Below are positions 1 through 64,000 of a stretch of 64,000 nucleotides of DNA, piece by piece. The notes beneath the pieces were generated by a model. That model saw only the letters and a list, made by a program, of their open reading frames with translations, was not told the origin of the DNA and made no database searches. The DNA is from Hybos culiciformis (lineage: Eukaryota; Arthropoda; Insecta; Diptera; Hybotidae): positions 82,190,598 to 82,254,597 of the forward strand of contig OZ023273.1 in the NCBI GenBank assembly GCA_964007475.1. Direction: 5' to 3'. The position numbers and the translations under genes were made by a program. The stretch's first letter is position 1. Every line of letters starts with the position of its first letter.

Positions 1-1
1 A

Positions 2-73
2 TATACAAATGAAGCTGCAGAGATACAGGGAAACGAGGAGGGACCGAATGTCAACGTCCCATATCGGTCCTAG
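2..73 (+). CDS. gag: Gag, C-terminal end (partial)
   Basis: Frame 2 is open from the window edge to a TAG at 71-73. It overlaps the pol frame, which opens after a TGA at 10-12. The overlap contains a GGGAAAC heptamer in the phase needed for a -1 shift from this frame into pol, so this is read as the last 23 codons of Gag. Nothing of the matrix, capsid or nucleocapsid regions is visible. Confidence 0.6.
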   Translation, partial: YTNEAAEIQGNEEGPNVNVPYRS

Positions 74-3000
74 AAAAAACTAAGCGCAAGAATGTTTCAA
101 AATTTTCACCAACAGTAAATGTAGAATTAGATATTAGTGTTAAACCTGAAGTAGAACTGTTGGTGGATACAGGCGCTGAAGTAAGCATTTTAAATAGTGA
201 CGTTTTAAAAAAAGATACAAAAATAAATTTTGATAAATCAATTATATTAAGTTCTATTAATGGTAAAACAGAAACATTAGGAAAAGTCAAAAGCAATTTA
301 TTATTACCAAATAACAAAAAATGCGGTCAGCAAAATATAGAAGAATATAAGAATTTAAATAAAGAAAAAGTAAAATTAAAATGTGAATTTAATGTTGTAA
401 AAAAGAATAAAAACATACCAGGGGATGGAATTTTAGGTTTTGATTTTTTGCAAAAACATTGTAACATAGAAGGACCAAATCGAGTTATCACATTTCCTCG
501 CATGGAAACTGAAACTAAAATGGTTATTAATAATCATAATGAGATTGAAAAGGTCAATGATAAGTTTTCTACAAAACTTTTTGCAAATTTTACCGACGAG
601 TTTTTTGAAAATTTCAAAGAACAGGAAGATAAAGTTCCAGTAACGGTCCCACCACGTTCAAAGTTGACTATTAGTGTCCCGACCTTGTTGCAAAAGGAGG
701 CACTATGCTTAGCAACAGAAGTTGAGTCTGGTGTGTTTCTACCAAATTGTTTAGTTAAACCAATTAATGGATATGTAAAATTAAATGTTATGAATATTAA
801 TGAGGCTCAAGTTACAATAGATAATCTAAAACTAAATACTATGCCATTAATTAAATTTAAAATTAAAAGTATAAATAATAACAAAGAAAATGGTATTGAA
901 GCAAAATCGTGTAAGAAAATAAAAAGGAAAAAACAACATGAAGTTAAAGTAAATTATTATAAAAATTATGTTAATAAAGAAGAAATAGAAGAAAAAAGGT
1001 TTGAAGCATTATTAAAAGAAATTAAGTTAGATGACACGTTGAATCAAAATGAAAAGGAATCTATATTAAAAATTTGTAAAAACTATCATAATATTTTTTT
1101 TCTGCCAGGGGATAAATTATCACACACTAATGAAAATGAGCATACGATAATAACACCAACAAATTGTGTACCCATAAATCAAAAAATGTATCGGTTGCCT
1201 CAAGTACATAAAGAAATAATAAACGAACATGTAAAGGAAATGTTAGAAAATAAAATTATAGAGGTTAGTAAAAGTCCATGGAATTCCCCTTTATTAGTAG
1301 TTCCAAAAAAACCTGGGGCCGATGGAAAAAAGAACTGGAGAGTAGTAGTAGATTTTAGGAAACTAAATGAACTTACAGTAGGTGACGCGCACCCCCTACC
1401 AAGAATGGAGGATATACTAGATCAGTTAGGACATTCGCGGTATTTTACGACTCTCGATCTGGCTAGTGGATACCATCAAATTTTGATGAGTCGAAAAGAT
1501 AAGGAGAAAACAGCTTTCAGTACTCCACAAGGGCATTATCATTTTCAAAGGATGCCATTTGGGTTAAAAAATAGTCCTGCTACTTTTCAAAGGACTATGT
1601 CGATTATCTTATCGGGTATGGAGGGAATAGATTGTCTTGTATATTTGGACGACATAGTAATATATGCCAAAAACTTAGAAGACCATAACGGAAAACTTAT
1701 TCGAGTTTTTGAGCGTTTAAAATCAAGCAACTTAAAACTCCAGCCGAGTAAATGTCAATTTTTGAGTAAAGAGGTTGTCTATCTGGGACATAAATGTTCG
1801 GCTAGAGGGGCGGAGCCAGACCCGGGAAAAGTTCAATGTGTATTAAACTTTCCAACACCTACTTCAGTTAAAACAGTGCAAAGTTTTCTAGGCCTGGCTA
1901 ACTATTATCGTAAATTCATTCCAAATTTTTCAGAAATTGCAAACCCTATAAACAAATTATTACGAAAAGACACCAAATTTGAATGGAGTTCTAAGTGTGA
2001 AGAATCATTTGTCAAACTTAAAAATGCCCTAGTAAAAACACCGGTTTTAGCGTACCCAGATTTTAGTAAGAAATTTTTTTTGACTACTGATGCTAGTTCG
2101 GAAGCACTAGGAGCTGTTTTGTCTCAAATCGATAAATCAGAAAATGAACATCCTATTGCATATTCAAGTCGGACTCTTAATGCTGCTGAAAGAAATTATT
2201 CAACTATTGAAAGAGAACTATTAGCAGTTGTGTGGGCAATAAAAAATTTTCACTGTTATTTATACGGAACATCATTTACAGTTTTTTCAGATCACAAACC
2301 TATACAAAATTTTAGGAAATTCAAAGATATTAATTCAAGATTAACACGATTTCAACTTAAATTATCCGAATACGATTTTGACATTATATACAAGGCAGGA
2401 AAGTTAAACACGAATGCAGATAGTTTAAGTCGTATACCTACAAGAGAAAATGAAGAAAAAAATTGTTTAGTAATTACACGAGCAGAAGCAGCAAAAAATA
2501 AACAAGAAAAAGAAAAACTAATTGTTTTAAATAATGATGATAACACTGATGTCGAAAATGAAAGTGGTGATAGTTCAGATGAAGAAAATGAAATCTTAGC
2601 GAATACAGCAGAAATAGTGAATGATATTAAAGATCAACAATTAATTATTAAAGAATATCATGATTCCATTTATGGAGGACATCAAGGTTATTACAAAACT
2701 TACCAGAGAATACGGGAAAAATTTAAATGGAAAGGAATGCATAAGGATATAAAAAACTTTGTGAAGAAATGTCGGAAATGTCAACAAAATAAAAGTTCTA
2801 AAAACACAAAAATGTATATGCAGATAACCGATGTAGCAAAATATCCATTTGAGAAGGTCTATATGGACATTGTTGGTCCATTAGAAGAAACATCGACTGG
2901 AAATAAGTACATATTGACCTTCATGGACGATTTAAGTAGATTCATGGATTGTTTCGCATTACCTTCGATTGAAACAGAACAAGTAGCAAGAATTTTAGTA

Positions 3001-3663
3001 GATGAAATTATAAGCAGATATAGAATTCCTAAAGCACTCGTGACAGATCAAGGAAGTAATTTTACAAGTGAATTATTTAAAAAAACATGTAAATTTTTAA
3101 AAATCAAAAAAATACAGACAACGGCTTACCACCCACAAGCAAATGGTGCATTGGAACGTTCACATAGGTCATTGGCAGAATATTTACGAAATTTTACTGA
3201 CGCGGAAGCAAAAAATTGGGATCAAATTTTAAGACAAGCTATGTTCGTTCATAACAATACGCCACATTCTTCAACTAAATTAACACCAATGGAATGTCTT
3301 TTTGGTTTTAAATCTGATGTTCCATCAAATTTACGACAAAAAATTCAACCAATATATAATTATGATAATTACTTTTACCAAATACGTTATAAATTGCAAA
3401 AAGCTCATGAAATTGCGAGAAAAAATTTAGAACAAAGCAAGAAAATTTCTAAACGACAATATGATAAGACAGCAAACCCAAAACATTTCAATATAGGAGA
3501 GAAGGTACTCTTGAAAAATCCTGCATTGAAAGGGAAATTTTCACAGATTTGGTTAGGACCATTCGAAGTAACAGAAGTAAATAGTCCTGTAAACGTTACA
3601 ATTAAAATTGGACAAAAATATAAAAGAGTAAATAACAATAGATTAAAACATTTTTACGAATAA
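13..3663 (+). CDS. pol: Pol polyprotein: protease, reverse transcriptase, RNase H, integrase
   Basis: A single open frame from 13 to 3663, without frameshifts. The first ATG at 160 is internal, because translation is expected to enter by -1 frameshift from Gag. In order: an aspartic protease motif VDTGAE near 163; RT with its YLDD catalytic box at 1642-1653; RNase H starting with TTDAS near 2080; integrase with an HHCC zinc region near 2650-2800; the catalytic residues in DIVGP (about 2865), TDQGSN (about 3045) and ALERS (about 3150); and a terminal GPF-type motif (WLGPF). All catalytic residues I can check are present, so the enzyme could be active. The RT/IN order places it in Ty3/gypsy, and with the Env it is a member of the errantivirus lineage. 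Confidence 0.93.
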   Translation, partial: SCRDTGKRGGTECQRPISVLEKTKRKNVSKFSPTVNVELDISVKPEVELLVDTGAEVSILNSDVLKKDTKINFDKSIILSSINGKTETLGKVKSNLLLPNNKKCGQQNIEEYKNLNKEKVKLKCEFNVVKKNKNIPGDGILGFDFLQKHCNIEGPNRVITFPRMETETKMVINNHNEIEKVNDKFSTKLFANFTDEFFENFKEQEDKVPVTVPPRSKLTISVPTLLQKEALCLATEVESGVFLPNCLVKPINGYVKLNVMNINEAQVTIDNLKLNTMPLIKFKIKSINNNKENGIEAKSCKKIKRKKQHEVKVNYYKNYVNKEEIEEKRFEALLKEIKLDDTLNQNEKESILKICKNYHNIFFLPGDKLSHTNENEHTIITPTNCVPINQKMYRLPQVHKEIINEHVKEMLENKIIEVSKSPWNSPLLVVPKKPGADGKKNWRVVVDFRKLNELTVGDAHPLPRMEDILDQLGHSRYFTTLDLASGYHQILMSRKDKEKTAFSTPQGHYHFQRMPFGLKNSPATFQRTMSIILSGMEGIDCLVYLDDIVIYAKNLEDHNGKLIRVFERLKSSNLKLQPSKCQFLSKEVVYLGHKCSARGAEPDPGKVQCVLNFPTPTSVKTVQSFLGLANYYRKFIPNFSEIANPINKLLRKDTKFEWSSKCEESFVKLKNALVKTPVLAYPDFSKKFFLTTDASSEALGAVLSQIDKSENEHPIAYSSRTLNAAERNYSTIERELLAVVWAIKNFHCYLYGTSFTVFSDHKPIQNFRKFKDINSRLTRFQLKLSEYDFDIIYKAGKLNTNADSLSRIPTRENEEKNCLVITRAEAAKNKQEKEKLIVLNNDDNTDVENESGDSSDEENEILANTAEIVNDIKDQQLIIKEYHDSIYGGHQGYYKTYQRIREKFKWKGMHKDIKNFVKKCRKCQQNKSSKNTKMYMQITDVAKYPFEKVYMDIVGPLEETSTGNKYILTFMDDLSRFMDCFALPSIETEQVARILVDEIISRYRIPKALVTDQGSNFTSELFKKTCKFLKIKKIQTTAYHPQANGALERSHRSLAEYLRNFTDAEAKNWDQILRQAMFVHNNTPHSSTKLTPMECLFGFKSDVPSNLRQKIQPIYNYDNYFYQIRYKLQKAHEIARKNLEQSKKISKRQYDKTANPKHFNIGEKVLLKNPALKGKFSQIWLGPFEVTEVNSPVNVTIKIGQKYKRVNNNRLKHFYE
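28..34 (+). promoter_or_regulatory. -1 ribosomal frameshift site GGGAAAC (gag to pol)
   Basis: The heptamer fits X XXY YYZ in the Gag frame (G GGA AAC). A -1 slip enters the frame that continues as pol. It lies in the 60-nt gag/pol overlap. I see no obvious strong stem just downstream. Confidence 0.6.
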
Positions 3664-3838
3664 TAGCCTTTTAAAAAAAAAAAAAAATAAATAAACATTT
3701 TTTTTAATAAATATAAAACGATTAGCAATAAATAAAAATAGCATATAAATATTGAAATAACAATTTCAATACAATATTTTAACTTTATTAATTTTTATTT
3801 TTAGTAAGAAAAATAATACATATACCAATTTACTACTT
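3664..3838 (+). promoter_or_regulatory. pol-env spacer with candidate env splice acceptor
   Basis: AT-rich spacer of 175 bp. A pyrimidine-rich run ending in TTTTTAG at 3798-3804 lies 34 nt before the env ATG and looks like a good 3' splice site. Errantivirus Env is made from a spliced subgenomic RNA, so this is the likely acceptor. The donor would be outside the window. Confidence 0.5.
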
Positions 3839-6058
3839 ATGGATACAAAAATGTTCGTGAATAAAGTATTATTGGTTTTAATGTTACTGAATGGGGTACA
3901 TACATTTCAACAAACAAAACTTGATCCCGCAAACGGTGTTATTTTGGAAAACATAGGTTCAGCCGTTTTGTTCCAAGAATCGTGGACGATAATAACTAAC
4001 ATCAAATTTCCTGAATGGGAACCCGTAATAAGTCATATAAAGTTTTGTGAAATTATGTTACATAAATTATGTAAATATTCAAAGAATTATAACACTAAAT
4101 CCAGTTGCGAAACATGGGAAAAGATAATAAACAAAATCATTGTTGATGTAGAAGAACAAATATCTGAATTGAAAACGTATGGGAGTAACAGAAGGAGTAG
4201 AAGAGGATTAGTAAATATAGTAGGAAGTTTTAGTAAATTTTTATTTGGTACCATGGATGATGAAGATGCCACTGAAATTTATAAAAAATTGAACACACTG
4301 AACGCGGAGAATAAAAAAAATATACATTATCAACAAAAGCAGCTAACAATTATGAAGTCAAATTTTGATTTAATAATGGAACCTTTAACTCTAATACAAC
4401 ATCAACATGAACAAATCAAAAATGAATTTAACGCTGTTATAAAAAATGTATCTATTGCAATTAACCATCTGGGAATAGAAGAAAAAGAAAACAAAAACCA
4501 CTCAGAACGAAATGAGTTAGTGATAAAAATCCTAACGCAATTACAATCTATTCAAAACATTTTAAATAAAATTTTTACTTTGATAAATGCACTACAACAA
4601 AATAAATTACATCCATTATTACTTCGTTCGAGTGATCTACATCAAATATACAATAATATAACTAGTTTAACAAATTTTAATGACTTAATCAAGGATTCTT
4701 CTTACTTAAATAAAATTATTAAGGTACTTTGGTTAGAATTACCAAAAGAAATTTTAATAAAAATTACTGTACCAATTTGCAATTCAAAAACTTTTAAATT
4801 AGACAGTATACACGTATATCCTCGGTTAATATCAAACAATTCGTATGCTGTGGTAGATATAAATTATGATTATATATTGTCTCAACCGAAATTATCCCAA
4901 CTATGCACTTTTAAAATGTTTGAATTCAATAAATATTGCACAAACTTATTATCATTTAATGAAAAACCTATATACATATGTAAACAGTTTAAACCACTTT
5001 CTGTAAATGAATTTTCTAATGATGTTTGTTTTAATATGCCTGGTTTTTACGAGGGTTCCAGTACTTGCAAAATAACTAAACTACTGTCACCTCCCAACGT
5101 TGTTATTAAACTAAGTTCACCTAACAACTGGTTATACGTATTTAACAATAGTCAAATAATTCAATCACAATGTAACGAACTTACAACACAAAAATTTTTA
5201 CTTGGATCAGGAATATTACACTTAAATATAAATTGTTCTTATACTATAGCAAATTGGAAATTACCAGTTGAGAAATCTCATTTTCATACCATACAGGAAT
5301 ATGTTCAAAATATAACTATAATTACACATAAAACTTCTAAAAATAATACCAATCCAATTTCAGAACTAATTCTTCCTCTTATTCACACATCTCAATTAGA
5401 TTTCAGACAAAATTGGAGAAAAGCCAACGAAAACTTCGAATCTTTGAATAAAGCAATAGAAGAAAACTCAAACTTTTTTCTAAATACTGATACAATTTTG
5501 ACATATAGTAATTCATTTACATCTATTCTAATTATTATGGTACTGATATATTTTATTATTAAAGTTCTAAAGAAAAATAATATTAATGAAACCAAACGAG
5601 TAGAAAATATTAACATTAATATTCCAACTTCAACTAATAGTCCCTTACAACAATTTAAAAAGGGGGAGGAAAAGTATAATATCGCCGATAGGACAAGCAA
5701 TACTGTAACACAATCATCAAATAATACGGGAAAAGACGTTATACAATTACGAAATAAAACAGTGAAGGATGATATAATAACGAACACTGTTTCGTTACCA
5801 AAACAATTAGGGCCACCACCGCCTCCACCTCCACCTCCAATGGCACCATTAAAATCTTCACTAGTAACTTCATGTTTAGGATCCGTCAAAACTACTAATA
5901 AAATTGCAAGTGAATCTATCGAATTAAAAAATACTACTAACAATATTAAAACTCAAAGAGAAGGTAGCAAAAATGAAATTAAAAATATACGCTTAGACAA
6001 GAAATATCAATCAATAAAATTACCCCATTTCAATATAAAAAATCAAAATAACAATTAA
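3839..6058 (+). CDS. env: Envelope glycoprotein (baculovirus F-like)
   Basis: An intact 739-residue frame. A hydrophobic signal sequence spans about residues 9-22. A furin-type site RRSRR at 118-122 is followed directly by the GLVNIVGSF fusion-peptide-like region and FGTMD, the pattern of insect errantivirus Env and baculovirus F proteins. The ectodomain has many NxS/T sites and cysteines. One strong membrane segment lies at about 558-578. Unusually, it is followed by a long cytoplasmic tail of about 160 residues that includes nine consecutive prolines near residue 658. The role, membrane fusion and particle entry, is inferred from the family. No frame break or missing landmark was seen. The start at 3839 is supported by the signal sequence and the splice acceptor just upstream. 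Confidence 0.9.
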   Translation: MDTKMFVNKVLLVLMLLNGVHTFQQTKLDPANGVILENIGSAVLFQESWTIITNIKFPEWEPVISHIKFCEIMLHKLCKYSKNYNTKSSCETWEKIINKIIVDVEEQISELKTYGSNRRSRRGLVNIVGSFSKFLFGTMDDEDATEIYKKLNTLNAENKKNIHYQQKQLTIMKSNFDLIMEPLTLIQHQHEQIKNEFNAVIKNVSIAINHLGIEEKENKNHSERNELVIKILTQLQSIQNILNKIFTLINALQQNKLHPLLLRSSDLHQIYNNITSLTNFNDLIKDSSYLNKIIKVLWLELPKEILIKITVPICNSKTFKLDSIHVYPRLISNNSYAVVDINYDYILSQPKLSQLCTFKMFEFNKYCTNLLSFNEKPIYICKQFKPLSVNEFSNDVCFNMPGFYEGSSTCKITKLLSPPNVVIKLSSPNNWLYVFNNSQIIQSQCNELTTQKFLLGSGILHLNINCSYTIANWKLPVEKSHFHTIQEYVQNITIITHKTSKNNTNPISELILPLIHTSQLDFRQNWRKANENFESLNKAIEENSNFFLNTDTILTYSNSFTSILIIMVLIYFIIKVLKKNNINETKRVENININIPTSTNSPLQQFKKGEEKYNIADRTSNTVTQSSNNTGKDVIQLRNKTVKDDIITNTVSLPKQLGPPPPPPPPPMAPLKSSLVTSCLGSVKTTNKIASESIELKNTTNNIKTQREGSKNEIKNIRLDKKYQSIKLPHFNIKNQNNN

Positions 6059-6482
6059 AAATATAAAAATTGTATATTATTACTTATGTATGTTGTCAAA
6101 ACATAAAAATATTTTTTGTAATGTTAAATTAAAATAAATGAAATAGTCTTAGATAAGTTAAAATAATATGTTAATATTGAATAATTGTAATAACAATATC
6201 AGTTTTAATGAAAAAAGAAAACAGGGTTTTAAAAAATAAATAAATAAATAAATAATTATATATATATAAAAATAAAAAAAAAATAAAAAATTAAAAAAAT
6301 ATTAAAATAATAAAATATATACATTTGAAAATTCAAAAAAAAAAAGAAGATAATTTTAATAGATATATATGTATAATATGTAATTAATGAAAGATATAAT
6401 ATTTAAAAATTATTTTTATTCACTCTTTATATTATTATAAATTAGAAATCTTAGGATAGATCCTGTCTTAGATCGGGAGGAA
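6059..6482 (+). other. 3' untranslated region with polypurine tract
   Basis: Noncoding A/T-rich sequence between env and the LTR. The purine run GGGAGGAA at 6475-6482 directly before the LTR is the likely plus-strand primer. No other gene seen. Confidence 0.6.
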
Positions 6483-6779
6483 TGTTGTGAATAAAATCTA
6501 TGAAAAGCATTATTTGGTATTTAGGTTAAAGAATAAAAATGTATGAGAAGCATTATTTAGTATTTAAGTTAAAGAAATGTCAAGTTAAAGAATATGCGTA
6601 TCGAAGTATATTCCAAAATGCTTATTAAACAATAAGCATTTTGAATTATTATGTAAAGAAATGTTCAATGTTAAATAATAATGTAAGTTAATGTTATAAC
6701 AAAATTAAGAAATAAAGTTCAGTTAGTATTTTGAGTTATAATTAAAAAGTTGTTTCATTTTATAAGTTATAAGTTAACA
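6483..6779 (+). repeat. 3' LTR of the errantivirus
   Basis: About 297 bp from TGTTGTG to TTAACA, following a polypurine tract and carrying AATAAA at 6711-6716. To the right the sequence changes abruptly to the Helitron repeat (CCTGGGGGCGG). The partner LTR is outside the window, so the ends are inferred from TG/CA and from the Helitron boundary. Confidence 0.6.
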
Positions 6780-7810
6780 CCTGGGGGCGGTTTTCAAAAG
6801 TTCGTCCGATTTCATTCAAATTTGATATGTAAAAAGAGGAGCTGATTACACACAAATTTCGTAACAAAAAATTTGTTGACCTCCTACCCAGGGACCTCCT
6901 ACCCAAAGACCGCCCCTGGGGGCGGACTTCAAAAGTTCGTCCGATTTCATTCAAATTTGGTATTTAAAAAGAGGAGCTGATTACACTCAAATTTCGTAAC
7001 AAAAAATTTGTTGACCTCCTACCATAGGGACCTCCCGTCGGGGCGGACTTCAAAAGTTCGTCCGATTTGATTCAAATTTGGTACGTAAGAAGAGGAACTG
7101 ATTACACAGAAATTTAGTAACAAAAAATTTGTTGACCTCCTACCCAGAGACTTCCCCGGGGGCGCGGACCTCAAAATTTCGCCCGATTTCATTCAAATTT
7201 GGTATGTAAAAAGAAGAACTGACTACACACAATTTCGTAACAAATAATTTGTTGACCTCCTACCCAGGGACCTCACCTGGGAGCGGACTTTAAAAGTTTG
7301 TCCGATTTCATTTAAATTTGGTACATATAAATAATTAAACACACGAATTTCGTAACAAAAAATTTGGCTCCCTCTTCGAATATATACAAATTAATTTCTT
7401 TATTATTAATAACTACAAAATATTAAAAACTAAACCACTCAACCGATCGTTTCGAAATTTACACCGTTTCTTTGTCTCGGAATCGTTATAGGCTATTTTA
7501 AATTTGAATGGCACCCTACCCAGAAATCCCTCTGCAAAAGTTCTTCCGATTTCATTCAAATTTGATTCATAAAAAGAGGAAATGGATAAAAACACAAATT
7601 TGGTTTGGTTTGGAAACCTGTTTAAGGAAAGGATATCATTCGATTTCATACAATTTAAGTGTTGAATAAGTAGAAATGATAAATATTAATTCTTAGATAT
7701 TTTCCCAAATTTATAAAATAACTAGCTCTTATAATTGTTCATCAATCTGACAACAAAAATTTCACTTAAAACGTGTGTTCCACAACAACGTGTGTGCGGG
7801 TACAGCTAGT
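6780..7810 (+). mobile_element. Helitron (non-autonomous), 3' part
   Basis: Begins with about five tandem units of roughly 120 bp (core GTCCGATTTCATTCAAATTT) and ends in CGGGTACAGCTAGT at 7797-7810, the CTAGT-type 3' end of insect Helitron-like elements, with GTGTG-rich sequence that can form a small hairpin just before it. The same unit recurs at 63650-64000 behind a Helitron-type 5' end. No Rep/helicase coding is present, so this copy is non-autonomous. The errantivirus inserted into one of the units. Confidence 0.7.
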
Positions 7811-8410
7811 ATTAAGAATAAAAATCAGAAAATATAAAGCTCAATATTGATTATATTCATTTACTTTTATAAATAAATATATCGGATTCGGAATAAATTA
7901 CGATTTTAGGTTTTAATATTTAGCTTATTTAGGTGCTTAGAATTAACTGTTTTTGTACAATGGTAATATAGGGGTTATAATTAATTATTTTTAGATTTGG
8001 AATTTTAAGGAAGTAACCAAAAAGGTTTAACAATAGATCCAATGAATAATCCATGTTTTGTATCGTAGGGACTCGAATTTGTCCGTCTTTGCCTTTATGT
8101 ACCTCATTTATCCGTCCCAATCTGCAGTGGTGGTAAGTTTTCTTTCTTTATAATTACAATTTTGTCAAATTTGATTTTTTCTACTAAGAATGTTAATGGA
8201 GAGTGTTCAGGTAATTTTTACTCTACCTACTCCAAAAATATTGCCTAATTTTTTGAACTTCGTTCCATATTCTGAAGTCCGAGATTTCGAGTGGAGCTTT
8301 TTTGGAGCGTAGTTCCTTAACGGCGAAATAATAGAAAAGCTCACGTAACTGTATGTATTCTGTAAAAAAAAATAATGTATTTTATTTTTTTTTATTTTCA
8401 CCTTCCTTGA
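7811..8410. other. No gene recognised
   Basis: AT-rich sequence between the Helitron end and the G-rich minisatellite. Short open frames here have no recognisable motif. Nothing further can be supported. Confidence 0.6.
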
Positions 8411-8676
8411 AGGCGGATGTGAGGGCGGAAGTGAGGGCGGAAGTGAGGGCGGAAGTGAGGGGTTAAGTGAGGGCAAAATAAGGCGGAAGTGAGGACGGAA
8501 GAGAGGGCGGAAGTGAGGGCGGAAGTGAAGGCGGAAGTGAAGGTAAAGTAAGGACGGAAGTAAGGGCGGAAGTGAGGGCGGAAGTGAGAGCGGAAGTGAG
8601 GGCGGAAGTGAGGGCGGAAGTGAGGGCGAAGTGAGAACGGAAGTGAGGGCGAAGTGAGGGAGGAAGTGAGGGAGAA
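8411..8676 (-). repeat. 12-bp minisatellite, short array
   Basis: About 22 copies of a 12-bp unit, read on the plus strand as GAGGGCGGAAGT. It is the reverse complement of the large arrays at 43530-48649 and 60203-61220, so the family occurs in both orientations. Units vary by 1-2 bases. The frames open through it have no biological meaning. Confidence 0.9.
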
Positions 8677-9180
8677 AACTGCAGCAATTAGTCAATTTTG
8701 AATAATTGGAAATGAAAGCTCAATTTGAATTTATTGAAAATGAAAAATTTCTTATATATACGCAAAGTACCTACGTGCCTATCGGATGACAGCTCTTGCA
8801 TGTTTTTTTTTTAACAATATTGTTATTGAAGAAATTATACAGTGTATTATATTCGTTCTTAAATTTAGAAATAAACTAAACAAGTTTAAGATAATCTATA
8901 TGTCTACAATTATTTAAACTACATAAGCAACAACTATGATTTCGATTTAAGTTAACTTTTGTTATTAATAAATTGAGTATAAATAAATAAACCATTATAT
9001 ATATTTTTTTTATATAATTTAAAAAATAAATTTTTTATAATAAAAAATTGAGAGCATTTTCTATGAAAATTAAAATAACAACTGAATCAAAATCAAATAA
9101 ATTTTCTTACAATTATTAAAATGTTCATATGATTAAAAATTAGAATTAATAAAATAAACTTAAAATTAATAAATAAACCA
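8677..9180. other. No gene recognised
   Basis: About 500 bp of AT-rich DNA without coding or repeat signals that I can identify. Confidence 0.5.
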
Positions 9181-9586
9181 CTACGGCCTGTACCTCATTG
9201 TACATCATCGGCCCTATAACACCAATTCTCTGCCTCCCCAACTGTGTTCTAAATCTGTCAACCAAAAGATCCCTGTTCCTTGTATTCAAATGATGCGGAT
9301 TATTAGAAAATTAAATTGGATATTAGCCAATATTTTTAATTGATTTAAAGACAGTTGGAGTGTGAAAAGTCGGACTGTCACCTCCCCGTGGTGCCACTCG
9401 GTAACTATCTATAGAGAACACGTGCTGCTTGGGGTGCGGGTGTTTTCAAGAACTTCTGATTTTCTTCGGAGATCTTTGAGAGCCTTAACCGCTTGTGCGC
9501 TAAGGGCTGAAAGATAGGCTAACGACAGCCGCAAACGATAAAAATGGAATGGACAAGGTAAAGGAAAAAAATCGCCCGGGGATATT
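9181..9586 (+). mobile_element. LOA-like LINE, 5' fragment (continues at 38733)
   Basis: GC content rises sharply here compared with the neighbouring DNA and matches that of the LINE at 38733-42800. The fragment stops at ATAT (9583-9586), where the LTR concatemer begins, and the LINE resumes with ATAT at 38733-38736. Read as the 5' untranslated region and possibly the ORF1 start. No intact frame is present. The left edge is approximate. Confidence 0.55.
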
Positions 9587-10318
9587 GTTACTGAGAAAAA
9601 AATTTTCCTTATTAGAATTAGATCCAAAGTTATAAAATTTCATAATAAAAAAAAAAAATAACTTTTCTTTAACAAGTTAGATTTTAAAAACTTAATAAAA
9701 ATTAACATTTTAAAATTTTCTATAAAAATATAATAAAATGAAAAATAATTTATAGAAATGAAATAAATTTTCAAAACTAGAAATTTTATTCATAAATTAA
9801 ATTAAGTTTTCTCTCAAATAAAATTGATATTCACACCATGAATTTTTTTAACCAGAGCTAATTTTTTGCTTTCTATTTTTAATTTTTTTATGAACAAAAA
9901 TTTAATCAAAAATAATTCTATAATTGAATTAAATTAAAACCAAAACTCAATAAAAAAAAAAAATCTACAAAAATATTTTTATTTTTATGTTTATAGGTAC
10001 ATGCCCAACCGACAATAATTTTAAGTAATTAGAACATTTCAATTAATATAAAAAAAAAAAAAATAATAAATACTGGTTTTACCAAATGAACCTGATTTAA
10101 CTCACAGTAAACTCACCTTTAACTCAACTTTAAACAATTAAATATTGTATGATAAAACTCTTTTAACTCAACAAAACCTTATTTAAACCTAAAGTCTAGA
10201 CAGCTTATAAGGTAAACACAATAATTTCCGTTTAAAATTCTAAATAAAACAATTCAACAAAATTCTTTTTTTACAAATAAACAAATTTTTTATTCTTATA
10301 ATATAAAACAATATTTTA

Positions 10319-11008
10319 TTAGTCAGACAAATCATCTGACCCACTCTCAAAACCAGGATCCTCAATATGATAGCATCGGCAAGGAGAACACCCACATCTA
10401 CGACAATACGGGCACTTCCAAGAAAGATGACCCAACTCGCCGCAATATCTACACTCAGGAGCCACATGTGTCACAAAGTCGTGATCCACCATACAAATCC
10501 AACACATATCGCAATCAGCGATTACGTGCAGATTTCCACCACACCTTTGACACCATATTCTGGAACGATACTATAAAAAAAAAAAAAAAAAAAAAAATAA
10601 AAATAAAAATAAAAAAATAAAAAAAAAAATCATTACTTACATAAGAGTAGTTACAACTACCCTTGTGAGAATCCTTCCCACATCCATAACACTTCTTATA
10701 ATTTATAAGAAGGTCATCAATCACAACGGCAGTACATTTCCTCCAGAAATGACCCCTCATCCCACATCTCCAACAAAGCTTTCCTTCTAACAAAAAAAAT
10801 ATATATAGATATATAAAATCAAGTTTTTTTTATACCGTCCAGAAAAACAAGCGAGTTTAACTGGACCATAAAAATATTCGCTCAGCCTTAGCCAGCTAAG
10901 ACTGCGACTCAAAAAATTCATACGTATGGCCTATGCCATACTGCCGAATAAGCAAAAAAAAAAAATTAATAGAAAAATAGAATAAAACTTACCTATTCTA
11001 AACTCCAT
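10319..11008 (-). CDS. Antisense three-exon zinc-knuckle gene in LTR 1
   Basis: Exons on the minus strand: 10993-11008 (ATG and five codons), 10641-10786, and 10319-10570. Both introns (206 and 70 bp) start with GTAAGT and end in pyrimidine-rich runs before TAG. The phases join correctly (phase 1, then phase 0) to give 137 codons. AATAAA overlaps the stop (10315-10320), with a second near 10289-10294. The product is small, rich in cysteine (19) and has CX2CX4HX4C knuckles in CWRCGMRGHFWRKC, CQRCGGNLHVIADC and CRYCGELGHLSWKC, plus a CX2CX4HX3C variant and an acidic tail. Nucleic-acid binding, as in retroviral nucleocapsid or CNBP, is inferred. The role is unknown. It lies opposite to the sense of the LTR. 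Confidence 0.72.
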
Positions 11009-11144
11009 TATTTTTACTATGAATTCACAAAAAAAAAAAAATATACATATATTTATTTTAAATATTACAAAAAAAAAAAAAAAACACTTTAAAAAAAAAA
11101 AACACTTTGAAAACACTATGACACAAAAGAAAACCTTTTAACCA

Positions 11145-11184
<40 letters not shown>

Positions 11185-11697
11185 GAATGGAAAAATTCCA
11201 TAACGGCGCGCCGAACTTACAAACTAACTAGTTTTAAGATAGTTACAAAAAATGGCTTGTTAGGAAGATTTTAACTATAAGTTTATTTTAATAACTAACT
11301 TTAAATTTTAATTTTTTTCATATTGTGTTTACCACAAAACAAAAAAAAAAGTTCGATAATGAGACTTGCAACAAAACAATAAACAAAGGTCCATTATAGT
11401 AATCTTCAATACAAAAAAGGGACAAATAGTCAAGAAGCCCAACCTAATGTTACCACCTACAAGGAAAGAGCAACCTTAGAAGACAACAAATTACGAATTT
11501 GTTATTTCAAGCCCTCACAAGTAGGCAAAATAAATAAAAAAACATTTTAAAATTGTTTATATATATATATCGAAAAAGAAAAAGTTAAATTATAGATATA
11601 TATACAACTTAAAATAATACAAGAAATTTATATAAATAAAACCAATCAATGATACAAATATATTATTAAAACAAAATAGTAAATAATGATATCGGAG

Positions 11698-11855
11698 AAA
11701 TTGTAAATTATAAATTTTCAAATTATAAATTATAGATTTTCAAATTATAAATTATAGATTTTCAAATTATAAATTATAGATTTTCAAATTATAAATTATA
11801 GATTTTCAAATTATAAATTATAGAATTTCAAATTATAAATTATAAATATTAAAAT
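11698..11855 (+). repeat. 22-bp tandem repeats in LTR 1
   Basis: About six copies of TTCAAATTATAAATTATAGA-type units in the U3-like part of the LTR. The same block is present in LTR 2 (about 25355-25505) and LTR 3 (about 37960-38108). Confidence 0.85.
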
Positions 11856-12041
11856 TATTATATTATATTTTATAATAAATCCTGAAAACAGGAAATAAAA
11901 AAAAAAAAACAATCTATGTATTTTAGTAAATAATTATTTTTATATTTGCTTTCTTTCTTTTTTAATAAAAATCATACTTAAAATAACAATGTATTGTTAC
12001 TAAGAAAATCCCACAGGTCCTTAAAGGTAAATAAGAAATGC

Positions 12042-12101
12042 TGATATAAGGTCCAGCTTTAGATGGCCATAGCCATGAGCTGAAGATGACTTATTAGTCA
12101 T
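12042..12101 (+). promoter_or_regulatory. Hairpin cluster in LTR 1
   Basis: Two perfect short stems: ATGGC-CATA-GCCAT near 12063, and ATGACT-TATT-AGTCAT at 12086-12101. They occur in all three LTRs. Function unknown; they could lie in the transcribed R region. Confidence 0.4.
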
Positions 12102-12224
12102 TTAGAATTAAGTTTTTTTTTATTTTTGGAATTGGTTGGGGTTTTTTAAATATCCTTTTTCTTTGAGATCTCCTTTTTATCTTTTTTTAACGAAAGACAT
12201 CCTATTAATATTGTTATGAAACCC

Positions 12225-12423
12225 CCTGGTGTTCACTGTCCGTACCCACCCACCGACGAGCTTAGACCCAGCCTTAGAACACGGATGTCCTTAGACAGTG
12301 GACTCAACACCAGGTCACTAATTGAAAGCAGAGCACTTTCTCTTGCCTCTACTTTCACCTGTTTTCCTTTTTATCATAATTTCCTTTATGATAAATCCTT
12401 TTTATTTGAGTTCATTTGAACTC
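12225..12423 (+). promoter_or_regulatory. Structured 3' part of LTR 1 (long hairpin plus two short ones)
   Basis: Arm CCTGGTGTTCACTGTC at 12225-12240 pairs with GACAGTG (12294-12300) and AACACCAGG (12306-12314), leaving a 5-nt bulge: 16 bp in all. Two more stems follow, ATCATAA/TTATGAT (12373-12392) and GAGTTC/GAACTC (12408-12423). This resembles a TAR-like or R-U5 fold. It is repeated in LTR 3 from 38483 and lost from LTR 2. Confidence 0.5.
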
Positions 12424-12476
12424 AGATCCTTCGTAGTTTAACTACTTACAAATTTATTTAATTTTAACATAACAAA

Positions 12477-12491
12477 TGGCGCCCAACGTGG
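12477..12491 (+). other. Primer binding site (tRNA-Lys type)
   Basis: TGGCGCCCAACGTGG, two bases after the LTR end, matches the complement of the 3' end of tRNA-Lys1,2, as used by gypsy and Osvaldo-type elements. Only copy 1 keeps a primer site. Confidence 0.85.
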
Positions 12492-12504
12492 ACAATAAGT
12501 CCTA

Positions 12505-12520
12505 CCAAAGAGGTAAGATT
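12505..12520 (+). promoter_or_regulatory. Candidate major splice donor
   Basis: CAAAGAG|GTAAGATT, with the junction after 12512, is a near-consensus 5' splice site between the primer site and gag, where retroviruses place the donor for env RNA. A strong acceptor (a run of T ending TAG at 19443) precedes env. Use is inferred. Confidence 0.5.
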
Positions 12521-12766
12521 ATGAGTCCAACCCTTCTCAAAGAGGCGGAAGATTTACGAGTCTCTGCCCTTTGAACATGTAAAAGACAAAACGCCTAATA
12601 CAAGATTTACTTGAAAACATATAGTTTTAAAAAAAAAAAAAAAAATAAAAAAATAAATAAATAAATAAATATAAATACAAAATTTAAAACGTTAAATTAC
12701 ATATTTTAGAAACCCCAATTCAAATAGCTCTATTAATTTATTTTCCTTATAATATTGGAAGAAACC

Positions 12767-12834
12767 TTTCACCTTACAGTGTGAGTTCAGTATAAAATGT
12801 GGGCACAGTCCACACTGAACATGCTGGGGTGAAA
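12767..12834 (+). ncRNA. Leader hairpin 1
   Basis: Conserved core (CAGTGTG ... TATAAAATGTGGGCACAGTC ... CACACTG) closed by its own basal stem TTTCACC (12767-12773) with GGTGAAA (12828-12834). First of four such elements in the untranslated leader. The upper stem and the 3' bulge ending CATGCTGG are shared with the others. Confidence 0.65.
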
Positions 12835-12907
12835 TCCTTCAGAAAATATTCAAACCTTCTTCTACAAAGCTATACTTTATTTATGATTCTAATACTACAA
12901 GGTTTTT

Positions 12908-12987
12908 CTGTTGTCTATTCTTGCAGTGTGAGTGCAGTATAAAAAGTGGGCACAGTCCACACTGTACATGCTGGGAATGGATAACAG
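12908..12987 (+). ncRNA. Leader hairpin 2
   Basis: Same core, closed by a 13-bp basal stem, CTGTTGTCTATTC (12908-12920) with GAATGGATAACAG (12975-12987), including two G-U pairs. The stem sequence is unrelated to that of hairpin 1. Confidence 0.65.
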
Positions 12988-13035
12988 AAGGTACCATAAA
13001 CTATCTTCTTCTAAAAAAAATAAAAAAAAAAAATT

Positions 13036-13107
13036 TTTAACATCGTACAGTGCGAGTGCAGTATAAAATGTGGGCACAGTCCACACTGTACGTACTGCGA
13101 TTTTAAA
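13036..13107 (+). ncRNA. Leader hairpin 3
   Basis: Same core, closed by TTTAACATCG (13036-13045) with CGATTTTAAA (13098-13107): nine pairs and one C-U mismatch. A fourth core sequence variant (CAGTGCG) is found here. Confidence 0.6.
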
Positions 13108-13150
13108 CTTTAAATACTTGTTAAAACAAGCACATTTTTTTATTTGGAAG

Positions 13151-13218
13151 GGTTACCTTACAGTGTGAGTGCAGTATAAAATGTGGGCACAGTCCACACT
13201 GTACATGCTGGGGTAACC
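13151..13218 (+). ncRNA. Leader hairpin 4
   Basis: Same core, closed by GGTTACC (13151-13157) with GGTAACC (13212-13218), seven perfect pairs. An inner stem GTGC/GCAC is also possible. All four hairpins are missing from copy 2 because of a deletion. Confidence 0.65.
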
Positions 13219-13512
13219 AGTCTAAAGAGAAAAAAAAAACTTTACATATTTCCACCTATCCCTCTTTTTCTCAACAAATAGAGCTAGCTAATACTTCTTC
13301 TTTATTATCTAAAAAATTTTTTTTTTTTTTTTTTTCATAAAACAATTATATCAAGCATTTCTAATACCGAAAAGGACCTAAATAAAAAAAAAAAATTATT
13401 ACACAAATTTAGAAAAAATTATAGAAAAAAAAAAGAAAATCACAACAGAAAATATTAAAGAATTACAGAAATAATTTAAATCAGAATAAATTCATACGTA
13501 TATAAGTAATTT

Positions 13513-13545
<33 letters not shown>

Positions 13546-13576
13546 CAAAGATTTAGTAAGAAAAAAAATCTTAAAA

Positions 13577-15751
13577 ATGGAAACGTTAAATCTATATATA
13601 AATCCAGAACACTTGAGTATAGAAGAACTGGAATATGAATACTTAAGAAATCAGATTTCCTACTCAGATCCTCAAGCCATGAATCTATTAAAAAGATTCC
13701 TGAAAGAGGAAACTGAAAATATTCACAAAAGAATTAAAATGGCCACAACGGGGCCGAGGGGCGCGAAAGACCCACAAGAAGTCCCTAGCATAGCAAACAG
13801 TATACAAGAAGTCCCTAGCATAGCAAACAGTATACAAGAAGCAAAAGAAGTAATAAAATTGACCCAAGATCTATTAGAAAACCCTAGCTTAGAGAAATCT
13901 GAAAAATTAGCTAGTAGATTAACTCATCATAAGTATAAGCTAATTGATTTATTAGATATATACCTGGACGAAGATAACACAATAAAAAACATAATAGAGG
14001 TAATAAAAACATGTCTAAATGTAATAGAAGCTGGAAAAGAAGAAAGGATAGAACCAGAAGAAGTAATTCAAGGAGATTTAACCACTCACATCCCCGTAAA
14101 AGAGATAAACCCATCAGGGGGAGCAAAATCAAAAATAATAAGTAAGAAGGTAGAAACTCCAAGCAAGGCACAAAGAAAAATACCTTACGTAGATCCAGGC
14201 ACCGATTCAGCAACTCATGATGAAATGTGGGGACTCGGAGCATTAGGATTACCTCATAAAAATTTCGCCGAAGTAGACTGGACCAACTGGAGAAAGCCAA
14301 AACCACAACCAAAATTCCCAGCAGTAATACCAACAACTAACCTATTCAACAAAAGACTAGATCTTCCAAAATCCCCATTAATGGAACCAAAATTAAAGTA
14401 CATATCAAATAAAGTAAAAGAATACCCTCAGATCTCGCAACAGGATACAACAAAAAATGGTACTGAGAAAACAAGCGAAGAGAGGGATATAACAATGGAA
14501 AAAATTATGAATATAATAAAAGATCTGAGAGATCAAATGAATCCATTAATCATGGAGCATAGAGCTAAGCAACCGACTCCAAAAACAGAAAAAAGAAGAG
14601 CCATTAGCCCAAGCTCTAGAGCATCCACACCAACACCGCCGGAATTTAAAAGCTATCAAAGACCATCATCAAATCAGTCCATACACTCGCAAGAGGTAAA
14701 TCAACTATTCAAAGTAGAACCAAGAATAAGATCAAGTACAAGAGAGAGAGAATATAGATCACCTCCAATGAGAGAAGTAAGAACAGGAGCTTACAGGCGA
14801 AGACAACAGGAAGAGCAAAGACAACCAGAAGAACATAGATATACAAGAGAGTTGGATCTAAAGAAAAGATTCGGATTGTTCTTCAACGGAGACGAAGTAG
14901 AAAACTTCGTGAAAGACGTGGACAGTCAAAGGATTGACCACAATATCTCCGATAGAGTCCTGATAAACAACTTTCACCAACTCTTGGATCCGACAGTAAA
15001 GAAATGGTATTTTGGATACTTTAGAACCCATGACAAAATTGAAACTTCATGGAGAACATTCAGCTCGGCACTGATAAATGAATATGCGGAAGCTCTAGAT
15101 GAGGACTTAAAAATCACAGAGCTAATTAATAGGAAACAAAAAATGGGCGAGACATGGCGTGAGTTTATACAAGCAATGAATGCTTTGAACCAAAAACTGG
15201 ACGAGCCACTGAATGAAAGACGGCTAACCAATAGAATAAAACTCAACGTAAGAAGAGAGTATAAGGAACCTCTTCAAGCAGTAGAAGTTGAGAATTTAAC
15301 AGCACTGCGAAACAAGTTCAGACTGATTGATGCAGGTAGAGAAACAAAAGCGTCCTACCGAGCAAATCAGGACGAACAAGGATATGCCAGGGCAAACAAC
15401 GACCGAAATAGGTACAGAGTACAGGAAATACAGTACGAAGACGATTACCCGTACGAAGAAAGCTATAATGATTACTACGAAGTAGAAGCAATACAAAATA
15501 TACCGAAACAACAAAATAACATAAACAATAACAGAAAAAAATTAGAAGACCAGCAAAAACCCAAACAGCAATCCAGACCAGGTACACCTGAAAGTAATTT
15601 GAGATGCTGGAGCTGCGAAGTTCCTGGACACGCATTCATGGACTGTCCAGCTACATACCGACGAATCTTCTGCTACAGGTGCGGAATGATGAACGAAGTA
15701 GCACCAACTTGCGGAAACTGCCATAAAACAGTTCGCTTTCAGGGAAACTGA
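13577..15751 (+). CDS. gag: Gag polyprotein, copy 1
   Basis: A 724-codon frame with a good start context (AAAATGG). The N-terminal part is charged and holds an exact 30-bp tandem duplication (PSIANSIQEV repeated) near 13780-13841. A basic, proline/serine-rich middle is followed by a capsid-like segment (about residues 435-600; LDLKKRFGLFFNGDEVE, FHQLLDPTVKKWYFGY) typical of gypsy Gag. Near the end is a zinc knuckle CWSCEVPGHAFMDC and a second one, CYRCGMMNEVAPTC, in which the histidine position is glutamate. The stop TGA at 15749-15751 directly follows the GGGAAAC frameshift site. Role: particle formation and RNA binding, inferred from position and motifs. Confidence 0.88.
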   Translation: METLNLYINPEHLSIEELEYEYLRNQISYSDPQAMNLLKRFLKEETENIHKRIKMATTGPRGAKDPQEVPSIANSIQEVPSIANSIQEAKEVIKLTQDLLENPSLEKSEKLASRLTHHKYKLIDLLDIYLDEDNTIKNIIEVIKTCLNVIEAGKEERIEPEEVIQGDLTTHIPVKEINPSGGAKSKIISKKVETPSKAQRKIPYVDPGTDSATHDEMWGLGALGLPHKNFAEVDWTNWRKPKPQPKFPAVIPTTNLFNKRLDLPKSPLMEPKLKYISNKVKEYPQISQQDTTKNGTEKTSEERDITMEKIMNIIKDLRDQMNPLIMEHRAKQPTPKTEKRRAISPSSRASTPTPPEFKSYQRPSSNQSIHSQEVNQLFKVEPRIRSSTREREYRSPPMREVRTGAYRRRQQEEQRQPEEHRYTRELDLKKRFGLFFNGDEVENFVKDVDSQRIDHNISDRVLINNFHQLLDPTVKKWYFGYFRTHDKIETSWRTFSSALINEYAEALDEDLKITELINRKQKMGETWREFIQAMNALNQKLDEPLNERRLTNRIKLNVRREYKEPLQAVEVENLTALRNKFRLIDAGRETKASYRANQDEQGYARANNDRNRYRVQEIQYEDDYPYEESYNDYYEVEAIQNIPKQQNNINNNRKKLEDQQKPKQQSRPGTPESNLRCWSCEVPGHAFMDCPATYRRIFCYRCGMMNEVAPTCGNCHKTVRFQGN

Positions 15752-18700
15752 TTTCCCAATCTGTAGAGAGGCCGTCTACAGATTTTAACCAAGGCCAAAA
15801 CCTGTTTCAAACAACCAAATACGAAACAATAAAAAGTAAAAATGAAAATTTAGAAAAACAACAAGAAATCATAGAAAATGAAAATATTGTAAACAAATTA
15901 GAAAAAACTGAAAAAGAAAATACTGAAAAAAAACAAGAAATCATAGAAAATGAAAATATTGAAAACAAATTAGAAAAAACTGAAAAAGAAAATACTGAAA
16001 AAAAACAAGAAATCATAGGAAATGAAAACATAAAAATAACCGGAATACTGAAAAGAACCAAAAGTGAAGAAACAATAAAAAAGGAGAAAAAGCAATGGCC
16101 TCCTTATCATATAAGAAAACAACGATATGATAAGAAGAGGGCAGAGATAGTCACTTTCAATAATGTTAGTGAAGTACGACTAAATACAAAAAAAAACAGG
16201 AAATCAAAAAAGTCGATACGAAAGAGCAAATATTATAGGAAAGCGAGAGAAGACAGGAAAAGGATTCTTTCAGCGGTTATAAAAATGCCCCAGGATAATA
16301 GACCATACGCGAGAATCCAAATAGGAAGGAAAACTCTAACAGGACTATTGGATTCAGGCGCGTCAATTTCTTGTATAGGAAAGGATATACAATGGATTCA
16401 AGAAAATACCAACTGCAAAATACATAAAATTAAAGACACTTTGTTAACTGCAGCAGGAAATAAAACACAGATTATAGGATATATTTTAGTACCAATATTT
16501 TTTAACAATATCTCCAAAATTCTAAAAATCCATGTTGTACCAAAGTTATCACAAGAATTATATCTTGGCGTTAACTTTTGGACAGAATTTAATTTAGCAC
16601 CGCAAATTTTCAAACAAATAGAAGAAATATCTCAAATAGACCCCAACACTCACCAGTTAGACTTAAATGACCAGTTAGAATTGGAAGCAATAAAAAGGAT
16701 GTTTCCATCCTACGCGGTCGAAGGATTAGGTTGCACAGACTTAGAAGAACACGTGATAGACACCGAAGACAATGAACCGGTTAAACAAAAGCATTACCCA
16801 CTCTCCCCTGCCATCCAAAATTTAATGTACGCCGAAGTAGACAGAATGCTGGAAATGGGCGTCATAGAAGAAAGCAATAGTGCTTGGACATCCCCTGTAG
16901 TGCTAGTAAGAAAGCCAGGTAAAAACCGTTTATGTTTAGATTCACGAAAAGTGAATGAATTGACAAAAAAGGACGCGTACCCATTACCAAATATTCAAGG
17001 CTTATTAGCACGTATAGATAAAACCAAGTACATAAGTAGTATTGACTTAAAAGACGCATTCTGGCAAATTCCGTTAGAAAAGAAATCGCGAGAAAAGACT
17101 ACATTTGCAATCCCCGGTAGACCGCTCTATCAATACACACGTATGCCTTTCGGACTTTGTAACGCAGCCCAACGCATGTGTCGACTCATGGATAAAGTGA
17201 TTCCTCAACATTTAAAGGAAGAGGTAAAGGTTTACTTAGCCGATTTAATGGTGGCAACAGATACAAAAAAACGCCACTTTCAACTTCTAAAAGAAGTTGC
17301 GATCGCTCTAAGAAAAGCAAACCTCACAATAAATGTTGAGAAATCGAAATTTTTCATGAAAGAAATTAAATATCTAGGATATTTAACGGCGAGAACGGTA
17401 CAAAACCCGACCCAGGAAAAATATCTGCAATCTCAGAATATCCGGAACCGAAATCCTTGAAACAAACTAGGCGATTCTTAGGCATGACAGGATGGTTCCA
17501 AAGACTGATTAAAGACTATTCCTTAATAGTAGCACCCATAACTGACTGTTTAAAAATTAAAAATTCTGACAATAAATTCAAGTTTACAAAAGAAGCGAGG
17601 GAAGCTTTCCAGAAAATCAAAGAAATTTTAATTTCAGAACCTATTCTCATCCCCCCCGACTATTCTAAAGAATTCTTTATACAAACCGATGCCAGTCAAT
17701 TAGGCATAGGAGCAGTCATATTTCAATATGACGATGAAAACAATGAACACCCTGTAGCTTACATGTCCAAAAAATTCAATGATACACAATCTAGATGGGC
17801 AGCTACGGAACAAGAATGCTTCGCAGTAGTTGAGGCAATCAAAAAGTTCCGTATGTACGTGGAAGGTGTAAAATTCACCGTACTGACAGATTGTGCCGCA
17901 TTGAAATGGCTAATGACCTGTAAAGATCACCACGGAAAACTTTTCCGATGGTCATTGAAACTACAGGCATTCGAATTTGACATTCTACACAGGGCAGGAA
18001 AGAAAAATGTAGTAGCAGACACCCTGTCAAGATCCTTTGGAATAGAAGAGATCACAGCAAGATGTCCAGATTTAGACCTAGAATCAGGCGCTTTCGAATC
18101 CGAAAAATATAAAGAAATCAGGGAAACAATAGAAGACAATCAGAATAGTTTACCAGATTTGAAATTAGTGGAAAATAAAATATTCAAAAGAATGGAATTC
18201 AGAAAAGAACAGGATGATTCAGAGCTGAATCTTTGGCGACTATGGGTTCCGGAAGAACTGGTGTCAGAAGTAATTAAAAATAACCATGATCCCCCACATT
18301 CAGCCCATGGAGGGTTACGAAAAACACTGTACCGAATAAGGACAAAATATTATTGGCCACGAATGTATTCGGATGTAAAAAACTACATACAAAACTGCAA
18401 AATTTGTAAAGAAACCAAACCAACCAACAAAATCTTAAGACCTCCGATGGGAGAAAAACAAATCCCTCAAAGACCCTTTCAACATCTATACATAGACTTT
18501 TTAGGACCCTACCCAAGATCGCGATCTGGTAATACATGTATTTTCATCATATTAGATTCCTTCTCAAAATATGTGATAATCAAACCATTGCGTAAAGCGA
18601 ACACAGCAAACGCGATAAAAGTGTTAGACGAAGCTTTCAGTTTGTTCGGATGTCCCGAAAGTATCCTAAGCGACAATGGAACTCCTCTCGTGTCAAAAGA

Positions 18701-19294
18701 CTTCGAATCTTACTTGCAAAACTATGGAATAGAACACAAATTAACCGCTTTTTACGCACCACAAGCAAACGCGAGCGAAAGGGTTAATGGGTCTATTTTA
18801 AATGCAATAAGAGCCTATATAGACGACAAGCAATATAACTGGGACGGCGATCTAGACAGCATAAGCACAGCTCTTCGTTCTAGCGTGCATGAAGCGACAG
18901 GGATGTCACCATATTACATCCTGTTTGGACAACACATGATAACTCATGGTAGTTCATTTAAATTGCTGAAAAAAAATTGCTAGAAATACTACCTCCTCCA
19001 GGATCCTTCCAAATCATAAAAGATATAGTAAAACGTAATTTGGAAAAAGCAAAAGAGAAAGGAAGAAAGTTGTATAACAGAAAATGCAAAAACATTAGGT
19101 ATAAAATAGGTCAGACCGTCTACAGAAGAAATTTTGCTCAAAGTGACTTTAGCAAACATTTCAACGCGAAGTTAGGAAAAAAATTCGTGCCGTGTTTAGT
19201 ATTAAGAATCATAGGCAATAGTATATATGAGGTCAAAGACTTAGTAGGGAAAAATGCTATCGGAAGATACCACGCGAAAGATCTAAAAATCTAA
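15727..19294 (+). pseudogene. pol: Pol polyprotein, copy 1 (two frame breaks, RT active site altered)
   Basis: Read after -1 frameshifting. A linker with a 72-bp in-frame tandem repeat (rich in K, E and N; about 15850-16020) precedes protease (LLDSGASIS, 16351-16362), RT, RNase H (IQTDAS near 17690), and integrase (HHCC near 18290-18410; DFLGP, SDNGTP and ASERVN). The frame breaks at about 17407 (one base too many in CAAAACCCGAC) and again at about 18970 (A8 run); homology continues across both. The RT catalytic box reads YLAD at 17233-17244 instead of YLDD, a change of the first essential aspartate. This copy is therefore expected to be enzymatically dead. The A8 break could also be a sequencing error, though it is in both copies. 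Confidence 0.85.
15742..15781 (+). promoter_or_regulatory. -1 frameshift signal, copy 1: GGGAAAC plus hairpins
   Basis: G GGA AAC (15742-15748) sits in phase immediately before the Gag stop, and a -1 slip enters the pol frame, which is open from 15727. The site is itself the left arm of GGGAAA-CTGA-TTTCCC. A second perfect stem, CTGTAGA/TCTACAG with a 7-nt loop, lies at 15761-15781. Its loop contains GGCC, which could pair with GGCC near 15792 to form a pseudoknot. Confidence 0.72.
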
Positions 19295-19536
19295 GGATCT
19301 CAGGAAATCTGATGTAAAATACATTTTTTTCAAAATTAATTTAAAAAAAAAAAAAACAAAAAACAATATTTTAAGATTTTTTTTTTATTGTCTCTTAATA
19401 AATAATTTGTTATTTTTATTTTCTAATAAAACTTTTTTTTTAGAAACCAAAGAAAAAAAAAAACAAAATAGAAATCCATATATGTATGAATAGAACAGAA
19501 AAAAAAATAATTCAAATTGGATAAGAAAATAAATAA

Positions 19537-19570
<34 letters not shown>

Positions 19571-20056
19571 ATATTTATTAAATAGAAAAATATAGAAAAA
19601 TAAATATATTTGATAGAAAAATAAATATATTTGATAGAAAAATAAATATATTAAATAGAAAAATAAATATACTTTATAGAAAAAATATATATATATATAA
19701 AATAGAAAAATAATAGGAAAAAGATATATTATAAGAAAAATATATATAGAAAAACATATATAGAAAAAAAAAAAAAAAAAAAAAAACTACATAAAAAAAT
19801 AAAAACAAAAAAAAAAAAAAAAAAAAATTTTTAAATAGTAATAAGAAAATATAAAAAAAAAAAAAAAAAAAATTACATAAAAACAAAAAAAAAAACAAAA
19901 TTTTTTATAATAGTTAGAAAAAAATAATAATAAAATAAAGATTCCTCTCCCATCCTTCGAAATCAATATATATATAAACAAAAAAAAAAAAAAAAATAAT
20001 AATAATAATTTTTGTTACTCGTCCTTTTTGCTTTTTTTATTTGTGTTTTTATTATC
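19295..20056 (+). other. pol-env spacer, low complexity, with candidate env splice acceptor
   Basis: A/T-only sequence with long A runs and tandem units of the type GATAGAAAAATAAATATATTT. A run of T ending in TAG at 19443 is a good candidate 3' splice site for env RNA. No gene. Frames open on the minus strand here are homopolymer artefacts. Confidence 0.5.
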
Positions 20057-22351
20057 ATGTGTAAAGATCTGTTAAGCTGTGTAGGAATATCCATGTCATG
20101 GATGACACAGCCAGTAACTTTTTTTTTGTACCTTGTAGGTTCAATACTAGCTTTATTTTTATTTTTATTCTTATTACTAACCTTTTTCCAAATAAGAAAC
20201 TACTGCTTATTGAGACAGGTTATGTTACTAGCGACTTTAATTCCGGTAAATTCAAGTATAGTCCTAGTACAAAACTTATACAGACCAACATACGAAGACA
20301 CAGAACTCAATGCATACCCATTATACGAAAAACAAATTGAAATCTATGCGACAAAAGTCCTGGAATATAGCCACATTTACCCAATTTTTGGAAAATCTTT
20401 GAGAGATATTAACCTTATTCATAATTGTCCAAACGGAATACTAGTACCACCGATTTTGACACCAAATGTCACTAGTATAGCCCTAAATAATAATAAACTA
20501 AGTCCAATTAGCTTAGTTTCACCTCAGATTTCTAGGAATAGCAATCACAAAGAAATTAAAAGAGAATTAACCCACAATGAAAAATTCAATTTAAAAATGT
20601 TGGAAATCTTATATCCCATAACTAAAGATTGGGAAATTCAGCCCCGTCATAACGATGACCTAATTTTAGAATAGTTCTGTGAAGAACCCTCCATAGAAAT
20701 TCAATTCGATCAACACAAAATCACAGAAAACTTCAATAATTTACCCCTGATTGGAATGATAAATTCCATTGAATTCAAAGACAAATTCAAAAACTGTGAA
20801 ACCTCGTTATGTGAAGTAGGTTTAAAAGGGCTGCTGAATCTATATAAAAATCTGAAAACCCAACCCCTTAGAAAGAAAAGAGATACAGAAGAAAGAGAAG
20901 GGTGTACCTCCTTTAGCATTCTAGGGAAATGGGGTATAAACTTCGATAATTGTAACATAGATCTTAAATTGTTCAAAAACGATTTAGAAAATACAAAACA
21001 CGAAATAAATCAATACAAATCACTAATCTTAAACCACACTAAAATAGCTAGTGATTTATTTCAGAAGACAGAAAAAATAATAATACAAATAACTAGGCAA
21101 CAAGATTTATTAGAAAAACACATCCATGACAAATATCTGACAACACAACACACAATACAAGTTATAAAATTAATAGCCGACCTAAAGATGTGGAAACTTG
21201 ATCAAAAACATCAAGCACAACACATCCTTTCCCTCACAAAAGCAAGAGCTATGGAACTATTCCAATCTCTAAAACAATCTTTATACTTGCATCAATGGAT
21301 AGGTAAATGTATTGCTACAAAAGATTGCAAGGAAATAAACAAGTTTCTAAATAAAAAAATTGTTTATTGGTCAGATTTATTATCCCATAATTTCAATCCC
21401 CACCCCACTCTGATATATAAAGACCATACCCCTTACTTTGTCTTCACAACCCCTACTGAAGTACAATGGGAATTACTCCCAACTTTAATTCTTCCATCCT
21501 TAGAAATTAACTCCGGATGCATCCCGTTAGAAAACTCCCTTTTTCTTTGTAACAAATGTTACAAACAAGAATTCAAATTTCTAACAGGAAATTTTAATAA
21601 TACCAATAAACATTTAAAAATTCACGAAAACTCAACTGGAATAATAAATAATATAGAATCATTAGAAAAATGTATTTCCAATAAAGGAAATACAGAAGCT
21701 AAACTTAAGCTGAAAGACAAATGCCTCTCGATAAGCGAGAAAGGTATAGCTATCATCCCCTATTGTGAAGAAGAAAATCAGATAAAAATAGATAAAATTA
21801 TAACCCAATTTCATTTCCAAGAAATTCCAGAAGCATTATCCTTCAGGAATCACACTTTAGACAGGATTCTATTAGAAAATTTTCAAGTAAACTTCACTAA
21901 TCTCAAAAATAATTTCACATACAAAAGTTTGGTAAAAACCTTAACCCAAAAAACTTCAGAATTAGCAGATTTATCTCTGCATTTTAAACCACATATGATA
22001 GCTATACATAATACGAATCTAGCTTTTAACTTAATAAATCTAGTAATGATAATAAGTATAGTAGCATATCATTTACTTACAAGATTCATGCAAGTTAGAA
22101 AAAAAAACCCAAATCCGTCCACAAATAATATCCTTCACAATTCAACAAACACACAAACAGAAGACAAAAAACTTTTTTTTGAATTCTTCGGCACAGAAGA
22201 GAATAGTAACAAGACACAAAAATACGAAATACAGACAATAAGCGGTAGTAACTATAAACTAACTAACGAAGTACTAATAGTACAAGATGAGCAAAATAAA
22301 TCGTTACGGAAGTTTCACAATGTGAAAAATTTTCAATGTTTAAAAAAATAA
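20057..22351 (+). pseudogene. env: Env-like glycoprotein, copy 1 (one in-frame TAG)
   Basis: The frame is open from 20012. The first ATG is at 20057 and a strongly hydrophobic segment follows (LALFLFLFLLLTFF), a likely signal or anchor. A TAG at 20672-20674 interrupts the frame, which then continues unchanged to 22351; copy 2 has the same stop. Features after the stop: a furin-type RKKR at 20870-20881, a cysteine-containing stretch directly after it, a helical region, a cysteine-rich middle (CNKCYK), N-glycosylation sites, a membrane segment near 22020-22085 (INLVMIISIVAYHLL), and a tail of about 85 residues. Position after pol and this layout indicate an envelope protein, but the sequence is not close to the errantivirus Env at 3839. 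Confidence 0.7.
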
Positions 22352-22544
22352 AAAAAAAAAAATAATAAACATAAATATGTATATAAAGAAAAAAAAAAAA
22401 AACTTTAAACTAATTACAAAATAAAAAAAAAAAAATTCTTTTTAAAAAATTTTTTTTTGGCCTATTTTAAATATTAAATAAAAAGTATAAATTAAAAAAC
22501 ATAATTATAAAAAACATCAGTAAAAATTATAATAATAAAAAGAA

Positions 22545-23021
22545 ATGTCCGACAACGCAAGTAACAAATTTATCGGTAAAATAACCACCAGTTCCGGAAA
22601 ACCCAGATGGTACACAGAAGAAGAAGGCCCAAAGCCAATAGACAGCGAAAAATTTAATAAAAGAAAACGAGCAAAGGAGCCACAAGTACCAATCATGGAT
22701 GAACCACCAAAACTCCTGAAGTTAACTCCAAAAGTAACACCCAGAGTAAAGGAAGAAGAAGGGCTCAATCCGACCCCAATGTTGAAAGCAATTTTTGCCG
22801 GAGTTGAAATAGGCCCAACCCAAATTGGATCCAGTTATCGTTTCAAGATACCAGGACCCTTATCAATGATCCAAGCAGAAGTAAAAAAGAATGGCAAAAC
22901 AATTCTGAAATGTAACAAAACAGGAGCAGTCAAAATAACGGATAAAGGGATCGTAAAAATATTTCCCGGAACAACAGAAAAACAGAAGAGTTCTGCAGTG
23001 AAACACCACTACGAAAAATAG
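22545..23021 (+). CDS. Accessory ORF of unknown function, copy 1
   Basis: 158 codons between env and the following LTR, kept open in both copies (one D/E difference by eye). I do not recognise the protein. It starts MSDNASNK, has a basic KRKRAK stretch near residues 39-44 that could be a nuclear signal, a proline-rich segment, and a more compact C-terminal half (AGVEIGPTQIGSSYRFKI). Many complex retroviruses place small regulatory genes here, so a regulatory role is possible but is inference. No clear splice acceptor was found just upstream. Confidence 0.6.
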   Translation: MSDNASNKFIGKITTSSGKPRWYTEEEGPKPIDSEKFNKRKRAKEPQVPIMDEPPKLLKLTPKVTPRVKEEEGLNPTPMLKAIFAGVEIGPTQIGSSYRFKIPGPLSMIQAEVKKNGKTILKCNKTGAVKITDKGIVKIFPGTTEKQKSSAVKHHYEK

Positions 23022-23106
23022 AAGAGCATGAGACTCTTAATCTTAGGGCGGTTTCAAGCCCCACCATAACTTTATGCAATAAAAATTGATTTACTCTTTG
23101 TATATA

Positions 23107-23150
<44 letters not shown>

Positions 23151-23241
23151 AATAATTAAAGTTTGTTATAAATTTAAAATTTTTTTTTTTCCGTTTTCTA
23201 GATTCAATCTACCTTGTTACAAAGTAAGATTGAACCTATTT
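23022..23241 (+). other. 3' region before LTR 2: A-run and hairpin
   Basis: Holds a run of about 39 A (23111-23149) and an inverted repeat, TTCAATCT with AGATTGAA (within 23203-23235), that can form a hairpin just upstream of the LTR. No clear polypurine tract is seen. The same arrangement precedes LTR 3. Confidence 0.5.
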
Positions 23242-24226
23242 TGTTACTGAGAAAAAAATTTTCCTTATTAGAATTAGATCCAAAGTTATAAAATTTCATA
23301 ATAAAAAAAAAAAATAACTTTTCTTTAACAAGTTAGATTTTAAAAACTTAATAAAAATTAACATTTTAAAATTTTCTATAAAAATATAATAAAATGAAAA
23401 ATAATTTATAGAAATGAAATAAATTTTCAAAACTAGAAATTTTATTCATAAATTAAATTAAGTTTTCTCTCAAATAAAATTGATATTCACACCATGAATT
23501 TTTTTAACCAGAGCTAATTTTTTGCTTTCTATTTTTAATTTTTTTATGAACAAAAATTTAATCAAAAATAATTCTATAATTGAATTAAATTAAAACCAAA
23601 ACTCAATAAAAAAAAAAAATCTACAAAAATATTTTTATTTTTATGCTTATAGGTACATGCCCAACCGACAATAATTTTAAGTAATTAGAACATTTCAATT
23701 AATATAAAAAAAAAAAAATAATAAATACTGGTTTTACCAAATGAACCTGATTTAACTCACAATAAACTCACCTTTAACTCAACTTTAAACAATTAAATAT
23801 TGTATGATAAAACTCTTTTAACTCAACAAAACCTTATTTAAACCTAAAGTCTAGACAGCTTATAAGGTAAACACAATAATTTCCGTTTAAAATTCTAAAT
23901 AAAACAATTCAACAAAATTCTTTTTTTACAAATAAACAAATTTTTTATTCTTATAATATAAAACAATATTTTATTAGTCAGACAAATCATCTGACCCACT
24001 CTCAAAACCAGGATCCTCAATATGATAGCATCGGCAAGGAGAACACCCACATCTACGACAATACGGGCACTTCCAAGAAAGATGACCCAACTCGCCGCAA
24101 TATCTACACTCAGGAGCCACATGTGTCACAAAGTCGTGATCCACCATACAAATCCAACACATATCGCAATCAGCGATTACGTGCAGATTTCCACCACACC
24201 TTTGACACCATATTCTGGAACGATAC

Positions 24227-24260
<34 letters not shown>

Positions 24261-24800
24261 AAAATAAAAAAATAAAAAAAAAAAATCATTACTTACATAA
24301 GAGTAGTTACAACTACCCTTGTGAGAATCCTTCCCACATCCATAACACTTCTTATAATTTATAAGAAGGTCATCAATCACAACGGCAGTACATTTCCTCC
24401 AGAAATGACCCCTCATCCCACATCTCCAACAAAGCTTTCCTTCTAACAAAAAAAATATATATAGATATATAAAATCAAGTTTTTTTTATACCGTCCAGAA
24501 AAACAAGCGAGTTTAACTGGACCATAAAAATATTCGCTCAGCCTTAGCCAGCTAAGACTGCGACTCAAAAAAATTCATACGTATGGCCTATGCCATACTG
24601 CCGAATAAGCAAAAAAAAAAAAAATTAATAGAAAAATAGAATAAAACTTACCTATTCTAAACTCCATTATTTTTACTATGAATTCACAAAAAAAAAAAAT
24701 ATATATATTTATTTTAAATATTACAAAAAAAAAAAAAAAACACTTTAAAAAAAAAAAACACTTTGAAAACACTATGACACAAAAGAAAACCTTTTAACCA

Positions 24801-24838
<38 letters not shown>

Positions 24839-25832
24839 GAATGGAAAAATTCCATAACGGCGCGCCGAACTTACAAACTAACTAGTTTTAAGATAGTTAC
24901 AAAAAATGGCTTGTTAGGAAGATTTTAACTATAAGTTTATTTTAATAACTAACTTTAAAATTTAATTTTTTTCATATTGTGTTTACCACAAAACAAAAAA
25001 AAAAGTTCGATAATGAGACTTGCAACAAAACAATAAACAAAGGTCCATTATAGTAATCTTCAATACAAAAAAGGGACAAATAGTCAAGAAGCCCAACCTA
25101 ATGTTACCACCTACAAGGAAAGAGCAACCTTAGAAGACAACAAATTACGAATTTGTTATTTCAAGCCCTCACAAGTAGGCAAAATAAATAAAAAAACATT
25201 TTAAAATTGTTTATATATATATATCGAAAAAGAAAAAGTTAAATTATAGATATATATACAACTTAAAATAATACAAGAAATTTATATAAATAAAACCAAT
25301 CAATGATACAAATATATTATTAAAACAAAATAGTAAATAATGATATCGGAGAAATTGTAAATTATAAATTTTCAAATTATAAATTATAGATTTTCAAATT
25401 ATAAATTATAGATTTTCAAATTATAAATTATAGATTTTCAAATTATAAATTATAGATTTTCAAATTATAAATTATAGAATTTCAAATTATAAATTATAAA
25501 TATTAAAATTATTATATTATATTTTATAATAAATCCTGAAAACAGGAAATAAAAAAAAAAAAAACAATCTATGTATTTTAGTAAATAATTATTTTTATAT
25601 TTGCTTTCTTTCTTTTTTAATAAAAATCATACTTAAAATAACAATGTATTGTTACTAAGAAAATCCCACAGGTCCTTAAAGGTAAATAAGAAATGCTGAT
25701 ATAAGGTCCAGCTTTAGATGGCCATAGCCATGAGCTGAAGATGACTTATTAGTCATTTAGAATTAAGTTTTTTTTATTTTTTGAATTGGTTGGGGTTTTT
25801 CAAATATCCTTTTTCTTTGAGATCTCCTTTTT
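23242..25832 (+). repeat. LTR 2 of the concatemer (3' end deleted)
   Basis: Matches LTR 1 from TGTTACTGAG until about 25828, then jumps to sequence that in copy 1 lies just before gag (about 13236). The deletion removes about 1.05 kb: the end of the LTR with its hairpins, the primer site, the splice donor and all four leader hairpins. Confidence 0.88.
23974..24667 (-). CDS. Antisense three-exon zinc-knuckle gene in LTR 2
   Basis: Same gene as in LTR 1: exons 24652-24667, 24297-24442 and 23974-24225 on the minus strand, same splice sites and lengths (16, 146, 252 nt), differing from the first mainly in intron A/T-run length. The deletion at the end of this LTR does not touch it. Confidence 0.72.
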
Positions 25833-26173
25833 TTAAAACTTTACATATTTCCACCTATCCCTCTTTTTCTCAACAAATAGAGCTAGCTAATACTTCTTCT
25901 TTATTATCTAAAAAATTTTTTTTTTTTTTTTTTCATAAAACAATTATATCAAGCATTTCTAATACCGAAAAGGACCTAAATAAAAAAAAAAAATTATTAC
26001 ACAAATTTAGAAAAAATTATAGAAAAAAAAAAGAAAATCACAACAGAAAATATTAAAGAATTAAAGAAATAATTTAAATCAGAATAAATTCATACGTATA
26101 TAAGTAATTTAAAAAAAAAAAAAAAATATATATATATATAAACAAAGATTTAGTAAGAAAAAAAATCTTAAAA
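25833..26173 (+). other. Remnant of the leader before gag, copy 2
   Basis: Noncoding AT-rich sequence equal to the last 340 bp of the copy 1 leader. No primer site or leader hairpin remains. Confidence 0.7.
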
Positions 26174-28348
26174 ATGGAAACGTTAAATCTATATATAAAT
26201 CCAGAACACTTGAGTATAGAAGAACTGGAATATGAATACTTAAGAAATCAGATTTCCTACTCAGATCCTCAAGCCATGAATCTATTAAAAAGATTCCTGA
26301 AAGAGGAAACTGAAAATATTCACAAAAGAATTAAAATGGCCACAACGGGGCCGAGGGGCGCGAAAGACCCACAAGAAGTCCCTAGCATAGCAAACAGTAT
26401 ACAAGAAGTCCCTAGCATAGCAAACAGTATACAAGAAGCAAAAGAAGTAATAAAATTGACCCAAGATCTATTAGAAAACCCTAGCTTAGAGAAATCTGAA
26501 AAATTAGCTAGTAGATTAACTCATCATAAGTATAAGCTAATTGATTTATTAGATATATACCTGGACGAAGATAACACAATAAAAAACATAATAGAGGTAA
26601 TAAAAACATGTCTAAATGTAATAGAAGCTGGAAAAGAAGAAAGGATAGAACCAGAAGAAGTAATTCAAGGAGATTTAACCACTCACATCCCCGTAAAAGA
26701 GATAAACCCATCAGGGGGAGCAAAATCAAAAATAATAAGTAAGAAGGTAGAAACTCCAAGCAAGGCACAAAGAAAAATACCTTACGTAGATCCAGGCACC
26801 GATTCAGCAACTCATGATGAAATGTGGGGACTCGGAGCATTAGGATTACCTCATAAAAATTTCGCCGAAGTAGACTGGACCAACTGGAGAAAGCCAAAAC
26901 CACAACCAAAATTCCCAGCAGTAATACCAACAACTAACCTATTCAACAAAAGACTAGATCTTCCAAAATCCCCATTAATGGAACCAAAATTAAAGTACAT
27001 ATCAAATAAAGTAAAAGAATACCCTCAGATCTCGCAACAGGATACAACAAAAAATGGTACTGAGAAAACAAGCGAAGAGAGGGATATAACAATGGAAAAA
27101 ATGATGAATATAATAAAAGATCTGAGAGATCAAATGAATCCATTAATCATGGAGCATAGAGCTAAGCAACCGACTCCAAAAACAGAAAAAAGAAGAGCCA
27201 TTAGCCCAAGCTCTAGAGCATCCACACCAACACCGCCGGAATTTAAAAGCTATCAAAGACCATCATCAAATCAGTCCATACACTCGCAAGAGGTAAATCA
27301 ACAATTCAAAGTAGAACCAAGAATAAGATCAAGTACAAGAGAGAGAGAATATAGATCACCTCCAATGAGAGAAGTAAGAACAGGAGCTTACAGGCGAAGA
27401 CAACAGGAAGAGCAAAGACAACCAGAAGAACATAGATATACAAGAGAGTTGGATCTAAAGAAAAGATTCGGATTGTTCTTCAACGGAGACGAAGTAGAAA
27501 ACTTCGTGAAAGACGTGGACAGTCAAAGGATTGACCACAATATCTCCGATAGAGTCCTGATAAACAACTTTCACCAACTCTTGGATCCGACAGTAAAGAA
27601 ATGGTATTTTGGATACTTTAGAACCCATGACAAAATTGAAACTTCATGGAGAACATTCAGCTCGGCACTGATAAATGAATATGCGGAAGCTCTAGATGAG
27701 GACTTAAAAATCACAGAGCTAATTAATAGGAAACAAAAAATGGGCGAGACATGGCGTGAGTTTATACAAGCAATGAATGCTTTGAACCAAAAACTGGACG
27801 AGCCACTGAATGAAAGACGGCTAACCAATAGAATAAAACTCAACGTAAGAAGAGAGTATAAGGAACCTCTTCAAGCAGTAGAAGTTGAGAATTTAACAGC
27901 ACTGCGAAACAAGTTCAGACTGATTGATGCAGGTAGAGAAACAAAAGCGTCCTACCGAGCAAATCAGGACGAACAAGGATATGCCAGGGCAAACAACGAC
28001 CGAAATAGGTACAGAGTACAGGAAATACAGTACGAAGACGATTACCCGTACGAAGAAAGCTATAATGATTACTACGAAGTAGAAGCAATACAAAATATAC
28101 CGAAACAACAAAATAACATAAACAATAACAGAAAAAAATTAGAAGACCAGCAAAAACCCAAACAGCAATCCAGACCAGGTACACCTGAAAGTAATTTGAG
28201 ATGCTGGAGCTGCGAAGTTCCTGGACACGCATTCATGGACTGTCCAGCTACATACCGACGAATCTTCTGCTACAGGTGCGGAATGATGAACGAAGTAGCA
28301 CCAACTTGCAGAAACTGCCATAAAACAGTTCGCTTTCAGGGAAACTGA
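26174..28348 (+). CDS. gag: Gag polyprotein, copy 2
   Basis: 724 codons, the same length as copy 1, with about three residue differences by eye (KMMNII for KIMNII, NQQFK for NQLFK, TCRNC for TCGNC). The tandem PSIANSIQEV duplication, capsid-like region and two knuckles are as in copy 1. The stop again follows a GGGAAAC heptamer (28339-28345), and the CTGTAGA/TCTACAG stem is at 28358-28378. The near identity supports recent duplication. Confidence 0.88.
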   Translation: METLNLYINPEHLSIEELEYEYLRNQISYSDPQAMNLLKRFLKEETENIHKRIKMATTGPRGAKDPQEVPSIANSIQEVPSIANSIQEAKEVIKLTQDLLENPSLEKSEKLASRLTHHKYKLIDLLDIYLDEDNTIKNIIEVIKTCLNVIEAGKEERIEPEEVIQGDLTTHIPVKEINPSGGAKSKIISKKVETPSKAQRKIPYVDPGTDSATHDEMWGLGALGLPHKNFAEVDWTNWRKPKPQPKFPAVIPTTNLFNKRLDLPKSPLMEPKLKYISNKVKEYPQISQQDTTKNGTEKTSEERDITMEKMMNIIKDLRDQMNPLIMEHRAKQPTPKTEKRRAISPSSRASTPTPPEFKSYQRPSSNQSIHSQEVNQQFKVEPRIRSSTREREYRSPPMREVRTGAYRRRQQEEQRQPEEHRYTRELDLKKRFGLFFNGDEVENFVKDVDSQRIDHNISDRVLINNFHQLLDPTVKKWYFGYFRTHDKIETSWRTFSSALINEYAEALDEDLKITELINRKQKMGETWREFIQAMNALNQKLDEPLNERRLTNRIKLNVRREYKEPLQAVEVENLTALRNKFRLIDAGRETKASYRANQDEQGYARANNDRNRYRVQEIQYEDDYPYEESYNDYYEVEAIQNIPKQQNNINNNRKKLEDQQKPKQQSRPGTPESNLRCWSCEVPGHAFMDCPATYRRIFCYRCGMMNEVAPTCRNCHKTVRFQGN

Positions 28349-31300
28349 TTTCCCAATCTGTAGAGAGGCCGTCTACAGATTTTAACCAAGGCCAAAACCT
28401 GTTTCAAACAACCAAATACGAAACAATAAAAAGTAAAAATGAAAATTTAGAAAAACAACAAGAAATCATAGAAAATGAAAATATTGTAAACAAATTAGAA
28501 AAAACTGAAAAAGAAAATACTGAAAAAAAACAAGAAATCATAGAAAATGAAAATATTGAAAACAAATTAGAAAAAACTGAAAAAGAAAATACTGAAAAAA
28601 AACAAGAAATCATAGGAAATGAAAACATAAAAATAACCGGAATACTGAAAAGAACCAAAAGTGAAGAAACAATAAAAAAGGAGAAAAAGCAATGGCCTCC
28701 TTATCATATAAGAAAACAACGATATGATAAGAAGAGGGCAGAGATAGTCACTTTCAATAATGTTAGTGAAGTACGACTAAATACAAAAAAAAACAGGAAA
28801 TCAAAAAAGTCGATACGAAAGAGCAAATATTATAGGAAAGCGAGAGAAGACAGGAAAAGGATTCTTTCAGCGGTTATAAAAATGCCCCAGGATAATAGAC
28901 CATACGCGAGAATCCAAATAGGAAGGAAAACTCTAACAGGACTATTGGATTCAGGCGCGTCAATTTCTTGTATAGGAAAGGATATACAATGGATTCAAGA
29001 AAATACCAACTGCAAAATACATAAAATTAAAGACACTTTGTTAACTGCAGCAGGAAATAAAACACAGATTATAGGATATATTTTAGTACCAATATTTTTT
29101 AACAATATCTCCAAAATTCTAAAAATCCATGTTGTACCAAAGTTATCACAAGAATTATATCTTGGCGTTAACTTTTGGACAGAATTTAATTTAGCACCGC
29201 AAATTTTCAAACAAATAGAAGAAATATCTCAAATAGACCCCAACACTCACCAGTTAGACTTAAATGACCAGTTAGAATTGGAAGCAATAAAAAGGATGTT
29301 TCCATCCTACGCGGTCGAAGGATTAGGTTGCACAGACTTAGAAGAACACGTGATAGACACCCAAGACAATGAACCGGTTAAACAAAAGCATTACCCACTC
29401 TCCCCTGCCATCCAAAATTTAATGTACGCCGAAGTAGACAGAATGCTGGAAATGGGCGTCATAGAAGAAAGCAATAGTGCTTGGACATCCCCTGTAGTGT
29501 TAGTAAGAAAGCCAGGTAAAAACCGTTTATGTTTAGATTCACGAAAAGTGAATGAATTGACAAAAAAGGACGCGTACCCATTACCAAATATTCAAGGCTT
29601 ATTAGCACGTATAGATAAAACCAAGTACATAAGTAGTATTGACTTAAAAGACGCATTCTGGCAAATTCCGTTAGAAAAGAAATCGCGAGAAAAGACTACA
29701 TTTGCAATCCCCGGTAGACCGCTCTATCAATACACACGTATGCCTTTCGGACTTTGTAACGCAGCCCAACGCATGTGTCGACTCATGGATAAAGTGATTC
29801 CTCAACATTTCTTCCTTTAAAGGTAAAGGTTTACTTAGACGATTTAATGGTGGCAACAGATACAAAAAAACGCCACTTTCAACTTCTAAAAGAAGTTGCG
29901 ATCGCTCTAAGAAAAGCAAACCTCACAATAAATGTTGAGAAATCGAAATTTTTCATGAAAGAAATTAAATATCTAGGATATTTAACGGCGAGAACGGTAC
30001 AAAACCCGACCCAGGAAAAATATCTGCAATCTCAGAATATCCGGAACCGAAATCCTTGAAACAAACTAGGCGATTCTTAGGCATGACAGGATGGTTCCAA
30101 AGACTGATTAAAGACTATTCCTTAATAGTAGCACCCATAACTGACTGTTTAAAAATAAAAAATTCTGACAATAAATTCAAGTTTACAAAAGAAGCGAGGG
30201 AAGCTTTCCAGAAAATCAAAGAAATTTTAATTTCAGAACCTATTCTCATCCCCCCCGACTATTCTAAAGAATTCTTTATACAAACCGATGCCAGCCAATC
30301 AGGCATAGGAGCAGTCATATTTCAATATGACGATGAAAACAATGAACACCCTGTAGCTTACATGTCCAAAAAATTCAATGATACACAATCTAGATGGGCA
30401 GCTACGGAACAAGAATGCTTCGCAGTAGTTGAGGCAATCAAAAAGTTCCGTATGTACGTGGAAGGTGTAAAATTCACCGTACTGACAGATTGTGCCGCAT
30501 TGAAATGGCTAATGACCTGTAAAGATCACCACGGAAAACTTTTCCGATGGTCATTGAAACTACAGGCATTCGAATTTGACATTCTACACAGGGCAGGAAA
30601 GAAAAATGTAGTAGCAGACACCCTGTCAAGATCCTTTGGAATAGAAGAGATCACAGCAAGATGTCCAGATTTAGACCTAGAATCAGGCGCTTTCGAATCC
30701 GAAAAATATAAAGAAATCAGGGAAACAATAGAAGACAATCAGAATAGTTTACCAGATTTGAAATTAGTGGAAAATAAAATATTCAAAAGAATGGAATTCA
30801 GAAAAGAACAGGATGATTCAGAGCTGAATCTTTGGCGACTATGGGTTCCGGAAGAACTGGTATCAGAAGTAATTAAAAATAACCATGATCCCCCACATTC
30901 AGCCCATGGAGGGTTACGAAAAACACTGTACCGAATAAGGACAAAATATTATTGGCCACGAATGTATTCGGATGTAAAAAACTACATACAAAACTGCAAA
31001 ATTTGTAAAGAAACCAAACCAACCAACAAAATATTAAGACCTCCGATGGGAGAAAAACAAATCCCTCAAAGACCCTTTCAACATCTATACATAGACTTTT
31101 TAGGACCCTACCCAAGATCGCGATCTGGTAATACATGTATTTTCATCATATTAGATTCCTTCTCAAAATATGTGATAATCAAACCATTGCGTAAAGCGAA
31201 CACAGCAAACGCGATAAAAGTGTTAGACGAAGCTTTCAGTTTGTTCGGATGTCCCGAAAGTATCCTAAGCGACAATGGAACTCCTCTCGTGTCAAAAGAC

Positions 31301-31893
31301 TTCGAATCTTACTTGCAAAACTATGGAATAGAACACAAATTAACCGCTTTTTACGCACCACAAGCAAACGCGAGCGAAAGGGTTAATGGGTCTATTTTAA
31401 ATGCAATAAGAGCCTATATAGACGACAAGCAATATAACTGGGACGGCGATCTAGACAGCATAAGCACAGCTCTTCGTTCTAGCGTGCATGAAGCGACAGG
31501 GATGTCACCATATTACATCCTGTTTGGACAACACATGATAACTCATGGTAGTTCATTTAAATTGCTGAAAAAAAATTGCTAGAAATACTACCTCCTCCAG
31601 GATCCTTCCAAATCATAAAAGATATAGTAAAACGTAATTTGGAAAAAGCAAAAGAGAAAGGAAGAAAGTTGTATAACAGAAAATGCAAAAACATTAGGTA
31701 TAAAATAGGTCAGACCGTCTACAGAAGAAATTTTGCTCAAAGTGACTTTAGCAAACATTTCAACGCGAAGTTAGGAAAAAAATTCGTGCCGTGTTTAGTA
31801 TTAAGAATCATAGGCAATAGTATATATGAGGTCAAAGACTTAGTAGGGAAAAATGCTATCGGAAGATACCACGCGAAAGATCTAAAAATCTAA
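28324..31893 (+). pseudogene. pol: Pol polyprotein, copy 2 (micro-inversion plus two shared frame breaks)
   Basis: Same order of domains as copy 1. The RT catalytic box is the normal YLDD here (29832-29843), but just upstream the sequence TTTAAAGGAAGA of copy 1 is replaced by two extra T and the reverse complement of those 12 bases (29808-29821), which shifts the frame and creates a stop at 29818-29820. The frame breaks at about 30006 and in the A8 run near 31570 are the same as in copy 1. Integrase and RNase H motifs are retained. No complete Pol can come from this copy without recoding. Confidence 0.85.
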
Positions 31894-32136
31894 GGATCTC
31901 AGGAAATCTGATGTAAAATACATTTTTTTCAAAATTAATTTAAAAAAAAAAAAAACAAAAAACAATATTTTAAGATTTTTTTTTTATTGTCTCTTAATAA
32001 ATAATTTGTTATTTTTATTTTCTAATAAAACTTTTTTTTTAGAAACCAAAGAAAAAAAAAAAACAAAATAGAAATCCATATATGTATGAATAGAACAGAA
32101 AAAAAAATAATTCAAATTGGATAAGAAAATAAATAA

Positions 32137-32170
<34 letters not shown>

Positions 32171-32655
32171 ATATTTATTAAATAGAAAAATATAGAAAAA
32201 TAAATATATTTGATAGAAAAATAAATATATTTGATAGAAAAATAAATATATTAAATAGAAAAATAAATATACTTTATAGAAAAAATATATATATATATAA
32301 AATAGAAAAATAATAGGAAAAAGATACATTATAAGAAAAATATATATAGAAAAACATATATAGAAAAAAAAAAAAAAAAAAAAAACTACATAAAAAAATA
32401 AAAACAAAAAAAAAAAAAAAAAAAAATTTTTAAATAGTAATAAGAAAATATAAAAAAAAAAAAAAAAAAATTACATAAAAACAAAAAAAAAAACAAAATT
32501 TTTTATAATAGTTAGAAAAAAATAATAATAAAATAAAGATTCCTCTCCCATCCTTCGAAATCAATATATATATAAACAAAAAAAAAAAAAAAAAATAATA
32601 ATAATAATTTTTGTTACTCGTCCTTTTTGCTTTTTTTATTTGTGTTTTTATTATC
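31894..32655 (+). other. pol-env spacer, copy 2
   Basis: Low-complexity A/T DNA like 19295-20056, including the T-run/TAG acceptor candidate near 32041. No gene. Confidence 0.5.
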
Positions 32656-34948
32656 ATGTGTAAAGATCTGTTAAGCTGTGTAGGAATATCCATGTCATGG
32701 ATGACACAGCCAGTAACTTTTTTTTTGTACCTTGTAGGTTCAATACTAGCTTTATTTTTATTTTTATTCTTATTACTAACCTTTTTTCAAATAAGAAACT
32801 ACTGCTTATTGAGACAGGTTATGTTACTAGCGACTTTAATTCCGGTAAATTCAAGTATAGTCAGTACAAAACTTATACAGACCAACATACGAAGACACAG
32901 AACTCAATGCATACCCATTATACGAAAAACAAATTGAAATCTATGCGACAAAAGTCCTGGAATATAGCCACATTTACCCAATTTTTGGAAAATCTTTGAG
33001 AGATATTAACCTTATTCATAATTGTCCAAACGGAATACTAGTACCACCGATTTTAACACCAAATGTCACTAGTATAGCCCTAAATAATAATAAACTAAGT
33101 CCAATTAGCTTAGTTTCACCTCAGATTTCTAGGAATAGCAATCACAAAGAAATTAAAAGAGAATTAACCCACAATGAAAAATTCAATTTAAAAATGTTGG
33201 AAATCTTATATCCCATAACTAAAGATTGGGAAATTCAGCCCCGTCATAACGATGACCTAATTTTAGAATAGTTCTGTGAAGAACCCTCCATAGAAATTCA
33301 ATTCGATCAACACAAAATCACAGAAAACTTCAATAATTTACCCCTGATTGGAATGATAAATTCCATTGAATTCAAAGACAAATTCAAAAACTGTGAAACC
33401 TCGTTATGTGAAGTAGGTTTAAAAGGGCTGCTGAATCTATATAAAAATCTGAAAACCCAACCCCTTAGAAAGAAAAGAGATACAGAAGAAAGAGAAGGGT
33501 GTACCTCCTTTAGCATTCTAGGGAAATGGGGTATAAACTTCGATAATTGTAACATAGATCTTAAATTGTTCAAAAACGATTTAGAAAATACAAAACACGA
33601 AATAAATCAATACAAATCACTAATCTTAAACCACACTAAAATAGCTAGTGATTTATTTCAGAAGACAGAAAAAATAATAATACAAATAACTAGGCAACAA
33701 GATTTATTAGAAAAACACATCCATGACAAATATCTGACAACACAACACACAATACAAGTTATAAAATTAATAGCCGACCTAAAGATGTGGAAACTTGATC
33801 AAAAACATCAAGCACAACACATCCTTTCCCTCACAAAAGCAAGAGCTATGGAACTATTCCAATCTCTAAAACAATCTTTATACTTGCATCAATGGATAGG
33901 TAAATGTATTGCTACAAAAGATTGCAAGGAAATAAACAAGTTTCTAAATAAAAAAATTGTTTATTGGTCAGATTTATTATCCCATAATTTCAATCCCCAC
34001 CCCACTCTGATATATAAAGACCATACCCCTTACTTTGTCTTCACAACCCCTACTGAAGTACAATGGGAATTACTCCCAACTTTAATTCTTCCATCCTTAG
34101 AAATTAACTCCGGATGCATCCCGTTAGAAAACTCCCTTTTTCTTTGTAACAAATGTTACAAACAAGAATTCAAATTTCTAACAGGAAATTTTAATAATAC
34201 CAATAAACATTTAAAAATTCACGAAAACTCAACTGGAATAATAAATAATATAGAATCATTAGAAAAATGTATTTCCAATAAAGGAAATACAGAAGCTAAA
34301 CTTAAGCTGAAAGACAAATGCCTCTCGATAAGCGAGAAAGGTATAGCTATCATCCCCTATTGTGAAGAAGAAAATCAGATAAAAATAGATAAAATTATAA
34401 CCCAATTTCATTTCCAAGAAATTCCAGAAGCATTATCCTTCAGGAATCACACTTTAGACAGGATTCTATTAGAAAATTTTCAAGTAAACTTCACTAATCT
34501 CAAAAATAATTTCACATACAAAAGTTTGGTAAAAACCTTAACCCAAAAAACTTCAGAATTAGCAGATTTATCTCTGCATTTTAAACCACATATGATAGCT
34601 ATACATAATACGAATCTAGCTTTTAACTTAATAAATCTAGTAATGATAATAAGTATAGTAGCATATCATTTACTTACAAGATTCATGCAAGTTAGAAACA
34701 AAAACCCAAATCCGTCCACAAATAATATCCTTCACAATTCAACAAACACACAAACAGAAGACAAAAAACTTTTTTTTGAATTCTTCGGCACAGAAGAGAA
34801 TAGTAACAAGACACAAAAATACGAAATACAGACAATAAGCGGTAGTAACTATAAACTAACTAACGAAGTACTAATAGTACAAGACGAGCAAAATAAATCG
34901 TTACGGAAGTTTCACAATGTGAAAAATTTTCAATGTTTAAAAAAATAA
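32656..34948 (+). pseudogene. env: Env-like glycoprotein, copy 2 (frameshift and in-frame TAG)
   Basis: As in copy 1, with the shared TAG at 33269-33271. In addition, two bases present in copy 1 (AGTCCTAGTAC) are missing near 32866 (AGTCAGTAC), breaking the N-terminal part. After the stop the frame runs to 34948 with the RKKR site, membrane segment and tail. One residue differs next to the membrane segment (RNKNPN for RKKNPN). This copy is more damaged than copy 1. Confidence 0.7.
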
Positions 34949-35141
34949 AAAAAAAAAAATAATAAACATAAATATGAATATAAAGAAAAAAAAAAAAAAC
35001 TTTAAACTAATTACAAAATAAAAAAAAAAAAATTCTTTTTAAAAAATTTTTTTTTGGCCTATTTTAAATATTAAATAAAAAGTATAAATTAAAAAACATA
35101 ATTATAAAAAACATCAGTAAAAATTATAATAATAAAAAGAA

Positions 35142-35618
35142 ATGTCCGACAACGCAAGTAACAAATTTATCGGTAAAATAACCACCAGTTCCGGAAAACC
35201 CAGATGGTACACAGAAGAAGAAGGCCCAAAGCCAATAGAAAGCGAAAAATTTAATAAAAGAAAACGAGCAAAGGAGCCACAAGTACCAATCATGGATGAA
35301 CCACCAAAACTCCTCAAGTTAACTCCAAAAGTAACACCCAGAGTAAAGGAAGAAGAAGGGCTCAATCCGACCCCAATGTTGAAAGCAATTTTTGCCGGAG
35401 TTGAAATAGGCCCAACCCAAATTGGATCCAGTTATCGTTTCAAGATACCAGGACCCTTATCAATGATCCAAGCAGAAGTAAAAAAGAATGGCAAAACAAT
35501 TCTGAAATGTAACAAAACAGGAGCAGTCAAAATAACGGATAAAGGGATCGTAAAAATATTTCCCGGAACAACAGAAAAACAGAAGAGTTCTGCAGTGAAA
35601 CACCACTACGAAAAATAG
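35142..35618 (+). CDS. Accessory ORF of unknown function, copy 2
   Basis: 158 codons, equal to the ORF at 22545 except for one D/E difference that I can see. It is open even though pol and env of this copy are broken; the copies are too young for that to prove selection. Confidence 0.6.
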   Translation: MSDNASNKFIGKITTSSGKPRWYTEEEGPKPIESEKFNKRKRAKEPQVPIMDEPPKLLKLTPKVTPRVKEEEGLNPTPMLKAIFAGVEIGPTQIGSSYRFKIPGPLSMIQAEVKKNGKTILKCNKTGAVKITDKGIVKIFPGTTEKQKSSAVKHHYEK

Positions 35619-35703
35619 AAGAGCATGAGACTCTTAATCTTAGGGCGGTTTCAAGCCCCACCATAACTTTATGCAATAAAAATTGATTTACTCTTTGTAT
35701 ATA

Positions 35704-35745
<42 letters not shown>

Positions 35746-35836
35746 AATAATTAAAGTTTGTTATAAATTTAAAATTTTTTTTTTTCCGTTTTCTAGATTC
35801 AATCTACCTTGTTACAAAGTAAGATTGAACCTATTT
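35619..35836 (+). other. 3' region before LTR 3
   Basis: Same A-run (about 37 A) and TTCAATCT/AGATTGAA inverted repeat as at 23022-23241. No gene. Confidence 0.5.
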
Positions 35837-37394
35837 TGTTACTGAGAAAAAAATTTTCCTTATTAGAATTAGATCCAAAGTTATAAAATTTCATAATAAA
35901 AAAAAAAAATAACTTTTCTTTAACAAGTTAGATTTTAAAAACTTAATAAAAATTAACATTTTAAAATTTTCTATAAAAATATAATAAAATGAAAAATAAT
36001 TTATAGAAATGAAATAAATTTTCAAAACTAGAAATTTTATTCATAAATTAAATTAAGTTTTCTCTCAAATAAAATTGATATTCACACCATGAATTTTTTT
36101 AACCAGAGCTAATTTTTTGCTTTCTATTTTTAATTTTTTTATGAACAAAAATTTAATCAAAAATAATTCTATAATTGAATTAAATTAAAACCAAACCTCA
36201 ATAAAAAAAAAAAATCTACAAAAATATTTTTATTTTTATGCTTATAGGTACATGCCCAACCGACAATAATTTTAAGTAATTAGAACATTTCAATTAATAT
36301 AAAAAAAAAAAAATAATAAATACTGGTTTTACCAAATGAACCTGATTTAACTCACAACAAACTCACCTTTAACTCAACTTTAAACAATTAAATATTGTAT
36401 GATAAAACTCTTTTAACTCAACAAAACCTTATTTAAACCTAAAGTCTAGACAGCTTATAAGGTAAACACAATAATTTCCGTTTAAAATTCTAAATAAAAC
36501 AATTCAACAAAATTCTTTTTTTACAAATAAACAAATTTTTTATTCTTATAATATAAAACAATATTTTATTAGTCAGACAAATCATCTGACCCACTCTCAA
36601 AACCAGGATCCTCAATATGATAGCATCGGCAAGGAGAACACCCACATCTACGACAATACGGGCACTTCCAAGAAAGATGACCCAACTCGCCGCAATATCT
36701 ACACTCAGGAGCCACATGTGTCACAAAGTCGTGATCCACCATACAAATCCAACACATATCGCAATCAGCGATTACGTGCAGATTTCCACCACACCTTTGA
36801 CACCATATTCTGGAACGATACTATAAAAAAAAAAAAAAAAAAAAAAAAAAATAAAAATAAAAAAATAAAAAAAAAAAATCATTACTTACATAAGAGTAGT
36901 TACAACTACCCTTGTGAGAATCCTTCCCACATCCATAACACTTCTTATAATTTATAAGAAGGTCATCAATCACAACGGCAGTACATTTCCTCCAGAAATG
37001 ACCCCTCATCCCACATCTCCAACAAAGCTTTCCTTCTAACAAAAAAAATATATATAGATATATAAAATCAAGTTTTTTTTATACCGTCCAGAAAAACAAG
37101 CGAGTTTAACTGGACCATAAAAATATTCGCTCAGCCTTAGCCAGCTAAGACTGCGACTCAAAAAAATTCATACGTATGGCCTATGCCATACTGCCGAATA
37201 AGCAAAAAAAAAAAAAATTAATAGAAAAATAGAATAAAACTTACCTATTCTAAACTCCATTATTTTTACTATGAATTCACAAAAAAAAAAAAAATATATA
37301 TTTATTTTAAATATTACAAAAAAAAAAAAAAAACACTTTAAAAAAAAAAAAACACTTTGAAAACACTATGACACAAAAGAAAACCTTTTAACCA

Positions 37395-37442
<48 letters not shown>

Positions 37443-38732
37443 GAATGGAAAAATTCCATAACGGCGCGCCGAACTTACAAACTAACTAGTTTTAAGATAG
37501 TTACAAAAAATGGCTTGTTAGGAAGATTTTAACTATAAGTTTATTTTAATAACTAACTTTAAATTTTAATTTTTTTCATATTGTGTTTACCACAAAACAA
37601 AAAAAAAAGTTCGATAATGAGACTTGCAACAAAACAATAAACAAAGGTCCATTATAGTAATCTTCAATACAAAAAAGGGACAAATAGTCAAGAAGCCCAA
37701 CCTAATGTTACCACCTACAAGGAAAGAGCAACCTTAGAAGACAACAAATTACGAATTTGTTATTTCAAGCCCTCACAAGTAGGCAAAATAAATAAAAAAA
37801 CATTTTAAAATTGTTTATATATATATATCGAAAAAGAAAAAGTTAAATTATAGATATATATACAACTTAAAATAATACAAGAAATTTATATAAATAAAAC
37901 CAATCAATGATACAAATATATTATTAAAACAAAATAGTAAATAATGATATCGGAGAAATTGTAAATTATAAATTTTCAAATTATAAATTATAGATTTTCA
38001 AATTATAAATTATAGATTTTCAAATTATAAATTATAGATTTTCAAATTATAAATTATAGATTTTCAAATTATAAATTATAGAATTTCAAATTATAAATTA
38101 TAAATATTAAAATTATTATATTATATTTTATAATAAATCCTGAAAACAGGAAATAAAAAAAAAAAAAACAATCTATGTATTTTAGTAAATAATTATTTTT
38201 ATATTTGCTTTCTTTCTTTTTTAATAAAAATCATACTTAAAATAACAATGTATTGTTACTAAGAATATCCCACAGGTCCTTAAAGGTAAATAAGAAATGC
38301 TGATATAAGGTCCAGCTTTAGATGGCCATAGCCATGAGCTGAAGATGACTTATTAGTCATTTAGAATTAAGTTTTTTTTATTTTTTGAATTGGTTGGGGT
38401 TTTTCAAATATCCTTTTTCTTTGAGATCTCCTTTTTATCTTTTTTTAACGAAAGACATCCTATTAATATTGTTATGAAACCCCCTGGTGTTCACTGTCCG
38501 TACCCACCCACCGACGAGCTTAGACCCAGCCTTAGAACACGGATGTCCTTAGACAGTGGACTCAACACCAGGTCACTAATTGAAAGCAGAGCACTTTCTC
38601 TTGCCTCTACTTTCACCTGTTTTCCTTTTTATCATAATTTCCTTTATGATAAATCCTTTTTATTTGAGTTCATTTGAACTCAGATCCTTCGTAGTTTAAC
38701 TACTTACAAATTTATTTAATTTTAACATAACA
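35837..38732 (+). repeat. LTR 3 of the concatemer (complete)
   Basis: 2.9 kb from TGTTACTGAG to AACATAACA, followed by ATAT, which repeats the 4 bases before LTR 1. Contains the antisense gene, the 22-bp repeats (about 37960-38108) and the 3' hairpins (from 38483). At several sites it agrees with LTR 2 against LTR 1. Confidence 0.88.
36569..37260 (-). CDS. Antisense three-exon zinc-knuckle gene in LTR 3
   Basis: Third copy: exons 37245-37260, 36890-37035 and 36569-36820 on the minus strand, with the same splice sites and exon lengths as the other two. In a 3' LTR an antisense promoter would read toward env, the arrangement known for HTLV-type antisense genes, although here the whole gene lies inside the LTR. 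Confidence 0.72.
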
Positions 38733-39961
38733 ATATCCGGGCAACTGCCAGTAGTAGGAGCCGCTGCTACTGGCGGAGAAGTTGGTTCTGGTAGTACCAG
38801 AAACGATTCGTCAGCGGGACAAACAATGACGGACAAGGAAACGAAAAAGGACTTGCACAAAGACACCCTCATGTCCAATTCGAACCGACACCTTTTAGGA
38901 GGATGAGGGGAACGACTAGCTCTCAGACAGGTGCTACGACTGACAAGCAGCATGAGGCTGCTGTTAAGTCAGGGCCTAGTAGAAGGAAAAGAGAGGGTCG
39001 GAAGGCCCTAGTGCAATATAAAGCCGCGGTGCGGATAATGGAAACACTGGGCAAGAAGCGACAATGCTCACCAGAGGAGCAGAAGCGCGTTTCTTAGGCC
39101 ATACAAGCAGGGAGAGAGCTCTTTGGAAACAAAGAGAGGTTCTGCCCTGAGCACAAAGAGTTTTCAAACTCAATAGAAGAAGCAGTGGTGCAGCAACTAA
39201 AGAGCGAAGGAGCGCTCGGTGGATGATCCAAATCCAACGAGCCACAAAAACATGGGCGCGACCATATCAACCCCGAGGAGAAATTCAAGGGACCGGAGAA
39301 AACGTCGACCTCTAAAGCCACAACCGAGAGTGAGGTCGTCAAAAGGCATCTCATCGTGGGTTTCACAGACCGGGCAAATCCTCTGGGACGTATGTCTCAA
39401 GAGAGGTTGAAGCTGATTGAAATGGGGCTGATAAAGGGCCTGATCGAACAGAGAAGAGCAATGCCGTTATTTGATGGAGCAGGCTGGCGAAACGGAGTAA
39501 AGACTATAAAGTGCCAGGATATGCAGGCCCTTACGTGGGTTCGTGGCGTAGTCGGCAGTCTTCCGCATCTGTGGAAGAATGCCAGGCTTGTCGTGGATTG
39601 GGCCAACATTCCGACGGTGCCAAAGGCAAAGGTGTTCACACCAAGAGTGGTAGAACCCGAAGAAGCGTTGGAACTGCTGAAGTGCCAGAATTTTGCAGAT
39701 TAACAAGACTGCGGAAGATATGCTGTACCCTAACTTCGGGAAGATGGCTTGGGCATGGGTAGTGTGTACCTTCGTCTGAAGAAGCGACACCCCGAGGACA
39801 CCAACGAAAACACCCTCGGTGAAGGAGATATGGAAAAAGACCTTGGAATAGAGGACCTAACAGGTAGACTATCCATAGGCGAAGAAGGTGAAGAAGGAGA
39901 AAACGGTGAGGACGGGGAGGAAACCGTAAAGACCGGAGAGGAGGAACACTTATCAACGTAG
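38733..39961 (+). pseudogene. LOA-like LINE, ORF1 region (degraded)
   Basis: Continuation of the LINE fragment at 9181-9586 after the LTR insertion. GC-rich compared with its surroundings. Several short frames in different phases can be pieced together as an ORF1-type protein: a basic region, a segment with LTWVRGVVGSLPHLW near 39530, then an EALELLKCQN motif near 39665 and a final acidic, E/G-rich stretch ending at 39961. Many stops and shifts. The assignment rests mainly on its position before the RT. Confidence 0.45.
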
Positions 39962-42800
39962 ATGTTGAGGTGTCTACAGATAAACCTACGTCGCAGTAGG
40001 TCGGCCTCGACAAGTCGTAAAATACTCGATCTTACGCTTTTTTACGAAACGGATACTTGTTCGATACGGGAGTGGTGAGTGTCCGAGGATATGTAATTCT
40101 CGGACCACGGGTATACAAGTTTCGAAATTACGCACTATAGAAGTCCTGAAAATAATACTCTCAGGAACCACGCTAGAACTAACTGGGACAAGTTCGGCAA
40201 AGAGGTGGATTCGAGTTTGAGTAAAACGTATTCGAAGGAAATTCAGAGCAGTCTTGCACGCAACTAAATGTCTAAACAAAGCTCTAAAGGCGGCCTGTCC
40301 AATCAGCAGGCCTCCAAAAAAATCGCAGCCTGTCTGGTGGAGCAAGTTACGCAAAGACTCACGTCGAGAAGTTCAGAGGATCTTCAGGGAAACTAAGAAC
40401 GAGACAGATGAAGAAGCGAATCGAAAATACAAAAGTGCATTAAAGATTTTCAAAAAGGAATTAAGGACTGCAAAAAGAAGCAGTTGGAAGAATTTATGCG
40501 AAAGATAGAGAGCACGACAGAGACGGCGAGACTGAGAAAGGTGTTATCAAAGAAAGCCACCCCTCCGATCCTGCTGAGGGCAGGTGATTCGTGGACAACA
40601 ATTGAAAAGGAAACGCTAGAGGTGCTCATGGACACCCACTTTCCTGGATGCTGTAATCTAAAATCGAGAGAGGTCATTCTTAATGATAAAAGCACAGAGC
40701 AGCTGCCAAGAAATCTCATTAGTAGAGAAAAAATAGAAAGCGCAATAAAATCATTTGATCCCTATAAATCTCCCGGTTCAGACGGAATCTCTGCAGTTAT
40801 GCTGCAAAAAAGCAGTAAACTTACGATTCTGTGGCTGGAATTTATTTACAGAGGTTGTATTCCAAGAAACTGGAGGTAGGCTAGGGTGGTCTTTATACCG
40901 AAGGCACGCAAGAGTAGTCATGTCGGACTTGGGGATTATAGACCGATTAGCCTTACGTGCTTCCTGTTAAAAACATTAGAGAGACTACTGGATTGGCATA
41001 TTAGAGGCAATCTAGATCCCGAGATAATCTCTCAGGCACAACACGCATACACGAAAGGAAAATTCACGGACACAGCTCTACATGAGGTTGTGTTCGAGAT
41101 TGAGAAAGCCCTACAATATAAAGAATATAAATAAGCTCTTGGAACCTTCCTTGACATTGAGGGAGCTTTTAATAATGTGAAAACCGAAGCCATTTTGGAC
41201 GCTCTGGAAGAGGTTAAGGCGTATGAAGCCATAAGAAATGGATAGCCGTAAATAGTAGTAGCTTACAAATAGGGTTATTGTCTCGGAATAAGGAACGGTA
41301 AAAGCTCGTATAACTGTGAAGCGCGGCACACCACAAGGAGGGGTTTCATCACCTCTACTGTGGCTGCTAGTGGTGAACAACATTCTGAAAAAGCTCGAAA
41401 AAGAAGGTATAAAGGTGGTAGGTTATGCTGATGACATTGTTCTATTAGTATCTGTCAATACCTTGACAGAAATTACAAATAACGGCTTAAAAGAACTGAG
41501 CAAATGGGCCAGTTCCAAAAGGGCTGGGTTTAAATCCACAAAAAACATAATTAGTTCTTTTCAAGAGAAAGACTAAAATTCCAACTTTTAAACTTCCGGA
41601 AATAGGGGTTTGGCTCTTAAACCCCAGGCAAAATATTTAGATTTTTTTTTAGAGCGCAAGCTTAGTTGGAAGCTAAACATAGAGGAGAGAGTAGCTAAAG
41701 CTATGAATGTCTTCTATGGTGTAGGAGGCTTTTAGGGAAAAGATGGGGAGTACAACCTCACATAACCCACTGGCTTTACACAGCTGTAGTGAGACCGATA
41801 ATGTTATACGGGGTATTTGTATGGTGGGCAGCTTTAAGTAAAAAGACCTACCTTACAAAACTCAACAAAGTACAGAGAATGGCAGGCCTTGGAATTAGTG
41901 GTGCAATGTGTACAACTCCGGGGCCAGCCATTAACGCTATCCTATCTCTCCCAACGGTGGATCTATTCGCCAAAACCATAGCGGAGAGAACTCCACTCAG
42001 ACTTAAAGAAGCGAATACTCTAAAAATCAGGCCGTACGATCACAGTAGCTTGAGAAGAAAAGCAAGAGAAAAGACCGACTAACTGTTACCATCGTTGAAC
42101 TTCGACATAAACTTCTCCATCAGGATCCCATCTAGAGAAGAGTGGGAATCTGTAATGAAAGAAGATAACACAATTAGCATACATACGAATGGCTCAAAAA
42201 CAGCAACAGGAGTGGGGGCGGCAGTGCACTGTGAGAAACTGGACATAAACCATTGTTACAGGCTTCCGCAGATGTTCAGCGTCTTTCAGGCTGAGATTAC
42301 AGCCATAAAAAAGGCAGGGGGGGTCCTAATGCTAGGTCACTACCCGGAAACCGCTATCAATATAAATGTAGACAGCCAAGCAGCGTTAAAAGCTTTGGTG
42401 TCTCACGAAATAAAATCCCAAATTGTCCTCGAATGCTCGACAGAACTTAAGAGGCTGGGAAGAAAGCAAAAAGTCCAACTCCTGTGGGTTCCAGGATACA
42501 CTGGAGTGGAGGGTACGACGTGCGGGCAAAGCAAGAGAGCGAAATGTCAGAGGGGTCAACTCTAAAGATTCGAACGCCTCTTGGTTCTATTTACAAAGAG
42601 ATAGAATCCACAATGATGGAGGAAGCGAAAAGGAGGTGGGTTAATGAATCAACCTCAAAACGACCAAAATTATGTGGGGTTCTTACGATGTAAAGAAGAC
42701 GAAAAAGTTGTTAACATTCAAAAGAACAGAGATAGGCCTGGTCACGGGCATAATAACAGGGCAATGATTATCCGGAAAGCACGCCCATAGATGAAACTGA
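39962..42800 (+). pseudogene. LOA-like LINE, ORF2: RT and RNase H (degraded)
   Basis: Broken into at least six frames. Recognisable in order: the pre-RT segment ending KRSSWKNLCER (about 40500), RT blocks SPGSDGIS (40770), DYRPISLTC (40940), TPQGGVSSPLLW (41325) and YADDIVLLVS (41430), the post-RT region (RPIMLYGVFVWW, 41790), then an RNase H domain (HTNGSK 42185, DSQAALKAL 42370), and a tail like that of the I/LOA group (KRTEIGLVTGIITGQ, about 42720). The RNase H DGS aspartate is replaced by asparagine. I could not find an AP endonuclease domain, so it is either deleted or too decayed. An RT with RNase H suggests LOA or the I superfamily. Confidence 0.7.
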
Positions 42801-43060
42801 CACAATTGTAGCATTTCACCTCATCTTTCTTTTTCCCCATTAAACAGAATCATCGACGTGACCAATACGATTACATTTGCTACATTTTTAACAGATGTAC
42901 CTACTTGGTTCAGCTACAGTTTCTGATGAACTTGGTAACGACAAAGTCGCAGACGAAATTGAATCTTTCTTACCATAAAAATACAGATACTTCAGATGAA
43001 CGCATAATTTTGTTGTACTCTCGAATATCATTAATCATTCCACAGGTTGCGGCTACCGGA
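42801..43060. other. No gene recognised
   Basis: Unassigned sequence between the LINE and the palindromic repeats; it may include the LINE 3' end. Nothing more can be supported. Confidence 0.4.
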
Positions 43061-43330
43061 CATAACATCCCCGGTCATAAGATGCCCTTTCGGTCATAAA
43101 AACCGGGGGATCTTATGACCGATTTAAACGGTAATAAGATCCCCACGATTTCGGTCATAAAAACCCGGGGATCTTAAGACCAATTTAAACGGTTATAATA
43201 TCCCCACTATTTCGGTCATAAAAACCCGGGGATCTTATGACCGATTTAAACGGTCATAGAATCCCCACGATTTCGGTCATAAAAACCCAAAGATTTTTGT
43301 ATTGGGATCTTACGACCGGGGATCAACATG
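43061..43330. repeat. 61-bp tandem repeat made of long palindromes
   Basis: CGGTCATAAAAACC starts recur at 43091, 43152, 43213 and 43274, an exact 61-bp period. The consensus unit contains GGGGATCTTATGACCG and its reverse complement 7 bp apart (ATTTAAA), so each unit can form a 16-bp hairpin. Individual units carry a few substitutions. No spacers of CRISPR type. Confidence 0.85.
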
Positions 43331-43529
43331 TTTTCGATAGAATAAAAATTGTTTTAAATCTCTGAACCTAAAACCTTCTTTCACGTGCATTTCCAATATG
43401 CATTTCCTAAAAACATGTCCTCATAAATTTTGGTTTTTCAGTCATTTTTGTTATGGATTCGTTCTTTAAAATTGAGTTTTTGAATAATACTAACCATAGC
43501 TCCCCATCCAAAATTTTTGATCAGGTAAT
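43331..43529. other. Left flank of the minisatellite
   Basis: About 200 bp, AT-rich. Its last 35 bp (TAGCTCCCCATCCAAAATTT ... CAGGTAAT, ending near 43528) resemble the sequence just right of the other end of the array (61255-61288). Confidence 0.5.
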
Positions 43530-46500
43530 TCCACCCTCACATCCGCCCTCACTCCCGCCCTCACTTCCGCCCTCACTACCGCCCTCACTTCCGCCCTCCC
43601 TTCCGCTCTCACTTCCACTCTCACTTCCGCCCTGACTTCCACCCTCACTTCCGCCCTCACTTCCGCTCCACTTCCGTCCTCACTTCCGCCCTCAATTCCG
43701 CCCTCACTTCCGCCCTCACTTCCAATCTCACTTCCGTCCTCACTTCCGCCCCCACTTCCGTCCGCACTTCCACCCTCATTTCCGCCCTCACTTCCGTCCT
43801 CACTTCCGTCCTCACTTCCGCCCTCACTTCCGCCCTCACTTCCGCCCTCACTTCCGCCCTCACTTCCGCCCTCACTTCCGCCCTCACTTCCGCCTTCACT
43901 TCCGCTCTCACTTCCGCCCTCACTTCCGTCCTCACTTCCGCCCTCACTTACGCCCTAATTTCCGCCCTAACTTCCGTCTTCCCTTCCGCCCTCACTTCCG
44001 CCCTCACTTCCGCCCTCACTTCCGCCCTCACTTCCGCCCTAACTTCCCCCTCCCTTCCGCCCTCACTTCCGCCCTAATTTCCACCCTAATTTCCGCCCTA
44101 ACTTCCGTCCTCCCTTCCGTCCTCCCTTCCACCCTCACTTCCACCCTCACTTCCGCCCTCACTTCCGCCCTCACTTCCGCCCTCACTTCCACCTTCACTT
44201 CCGGCCTCAATTCCGCCCTCACTTCCGCCCTCACTCCCGCCTTCACTTCCGCCCTCACTTCCGCCTTCAATTCCGCCCTCACTCCCGCCTTCACTTCCGC
44301 CCTCACTTCCGCCCGCACTTCCGCCCTCACTTCCGCCCGCACTTCCGCCCTCACTTCCGCCCGCACTTCCGCCCTCACTTCCGCCTCACTTCCGCCTCAC
44401 TTCCGCCCTCACTTCCGCCCTCACTTTCGCCCTCACTTCAGCCCTCAATTCCGCCCTCACTTCCACCCTCACTTCCGCCCTCACTTCCGCCCTCACTTCC
44501 GCCCTCACTTCCCCCTCACTTCCGCCCTAATTTCCACCCTAATTTCCGCCCTAACTTCCGTCGTCCCTTCCGTCCTCCCTTCCACCCTCACTTCCACCCT
44601 CACTTCCGCCCTCACTTCCGCCCTCACTTCCGCCCGCACTTCCACCTTCACTTCCGCCCTCACTTCCGCCCTCACTTCCGCCCTCACTTCCGCCCTCACT
44701 TCCGCCTTCACTTCCACTCTCACTTCCGCCCTCACTACCGCCCTCACTTCCGCCCTCACTTCCGCCCTCACTTCCGCCCTCACTTCCGCCCTCACTTCCA
44801 CCTTCACTTCCGGCCTCAATTCCGCCCTCACTTCCGCCCTCACTCCCGCCGTCACTCCCGCCCTCACTTCCACTCTCACTTCCGTCCTCACTTCCGCCCT
44901 CATTTCCACCCTCATTTCCGCCCTCATTTCCGCCCACACTTCCGCCCTCACTTCCGCCCTAATTTCCGCCCTAACTTCCGTCCTCCCTTCCGCCCTCACT
45001 TCCGCCATCAATTCAGCCTGCACTTCCGCCCTCACTTCCGCCCTCACTTCCGCCCTCACTTCCGCCCTCACTTCCGCCCTCACTTTCGTCCTAACTTCCA
45101 TCCTTCCTTCAGCCCTCACTTCCGCCCTCACTTCCGCCTCACTTCCGCCCTCACTTCCGCCCTAATTTCCGCCCTTACTTCCGCCCTTACTTCCGCCCTC
45201 ACTTCCGCCCTCACTCCCGCCCTCACTCCCGCCCTCACTTCCACTCTCACTTCCGTCCTCACTTCCGCCCTCACTTCCACCCTCATTTCCGCCCTCATTT
45301 CCGCCCACACTTCCGCCCTCACTTCCGCCCTAATTTCCGCCCTAACTTCCGTCCTCCCTTCCGCCCTTACTTCCGCCCTTACTTCCGCCCTCACTTCCGC
45401 CCTCACTTCCGCCCTCACTTCCGCCCTCACTTCCGCCCTCACTTCCGCCTCACTTCCGCCCTCACTTCCGCCCTAATTTCCGCCCTTACGTCCGCCCTTA
45501 CTTCCGCCCTCACTTCCGCCCTCACTTCCACCTTCACTTCCGCCCGCACTTCCGCCCTCACTTCCGCCCTCACTTCCGCCCTCACTTCCGCCCTCACTTC
45601 CGCCCTCACTTCCGCCCTCACTTCCACTCTCACTTCCGCCCTCATTTCCGCCCACACTTCCGCCCTCACTTCCGCCCTAATTTCCGCCCTAACTTCCGTC
45701 CTCCCTTCCGCCCTTACTTCCGCCCTTACTTCCGCCCTCACTTCCGCCCTCACTTCCGCCCTCACTTCCGCCCTCACTTCCGCCCTCACTTCCGCCTCAC
45801 TTCCGCCCTCACTTCCGCCCTAATTTCCGCCCTTACGTCCGCCCTTACTTCCGCCCTCACTTCTGCCCTCACTTCCACCTTCACTTCCGCCCGCACTTTC
45901 GCCCTCACTTCCGCCCTCACTTCCGCCCTAATTTCCGCCCTTACGTCCGCCCTTACTTCCGCCCTCACTTCCGCCCTCACTTCCACGTTCACTTCCGCCC
46001 TCACTTCCGCCCTCACTCCCGCCCTCACTCCCGCCCTCACTTCCACTCTCACTTCCGTCCTCACTTCCGCCCTCACTTCCACCCTCATTTCCGCCCTCAT
46101 TTCCGCCCACACTTCCGCCCTCACTTCCGCCCTCACTTCCGCCCTAATTTCCGCCCTAACTTCCGTCCTCCCTTCCGCCCTTACTTCCGCCCTTACTTCC
46201 ACTCTCACTTCCGGCCTCAATTCCGCCCTCACTTCCGCCCTCACTCCCGCCCTCACTCCCGCCCTCACTCCCGCCCTCACTTCCACTCTCACTTCCGTCC
46301 TCACTTCCGCCCTCACTTCCGCCCTCACTTCCGCCCTCACTTCCGCCCTCACTTCCACCTTCACTTCCGCCCGCACTTTCGCCCTCACTTCCGCCCTCAC
46401 TTCCGCCCTAATTTCCGCCCTTACGTCCGCCCTTACTTCCGCCCTCACTTCCGCCCTCACTTCCACCTTCACTTCCGCCCTCACTTCCGCCCTCACTCCC

Positions 46501-48649
46501 GCCCTCACTCCCGCCCTCACTTCCACTCTCACTTCCGTCCTCACTTCCGCCCTCACTTCCACCCTCATTTCCGCCCTCATTTCCGCCCACACTTCCGCCC
46601 TCACTTCCGCCCTCACTTCCGCCCTAATTTCCGCCCTAACTTCCGTCCTCCCTTCCGCCCTTACTTCCGCCCTTACTTCCGCCCTCACTTCCGCCCTCAC
46701 TTCCGCCTCACTTCCGCCCTCACTTCCGCCCTAATTTCCGACCTTACGTCCGCCCTTACTTCCGCCCTCACTTCCGCCCTCACTTCCACCTTCACTTCCG
46801 CCCTCACTTCCGCCCTCACTCCCGCCCTCACTCCCGCCCTCACTTCCACTCTCACTTCCGTCCTCACTTCCGCCCTCATTTCCGCCCTCATTTCCGCCCA
46901 CACTTCCGCCCTCACTTCCGCCCTAATTTCCGCCCTAACTTCCGTCCTCCCTTCCGCCCTTACTTCCGCCCTTACTTCCGCCCTCACTTCCGCCCTCACT
47001 TCCGCCCTCACTTCCGCCCTCACTTCCGCCCTCACTTCCGCCCTCACTTCCACCTTCACTTCCGCCCGCACTTCCGCCCTCACTACCACCCTCACTTCCA
47101 CCCTCACATCCGCCCTCACTTCCACTCTCACTTCCGCCCTCACTTCCGCCCTCACTTCCGCCCTCACTTCCGCCCTCACTTCCGCCCTCACTTCCGCCCT
47201 CACTTCCGCCTTCACTTCCACTCTCACTTCCGCCCTCACTACCGTCCTCACTTCCGCCCTCACTTCCGCCCTCACTTCCACCTTCACTTCCGGCCTCAAT
47301 TCCGCCCTCACTTCCGCCCTCACTCCCGCCCTCACTCCCGCCCTCACTCCCGCCCTCACTCCCGCCCTCACTTCCACTCTCACTTCCGTCCTCACTTCCG
47401 CCCTCACTTCCGCCCTCACTTCCGCCCTCACTTCCGCCCTCACTTCCGCCCTCTCTTCCGCCCTCAATTCCGCCCTCACTTCCGCCCTCACTTCCGTCCT
47501 AACTTCCATTTTTCCTTCAGCCCTCACTTCCGCCCTCACTTCCGCCCTCACTTCCGCCTCACTTCCGCCCGCACTTCCGCCCTCACTTCCGCCCTCACTT
47601 CCGCCCTAATTTGCGACCTTACTTCCGCCCTCACTTCCGCCCTCACTTCCGCCTCACTTCCCCCTCACTTCCGCCCTCACTTCCGCAATCACTTCCGCCC
47701 TCACTTCCGCCCTCACTTCCGCCTCACTTCCGCCCTCACTTCCGCCCTAATTTCCGACCTTACGTCCGCCCTTACTTCCGCCCTCACTTCCGCCCTCACT
47801 TCCACCTTCACTTCCGCCCTCACTTCCGCCCTCACTCCCGCCCTCACTTCCGCCCTCACTTCCACTCTCACTTCCGTCCTCACTTCCGCCCTCACTTCCA
47901 CCCTCATTTCCGCCCTCATTTCCGCCCACACTTCCGCCCTCACTTCCGCCCTAATTTCCGCCCTAACTTCCGTCCTCCCTTCCGCCCTTACTTCCGCCCT
48001 TACTTCCGCCCTCACTTCCGCCCTCACTTCCGCCCTCACTTCCGCCCTCACTTCCGCCCTCACTTCCGCCTCACTTCCGCCCTCACTTCCGCCCTAATTT
48101 CCGCCCTTACGTCCGCCCTTACTTCCGCTCTCACTTCCGCCCTCACTTCCACCTTCACTTCCGCCCGCACTTCCGCCCTCACTTCCACCCTCACTTCCAC
48201 CCTCACATCCGCCCTCACTTCCACTCTCACTTCCGCCCTCACTTCCGCCCTCACTTCCGCCCTCACTTCCGCCCTCACTTCCGCCCTCACTTCCGCCCTC
48301 ACTTCCGCCTTCACTTCCACTCTCACTTCCGCCCTCACTACCGTCCTCACTTCCGCCCTCACTTCCGCCCTCACTTCCGCCCTCACTTCCACCTTCACTT
48401 CCGGCCTCAATTCCGCCCTCACTTCCGCCCTCACTCCCGCCCTCACTCCCGCCCTCACTCCCGCCCTCACTTCCACTCTCACTTCCGTCCTCACTTCCGC
48501 CCTCACTTCCACCCTCATTTCCGCCCTCATTTCCGCCCACACTTCCGCCCTCACTTCCGCCCTAATTTCCGCCCTAACTTCCGCCCTCACTTCCGCCCTC
48601 ACTTCCGCCCTCACTTCCGCCCTCACTTCCGCAATCACTTCCGCCCTAA
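43530..48649 (+). repeat. 12-bp minisatellite, large array (left part)
   Basis: About 5.1 kb of CCGCCCTCACTT-type units, more than 400 copies. Because 12 is a multiple of three and common variants lack stops, long frames are open on both strands, with repeats such as RAEV, EGGS and ALTS; I do not regard them as genes. Variant units (TTACGTCCGCCC, ACCTTCACTTCC, CCCGCCCTCACT) recur in blocks, giving higher-order periods, for example 480 bp between similar blocks at 45930 and 46410. The array is cut at 48649 by a LINE and resumes at 60203. Confidence 0.93.
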
Positions 48650-49445
48650 TTTTTTTTTTTTTGGGGTTAAAATTCATTTATTATTATATAAAATTCATTT
48701 ACAATATGTATAATACAAAAATATATTATAAGAAACTTATGCTCCAACGCTAAAAGCCTTAAAGGAGCTAATTATGGCAACATATTTACTTATTTAATAT
48801 AATTTGTAGTATGAATAGCAAAAATTAATAAAATGAAAAAAAAAAAAAAAATATTAGAATACAATAAAATGAGAAAAAAAAATATATATATATTAGAATA
48901 CAAATTCAGTATGTATACTTATACAATTCTATTTACTTTGATAATCTATAATTAAAGTAACTTAAAGGTTTAAAACCTGATTAGGAATTCATATATTTAA
49001 TAAAAAAAGAAAAAATTAAATCTTATAAACCAATAAGGTCATTAACAATCAATAGATATTTGATATCAATTAGATAAAGTTTTAATATTGCTTTGATATA
49101 GTATGATTTGTTAGCCAACACAATTGTTGGCGAACAATATTCAACAATTAATTAAGAAGAACGTTCAATCTGATATGTCACTAAATTAAGCAATTAATGA
49201 AAGACTTAAAAAATGTAAAAGATGAAAGAGATGAAAGAGATGAAGAAAGATGAGACTAATCCGAAGAAAAATAACTAATAAATTAATCAAGAAGCAAAAA
49301 ATAAATCATACGTATAAATCAAGTTTAGCATCAATGAACCATTGTTTAATTTTAGATTTGAATTCAGTTAAGGTATTTATTTTCTTATAGTCATCAGGTA
49401 ATGAATTAAATATTATTGGACCATGATATGTTATTTTTTGTGTAG

Positions 49446-52400
49446 TTAGTTCGAGGCGAGAACGCTTAGGGAGAAGATCACCCTGCCTCCTAGTCTCCTT
49501 TCGTTATTTATTCTAGTAAAGAATATGGTATGATAACCAATCACATTCAAGGATTTATATACAAATATTAATAATTGAAACAAAAGAAGACCCTTGACTG
49601 GTAGAATATCCTTTGCTATAGTTTTAAACAATGAATATGTTGGAAAAAGAATAGGTTTGTTATATACAATTTTAAGACATTTATTTTGGATGCGCTGGAT
49701 AGGATTCAATATACTAGAGTCAGCATTTTCCCAAATTATTGTCAGTGAAGACAGATACGAGTGAACCATCGTAAAACACAGCATTTTTTTTTATTGTAGA
49801 ATTTAAATGATAACGGAATTTATATAAAATACCTAAACCTGGTAGAATTTTCCTATTTATATGTTCAATTTGTTCATTCCATTTTAGATATTGATTAAGC
49901 CAAATTCCCAGATATTTTACTTTAGTAGACTCATCTATACAGTCACTGCCAATCATGATTGATAGTGGTTCAATTCTTTTATTAATAGGTCTGAAGATAA
50001 TGAAAACTGTTTTTGAGGAGTTAATACTAAGTTTGTTTATTCTAAAGTATATTAATAATAAATCAATATCATGCTTGATAAATCAATATCATCCTTTGAC
50101 GGATAAAAGGCCGATGTATCGTCGGCAAATTGACATAGATCACCATATAAGGGTAATCTTGACATATCATTTATGAATATTACGAAAAGTAGAGGGCCGA
50201 GGACACTACCTTGAGGTATTCCTATTAATATTTCTTTATAGCTACTTTTTTGGTCTTCAAAAGCGACGTATTGGACTCTATCCGATAGAAAGCTAAAAAA
50301 TAACTGAAGTGCCACATTACGGACACCAGCAAACTGCAGTTTCTTTAATAAAATATTGTAGTCAACAACATCAAAAGCTTTCTTTAAATCAAGAAAAAGG
50401 CCACCAACAAATTTTTCTTCATCAATATTCTGACATATTGAATTCACTACTTGCACTAACGCTGTATGCGTGCCGCTCCCAGGTTTAAAACCATACTGAT
50501 GTTTGAAGAAAAAATTATTATTATTAAGAAAAACGTAAAGTCTATACCTTTTCAACTTCAAATTGGAAATAATCATTTTCAAATTGGAAATAATCATTTT
50601 CAAAATGGAAATAATCATTTTCAAAATGGAATTAATCATTTTCAAAATGGAAATAATCATTTTCAAAATGGAAATTAATCTTAAAATAGTAAGGTAGCAA
50701 GCCAGATACGATCAAACAGTGTTTGAAGTTTTTTATTAGTTGCATCCTTGCCAAAAAGTGCAATATACAAAAAAAAAAAATTTTGTTTAAAAAAATGTCG
50801 TATATTAAGAAATGGGAACCTGATAATGTTAAAAAGATTATTTCCATTTTGAAAATGATTATTTCCATTTTGAAAATGATGAATTCCATTTTGAAAATGA
50901 TTATTTCCATTTTGAAAATGATTAATTCCATTTTGAAAATGATTATTTCCATTTTGAAAATGATTAATTACATTTTGAAAATGATTATTTCCATTTTGAA
51001 AATGATTATTTCCATTTTGAAAATGATTATTTCCAATTTGAAGTTGAAAAGGTATAGTAAAAATAAGTTTCTGGATAGTTTTATCTATAATAGGTAGGAC
51101 TGAAATTGGGCGATAGTTAGCTACATCATTTTTGCTGCCTGATTTAAAAATTGGCACTACCTTTTGTAATTTAAGCTTATTTGGATAAATGCCCGTTGAA
51201 ATTATAAGATTAAACAGTTTAACTATAATAGGTGTTACTACTCTCTTCAGAGTTATAACTATTTTTGGAGTTATACTATCATATCCACTGCTTTTATTTA
51301 AAGGTAGCTTCTTTATAATGTAATCAACCTCTGCAATATCCGTATTGCTTAAAATAAAAGTTTCTTGAGCGTCGAAGAGAATGCGAAGCACATTAATATC
51401 CTTATTAGAATTAGGAATTAGCGATTGAATGTGGGGACCAATAGATGAAAAGTAATTATTAAAGAACTCAGCCGTTTCAACTTTATCTTCAATGATTATG
51501 CCCTCGGTATTCATTAACTTAGGTGCCTCAATTAATTTATTTCTACCTAATGTTGTGTTTAAAAATTTCATTTGAACATTTATCTAAATTTATAGAGAAG
51601 TAATTATTTCTGGACTCCGCTATTAGGCTAGAAACTAGTTTATTGAATCTTTTAAAGTTAATTTTTATATCAGACCTATAAGGGTATCTCTTACATAACT
51701 TCCAGAGCTTATGTTTTTGTTTAATTAAAATTTTTAGACTAGGGTTTATCCACGGAGAAATAAGGTCTTTAGCTTCAATTTTTGTTATGTCGATTTTTGT
51801 ATTTTTGCCTGGTTCTCTATTAAAGTATAATTTATTGTTTTTTTACTAATCTCAATAAATTTAGTATTTGGCAGCTCACAAAAAAAAATTACCAATTAGT
51901 AAGTTATGATCACTCAATGAATTTTCTAAAGTATGAACTAAAATTTCGGACAAGTCGAAAATATTAGTAAATATGTGGTCTATACAAGAATGAGAGGGCG
52001 GTCTAGTTATGAATGTATTAAGCAAGTTATAATTAAAAGATTGTATCAATTCAAGGAAGTCACTACTACTATTAGTGTTTAAGGAATTGATATTAGAGTC
52101 ACCCATAAAAACGGATGGTTTATTACCTAAAAAGATAAATAAATCCTGCAGTCTATTCAGAAATGTGGATTCATCACACTTTTGTGATCTATAATAAGCA
52201 ACTATAGATAATGGATGAGATTTATATTTAATATCAGGCAATTCAATTTGAATAAGATTAAGATAGTTGTCATTACAATTAAGTTTTATAACAAAGTCTA
52301 GATTTTCACGAACATATATAGATAGGCCACTATAACCGTCATCCCTACAAGAGTGAACAGCCTTGAAGCCAGGGATCTTATAGATTTGAGTTATTGAATT

Positions 52401-52625
52401 AGTGAACCAGGTCTCCTGAATGTGAAAAACTTGTATGTCGAGAGGAAGCTCGGAGAGCAATGTACGTAATTCGTAAAATTTTTTAACTGAAGAAATACTT
52501 CTTACATTGAAACTGAGAAAATTTAATAATGATGAGTTACTGCCTGAGTTTGAAGATATGTATTCATTGATGCTACGATAGTAATTACCTTCTGAATTCA
52601 TTAGAAAAAGTAGAAGTATACGCAT
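49446..52625 (-). pseudogene. CR1-like LINE ORF2: endonuclease and reverse transcriptase (broken)
   Basis: Reading from the right: an AP endonuclease at 52625-51876 (FNVRS, HIQETW, MGDSN, SLSDHN), a connecting region with frame breaks near 51580 and 51850, RT from 51571 (YDSITPKIV, NYRPISVLP) interrupted by a MITE at 50545-51054, RT continued with GFKPGSGTH (about 50475), LDLKKAFDVVD (50370), IPQGSVLGPLL (50205) and FADDTSAF (50120), and then a C-terminal region in two further frames (YLGIWLNQYLKW, about 49895; ending at 49446). Catalytic residues of both enzymes are still visible, but at least three frame breaks make it inactive. Blocks fit the CR1/Jockey superfamily. Confidence 0.8.
50545..51054. 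mobile_element. Foldback MITE with TA target duplication
   Basis: 510 bp inside the LINE RT. It starts TACCTTTTCAACTTC and ends in the exact reverse complement; TA stands on both sides (50543-50544, 51055-51056), and removing the element with one TA restores the LINE reading frame across the site. Each arm consists of about 22-bp tandem units (GGAAATAATCATTTTCAAAA on the left, inverted on the right), around a unique centre of about 160 bp. TA target choice suggests mobilisation by a Tc1/mariner-type transposase. No coding capacity. Confidence 0.85.
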
Positions 52626-52776
52626 AGTTATTATTCTTCAAGAACGTCCCATCAACCACTCTCTCATTAATAAAATATGTATGGATGTTACACAGTGGTG
52701 CTTCGTGACATTTTGTCATAGGCGTTCAAAGACAAAAAATAATAGTAAAAAAAACACCAAATTTTGATTAAGATTT

Positions 52777-54944
52777 TTATTTATATATAAGTTCTATTCT
52801 TGTTGATTTATTTAAAAATATTTTTAAGACATTGTCGTAGAATTGTTCTTCATTTTGCAAATCCTGAAGCAATTTCTTTTCTATAGATAAAATTGCCAAT
52901 TCTGATAATCGATTCTGTCCCATTGTATTTCGTGAGTACGTTTTTATTCTTTTCAATGTTGAAAATGATCTTTCTACCAAGGATGTTGTAAATGGAATCG
53001 CTAAAATAAGCTCGCACAACTTAGATGTTTCAGGAAAAACATTGGTTAAATCATCTAGCAAAAGCTTTTTGTATATTTGTTGTACAGAGATATCATAAAA
53101 ATCAATTTTCTTGTATAACACTATTAACTCATTTTTTAATCCAATATGATAAAAAAACTTACCATAAGAATTTTTAAGTTCATCGAATAATTTTATTGGG
53201 AAAGTTTTCGAAAAATTCTTGAATTCTTTTGAGTCCAACAAACGAAAAAAGATTAAATCCTTCAGATCTGAAAATCTTGTATCTATTTGCACTATAATTG
53301 TATCAACGATTTCATAAAATAATCTTTTATATTCAATTTTTTCTTCAAGACCATGGCGAGCTCTAGAATATATGATACCTTCTAAATTCTCGGTTTCTTC
53401 AAAAAAAATATTAAATTCTTTTCTTAAATCTGCGATGTTAATTTTTGTATCTTGAAGATATTTAATGCAATACGCTATATCTAACATTTTGGACTCTAGA
53501 ACATTGTACAAAGCATCTGAGAAACAAAAAATTTTTGCAAAAATGCTAACTAAAAACTGAGATTCAAAATCATTTAAAAATTGCAAATATCCTTGAGCCA
53601 GATTGATAGTGTTACTATCCCAAATAGAATCTTCATCTTCATAATTAATAATTTTTTGAAAATATTCTACCAATCCATATCTATATTCCTTCATAACATC
53701 TATCAACTTCGAATTATATCTCCATCTTGTGGGTGCTACTTTCGGAAATCTTTTTTTAATTATTTTGTCCAATAAAGCACATCTTTTAGGTGATTGAGAG
53801 AAAAAACTAGCCATACCCGACAAGCGGACAAAAAAACGTCGACATTTGGGAATAAATTTTAGAACATCCTGTAAAACTAAAGTAAAACGGTGAGCCGCGC
53901 AGTGAATGAATCTAGCATTTGGAAACACTTCTTTTACCCTTGCTTGTGTGCCTGACAAATGGCCGGACATAACTGCAGCACCATCATAAGCTGGGCAGAC
54001 AATTTTATTAACACAGTTAAGATTTTTAATAACTTTAATTAAGTGTTCAGATAAACTTTCTGCACCTTTTCCAGCACTAACATCAGAAAAAAATAAAAAT
54101 CTTTCTTCAATATTACCCTTAATTGATACGTATCTTATTATTGTTGAGAGTTGCGATTTATTGCTAATATCAGATGTTTCATCCATTAATATTGATACGA
54201 ATTTGGCTTTATTGATTTCATTGGATATTGCATCAAAAATTAAATTACTAACCGATTTTATAATTTCATTTTGAATAGAACTCGAAATTCCACGAAAAAC
54301 CGTAGATTCTAAATGATTTGCTAATATTGAATCATATTTAGCTAGATAGTGTAAACATTCTTTGTAATTTCCACGATTTACAGATTCTTCAGTTCATCAT
54401 GTCCTCGAAAGGGAAGTTCTTGTTGCCCCAATAAACAAACAGTGTCAATAAATCTTTTCATAATAACACGATTTTTTTTAACTAATTCATTATGCTTATT
54501 AACACTAATTTGTTTTTGCTTATCTAACAAAAGATCTATACTTGCCTTTCCATACATTTTAAATGAATACAGCGAATCAATATGTGAATATGATTGCAAA
54601 TGTTTTGCATAACTATCACTTAAATGGTTTAAATCAGAAAAACCCAAAAAATTCCAAACATTTTTATCTTTTTCTTGACGAAACAACAAACATGGCCAAC
54701 AGAATAATTTAGCAAGTTTTCTGCAACCAGTAATGAATGCATATCTTTGATATGTTTCAATATGAAAATTACGAATTGTTTCTTTATTACCCGTTTTTTT
54801 ATTGTTTTTGAGTTTTGATGTTAAATTAGGTAACAACGGAGTTGGTCTTAACATATTTTTAATTTCAGTTTTTTCTGCAGTGTTCCGCTGTGAAAATGGT
54901 TTTATTAACAAGTCCTCGATCACACAATTACACTCACTATCCAT
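52777..54944 (-). pseudogene. hAT transposase with TTF-type zinc finger (one frameshift)
   Basis: Starts at an ATG at 54944 (MDSECNC), or a little upstream. The N-terminal part has a TTF/BED-like finger (FCWPCLLF ... KHLQSYSHIDS, about 54700-54590). A one-base frame break near 54387 follows RGHDE, after which homology continues (EESVNRG) to MDETSD at 54186, the first catalytic aspartate region. Then come CPAYDGAAVMSG (second aspartate region), HCAAHRFTL, RW, and the C-terminal dimerisation motif LVERSFSTLKRIKTYSRN near 52960, ending at 52777. Apart from the single break it is complete, so the element was probably active in the recent past. Confidence 0.82.
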
Positions 54945-55464
54945 TTTTTTATGTTTAATAATTTTAAGAACCGAATTAAAAACTTTTAATATTATTCGCA
55001 ACAAAATAAAATTTATAATTTACTATAAAAAAAGAAAAATTTATTCAAATACAAAATAAAGTTCGAATTTGTTTTGAACGAATTGCGCACATACCATGAT
55101 TAGTAATACTGCAGCAACACAACAAAAAAAAGAAAAGCTAAAGTATGAAAAAAGCAAAATAAAAATAAAAATTCACCTGCACTTACAAGGAGCTTTTTAC
55201 TTAAGCCTTTTTTTTAACAACACAATACTGATAAACAATATAAACTACATACGGACATAACACACATATCACACGCAATCAAAATTAGAAAAATGAAGAG
55301 AGAAAAAATCATGCACTCAAATACTCTTTGCTTTTCTAATACGTGCAAATAAAATTTGAACGAAATGTTAAACTAAAATATGTTGCAATTTTTTTGCTGT
55401 ATGTAAATAAACATTAGAAAAATTTCGTTCATATTGCGAATGCACGAATTGACCTAGCTACAAT
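54945..55464. other. hAT 5' noncoding region
   Basis: AT-rich DNA between the transposase start and the Harbinger insertion. No coding seen. The last three bases (AAT, 55462-55464) are the Harbinger target duplication. Confidence 0.5.
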
Positions 55465-55580
55465 TACCTAGTTTACATGATAGTCCAACCGTGGTCGAGT
55501 CGAAATGTGGTTGAACAGAGGTTAAGTGTTTACATGATGTAGTCGAAAAGCATGTGGTTGAACTATGGTTGAATTGAGTT
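55465..55580. repeat. Harbinger left terminal and subterminal repeats
   Basis: The TIR TACCTAGTTTACATG is followed by GGTTGAAC, GTTTACATGATG and GGTTGAACTATGG motifs. Likely transposase or Myb-protein binding sites, by analogy with the family. Confidence 0.6.
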
Positions 55581-55734
55581 TGAAAATGACAACATCATAT
55601 GATTAAAAAAAAAGCGGGAAAGTTTACAATTACAAAAAATCAACTAAGAAAGGTAAGATTAAAATATTAAATTTAATAATTAAATTTAATAATTAAATTT
55701 AAATAAATAAATATTTGATTTTTTTTATAGGTAG

Positions 55735-56547
55735 ATGGATAGCAAAAGAAATTTTTGGAAGTTCGAAGAAACTCAATGTATGATCGAGATTATAAGAGAA
55801 GAAAATATTATGGTTCTTTTCGATGGGAAAAAATATCGAAATGCCGAAATATATAAAATAATTCAAAATAAAATGATAATGAAAGGATTTGAAGACAGAT
55901 CAATAGATCAAATCGAAAATCGATACAAAAATGTAAGAAAAAAATATTTAAAATGCAAAAAAGAAAACAATAAAAGCGGAACCGACCCGACTACTTGTGA
56001 GTTTTACGAAGATCTGGACTCAATTTTTGGTAACAGACCTTCAATAACGATGCTTAACCAAGGAATAGATAGTTCTCAAGGTAATAAATCATATGAATCA
56101 AAAGCAAAATTTATACTAACAAATTTAGTTTTAGATTCCGAAACTTCCGAAATAAATATTATTGAAAGCAGTGATTCATTTGCTTCGCCGCCAAATAAAA
56201 TTTTCAGAAAGAAAAAACCCGTCAGTTTGGTAGATAAGGTTAAAACTGAATTAAGAGACATGCAAAAAGAAAACAACAAAAACCTTTTTGAAGATCAGCA
56301 GAAATTAATTGATTATGAATTTGAAATTTACTTCAAGAAAGAAGAAGAAATGTCCAAAAAATTTAACCAAGAAATGAAGGAAATTTTAGAGGAGACAAAC
56401 AAAACTTTTTTAGAAGGCATTGCAAATATTATACAAGGAGGTTCAAGCGAACAAAAAGACGAGGAGAAATGCAAGAAACAAGCTAAGCAAGATAAGCAAG
56501 AAGATTTTGAGAACTTGTCTCAATATTATGAAAATTGGCAAGAATAA
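55735..56547 (+). CDS. Harbinger Myb/SANT-like DNA-binding protein
   Basis: 270 codons, ATG at 55735. The N-terminal 90 residues form a Myb/SANT/MADF-like trihelix domain (FWKFEETQCMIEIIRE ... RYKNVRKKYLK) ahead of a TTCEFYEDLDSIFGNRP motif seen in many PIF/Harbinger accessory proteins. The C-terminal half is rich in K and E and likely coiled coil. In this family the protein binds the element ends and brings the transposase to the nucleus; here that is inferred. The gene ends 183 bp from the end of the transposase gene, in convergent orientation. Confidence 0.82.
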   Translation: MDSKRNFWKFEETQCMIEIIREENIMVLFDGKKYRNAEIYKIIQNKMIMKGFEDRSIDQIENRYKNVRKKYLKCKKENNKSGTDPTTCEFYEDLDSIFGNRPSITMLNQGIDSSQGNKSYESKAKFILTNLVLDSETSEINIIESSDSFASPPNKIFRKKKPVSLVDKVKTELRDMQKENNKNLFEDQQKLIDYEFEIYFKKEEEMSKKFNQEMKEILEETNKTFLEGIANIIQGGSSEQKDEEKCKKQAKQDKQEDFENLSQYYENWQE

Positions 56548-56729
56548 GTTCTGCTATTAATTTATTATTTAATTTTTGGTTATTGAATTTAAAAATACTG
56601 AACTTTATTTTAACTTTTTTCTGTGCTGCAAAAAATGCAATAAATATGAAATAAAAATGTGATATTAATAAAATAACAATTTAATTCGTTTTTATTTCTA
56701 CAACTTACAAAACAAAACTTTAAATTTGA

Positions 56730-58116
56730 TTACTTTTTTTGTTGCAGGTAATTATTCAAACATTTTCTTACTGATTCTCCTTCAATTGTTGAGGTTAAAT
56801 CAAATCGTTGTTGAGGTTGCTTATTTTCACAAGGAATATCGCTCCATGAAGGATTATAATATGATCTTCTTTTTTCTAAAATGTTGTGCAAAATACAACA
56901 AGTTACTACAATTCTCGATACATTTAGTATATCACAATCCATTTTCTTTGCTAAAATACGCCATCTGCCCTTTAATCGGCCAAAAGCATTTTCTACTACA
57001 ATGCGTGCTTTATTCATTCGATAATTAAAAGTGTCCTGCTCAGGTGAAAGACTGCCAGAATAATTTTTTATTAACCAAGGTAGCAGTGGATAAGCTGGAT
57101 CCCCAACTATAAAAGATCTGATCTCTTTACCGTTAATGTTTCTGATTGGCTAAAAAAAAAATTTTTAAAGCTAAAGAAAAAAGGTTTTAACTTAAAGCAA
57201 TTTACCAAACTTAAATTCTCATAATTTTGAAATAACGCTGAGTCTTTGAAAACAACAGCATCATGGGTTGAGCCGGGATGCTTACATGTAACGTCTCGAA
57301 ATCTGATTTTGAAAAAAAAAAAAAATATAATATTATGTTTTTCTAATCCGGCTTAAATATTATGCATACTTACAAATAATTATTATCCACGACAGCTTGG
57401 AGGACCACGGACGTCCAGCCTTTTCTATTCAAATAGTCCCTTAACCCATTTGATGGTCCAGTAACAGCGATGTGGGTACCGTCAATAGCCCCGAGAATTT
57501 GGGGAATTCTTTCAAAGTTTTCCGATATGGTCCGAGCTTCATCGTAATTAGGCATTTTGAGCTCCGTTTTTAAAAAATTAGAAATCATTGCTGCACAGAA
57601 TTTGTGTAATGTAAAAACAGAACATTTAGAAACTCCAAAAAGATTACCGATGATTCTATACTCGGAACATGAAGCCAATTTAAATAAAGCAATTGCAACA
57701 ATTTTTTGAACATCTAATGCAGGTCTTACTTTATTTTCATCTGCTTTCAAATAATCATTTAATTGTTCGCAAATAAAAAGGAAAGTTTCCCGAGACATAC
57801 GAATGTTTTCAAACAAAATATCTTCTGGGCCATTAAAAATAGTTTCAAACCAATGTGAACTTCTTGGGCGCATCCAGCACTTTCTTTTTTTTTTAGCTAA
57901 CATTTGTGTAATTAATAAGATGTTGGTATTTAAATTATTCACTTCTGTTTTTTGAAGGTTGAAAAGTTTCCATGAAAGTCTTTTTAAGAAATGTTTTTTT
58001 CTTTCATCCCGCAATCTTTTCCAAATTGAAAGTTTCAAAATGAAAATTTTTTTTTGAAGACAAAAATAATTATTTATCAACAATAAAATTTTTTTTTTTT
58101 CAATTCCTTTTTTCAT
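56730..58116 (-). CDS. Harbinger DDE transposase, three exons
   Basis: Exons on the minus strand: 57374-58116, 57206-57302 and 56730-57149. The introns begin GTAAGT and GTAAAT and end CAG and TTTTTTTAG; phases fit, giving 419 codons and a TAA stop. The N-terminal part is basic, followed by a helix-turn-helix-like segment (KIVAIALFKLASCSEYRIIGNLFGVSKCSV). The DDE residues lie in GAIDGTH (exon 1), VGDPAYPLLPW (exon 3) and ENAFGRLKGRWR (exon 3). STHDAVVFKDS is the conserved stretch in exon 2. No damage was found, so the protein may be functional. The start at 58116 is the first ATG in frame; a shorter start is possible. Confidence 0.87.
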
Positions 58117-58259
58117 TTTTTTTTAATTTAAAAATTAAAAAATATTTTTAAGTCCATTTAAGAAAAAATCAAAATAAAATAGCAAACAACAAAAAAGAAA
58201 CAAAACAAACAGCTGTTGCTTATTTTTAACCAGGTTAAGCGTTTACATGGATAGAGTTA

Positions 58260-58376
58260 ACTTAACCGAGCGAATTTCTTAGGTTGAGTCAGGTTAACCC
58301 AGGTTAACTCTACCACCGTTTACATGTAGTTGAACCGTAGTTGAACCCGGTTTCAACTCTCCATGTAAACTAGGTA
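58260..58376. repeat. Harbinger right terminal and subterminal repeats
   Basis: Dense AGGTTAAC, GTTTACATG and GTTGAACC motifs ending in CATGTAAACTAGGTA, the inverse of the left end. The right side has more motif copies than the left. Confidence 0.6.
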
Positions 58377-58644
58377 AATGTCCAAAGTAGTTTGTAGTTG
58401 TAGTTAAATATTATTACAATTTTATATTGGTAGCTGTTCAATTTATTTGTGTAATTTATAAAATTGCATATTTACATGCAATTTATTGTTGTATAAAAAA
58501 AATACAAAAAATTTTATAAAAATAGAATAGATATTTTGTATATTATTTGTTCGGTTGTTTTATAATTTATTGTGCATATCTTATGCATTTCTACTCGTTC
58601 ATAAACGAAATGAACAATTCGACGAGTCGCCATTGAATGTTACA

Positions 58645-59074
58645 ATAATCTAAAAAATTAATTAATAAAAAATTAGTACGATATATAAAGGAGTGAACTT
58701 TAGCTAAAGGAATTCTCCAGAGTAATGAATTGAAAATAATAAATAATCCATATAAACATATGGTAAAAATTCCGAAATAAAAATATGAAGTAAAAATAAC
58801 TTTTATTAAGTCTAGATTAAAAGAGATTAATAATCCATTTAGGGCTGGAAATACGGAGAGAATTCCAAAATACGAATAAAAATATAAATCAAAAATAATG
58901 TTTATCAAAGCTCCAAAAATAATATAATTTCGTGAATTAATACTTATCAAACCTATAAATGCAATATAATATAAAAAAAATAATGTATGTTATAATAAAT
59001 GTTGAACAATCAATATTAACGAAAGTTATTATTTGATGAATCTGAATGTACTATTTTTTTGATTATAGAATCTA
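58645..59074 (-). other. LINE ORF1-ORF2 spacer (right of the hAT)
   Basis: AT-rich. One hydrophobic frame (58591-58950) runs across the hAT boundary and so is not accepted as a gene. No other coding seen. Confidence 0.5.
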
Positions 59075-59944
59075 CTACTTTTGATTTGATATGTCATCGG
59101 CCGATTTCTTTACGAAAATTTGATTCATTCGACTATATACAAACTTGTAACCATGCTCTTTCAAGGTTAATGAGTATTTAAGTAAATCCATCGTCTCAGC
59201 TATCATCTTGTCAAAAATCAAAATATCATTGAAACCTGTTCCCAAATTTCTCTTATTTTTCATGAGTTTTCCTTTTAAATCGGCATTATTAAAGGATGCA
59301 AATATTGTACGTGACGTATCAACACTTCTTGAGTTTTTCTTCAATACACTTAAGGATTTGATGTCACATCTCGAGACTTCCATGTTAATGGTAGCAAACA
59401 TGCTATGAAGAAAGTCAAATAATTCATCGTATGATGGTTTTGGCGAAGATATTAGTACTTTTTTCATAACTATATCATTTTTGATTGTGTGGTATTTTAA
59501 GTATTTCACCTCACTATTAACCTTATCTAATTTACCGCGTATATTATCATTTTCAGTTTTAAGTAAGTCTACATCATTCTTGGTTTTGGACATTTCTGAA
59601 ACCAAACTGTCAAATTTACCATTCATATTACCAAAAGCATCATTCATTAATTTATTTTGTGCCAGAATACTCCTTAATTTTGCTTCCACTGATACAAAAG
59701 TTGGTCTAGGTGTACCGGAGTATCGTTGACAGTACCACGGTACATTATCACCAGTTTTCACAAGATCATCGAACTTAGCTGAATTAAGTCCTGTACACGT
59801 GGAATGGATCCATGTAAAACAATTAGCGCATTGAGCAGCAGAATCATTATTTTCATCGACTTCATATTCGCATTCATTACAGATTGAATTTGCTTTTAAA
59901 TTTTGGATGTTAGAATTTAGGCTTTTTCTTTTCTTTGGCGCCAT
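59075..59944 (-). CDS. CR1-like LINE ORF1 protein with PHD finger
   Basis: 289 codons, intact. It begins with a basic stretch (MAPKKRKS) and then a PHD-type zinc finger (CNECEYEV ... CANCFTWIHSTC ... VPWYCQ). Next comes a coiled-coil region (about residues 85-150) and a C-terminal RRM-like/CTD segment (SVLKKNSRSVD ... TIFASFNNADLKGKLM). ORF1 proteins with a PHD finger are known from CR1-group LINEs; they bind RNA and are needed for retrotransposition. It is separated from ORF2 by the hAT/Harbinger insertion but is in the correct order and strand. Confidence 0.8.
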   Translation of the reverse strand: MAPKKRKSLNSNIQNLKANSICNECEYEVDENNDSAAQCANCFTWIHSTCTGLNSAKFDDLVKTGDNVPWYCQRYSGTPRPTFVSVEAKLRSILAQNKLMNDAFGNMNGKFDSLVSEMSKTKNDVDLLKTENDNIRGKLDKVNSEVKYLKYHTIKNDIVMKKVLISSPKPSYDELFDFLHSMFATINMEVSRCDIKSLSVLKKNSRSVDTSRTIFASFNNADLKGKLMKNKRNLGTGFNDILIFDKMIAETMDLLKYSLTLKEHGYKFVYSRMNQIFVKKSADDISNQK

Positions 59945-60202
59945 GATAAACTAATTAATGAAATTTTTTTTTTTTATACAGAAGTTTTTCGTCCCTCTTT
60001 TTTAATTATTATTTTTTTATAAAATTTTTTTTTTGATTTTATTATTTTATGTACAAAAATAAATTTAAAAAAATCGTAGATAGATGATAATTAATTTATC
60101 AAAGCAAATATTAAAAATTTTGATTTATTCCAATATTTCAAATTAATTTTTCCATAAATTTATTGGCGCAAGAAAAAAACACGTCTTGCCAGAACTTTCA
60201 AG
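59945..60202 (-). other. LINE 5' untranslated region
   Basis: AT-rich sequence between ORF1 and the resumed minisatellite. It ends abruptly at the array, which marks the LINE 5' end. Confidence 0.5.
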
Positions 60203-61220
60203 TCCGCCCTAACTTCCGTCCTCCCTTCCGTCTTCCCTTCCGTCCTCCCTTCCACCCTAACTTCCACCCTCACATCCGCCCTCACTTCCACTCTCACTTC
60301 CGCCCTCACTTCCTCCCTCACTTCCACTCTCACTTCCGCCCTCACTTCCGCCCTCACTTTCAAGCTCTCTTCCGTCCTCACTTCCGCCCTCACTTCCGCC
60401 CTCACTTCCGCCCTAACTTCGGTCCTCCCTTCCGCCCTCACTTCCGCCTCACTTCCACCCTTACTTCCGTCCTCACTTCCGGCCTCACTTCGGCCCTCAC
60501 TTCCTCCCTCACTTCCGCCCTCACTTCCGCCCTTACTTCCGCCTCACTTACGCCTTCACTTCCGCCCTAATTTCCGCCCTAACTTCCGTCCTCCCTTCCG
60601 CCCTCACTTCCGCCCTCACTTCCGCCCTCACTTCCGGCCTCACTTCTGCCCTCACTACCGCCCTCACTTCCACCTTCACTTCCGCCCCCACTTCCGCCCC
60701 CACTTGCGCCCTCACTTCCGCCCTCACTTCCGCACTCACTTCCGCCCCTCACTTCCGCCCTCACTTCTGCCCTCACTTCCGCCCTCACTTCCGCCCTCAC
60801 TTCCGTCCTCACTCCCGCCCTGACTTCCACTCTCACTTCCGCCCTAACTTCCACCCTCATTTCCGCCCTCACTTCCGCCCTCACTTCCTCCCTCACTTCC
60901 GCCCTCACTTCCGCCCTCACTTCCACCCTCACTTCCGGCCTCACTTCTGCCCTCACTTCCGCCCTCACTTCCACCCTCACTTTCGCCCCAACTTCCGCCC
61001 TCACTTCCGCCCTCAATTCTGCCCTCACTTCCGCCCTCACTTCCGTTCTCACTTCCGCCCACACTTCCGCCCTCACTTCTGCCCTCACTTCCGCCCTCAA
61101 TTCCGCCCTCACTTCCGTCCTCACTCCCGCCCTGACTTCCACTCTCACTTCCGCCCTCACTTCCGCACTCACTTCCGCCCTAACTTCCACCCTCATTAAC
61201 GCCCTCACTTCCGCCCTCAA
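60203..61220 (+). repeat. 12-bp minisatellite, right part of the split array
   Basis: About 1 kb of the same CCGCCCTCACTT units and orientation as 43530-48649, starting where the LINE ends. It has more unit variants (TTTCAAGCTCTC, GGCCTCACTTCT). Frames open on both strands are not genes. Confidence 0.93.
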
Positions 61221-62265
61221 TTTTTTTTGTATATTTTGAGCCGGCACGACCTAACCGTAGCTCCCGTCCAAAAAATTTTCGGCAGGTAATCTTTAAACGA
61301 AAGATTTTTAAAAAATAATTTGAATTTAAATTTGTCGCGCCAAATTATTTTATTTTTATAAATAGCAAATGATTTTTGAGTATTCAAACGGTACAGCATG
61401 TCGTTTTTTTTCGAACTCGAAATTCGAATGAGTACAATAATTTTTACCCCCTACAGAATTACTCAATTATATCATGCAACGCGCCTAAAGAAGTATAAAC
61501 ATCAAAAACCTTAATTTTATGTTTCTATGTTTGAATTAAAAACATAACTTTTTAAAATAACTAGCAAAGTTTCTATTTATTAAAAAAGTAATGTAAATTG
61601 TAAAATAGTTTTAAGAAAAAATAACTTGTATAATATTTTTATTAACACCCTAAAGAAAAGAACTGAAAGGAAAAAAATTCTTAGCACAACTATCATCTTT
61701 AATATTTTTTTGTTGTACAGAAAAAAGCAATGCAACTTGCATAATAGATAGTTATTTTCTTGTTCTGTTTCATTTAAAAAAAAACAAGTTACCTAACAAG
61801 AATAATAATAATAATATACACACGATCATCTTTTGCACATAAGGAAAAAAGATCAATAGAAATTGCATATTATTTTTATTCCTACAATTTCATTTTCTCT
61901 TAGGTGATGATTCTCAATGGAAAATATCAATAATACATGTATACATGTTCGAATCTTACAATCACAAAAACAAAATAAACTTTATAAGTCGAAACCTGAC
62001 CTACTAACCTACTTTCAAAAGTACAGTTAGTGACCTAATTATTTTTCGACGAAAGGTCCTTGACCTAATTGTCTGTGATCTAGTTTTAGTATGTCTGGCC
62101 CAACTATCATCTTTACTACTGAAATTGAAATCATAAAAATTATTTTGAAATTGATTTTCATAAAAATGTATTATTAAATTAAAAAAAAAAATTAAATTAA
62201 AAATTTAAAAAACCCCCGACACAAAAAAATACTTGAAACCCTATAAAAAGAAAGGGAGTGGCTAC
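61221..62265. other. No gene recognised
   Basis: The first 70 bp include the TAGCTCCCGTCCAAAAAATT ... CAGGTAAT motif that resembles the left flank of the array. The rest is AT-rich without coding or repeat signals that I can support. Confidence 0.5.
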
Positions 62266-62455
62266 AGTTACGGCAACCGTACCTTGTTTTTTTTTTTAAC
62301 AGTTACGGTTAACGTAACTTATTTTTTTTTTTAACAGTTACGGTTAACGTAACTTATTTTTTTTTTTAACAGTTACGGTTAACGTAACTTATTTTTTTTT
62401 TTTTAAACTTACGGCAACCGTAACTTTTACGTAATGCTTAAAGTTACGGCAATTT
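62266..62455. repeat. 36-bp tandem repeats with TTACGGTTAACGTAA
   Basis: Three or four units of ACAGTTACGGTTAACGTAAC followed by a T-run, with near-palindromic cores. The motif TTACGG-CCGTAA is shared with the repeat at 62880-63195. Confidence 0.75.
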
Positions 62456-62620
62456 TTTTTTTGTCGAAAAAAAAAAAAAATTATTTAATTTTTTTTTCTT
62501 TTTTTTCTTTTTTTTCTTTTTTTCTTTTCTTCCTTTTTTTTGTTTTAACCCTTTCTTCGGGATTCGAACCTCGTTCTTTAGCATTTCATTCTACCACTCT
62601 ACCTCTCGGCTACAGTATTA
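62456..62620 (-). mobile_element. tRNA-derived SINE (or tRNA pseudogene)
   Basis: On the minus strand TAGCCGAGAGG (62602-62612) matches a pol III A box and GGTTCGAATCC (62560-62570) a B box, at tRNA-like spacing, followed by a long A-rich tail. The acceptor stem and T stem do not pair properly, so a working tRNA is unlikely. It sits between two blocks of TTACGG repeats. Confidence 0.6.
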
Positions 62621-62879
62621 AAATTATAAACGTGTACAAAATAGAAAATATAAATTATGTGTACATGTGAAAGTTATTGACAAGTAAAAACCTTACATCG
62701 TCATACAAAAAATGCAAGAATAGTAAAACCTTACATAGTTATACAAAAATACAAAAATAGTTTTAAAAGCGCGAAGCGCCAAAGCAAAATAAAAAAAAAA
62801 AAAAAAAAAAAGAAGCCCTAGGGGGTTTGGGGGATAATGCTCAAAAAAAACTTTGCCGTAATCACTAAAAAAAAAAAAA
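62621..62879. other. No gene recognised
   Basis: AT-rich sequence with an A-run and a GAAGCCCTAGGGGGTTTGGG stretch. Nothing to annotate. Confidence 0.4.
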
Positions 62880-63195
62880 AGTTACGTCCGCCGTAACTTT
62901 AGACAATTTTCTACAGGATTACAGTTGCCGTAACTCTAAAAAAAAAAAAAGAGTTACGTTTGCCGTAACTTTAAACAATTTTCAACAGGATTACGGTTGC
63001 CGTAACTCTAAAAATAAAAAAAGAGTTACGTTTGCCGTAACTTTAGTCAATTTTCAACAGGATTACGGTTGCCGTAACTCTAAAAATAAAAAAAGAGTTA
63101 CGTTTGCCGTAACTTTAGTCAATTTTGAACAGGATTACGGTTGCCGTAACTTAAAAAAAAAAAAAAAGAGTTACGTTTGCCGTAACTGTAGACGC
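62880..63195. repeat. About 72-bp tandem repeats with GTTACG/CGTAAC palindromes
   Basis: Units start near 62881, 62953, 63025, 63097 and 63170. Each contains two small palindromes, GTTACGTTTGCCGTAAC and TTACGGTTGCCGTAA, separated by TTTAGTCAATTTTCAACAGG. Confidence 0.8.
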
Positions 63196-63524
63196 TCCCA
63201 AAAAGAAAACAATAACCGTGAAATTTTGATCCTACGTAAGTACGTATGAAATTTTTTGATTAAATGTTGTCGGGTCGGGGGATTGCTCTTTTCCTATAAT
63301 TATTAGCTTAACGTTTTGTTAAAGAGCATACGTAACATGTGAAATGTTTTTTAAGTCAATTTAATATGTAAGAGTTGTCGTTTATATTTTTGTCTCAATT
63401 TAATTCTTAATACTTACTTTAAAATTTCCAAAAAAGTCTAATAAAATAAATTTCGAAATGTACAATATCGTACTAATTATTTTCGTACCTTTTTAATTTA
63501 TATCTTAAGTATAACTTCAATATA
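63196..63524. other. No gene recognised
   Basis: AT-rich spacer before the Helitron 5' end. No coding or repeat seen. Confidence 0.4.
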
Positions 63525-64000
63525 ATCTATAAATATAAAAGCGAAGTTGTCTCTTTGTCTGTATGTCTGTTCCGAATATCGTTTTCAAACTTACACCATG
63601 TCTTTGATTCAGGTCGTGAGTCCTTATAGGGTATCTTAAAATTTGATTGCCCTCCTACCCCGGGGCCGACTTCAAAAGTTCGTCCGATTTCTTTCAAATT
63701 TGGTACCTAAAAAGAGGAAATGATTACACACAAATTTCGTAACAAAAAATTTGTTGACCTCCACCCAGAGACCACCTACAGGAACCTCCTACCCAGAGAC
63801 CTCCCCTCGGGGCGGACTTTAAAAGTTCGTGCGATTTCATTCAAATTTGGTATGTATAAAGAGGAAATGATAACACACAGAAATTTCGTAATAAAAAAAT
63901 CGGACTTCAAAAGTTTGTCCGATTTCATTCAAATTTGCAACGTAAAAAGAGGAAGTCATAACACACAAATTTCGTGACAAAAAATTTGTTGACCTCCTAC
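63525..64000 (+). mobile_element. Helitron (non-autonomous), 5' part
   Basis: Starts ATCTATAAATATAAAAGCG then AAGTTGTCTCTTTGTCTGT, the 5' end typical of insect Helitron-like elements, and continues into about 120-bp units with GTCCGATTTCATTCAAATTT as at 6780-7640. Runs off the right edge of the window. Same family and orientation as the 3' end at 7810. Confidence 0.7.

What the first reader, a model, noticed from the sequence alone, without database searches (positions are those of the whole stretch)
10319..11008. Spliced antisense zinc-knuckle gene inside every LTR
On the strand opposite to the retroelement, each LTR contains three exons with GTAAGT donors, pyrimidine-rich acceptors, correct phases and an AATAAA at the stop, encoding a protein with three standard CX2CX4HX4C knuckles plus variants. 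One of these knuckles (CQRCGGNLHVIADC) begins right after the second splice junction and is seen only in the spliced frame, which makes chance unlikely. Antisense genes are known in HTLV and HIV, but an intron-containing gene fully inside LTRs of an insect gypsy element is new to me. It could regulate sense transcription or package RNA.
Basis: partly seen in the sequence, partly recalled or inferred. Interest (0 to 1): 0.88.

Follow-up and report, generated by a model that had tools for sequence, protein, structure and literature searches.

The report
Selected antisense gene inside retroelement LTRs
The long end-repeats of a virus-like mobile element in this genome carry, on the opposite DNA strand, a predicted three-exon gene for a small zinc-knuckle protein that selection has kept readable in most of the diverged copies examined, so these repeats likely make their own RNA-binding regulator, which would matter because such repeats are usually regarded as switches rather than genes.

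Summary
All three LTRs in the window carry, antisense to gag-pol, identical exons for a 137-aa protein with three canonical CX2CX4HX4C knuckles. In the same 342-Mb genome the gene's DNA matches 51 places, a diverged relative's 72, fragments included. Twenty clade-A copies are all open; 17 of 20 keep GT/AG at all four splice sites. Clade B (~50% identical) and one clade-C copy (45%) keep intron 2 and the Cys/His pattern. dN/dS is 0.034-0.091 within clade B and 0.085-0.32 within clade A. Twenty-four of 62 gag loci have the gene 5' of gag, antisense; 20 have it on both sides. A sister element without the gene transposed recently (LTRs 100% alike after rounding), so the gene is not needed in cis. 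I conclude a genuine, selected antisense accessory gene, likely in U3; a trans-acting nucleic-acid-binding regulator is my best guess. Transcription, splicing and function are untested. Nearest precedents: HTLV HBZ and a claimed antisense gene in the HIV-1 LTR.

The parts
9586..12474 (+). LTR 1 (TGTTA...TAACA), preceded by ATAT target duplication at 9582-9585; PBS TGGCGCCCAACGTGG follows at 12477
   Evidence: self-BLAST and alignment
23242..25832 (+). LTR 2, shared by the tandem elements, its 3' end and leader deleted (continues at the equivalent of 13236)
35837..38732 (+). LTR 3, followed by ATAT target duplication
10993..11008 (-). antisense exon 1 (ATGGAGTTTAGAATAG, donor GTAAGT)
   Evidence: a noncoding exon with GTAAGT donor stands at this place in most clade-B copies read
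10641..10786 (-). antisense exon 2, knuckles CWRCGMRGHFWRKC and CYGCGKDSHKGSC, donor GTAAGT
10319..10570 (-). antisense exon 3, knuckles CQRCGGNLHVIADC and CRYCGELGHLSWKC, stop TAA
10822..10955 (-). conserved block in intron 1 that folds into three hairpins
   Evidence: z -4.5 antisense, -4.2 sense
24652..24667 (-). exon 1 in LTR 2
24297..24442 (-). exon 2 in LTR 2
23974..24225 (-). exon 3 in LTR 2
37245..37260 (-). exon 1 in LTR 3
36890..37035 (-). exon 2 in LTR 3
36569..36820 (-). exon 3 in LTR 3
11980..12474 (+). 3' part of the LTR, found in gene-plus and gene-minus LTRs; inferred sense promoter, R and U5, which would put the gene in U3
   Evidence: U3/R/U5 borders inferred
13577..15751 (+). 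gag (724 aa) with its own knuckle CWSCEVPGHAFMDC
16285..18983 (+). pol, in two frames (protease-RT, then RNase H-integrase)
   Evidence: first frame; second frame
20756..22351 (+). env-like ORF with a basic RKKR site and a C-terminal hydrophobic stretch (identity inferred)
   Evidence: no Pfam support

Best explanation
Each LTR of this Ty3/gypsy-type element carries, on the strand opposite to gag-pol, a predicted three-exon gene whose 137-residue zinc-knuckle protein is held by purifying selection, and this protein likely acts in trans as a nucleic-acid-binding accessory regulator of the element. Shown: conserved exons, splice dinucleotides, Cys/His pattern, low dN/dS, antisense position 5' of gag and in LTR pairs, and a recently transposed sister element that lacks the gene. 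Inferred: a Pol II antisense promoter in the LTR drives a spliced mRNA; the gene sits in U3, so the one copy in the genomic RNA's 3' U3 becomes two by reverse transcription; the introns survive retrotransposition because in the genomic RNA they lie in the unspliceable orientation; the knuckles bind element RNA (perhaps the hairpin block of intron 1, or the sense RNA's complementary 3' U3) and modulate its expression, packaging or silencing. Because the gene is not required in cis, one element's protein would serve or restrain others.
For: Exons intact in 3 of 3 window LTRs; GT/AG at all four sites in 17 of 20 other clade-A copies, frame open in 20 of 20, both plus three canonical knuckles in 12 of 20 (in L021 and L027 the last part of exon 3 is unrelated sequence; many of the 20 are near-identical members of one family). 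Purifying selection: dN/dS 0.085-0.32 over the 10 pairs of five clade-A representatives and 0.034-0.091 over the 15 pairs of six clade-B copies. 11 of 12 representatives have the coding frame open over both exons, the twelfth (L016) being stopped by its own terminator; other frames are open in 0-3 of 12. Clades B and C keep intron 2 at the same place (within one residue in C) and the Cys/His of the modules. Position: 24 of 62 gag loci have a copy within 16 kb 5', each antisense to gag, 16 of the 24 at 2.4-3.0 kb; 20 of 62 also have one within 25 kb 3'. Third-position T 48% in the gene mirrors third-position A 49% in gag, as expected for long residence in the element. zf-CCHC matches in 8 of 8 family members at E <= 0.1; the best PDB profile hits are retroviral nucleocapsids and Air2. 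Trans action: gene-minus LTR pair C1:68485189 and C1:68498330 around an open gag, 100% alike after rounding, differing from a gene-plus LTR by a ~980-b segment.
Against: No transcript, splicing or protein was observed. All homologues come from one genome; none was found among 5.8 billion proteins (candidates must share three 5-residue words) or in IMG/VR, sources that would show such a gene exon by exon at best. 38 of 62 gag loci have no copy within 16 kb 5' in the lists I used (these lists are lower bounds and I left fragments out). In 15 of 20 fetched stretches near gags no gene was found (L062 was mis-aimed and L046 stops short of its LTR; in L053 and L054 only exon 2 was found). zf-CCHC is just under Pfam's cut-off in the window's protein (20.2 against 20.8). 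With the single sequence the top PDB hits were complement receptor (E 5e-4), which I take for Cys-rich chance. An earlier dN/dS pass on nucleotide projections (28 pairs) ran up to 0.62, the pairs with L027 (0.29-0.62) being raised by its unrelated 3' end. A gene-minus element that transposes may equally mean the gene is dispensable. Broken or damaged copies exist: L009 and L010 lost the GT of donor 2, L012 the AG of acceptor 1, L014 has a poor donor 1, and L029, L031, L032, L034, L043, L064 have stops, indels or deletions.
Confidence: 0.6

Rival explanations
1. The antisense RNA, not the protein, is what matters: it pairs with the sense RNA's U3 and feeds siRNA or piRNA silencing, and the reading frame is a relic.
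For: Antisense retroelement RNAs with possible regulatory roles are discussed for plant and fly elements (PMC7264820, passages); the sense RNA's 3' U3 would be complementary; a structured block in intron 1 is conserved.
Against: dN/dS 0.034-0.32 and conserved Cys/His while synonymous sites saturate between clades are selection on the protein; intron 2 and flanks drift.
Confidence: 0.08
2. The protein is an NC-like structural or packaging factor: it goes into particles beside Gag as an extra nucleic-acid chaperone.
For: Best PDB profile matches are retroviral nucleocapsid knuckles; weak similarity to the element's own Gag knuckle (BLASTP E 3e-4 for the single pair).
Against: Gag already has a knuckle; similarity is confined to the knuckles; an antisense, separately regulated unit is an odd place for a structural protein; a gene-minus element transposed, although it could be helped in trans.
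Confidence: 0.2
3. The protein counters host silencing (piRNA or siRNA) by binding double-stranded or small RNA.
For: Accessory position, strong constraint and nucleic-acid-binding modules; antisense transcription would itself provoke dsRNA, so a protector made from that RNA would pay (inference).
Against: No similarity to any protein beyond zinc knuckles was found.
Confidence: 0.12
4. A host gene fragment captured into one LTR and carried as a passenger, without use for the element.
For: An intron-bearing antisense cassette is what transduction of a host gene could give; a host homologue could not be searched for.
Against: A passenger would not show dN/dS 0.03-0.3 over diverged copies, and third positions carry the element's own base bias.
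Confidence: 0.03
5. Chance: an open frame with cysteines and splice-like signals in AT-rich DNA.
For: GTAAGT is common on the minus strand of this AT-rich window (26 against 5 on the plus strand).
Against: 0 of 5000 exon shuffles stop-free, 0 of 1000 LTR shuffles with one canonical knuckle, conservation over ~50% protein divergence.
Confidence: 0.01

Closest known systems
HTLV-1 HBZ (antisense, spliced, starts in the 3' LTR)
   Same: Antisense to gag-pol, spliced, transcripts begin in the 3' LTR and the first exon lies there; inhibits sense activation by Tax (PMC1459196, abstract).
   Different: HBZ is a bZIP protein and, as I recall, its main exon lies outside the LTR; here the whole coding sequence is inside the LTRs and encodes zinc knuckles. 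Transcription is shown for HBZ, not here.
Claimed antisense gene in the U3-R of the HIV-1 LTR (HIV antisense proteins, HAPs)
   Same: A gene for antisense RNA and protein located within an LTR (PMC1654176, abstract).
   Different: The abstract mentions no introns, no zinc knuckles and no test of selection; starts in TAR DNA. Transcript and protein are reported there, not here.
Antisense additional ORFs (aORF-3R) of plant LTR retrotransposons: Grande gene23, RIRE2, Retand
   Same: Conserved antisense accessory ORF of an LTR retrotransposon, supposed regulatory (PMC7264820, passages).
   Different: Those lie between pol and the 3' LTR and show no clear similarity to database proteins; here the gene is within the LTR, in exons and introns, with zinc knuckles.
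MMTV Sag (recalled, no call)
   Same: A protein gene reaching into a retroviral LTR.
   Different: Sense strand, superantigen; no relation known to me.
Retroviral nucleocapsid / Gag CCHC knuckles and Air2-type knuckle proteins
   Same: CX2CX4HX4C modules; best PDB profile hits, zf-CCHC in 8 of 8.
   Different: Not part of Gag, antisense, several modules of mixed spacing, no similarity outside the knuckles.

Membership tests
zinc-knuckle (zf-CCHC, PF00098) proteins | CX2CX4HX4C motif | tested here: met
   three exact motifs per window copy, conserved in clades B and C
zinc-knuckle (zf-CCHC, PF00098) proteins | Pfam gathering score reached | tested here: inconclusive
   20.2 bits against 20.8 for the window's protein; 8 of 8 members match at E <= 0.1
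retroviral antisense accessory genes (HBZ, ASP type) | coding frame antisense to gag-pol, conserved by selection | tested here: met
retroviral antisense accessory genes (HBZ, ASP type) | antisense transcript from an LTR promoter | not testable with these tools
   no RNA data held
HBZ family by descent | bZIP domain | tested here: not met
   no such match in Pfam
plant-type aORF-3R | located between pol and the 3' LTR | tested here: not met
   located inside the LTRs
Ty3/gypsy LTR element with env (errantivirus-like) | LTRs, PBS, gag, protease-RT-RNase H-integrase, env | tested here: inconclusive
   LTRs with ATAT duplication, RVP and RVT_1, gypsy-type pol relatives; env-like ORF had no Pfam support
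Osvaldo/Ulysses/Woot group of insect gypsy elements | RT phylogeny within that group; long LTRs, tRNA-Lys PBS (recalled) | not tested
   PBS TGGCGCCCAACGTGG seen; no reference sequences used

The most novel reading that the evidence does not exclude
The LTR itself is a self-contained gene locus: an intron-bearing antisense regulator cassette that sits in U3, is doubled at every reverse transcription, can live on in solo LTRs, is swapped between co-resident element families independently of gag, and governs the whole family in trans, so that gene-minus elements are cheaters or dependants of gene-plus ones.
Probability: 0.4. Interest if true: 0.92.

Novelty: new variant of a known kind. Interest (0 to 1): 0.8.

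Why it matters
Antisense proteins of retroviruses have long been contested; HBZ is the well-studied one and an antisense gene in the HIV-1 LTR has been claimed. My searches showed no complete multi-exon antisense gene inside the LTRs of an animal LTR retrotransposon, though they cover only an open-access library. Here the protein-coding case rests on selection, not on an open frame alone. If it is expressed, the LTR is a gene-bearing module that can outlive its provirus; one genome offers gene-plus and gene-minus elements side by side; and the old question of how retroelements regulate themselves in trans becomes directly testable.

Tried and rejected
Homologue searches in the protein database with the spliced protein and with exon 3 alone, and in IMG/VR with the protein, a pol profile and the family profile, found nothing; a gene in short exons is poorly visible there. 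Rfam gave one hit for the LTR and leader, far below its cut-off (22 against 108 bits). AlphaFold2 on exon 3 with 11 family members gave mean pLDDT 52, too low for a fold search. Covariation of the intron-1 hairpins could not be judged: six distinct clade-A variants besides the window's, nearly invariant, and in two of them (L012, L013) hairpin C is broken. A host origin could not be tested because the genome-wide protein search never ran. Whether clade C (L047) has a second copy in its 3' LTR is untested for the same reason. Literature searches. For dN/dS I used the window and 4 of the 20 clade-A copies (L010 with a lost donor and L013 with one His lost among them), 6 clade-B copies and L047.

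Full report
What is there. The window holds LTR - internal - LTR - internal - LTR of a Ty3/gypsy-type element: LTR 1 9586-12474, LTR 2 from 23242 with its 3' end and the leader deleted, LTR 3 35837-38732, TGTTA...TAACA ends, ATAT on both outer sides, and TGGCGCCCAACGTGG (a tRNA-Lys-type primer site, recalled) after LTR 1. Gag is at 13577-15751, pol in two frames at 16285-18983, an env-like ORF at 20756-22351 and a further ORF at 22545-23021. The second pol frame has 205 relatives; the species-named ones among the 120 listed are from flies and a moth. The host is not identified.

The antisense gene. On the minus strand of each LTR three exons join to 137 codons with GTAAGT donors and pyrimidine-rich acceptors, identical in the three LTRs. 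Knuckles: CWRCGMRGHFWRKC, CYGCGKDSHKGSC (three residues before the last Cys), CQRCGGNLHVIADC, a CX2C...H...H...EC module, and CRYCGELGHLSWKC. In six frames of the 64 kb, canonical knuckles occur only here and once in each gag. Shuffles do not reproduce it: 0 of 1000 LTR shuffles with one knuckle, 0 of 1000 shuffles of the gene stretch with two (mean 0.002), 0 of 5000 exon shuffles stop-free.

Copies in the genome. The window lies in a 342-Mb genome. The gene's DNA matched 51 places there and a clade-B gene 72 places; these lists are lower bounds and include fragments. I fetched 20 clade-A copies and 14 weaker matches, 20 stretches near other gags and six clade-B genes. Of the 20 clade-A copies all have the frame open to at least 131 aa, 17 have GT/AG at all four sites, and 12 have these and three canonical knuckles; many are near-identical members of one family, and in L021 and L027 the end of exon 3 is unrelated sequence. 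In 5 of the 20 stretches near other gags the gene was found, in two of them exon 2 only.

Selection. Nei-Gojobori on spliced frames gives dN/dS 0.085-0.32 within clade A (10 pairs of five representatives) and 0.034-0.091 within clade B (15 pairs of six copies, dS 0.18-2.07); between clades synonymous sites are saturated or nearly so. An earlier pass on nucleotide projections of eight copies (28 pairs) ran from 0 to 0.62, highest with L027, whose 3' end is unrelated. Damaged copies (L029, L031, L032, L034, L043, L064) were not used; L010 (lost donor GT) and L013 (one His lost) were. A control over all frames: 11 of 12 representatives open in the coding frame, the twelfth (L016) stopped only by its own terminator, at most 3 of 12 open in any other frame. 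Windows wholly inside exons 2 and 3 are 0.80-1.00 identical among five clade-A representatives, against 0.60-0.62 in intron 2 and 0.57-0.68 in the flanks. Third-position T (48%) mirrors third-position A in gag (49%), so the gene has probably lived long in the element.

Gene structure over time. In clade B (about 50% identical to the window's protein) exon 1 is noncoding (...GGTGAAATAG|GTAAGT), the start codon lies in exon 2, intron 2 is at the same place, and a further intron leads to a tiny exon 4. Clade C (one copy, L047, 45% identical, upstream of a gag 58% identical) has the same four-exon plan. Most invariant residues of the eight-member alignment are Cys, His, Gly, Trp and Arg of the modules.

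Position. Of 62 gag loci, 24 have the gene within 16 kb on the 5' side, each antisense to gag, 16 of these at 2.4-3.0 kb; 20 of 62 also have it within 25 kb on the 3' side, as LTR pairs would. Three copies in the other orientation lie more than 22 kb away beside other elements. 38 of 62 have none on the 5' side in these incomplete lists. Gene and gag histories disagree: gags 84% and 86% like the window's (C2:50537878, C1:87341596) go with clade-B genes, while gags 67% alike (C2:59210650 and others) go with clade-A genes 88% alike. LTR modules thus seem to be exchanged among families (inference).

Gene-minus elements. L044, L045 and L061, upstream of open gags 66-67% identical, have LTRs without the gene. 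L045 lacks a ~980-base segment that holds the gene and little else. Its two LTRs (C1:68485189 and C1:68498330) are 100% alike after rounding, so it transposed recently without the gene in cis. Continuous matches over the spot suggest further gene-minus LTR pairs (C1:20991413/20998732, C1:93142319/93165561). Either the gene works in trans or it can be spared. The 3' LTR part from about 11980 is common to gene-plus and gene-minus LTRs, so I infer that the sense promoter lies there and the gene in U3.

How it most likely works. Shown: coding, selection, position. Inferred: antisense Pol II transcription in the LTR, splicing, translation, RNA binding by the knuckles, action in trans. The antisense orientation explains why introns survive a life cycle through RNA, and the U3 position why both LTRs, and any solo LTR, would keep the gene. 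Intron 1 holds a three-hairpin block, strongly folded (z -4.5 antisense, -4.2 sense) and, for the window against other clade-A copies, more conserved than synonymous sites; one hairpin recurs in L031-L034, L063-L066 and L068 but not in L043, L056/L067 or L047. It may be a binding site for the protein or a promoter element; this is open.

Compared with what is known. HTLV HBZ is the nearest parallel in layout (PMC1459196, abstract and section list). An antisense gene in the U3-R of the HIV-1 LTR, with transcript and proteins, has been claimed (PMC1654176, abstract and section list); so an antisense gene inside an LTR is not new as an idea. Plant antisense additional ORFs are the nearest in retrotransposons (PMC7264820, passages). 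A review of retroviral antisense genes (PMC8622228, 12 of 14 places) and a survey of fly endogenous retroviruses (PMC12992720, 12 of 15 places) named no such gene of an insect element in the passages shown. Passages on Woot were seen in PMC2397513 and PMC13245856; all other papers in search listings only. My searches for such a gene in print were made; they do not prove absence.

Verdict. The feature is real and under selection (I would say 0.97); the trans-acting nucleic-acid-binding regulator is the best mechanism I can offer (about 0.6). It is a new variant of a known kind, retroelement antisense accessory genes, with a combination I have not seen described: a whole intron-bearing gene inside the LTRs of a gypsy-type element, a zinc-knuckle product, and conservation shown by dN/dS.

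Noticed in passing
window 12775-13215: Four tandem copies of a hairpin-forming unit (CAGTGTGAG...GGGCACAGTCCACACTGTACATGCTG) in the leader between primer site and gag, possibly a packaging signal; two copies folded, z only -1.3 and -2.2.
   Followed up: partly
window 10822-10955: Three-hairpin block in intron 1, strongly conserved in clade A; two of the changes seen keep a G-U pair only in the antisense RNA, another (L012, L013) breaks hairpin C.
   Followed up: partly
G000:C1:77603480-77608530: Tandem array of about six copies of a clade-B gene segment at 774-809-base spacing.
   Followed up: no
G000:C1:68485189-68500159: Element with open gag whose two LTRs (100% alike after rounding) lack the antisense gene.
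   Followed up: yes
G000:C2:59215502, C2:50563339, C1:44869063, C87:43492, C2:26355153: Clade-A element family with about 17 kb between LTRs, some 3-4 kb more than the window's; the extra internal sequence was not examined.
   Followed up: no
window 22545-23021: 158-aa basic ORF between env-like ORF and 3' LTR, no Pfam match; may be another accessory gene.
   Followed up: no
window 160-6058: A second, different gypsy-type element with pol (1167 aa) and an env-like ORF with an RRSRRG site.
   Followed up: no
window 43489-48700 and 60203-61230: Large 12-base-period satellite reading as VRAE repeats, also inverted at 8408-8678.
   Followed up: no
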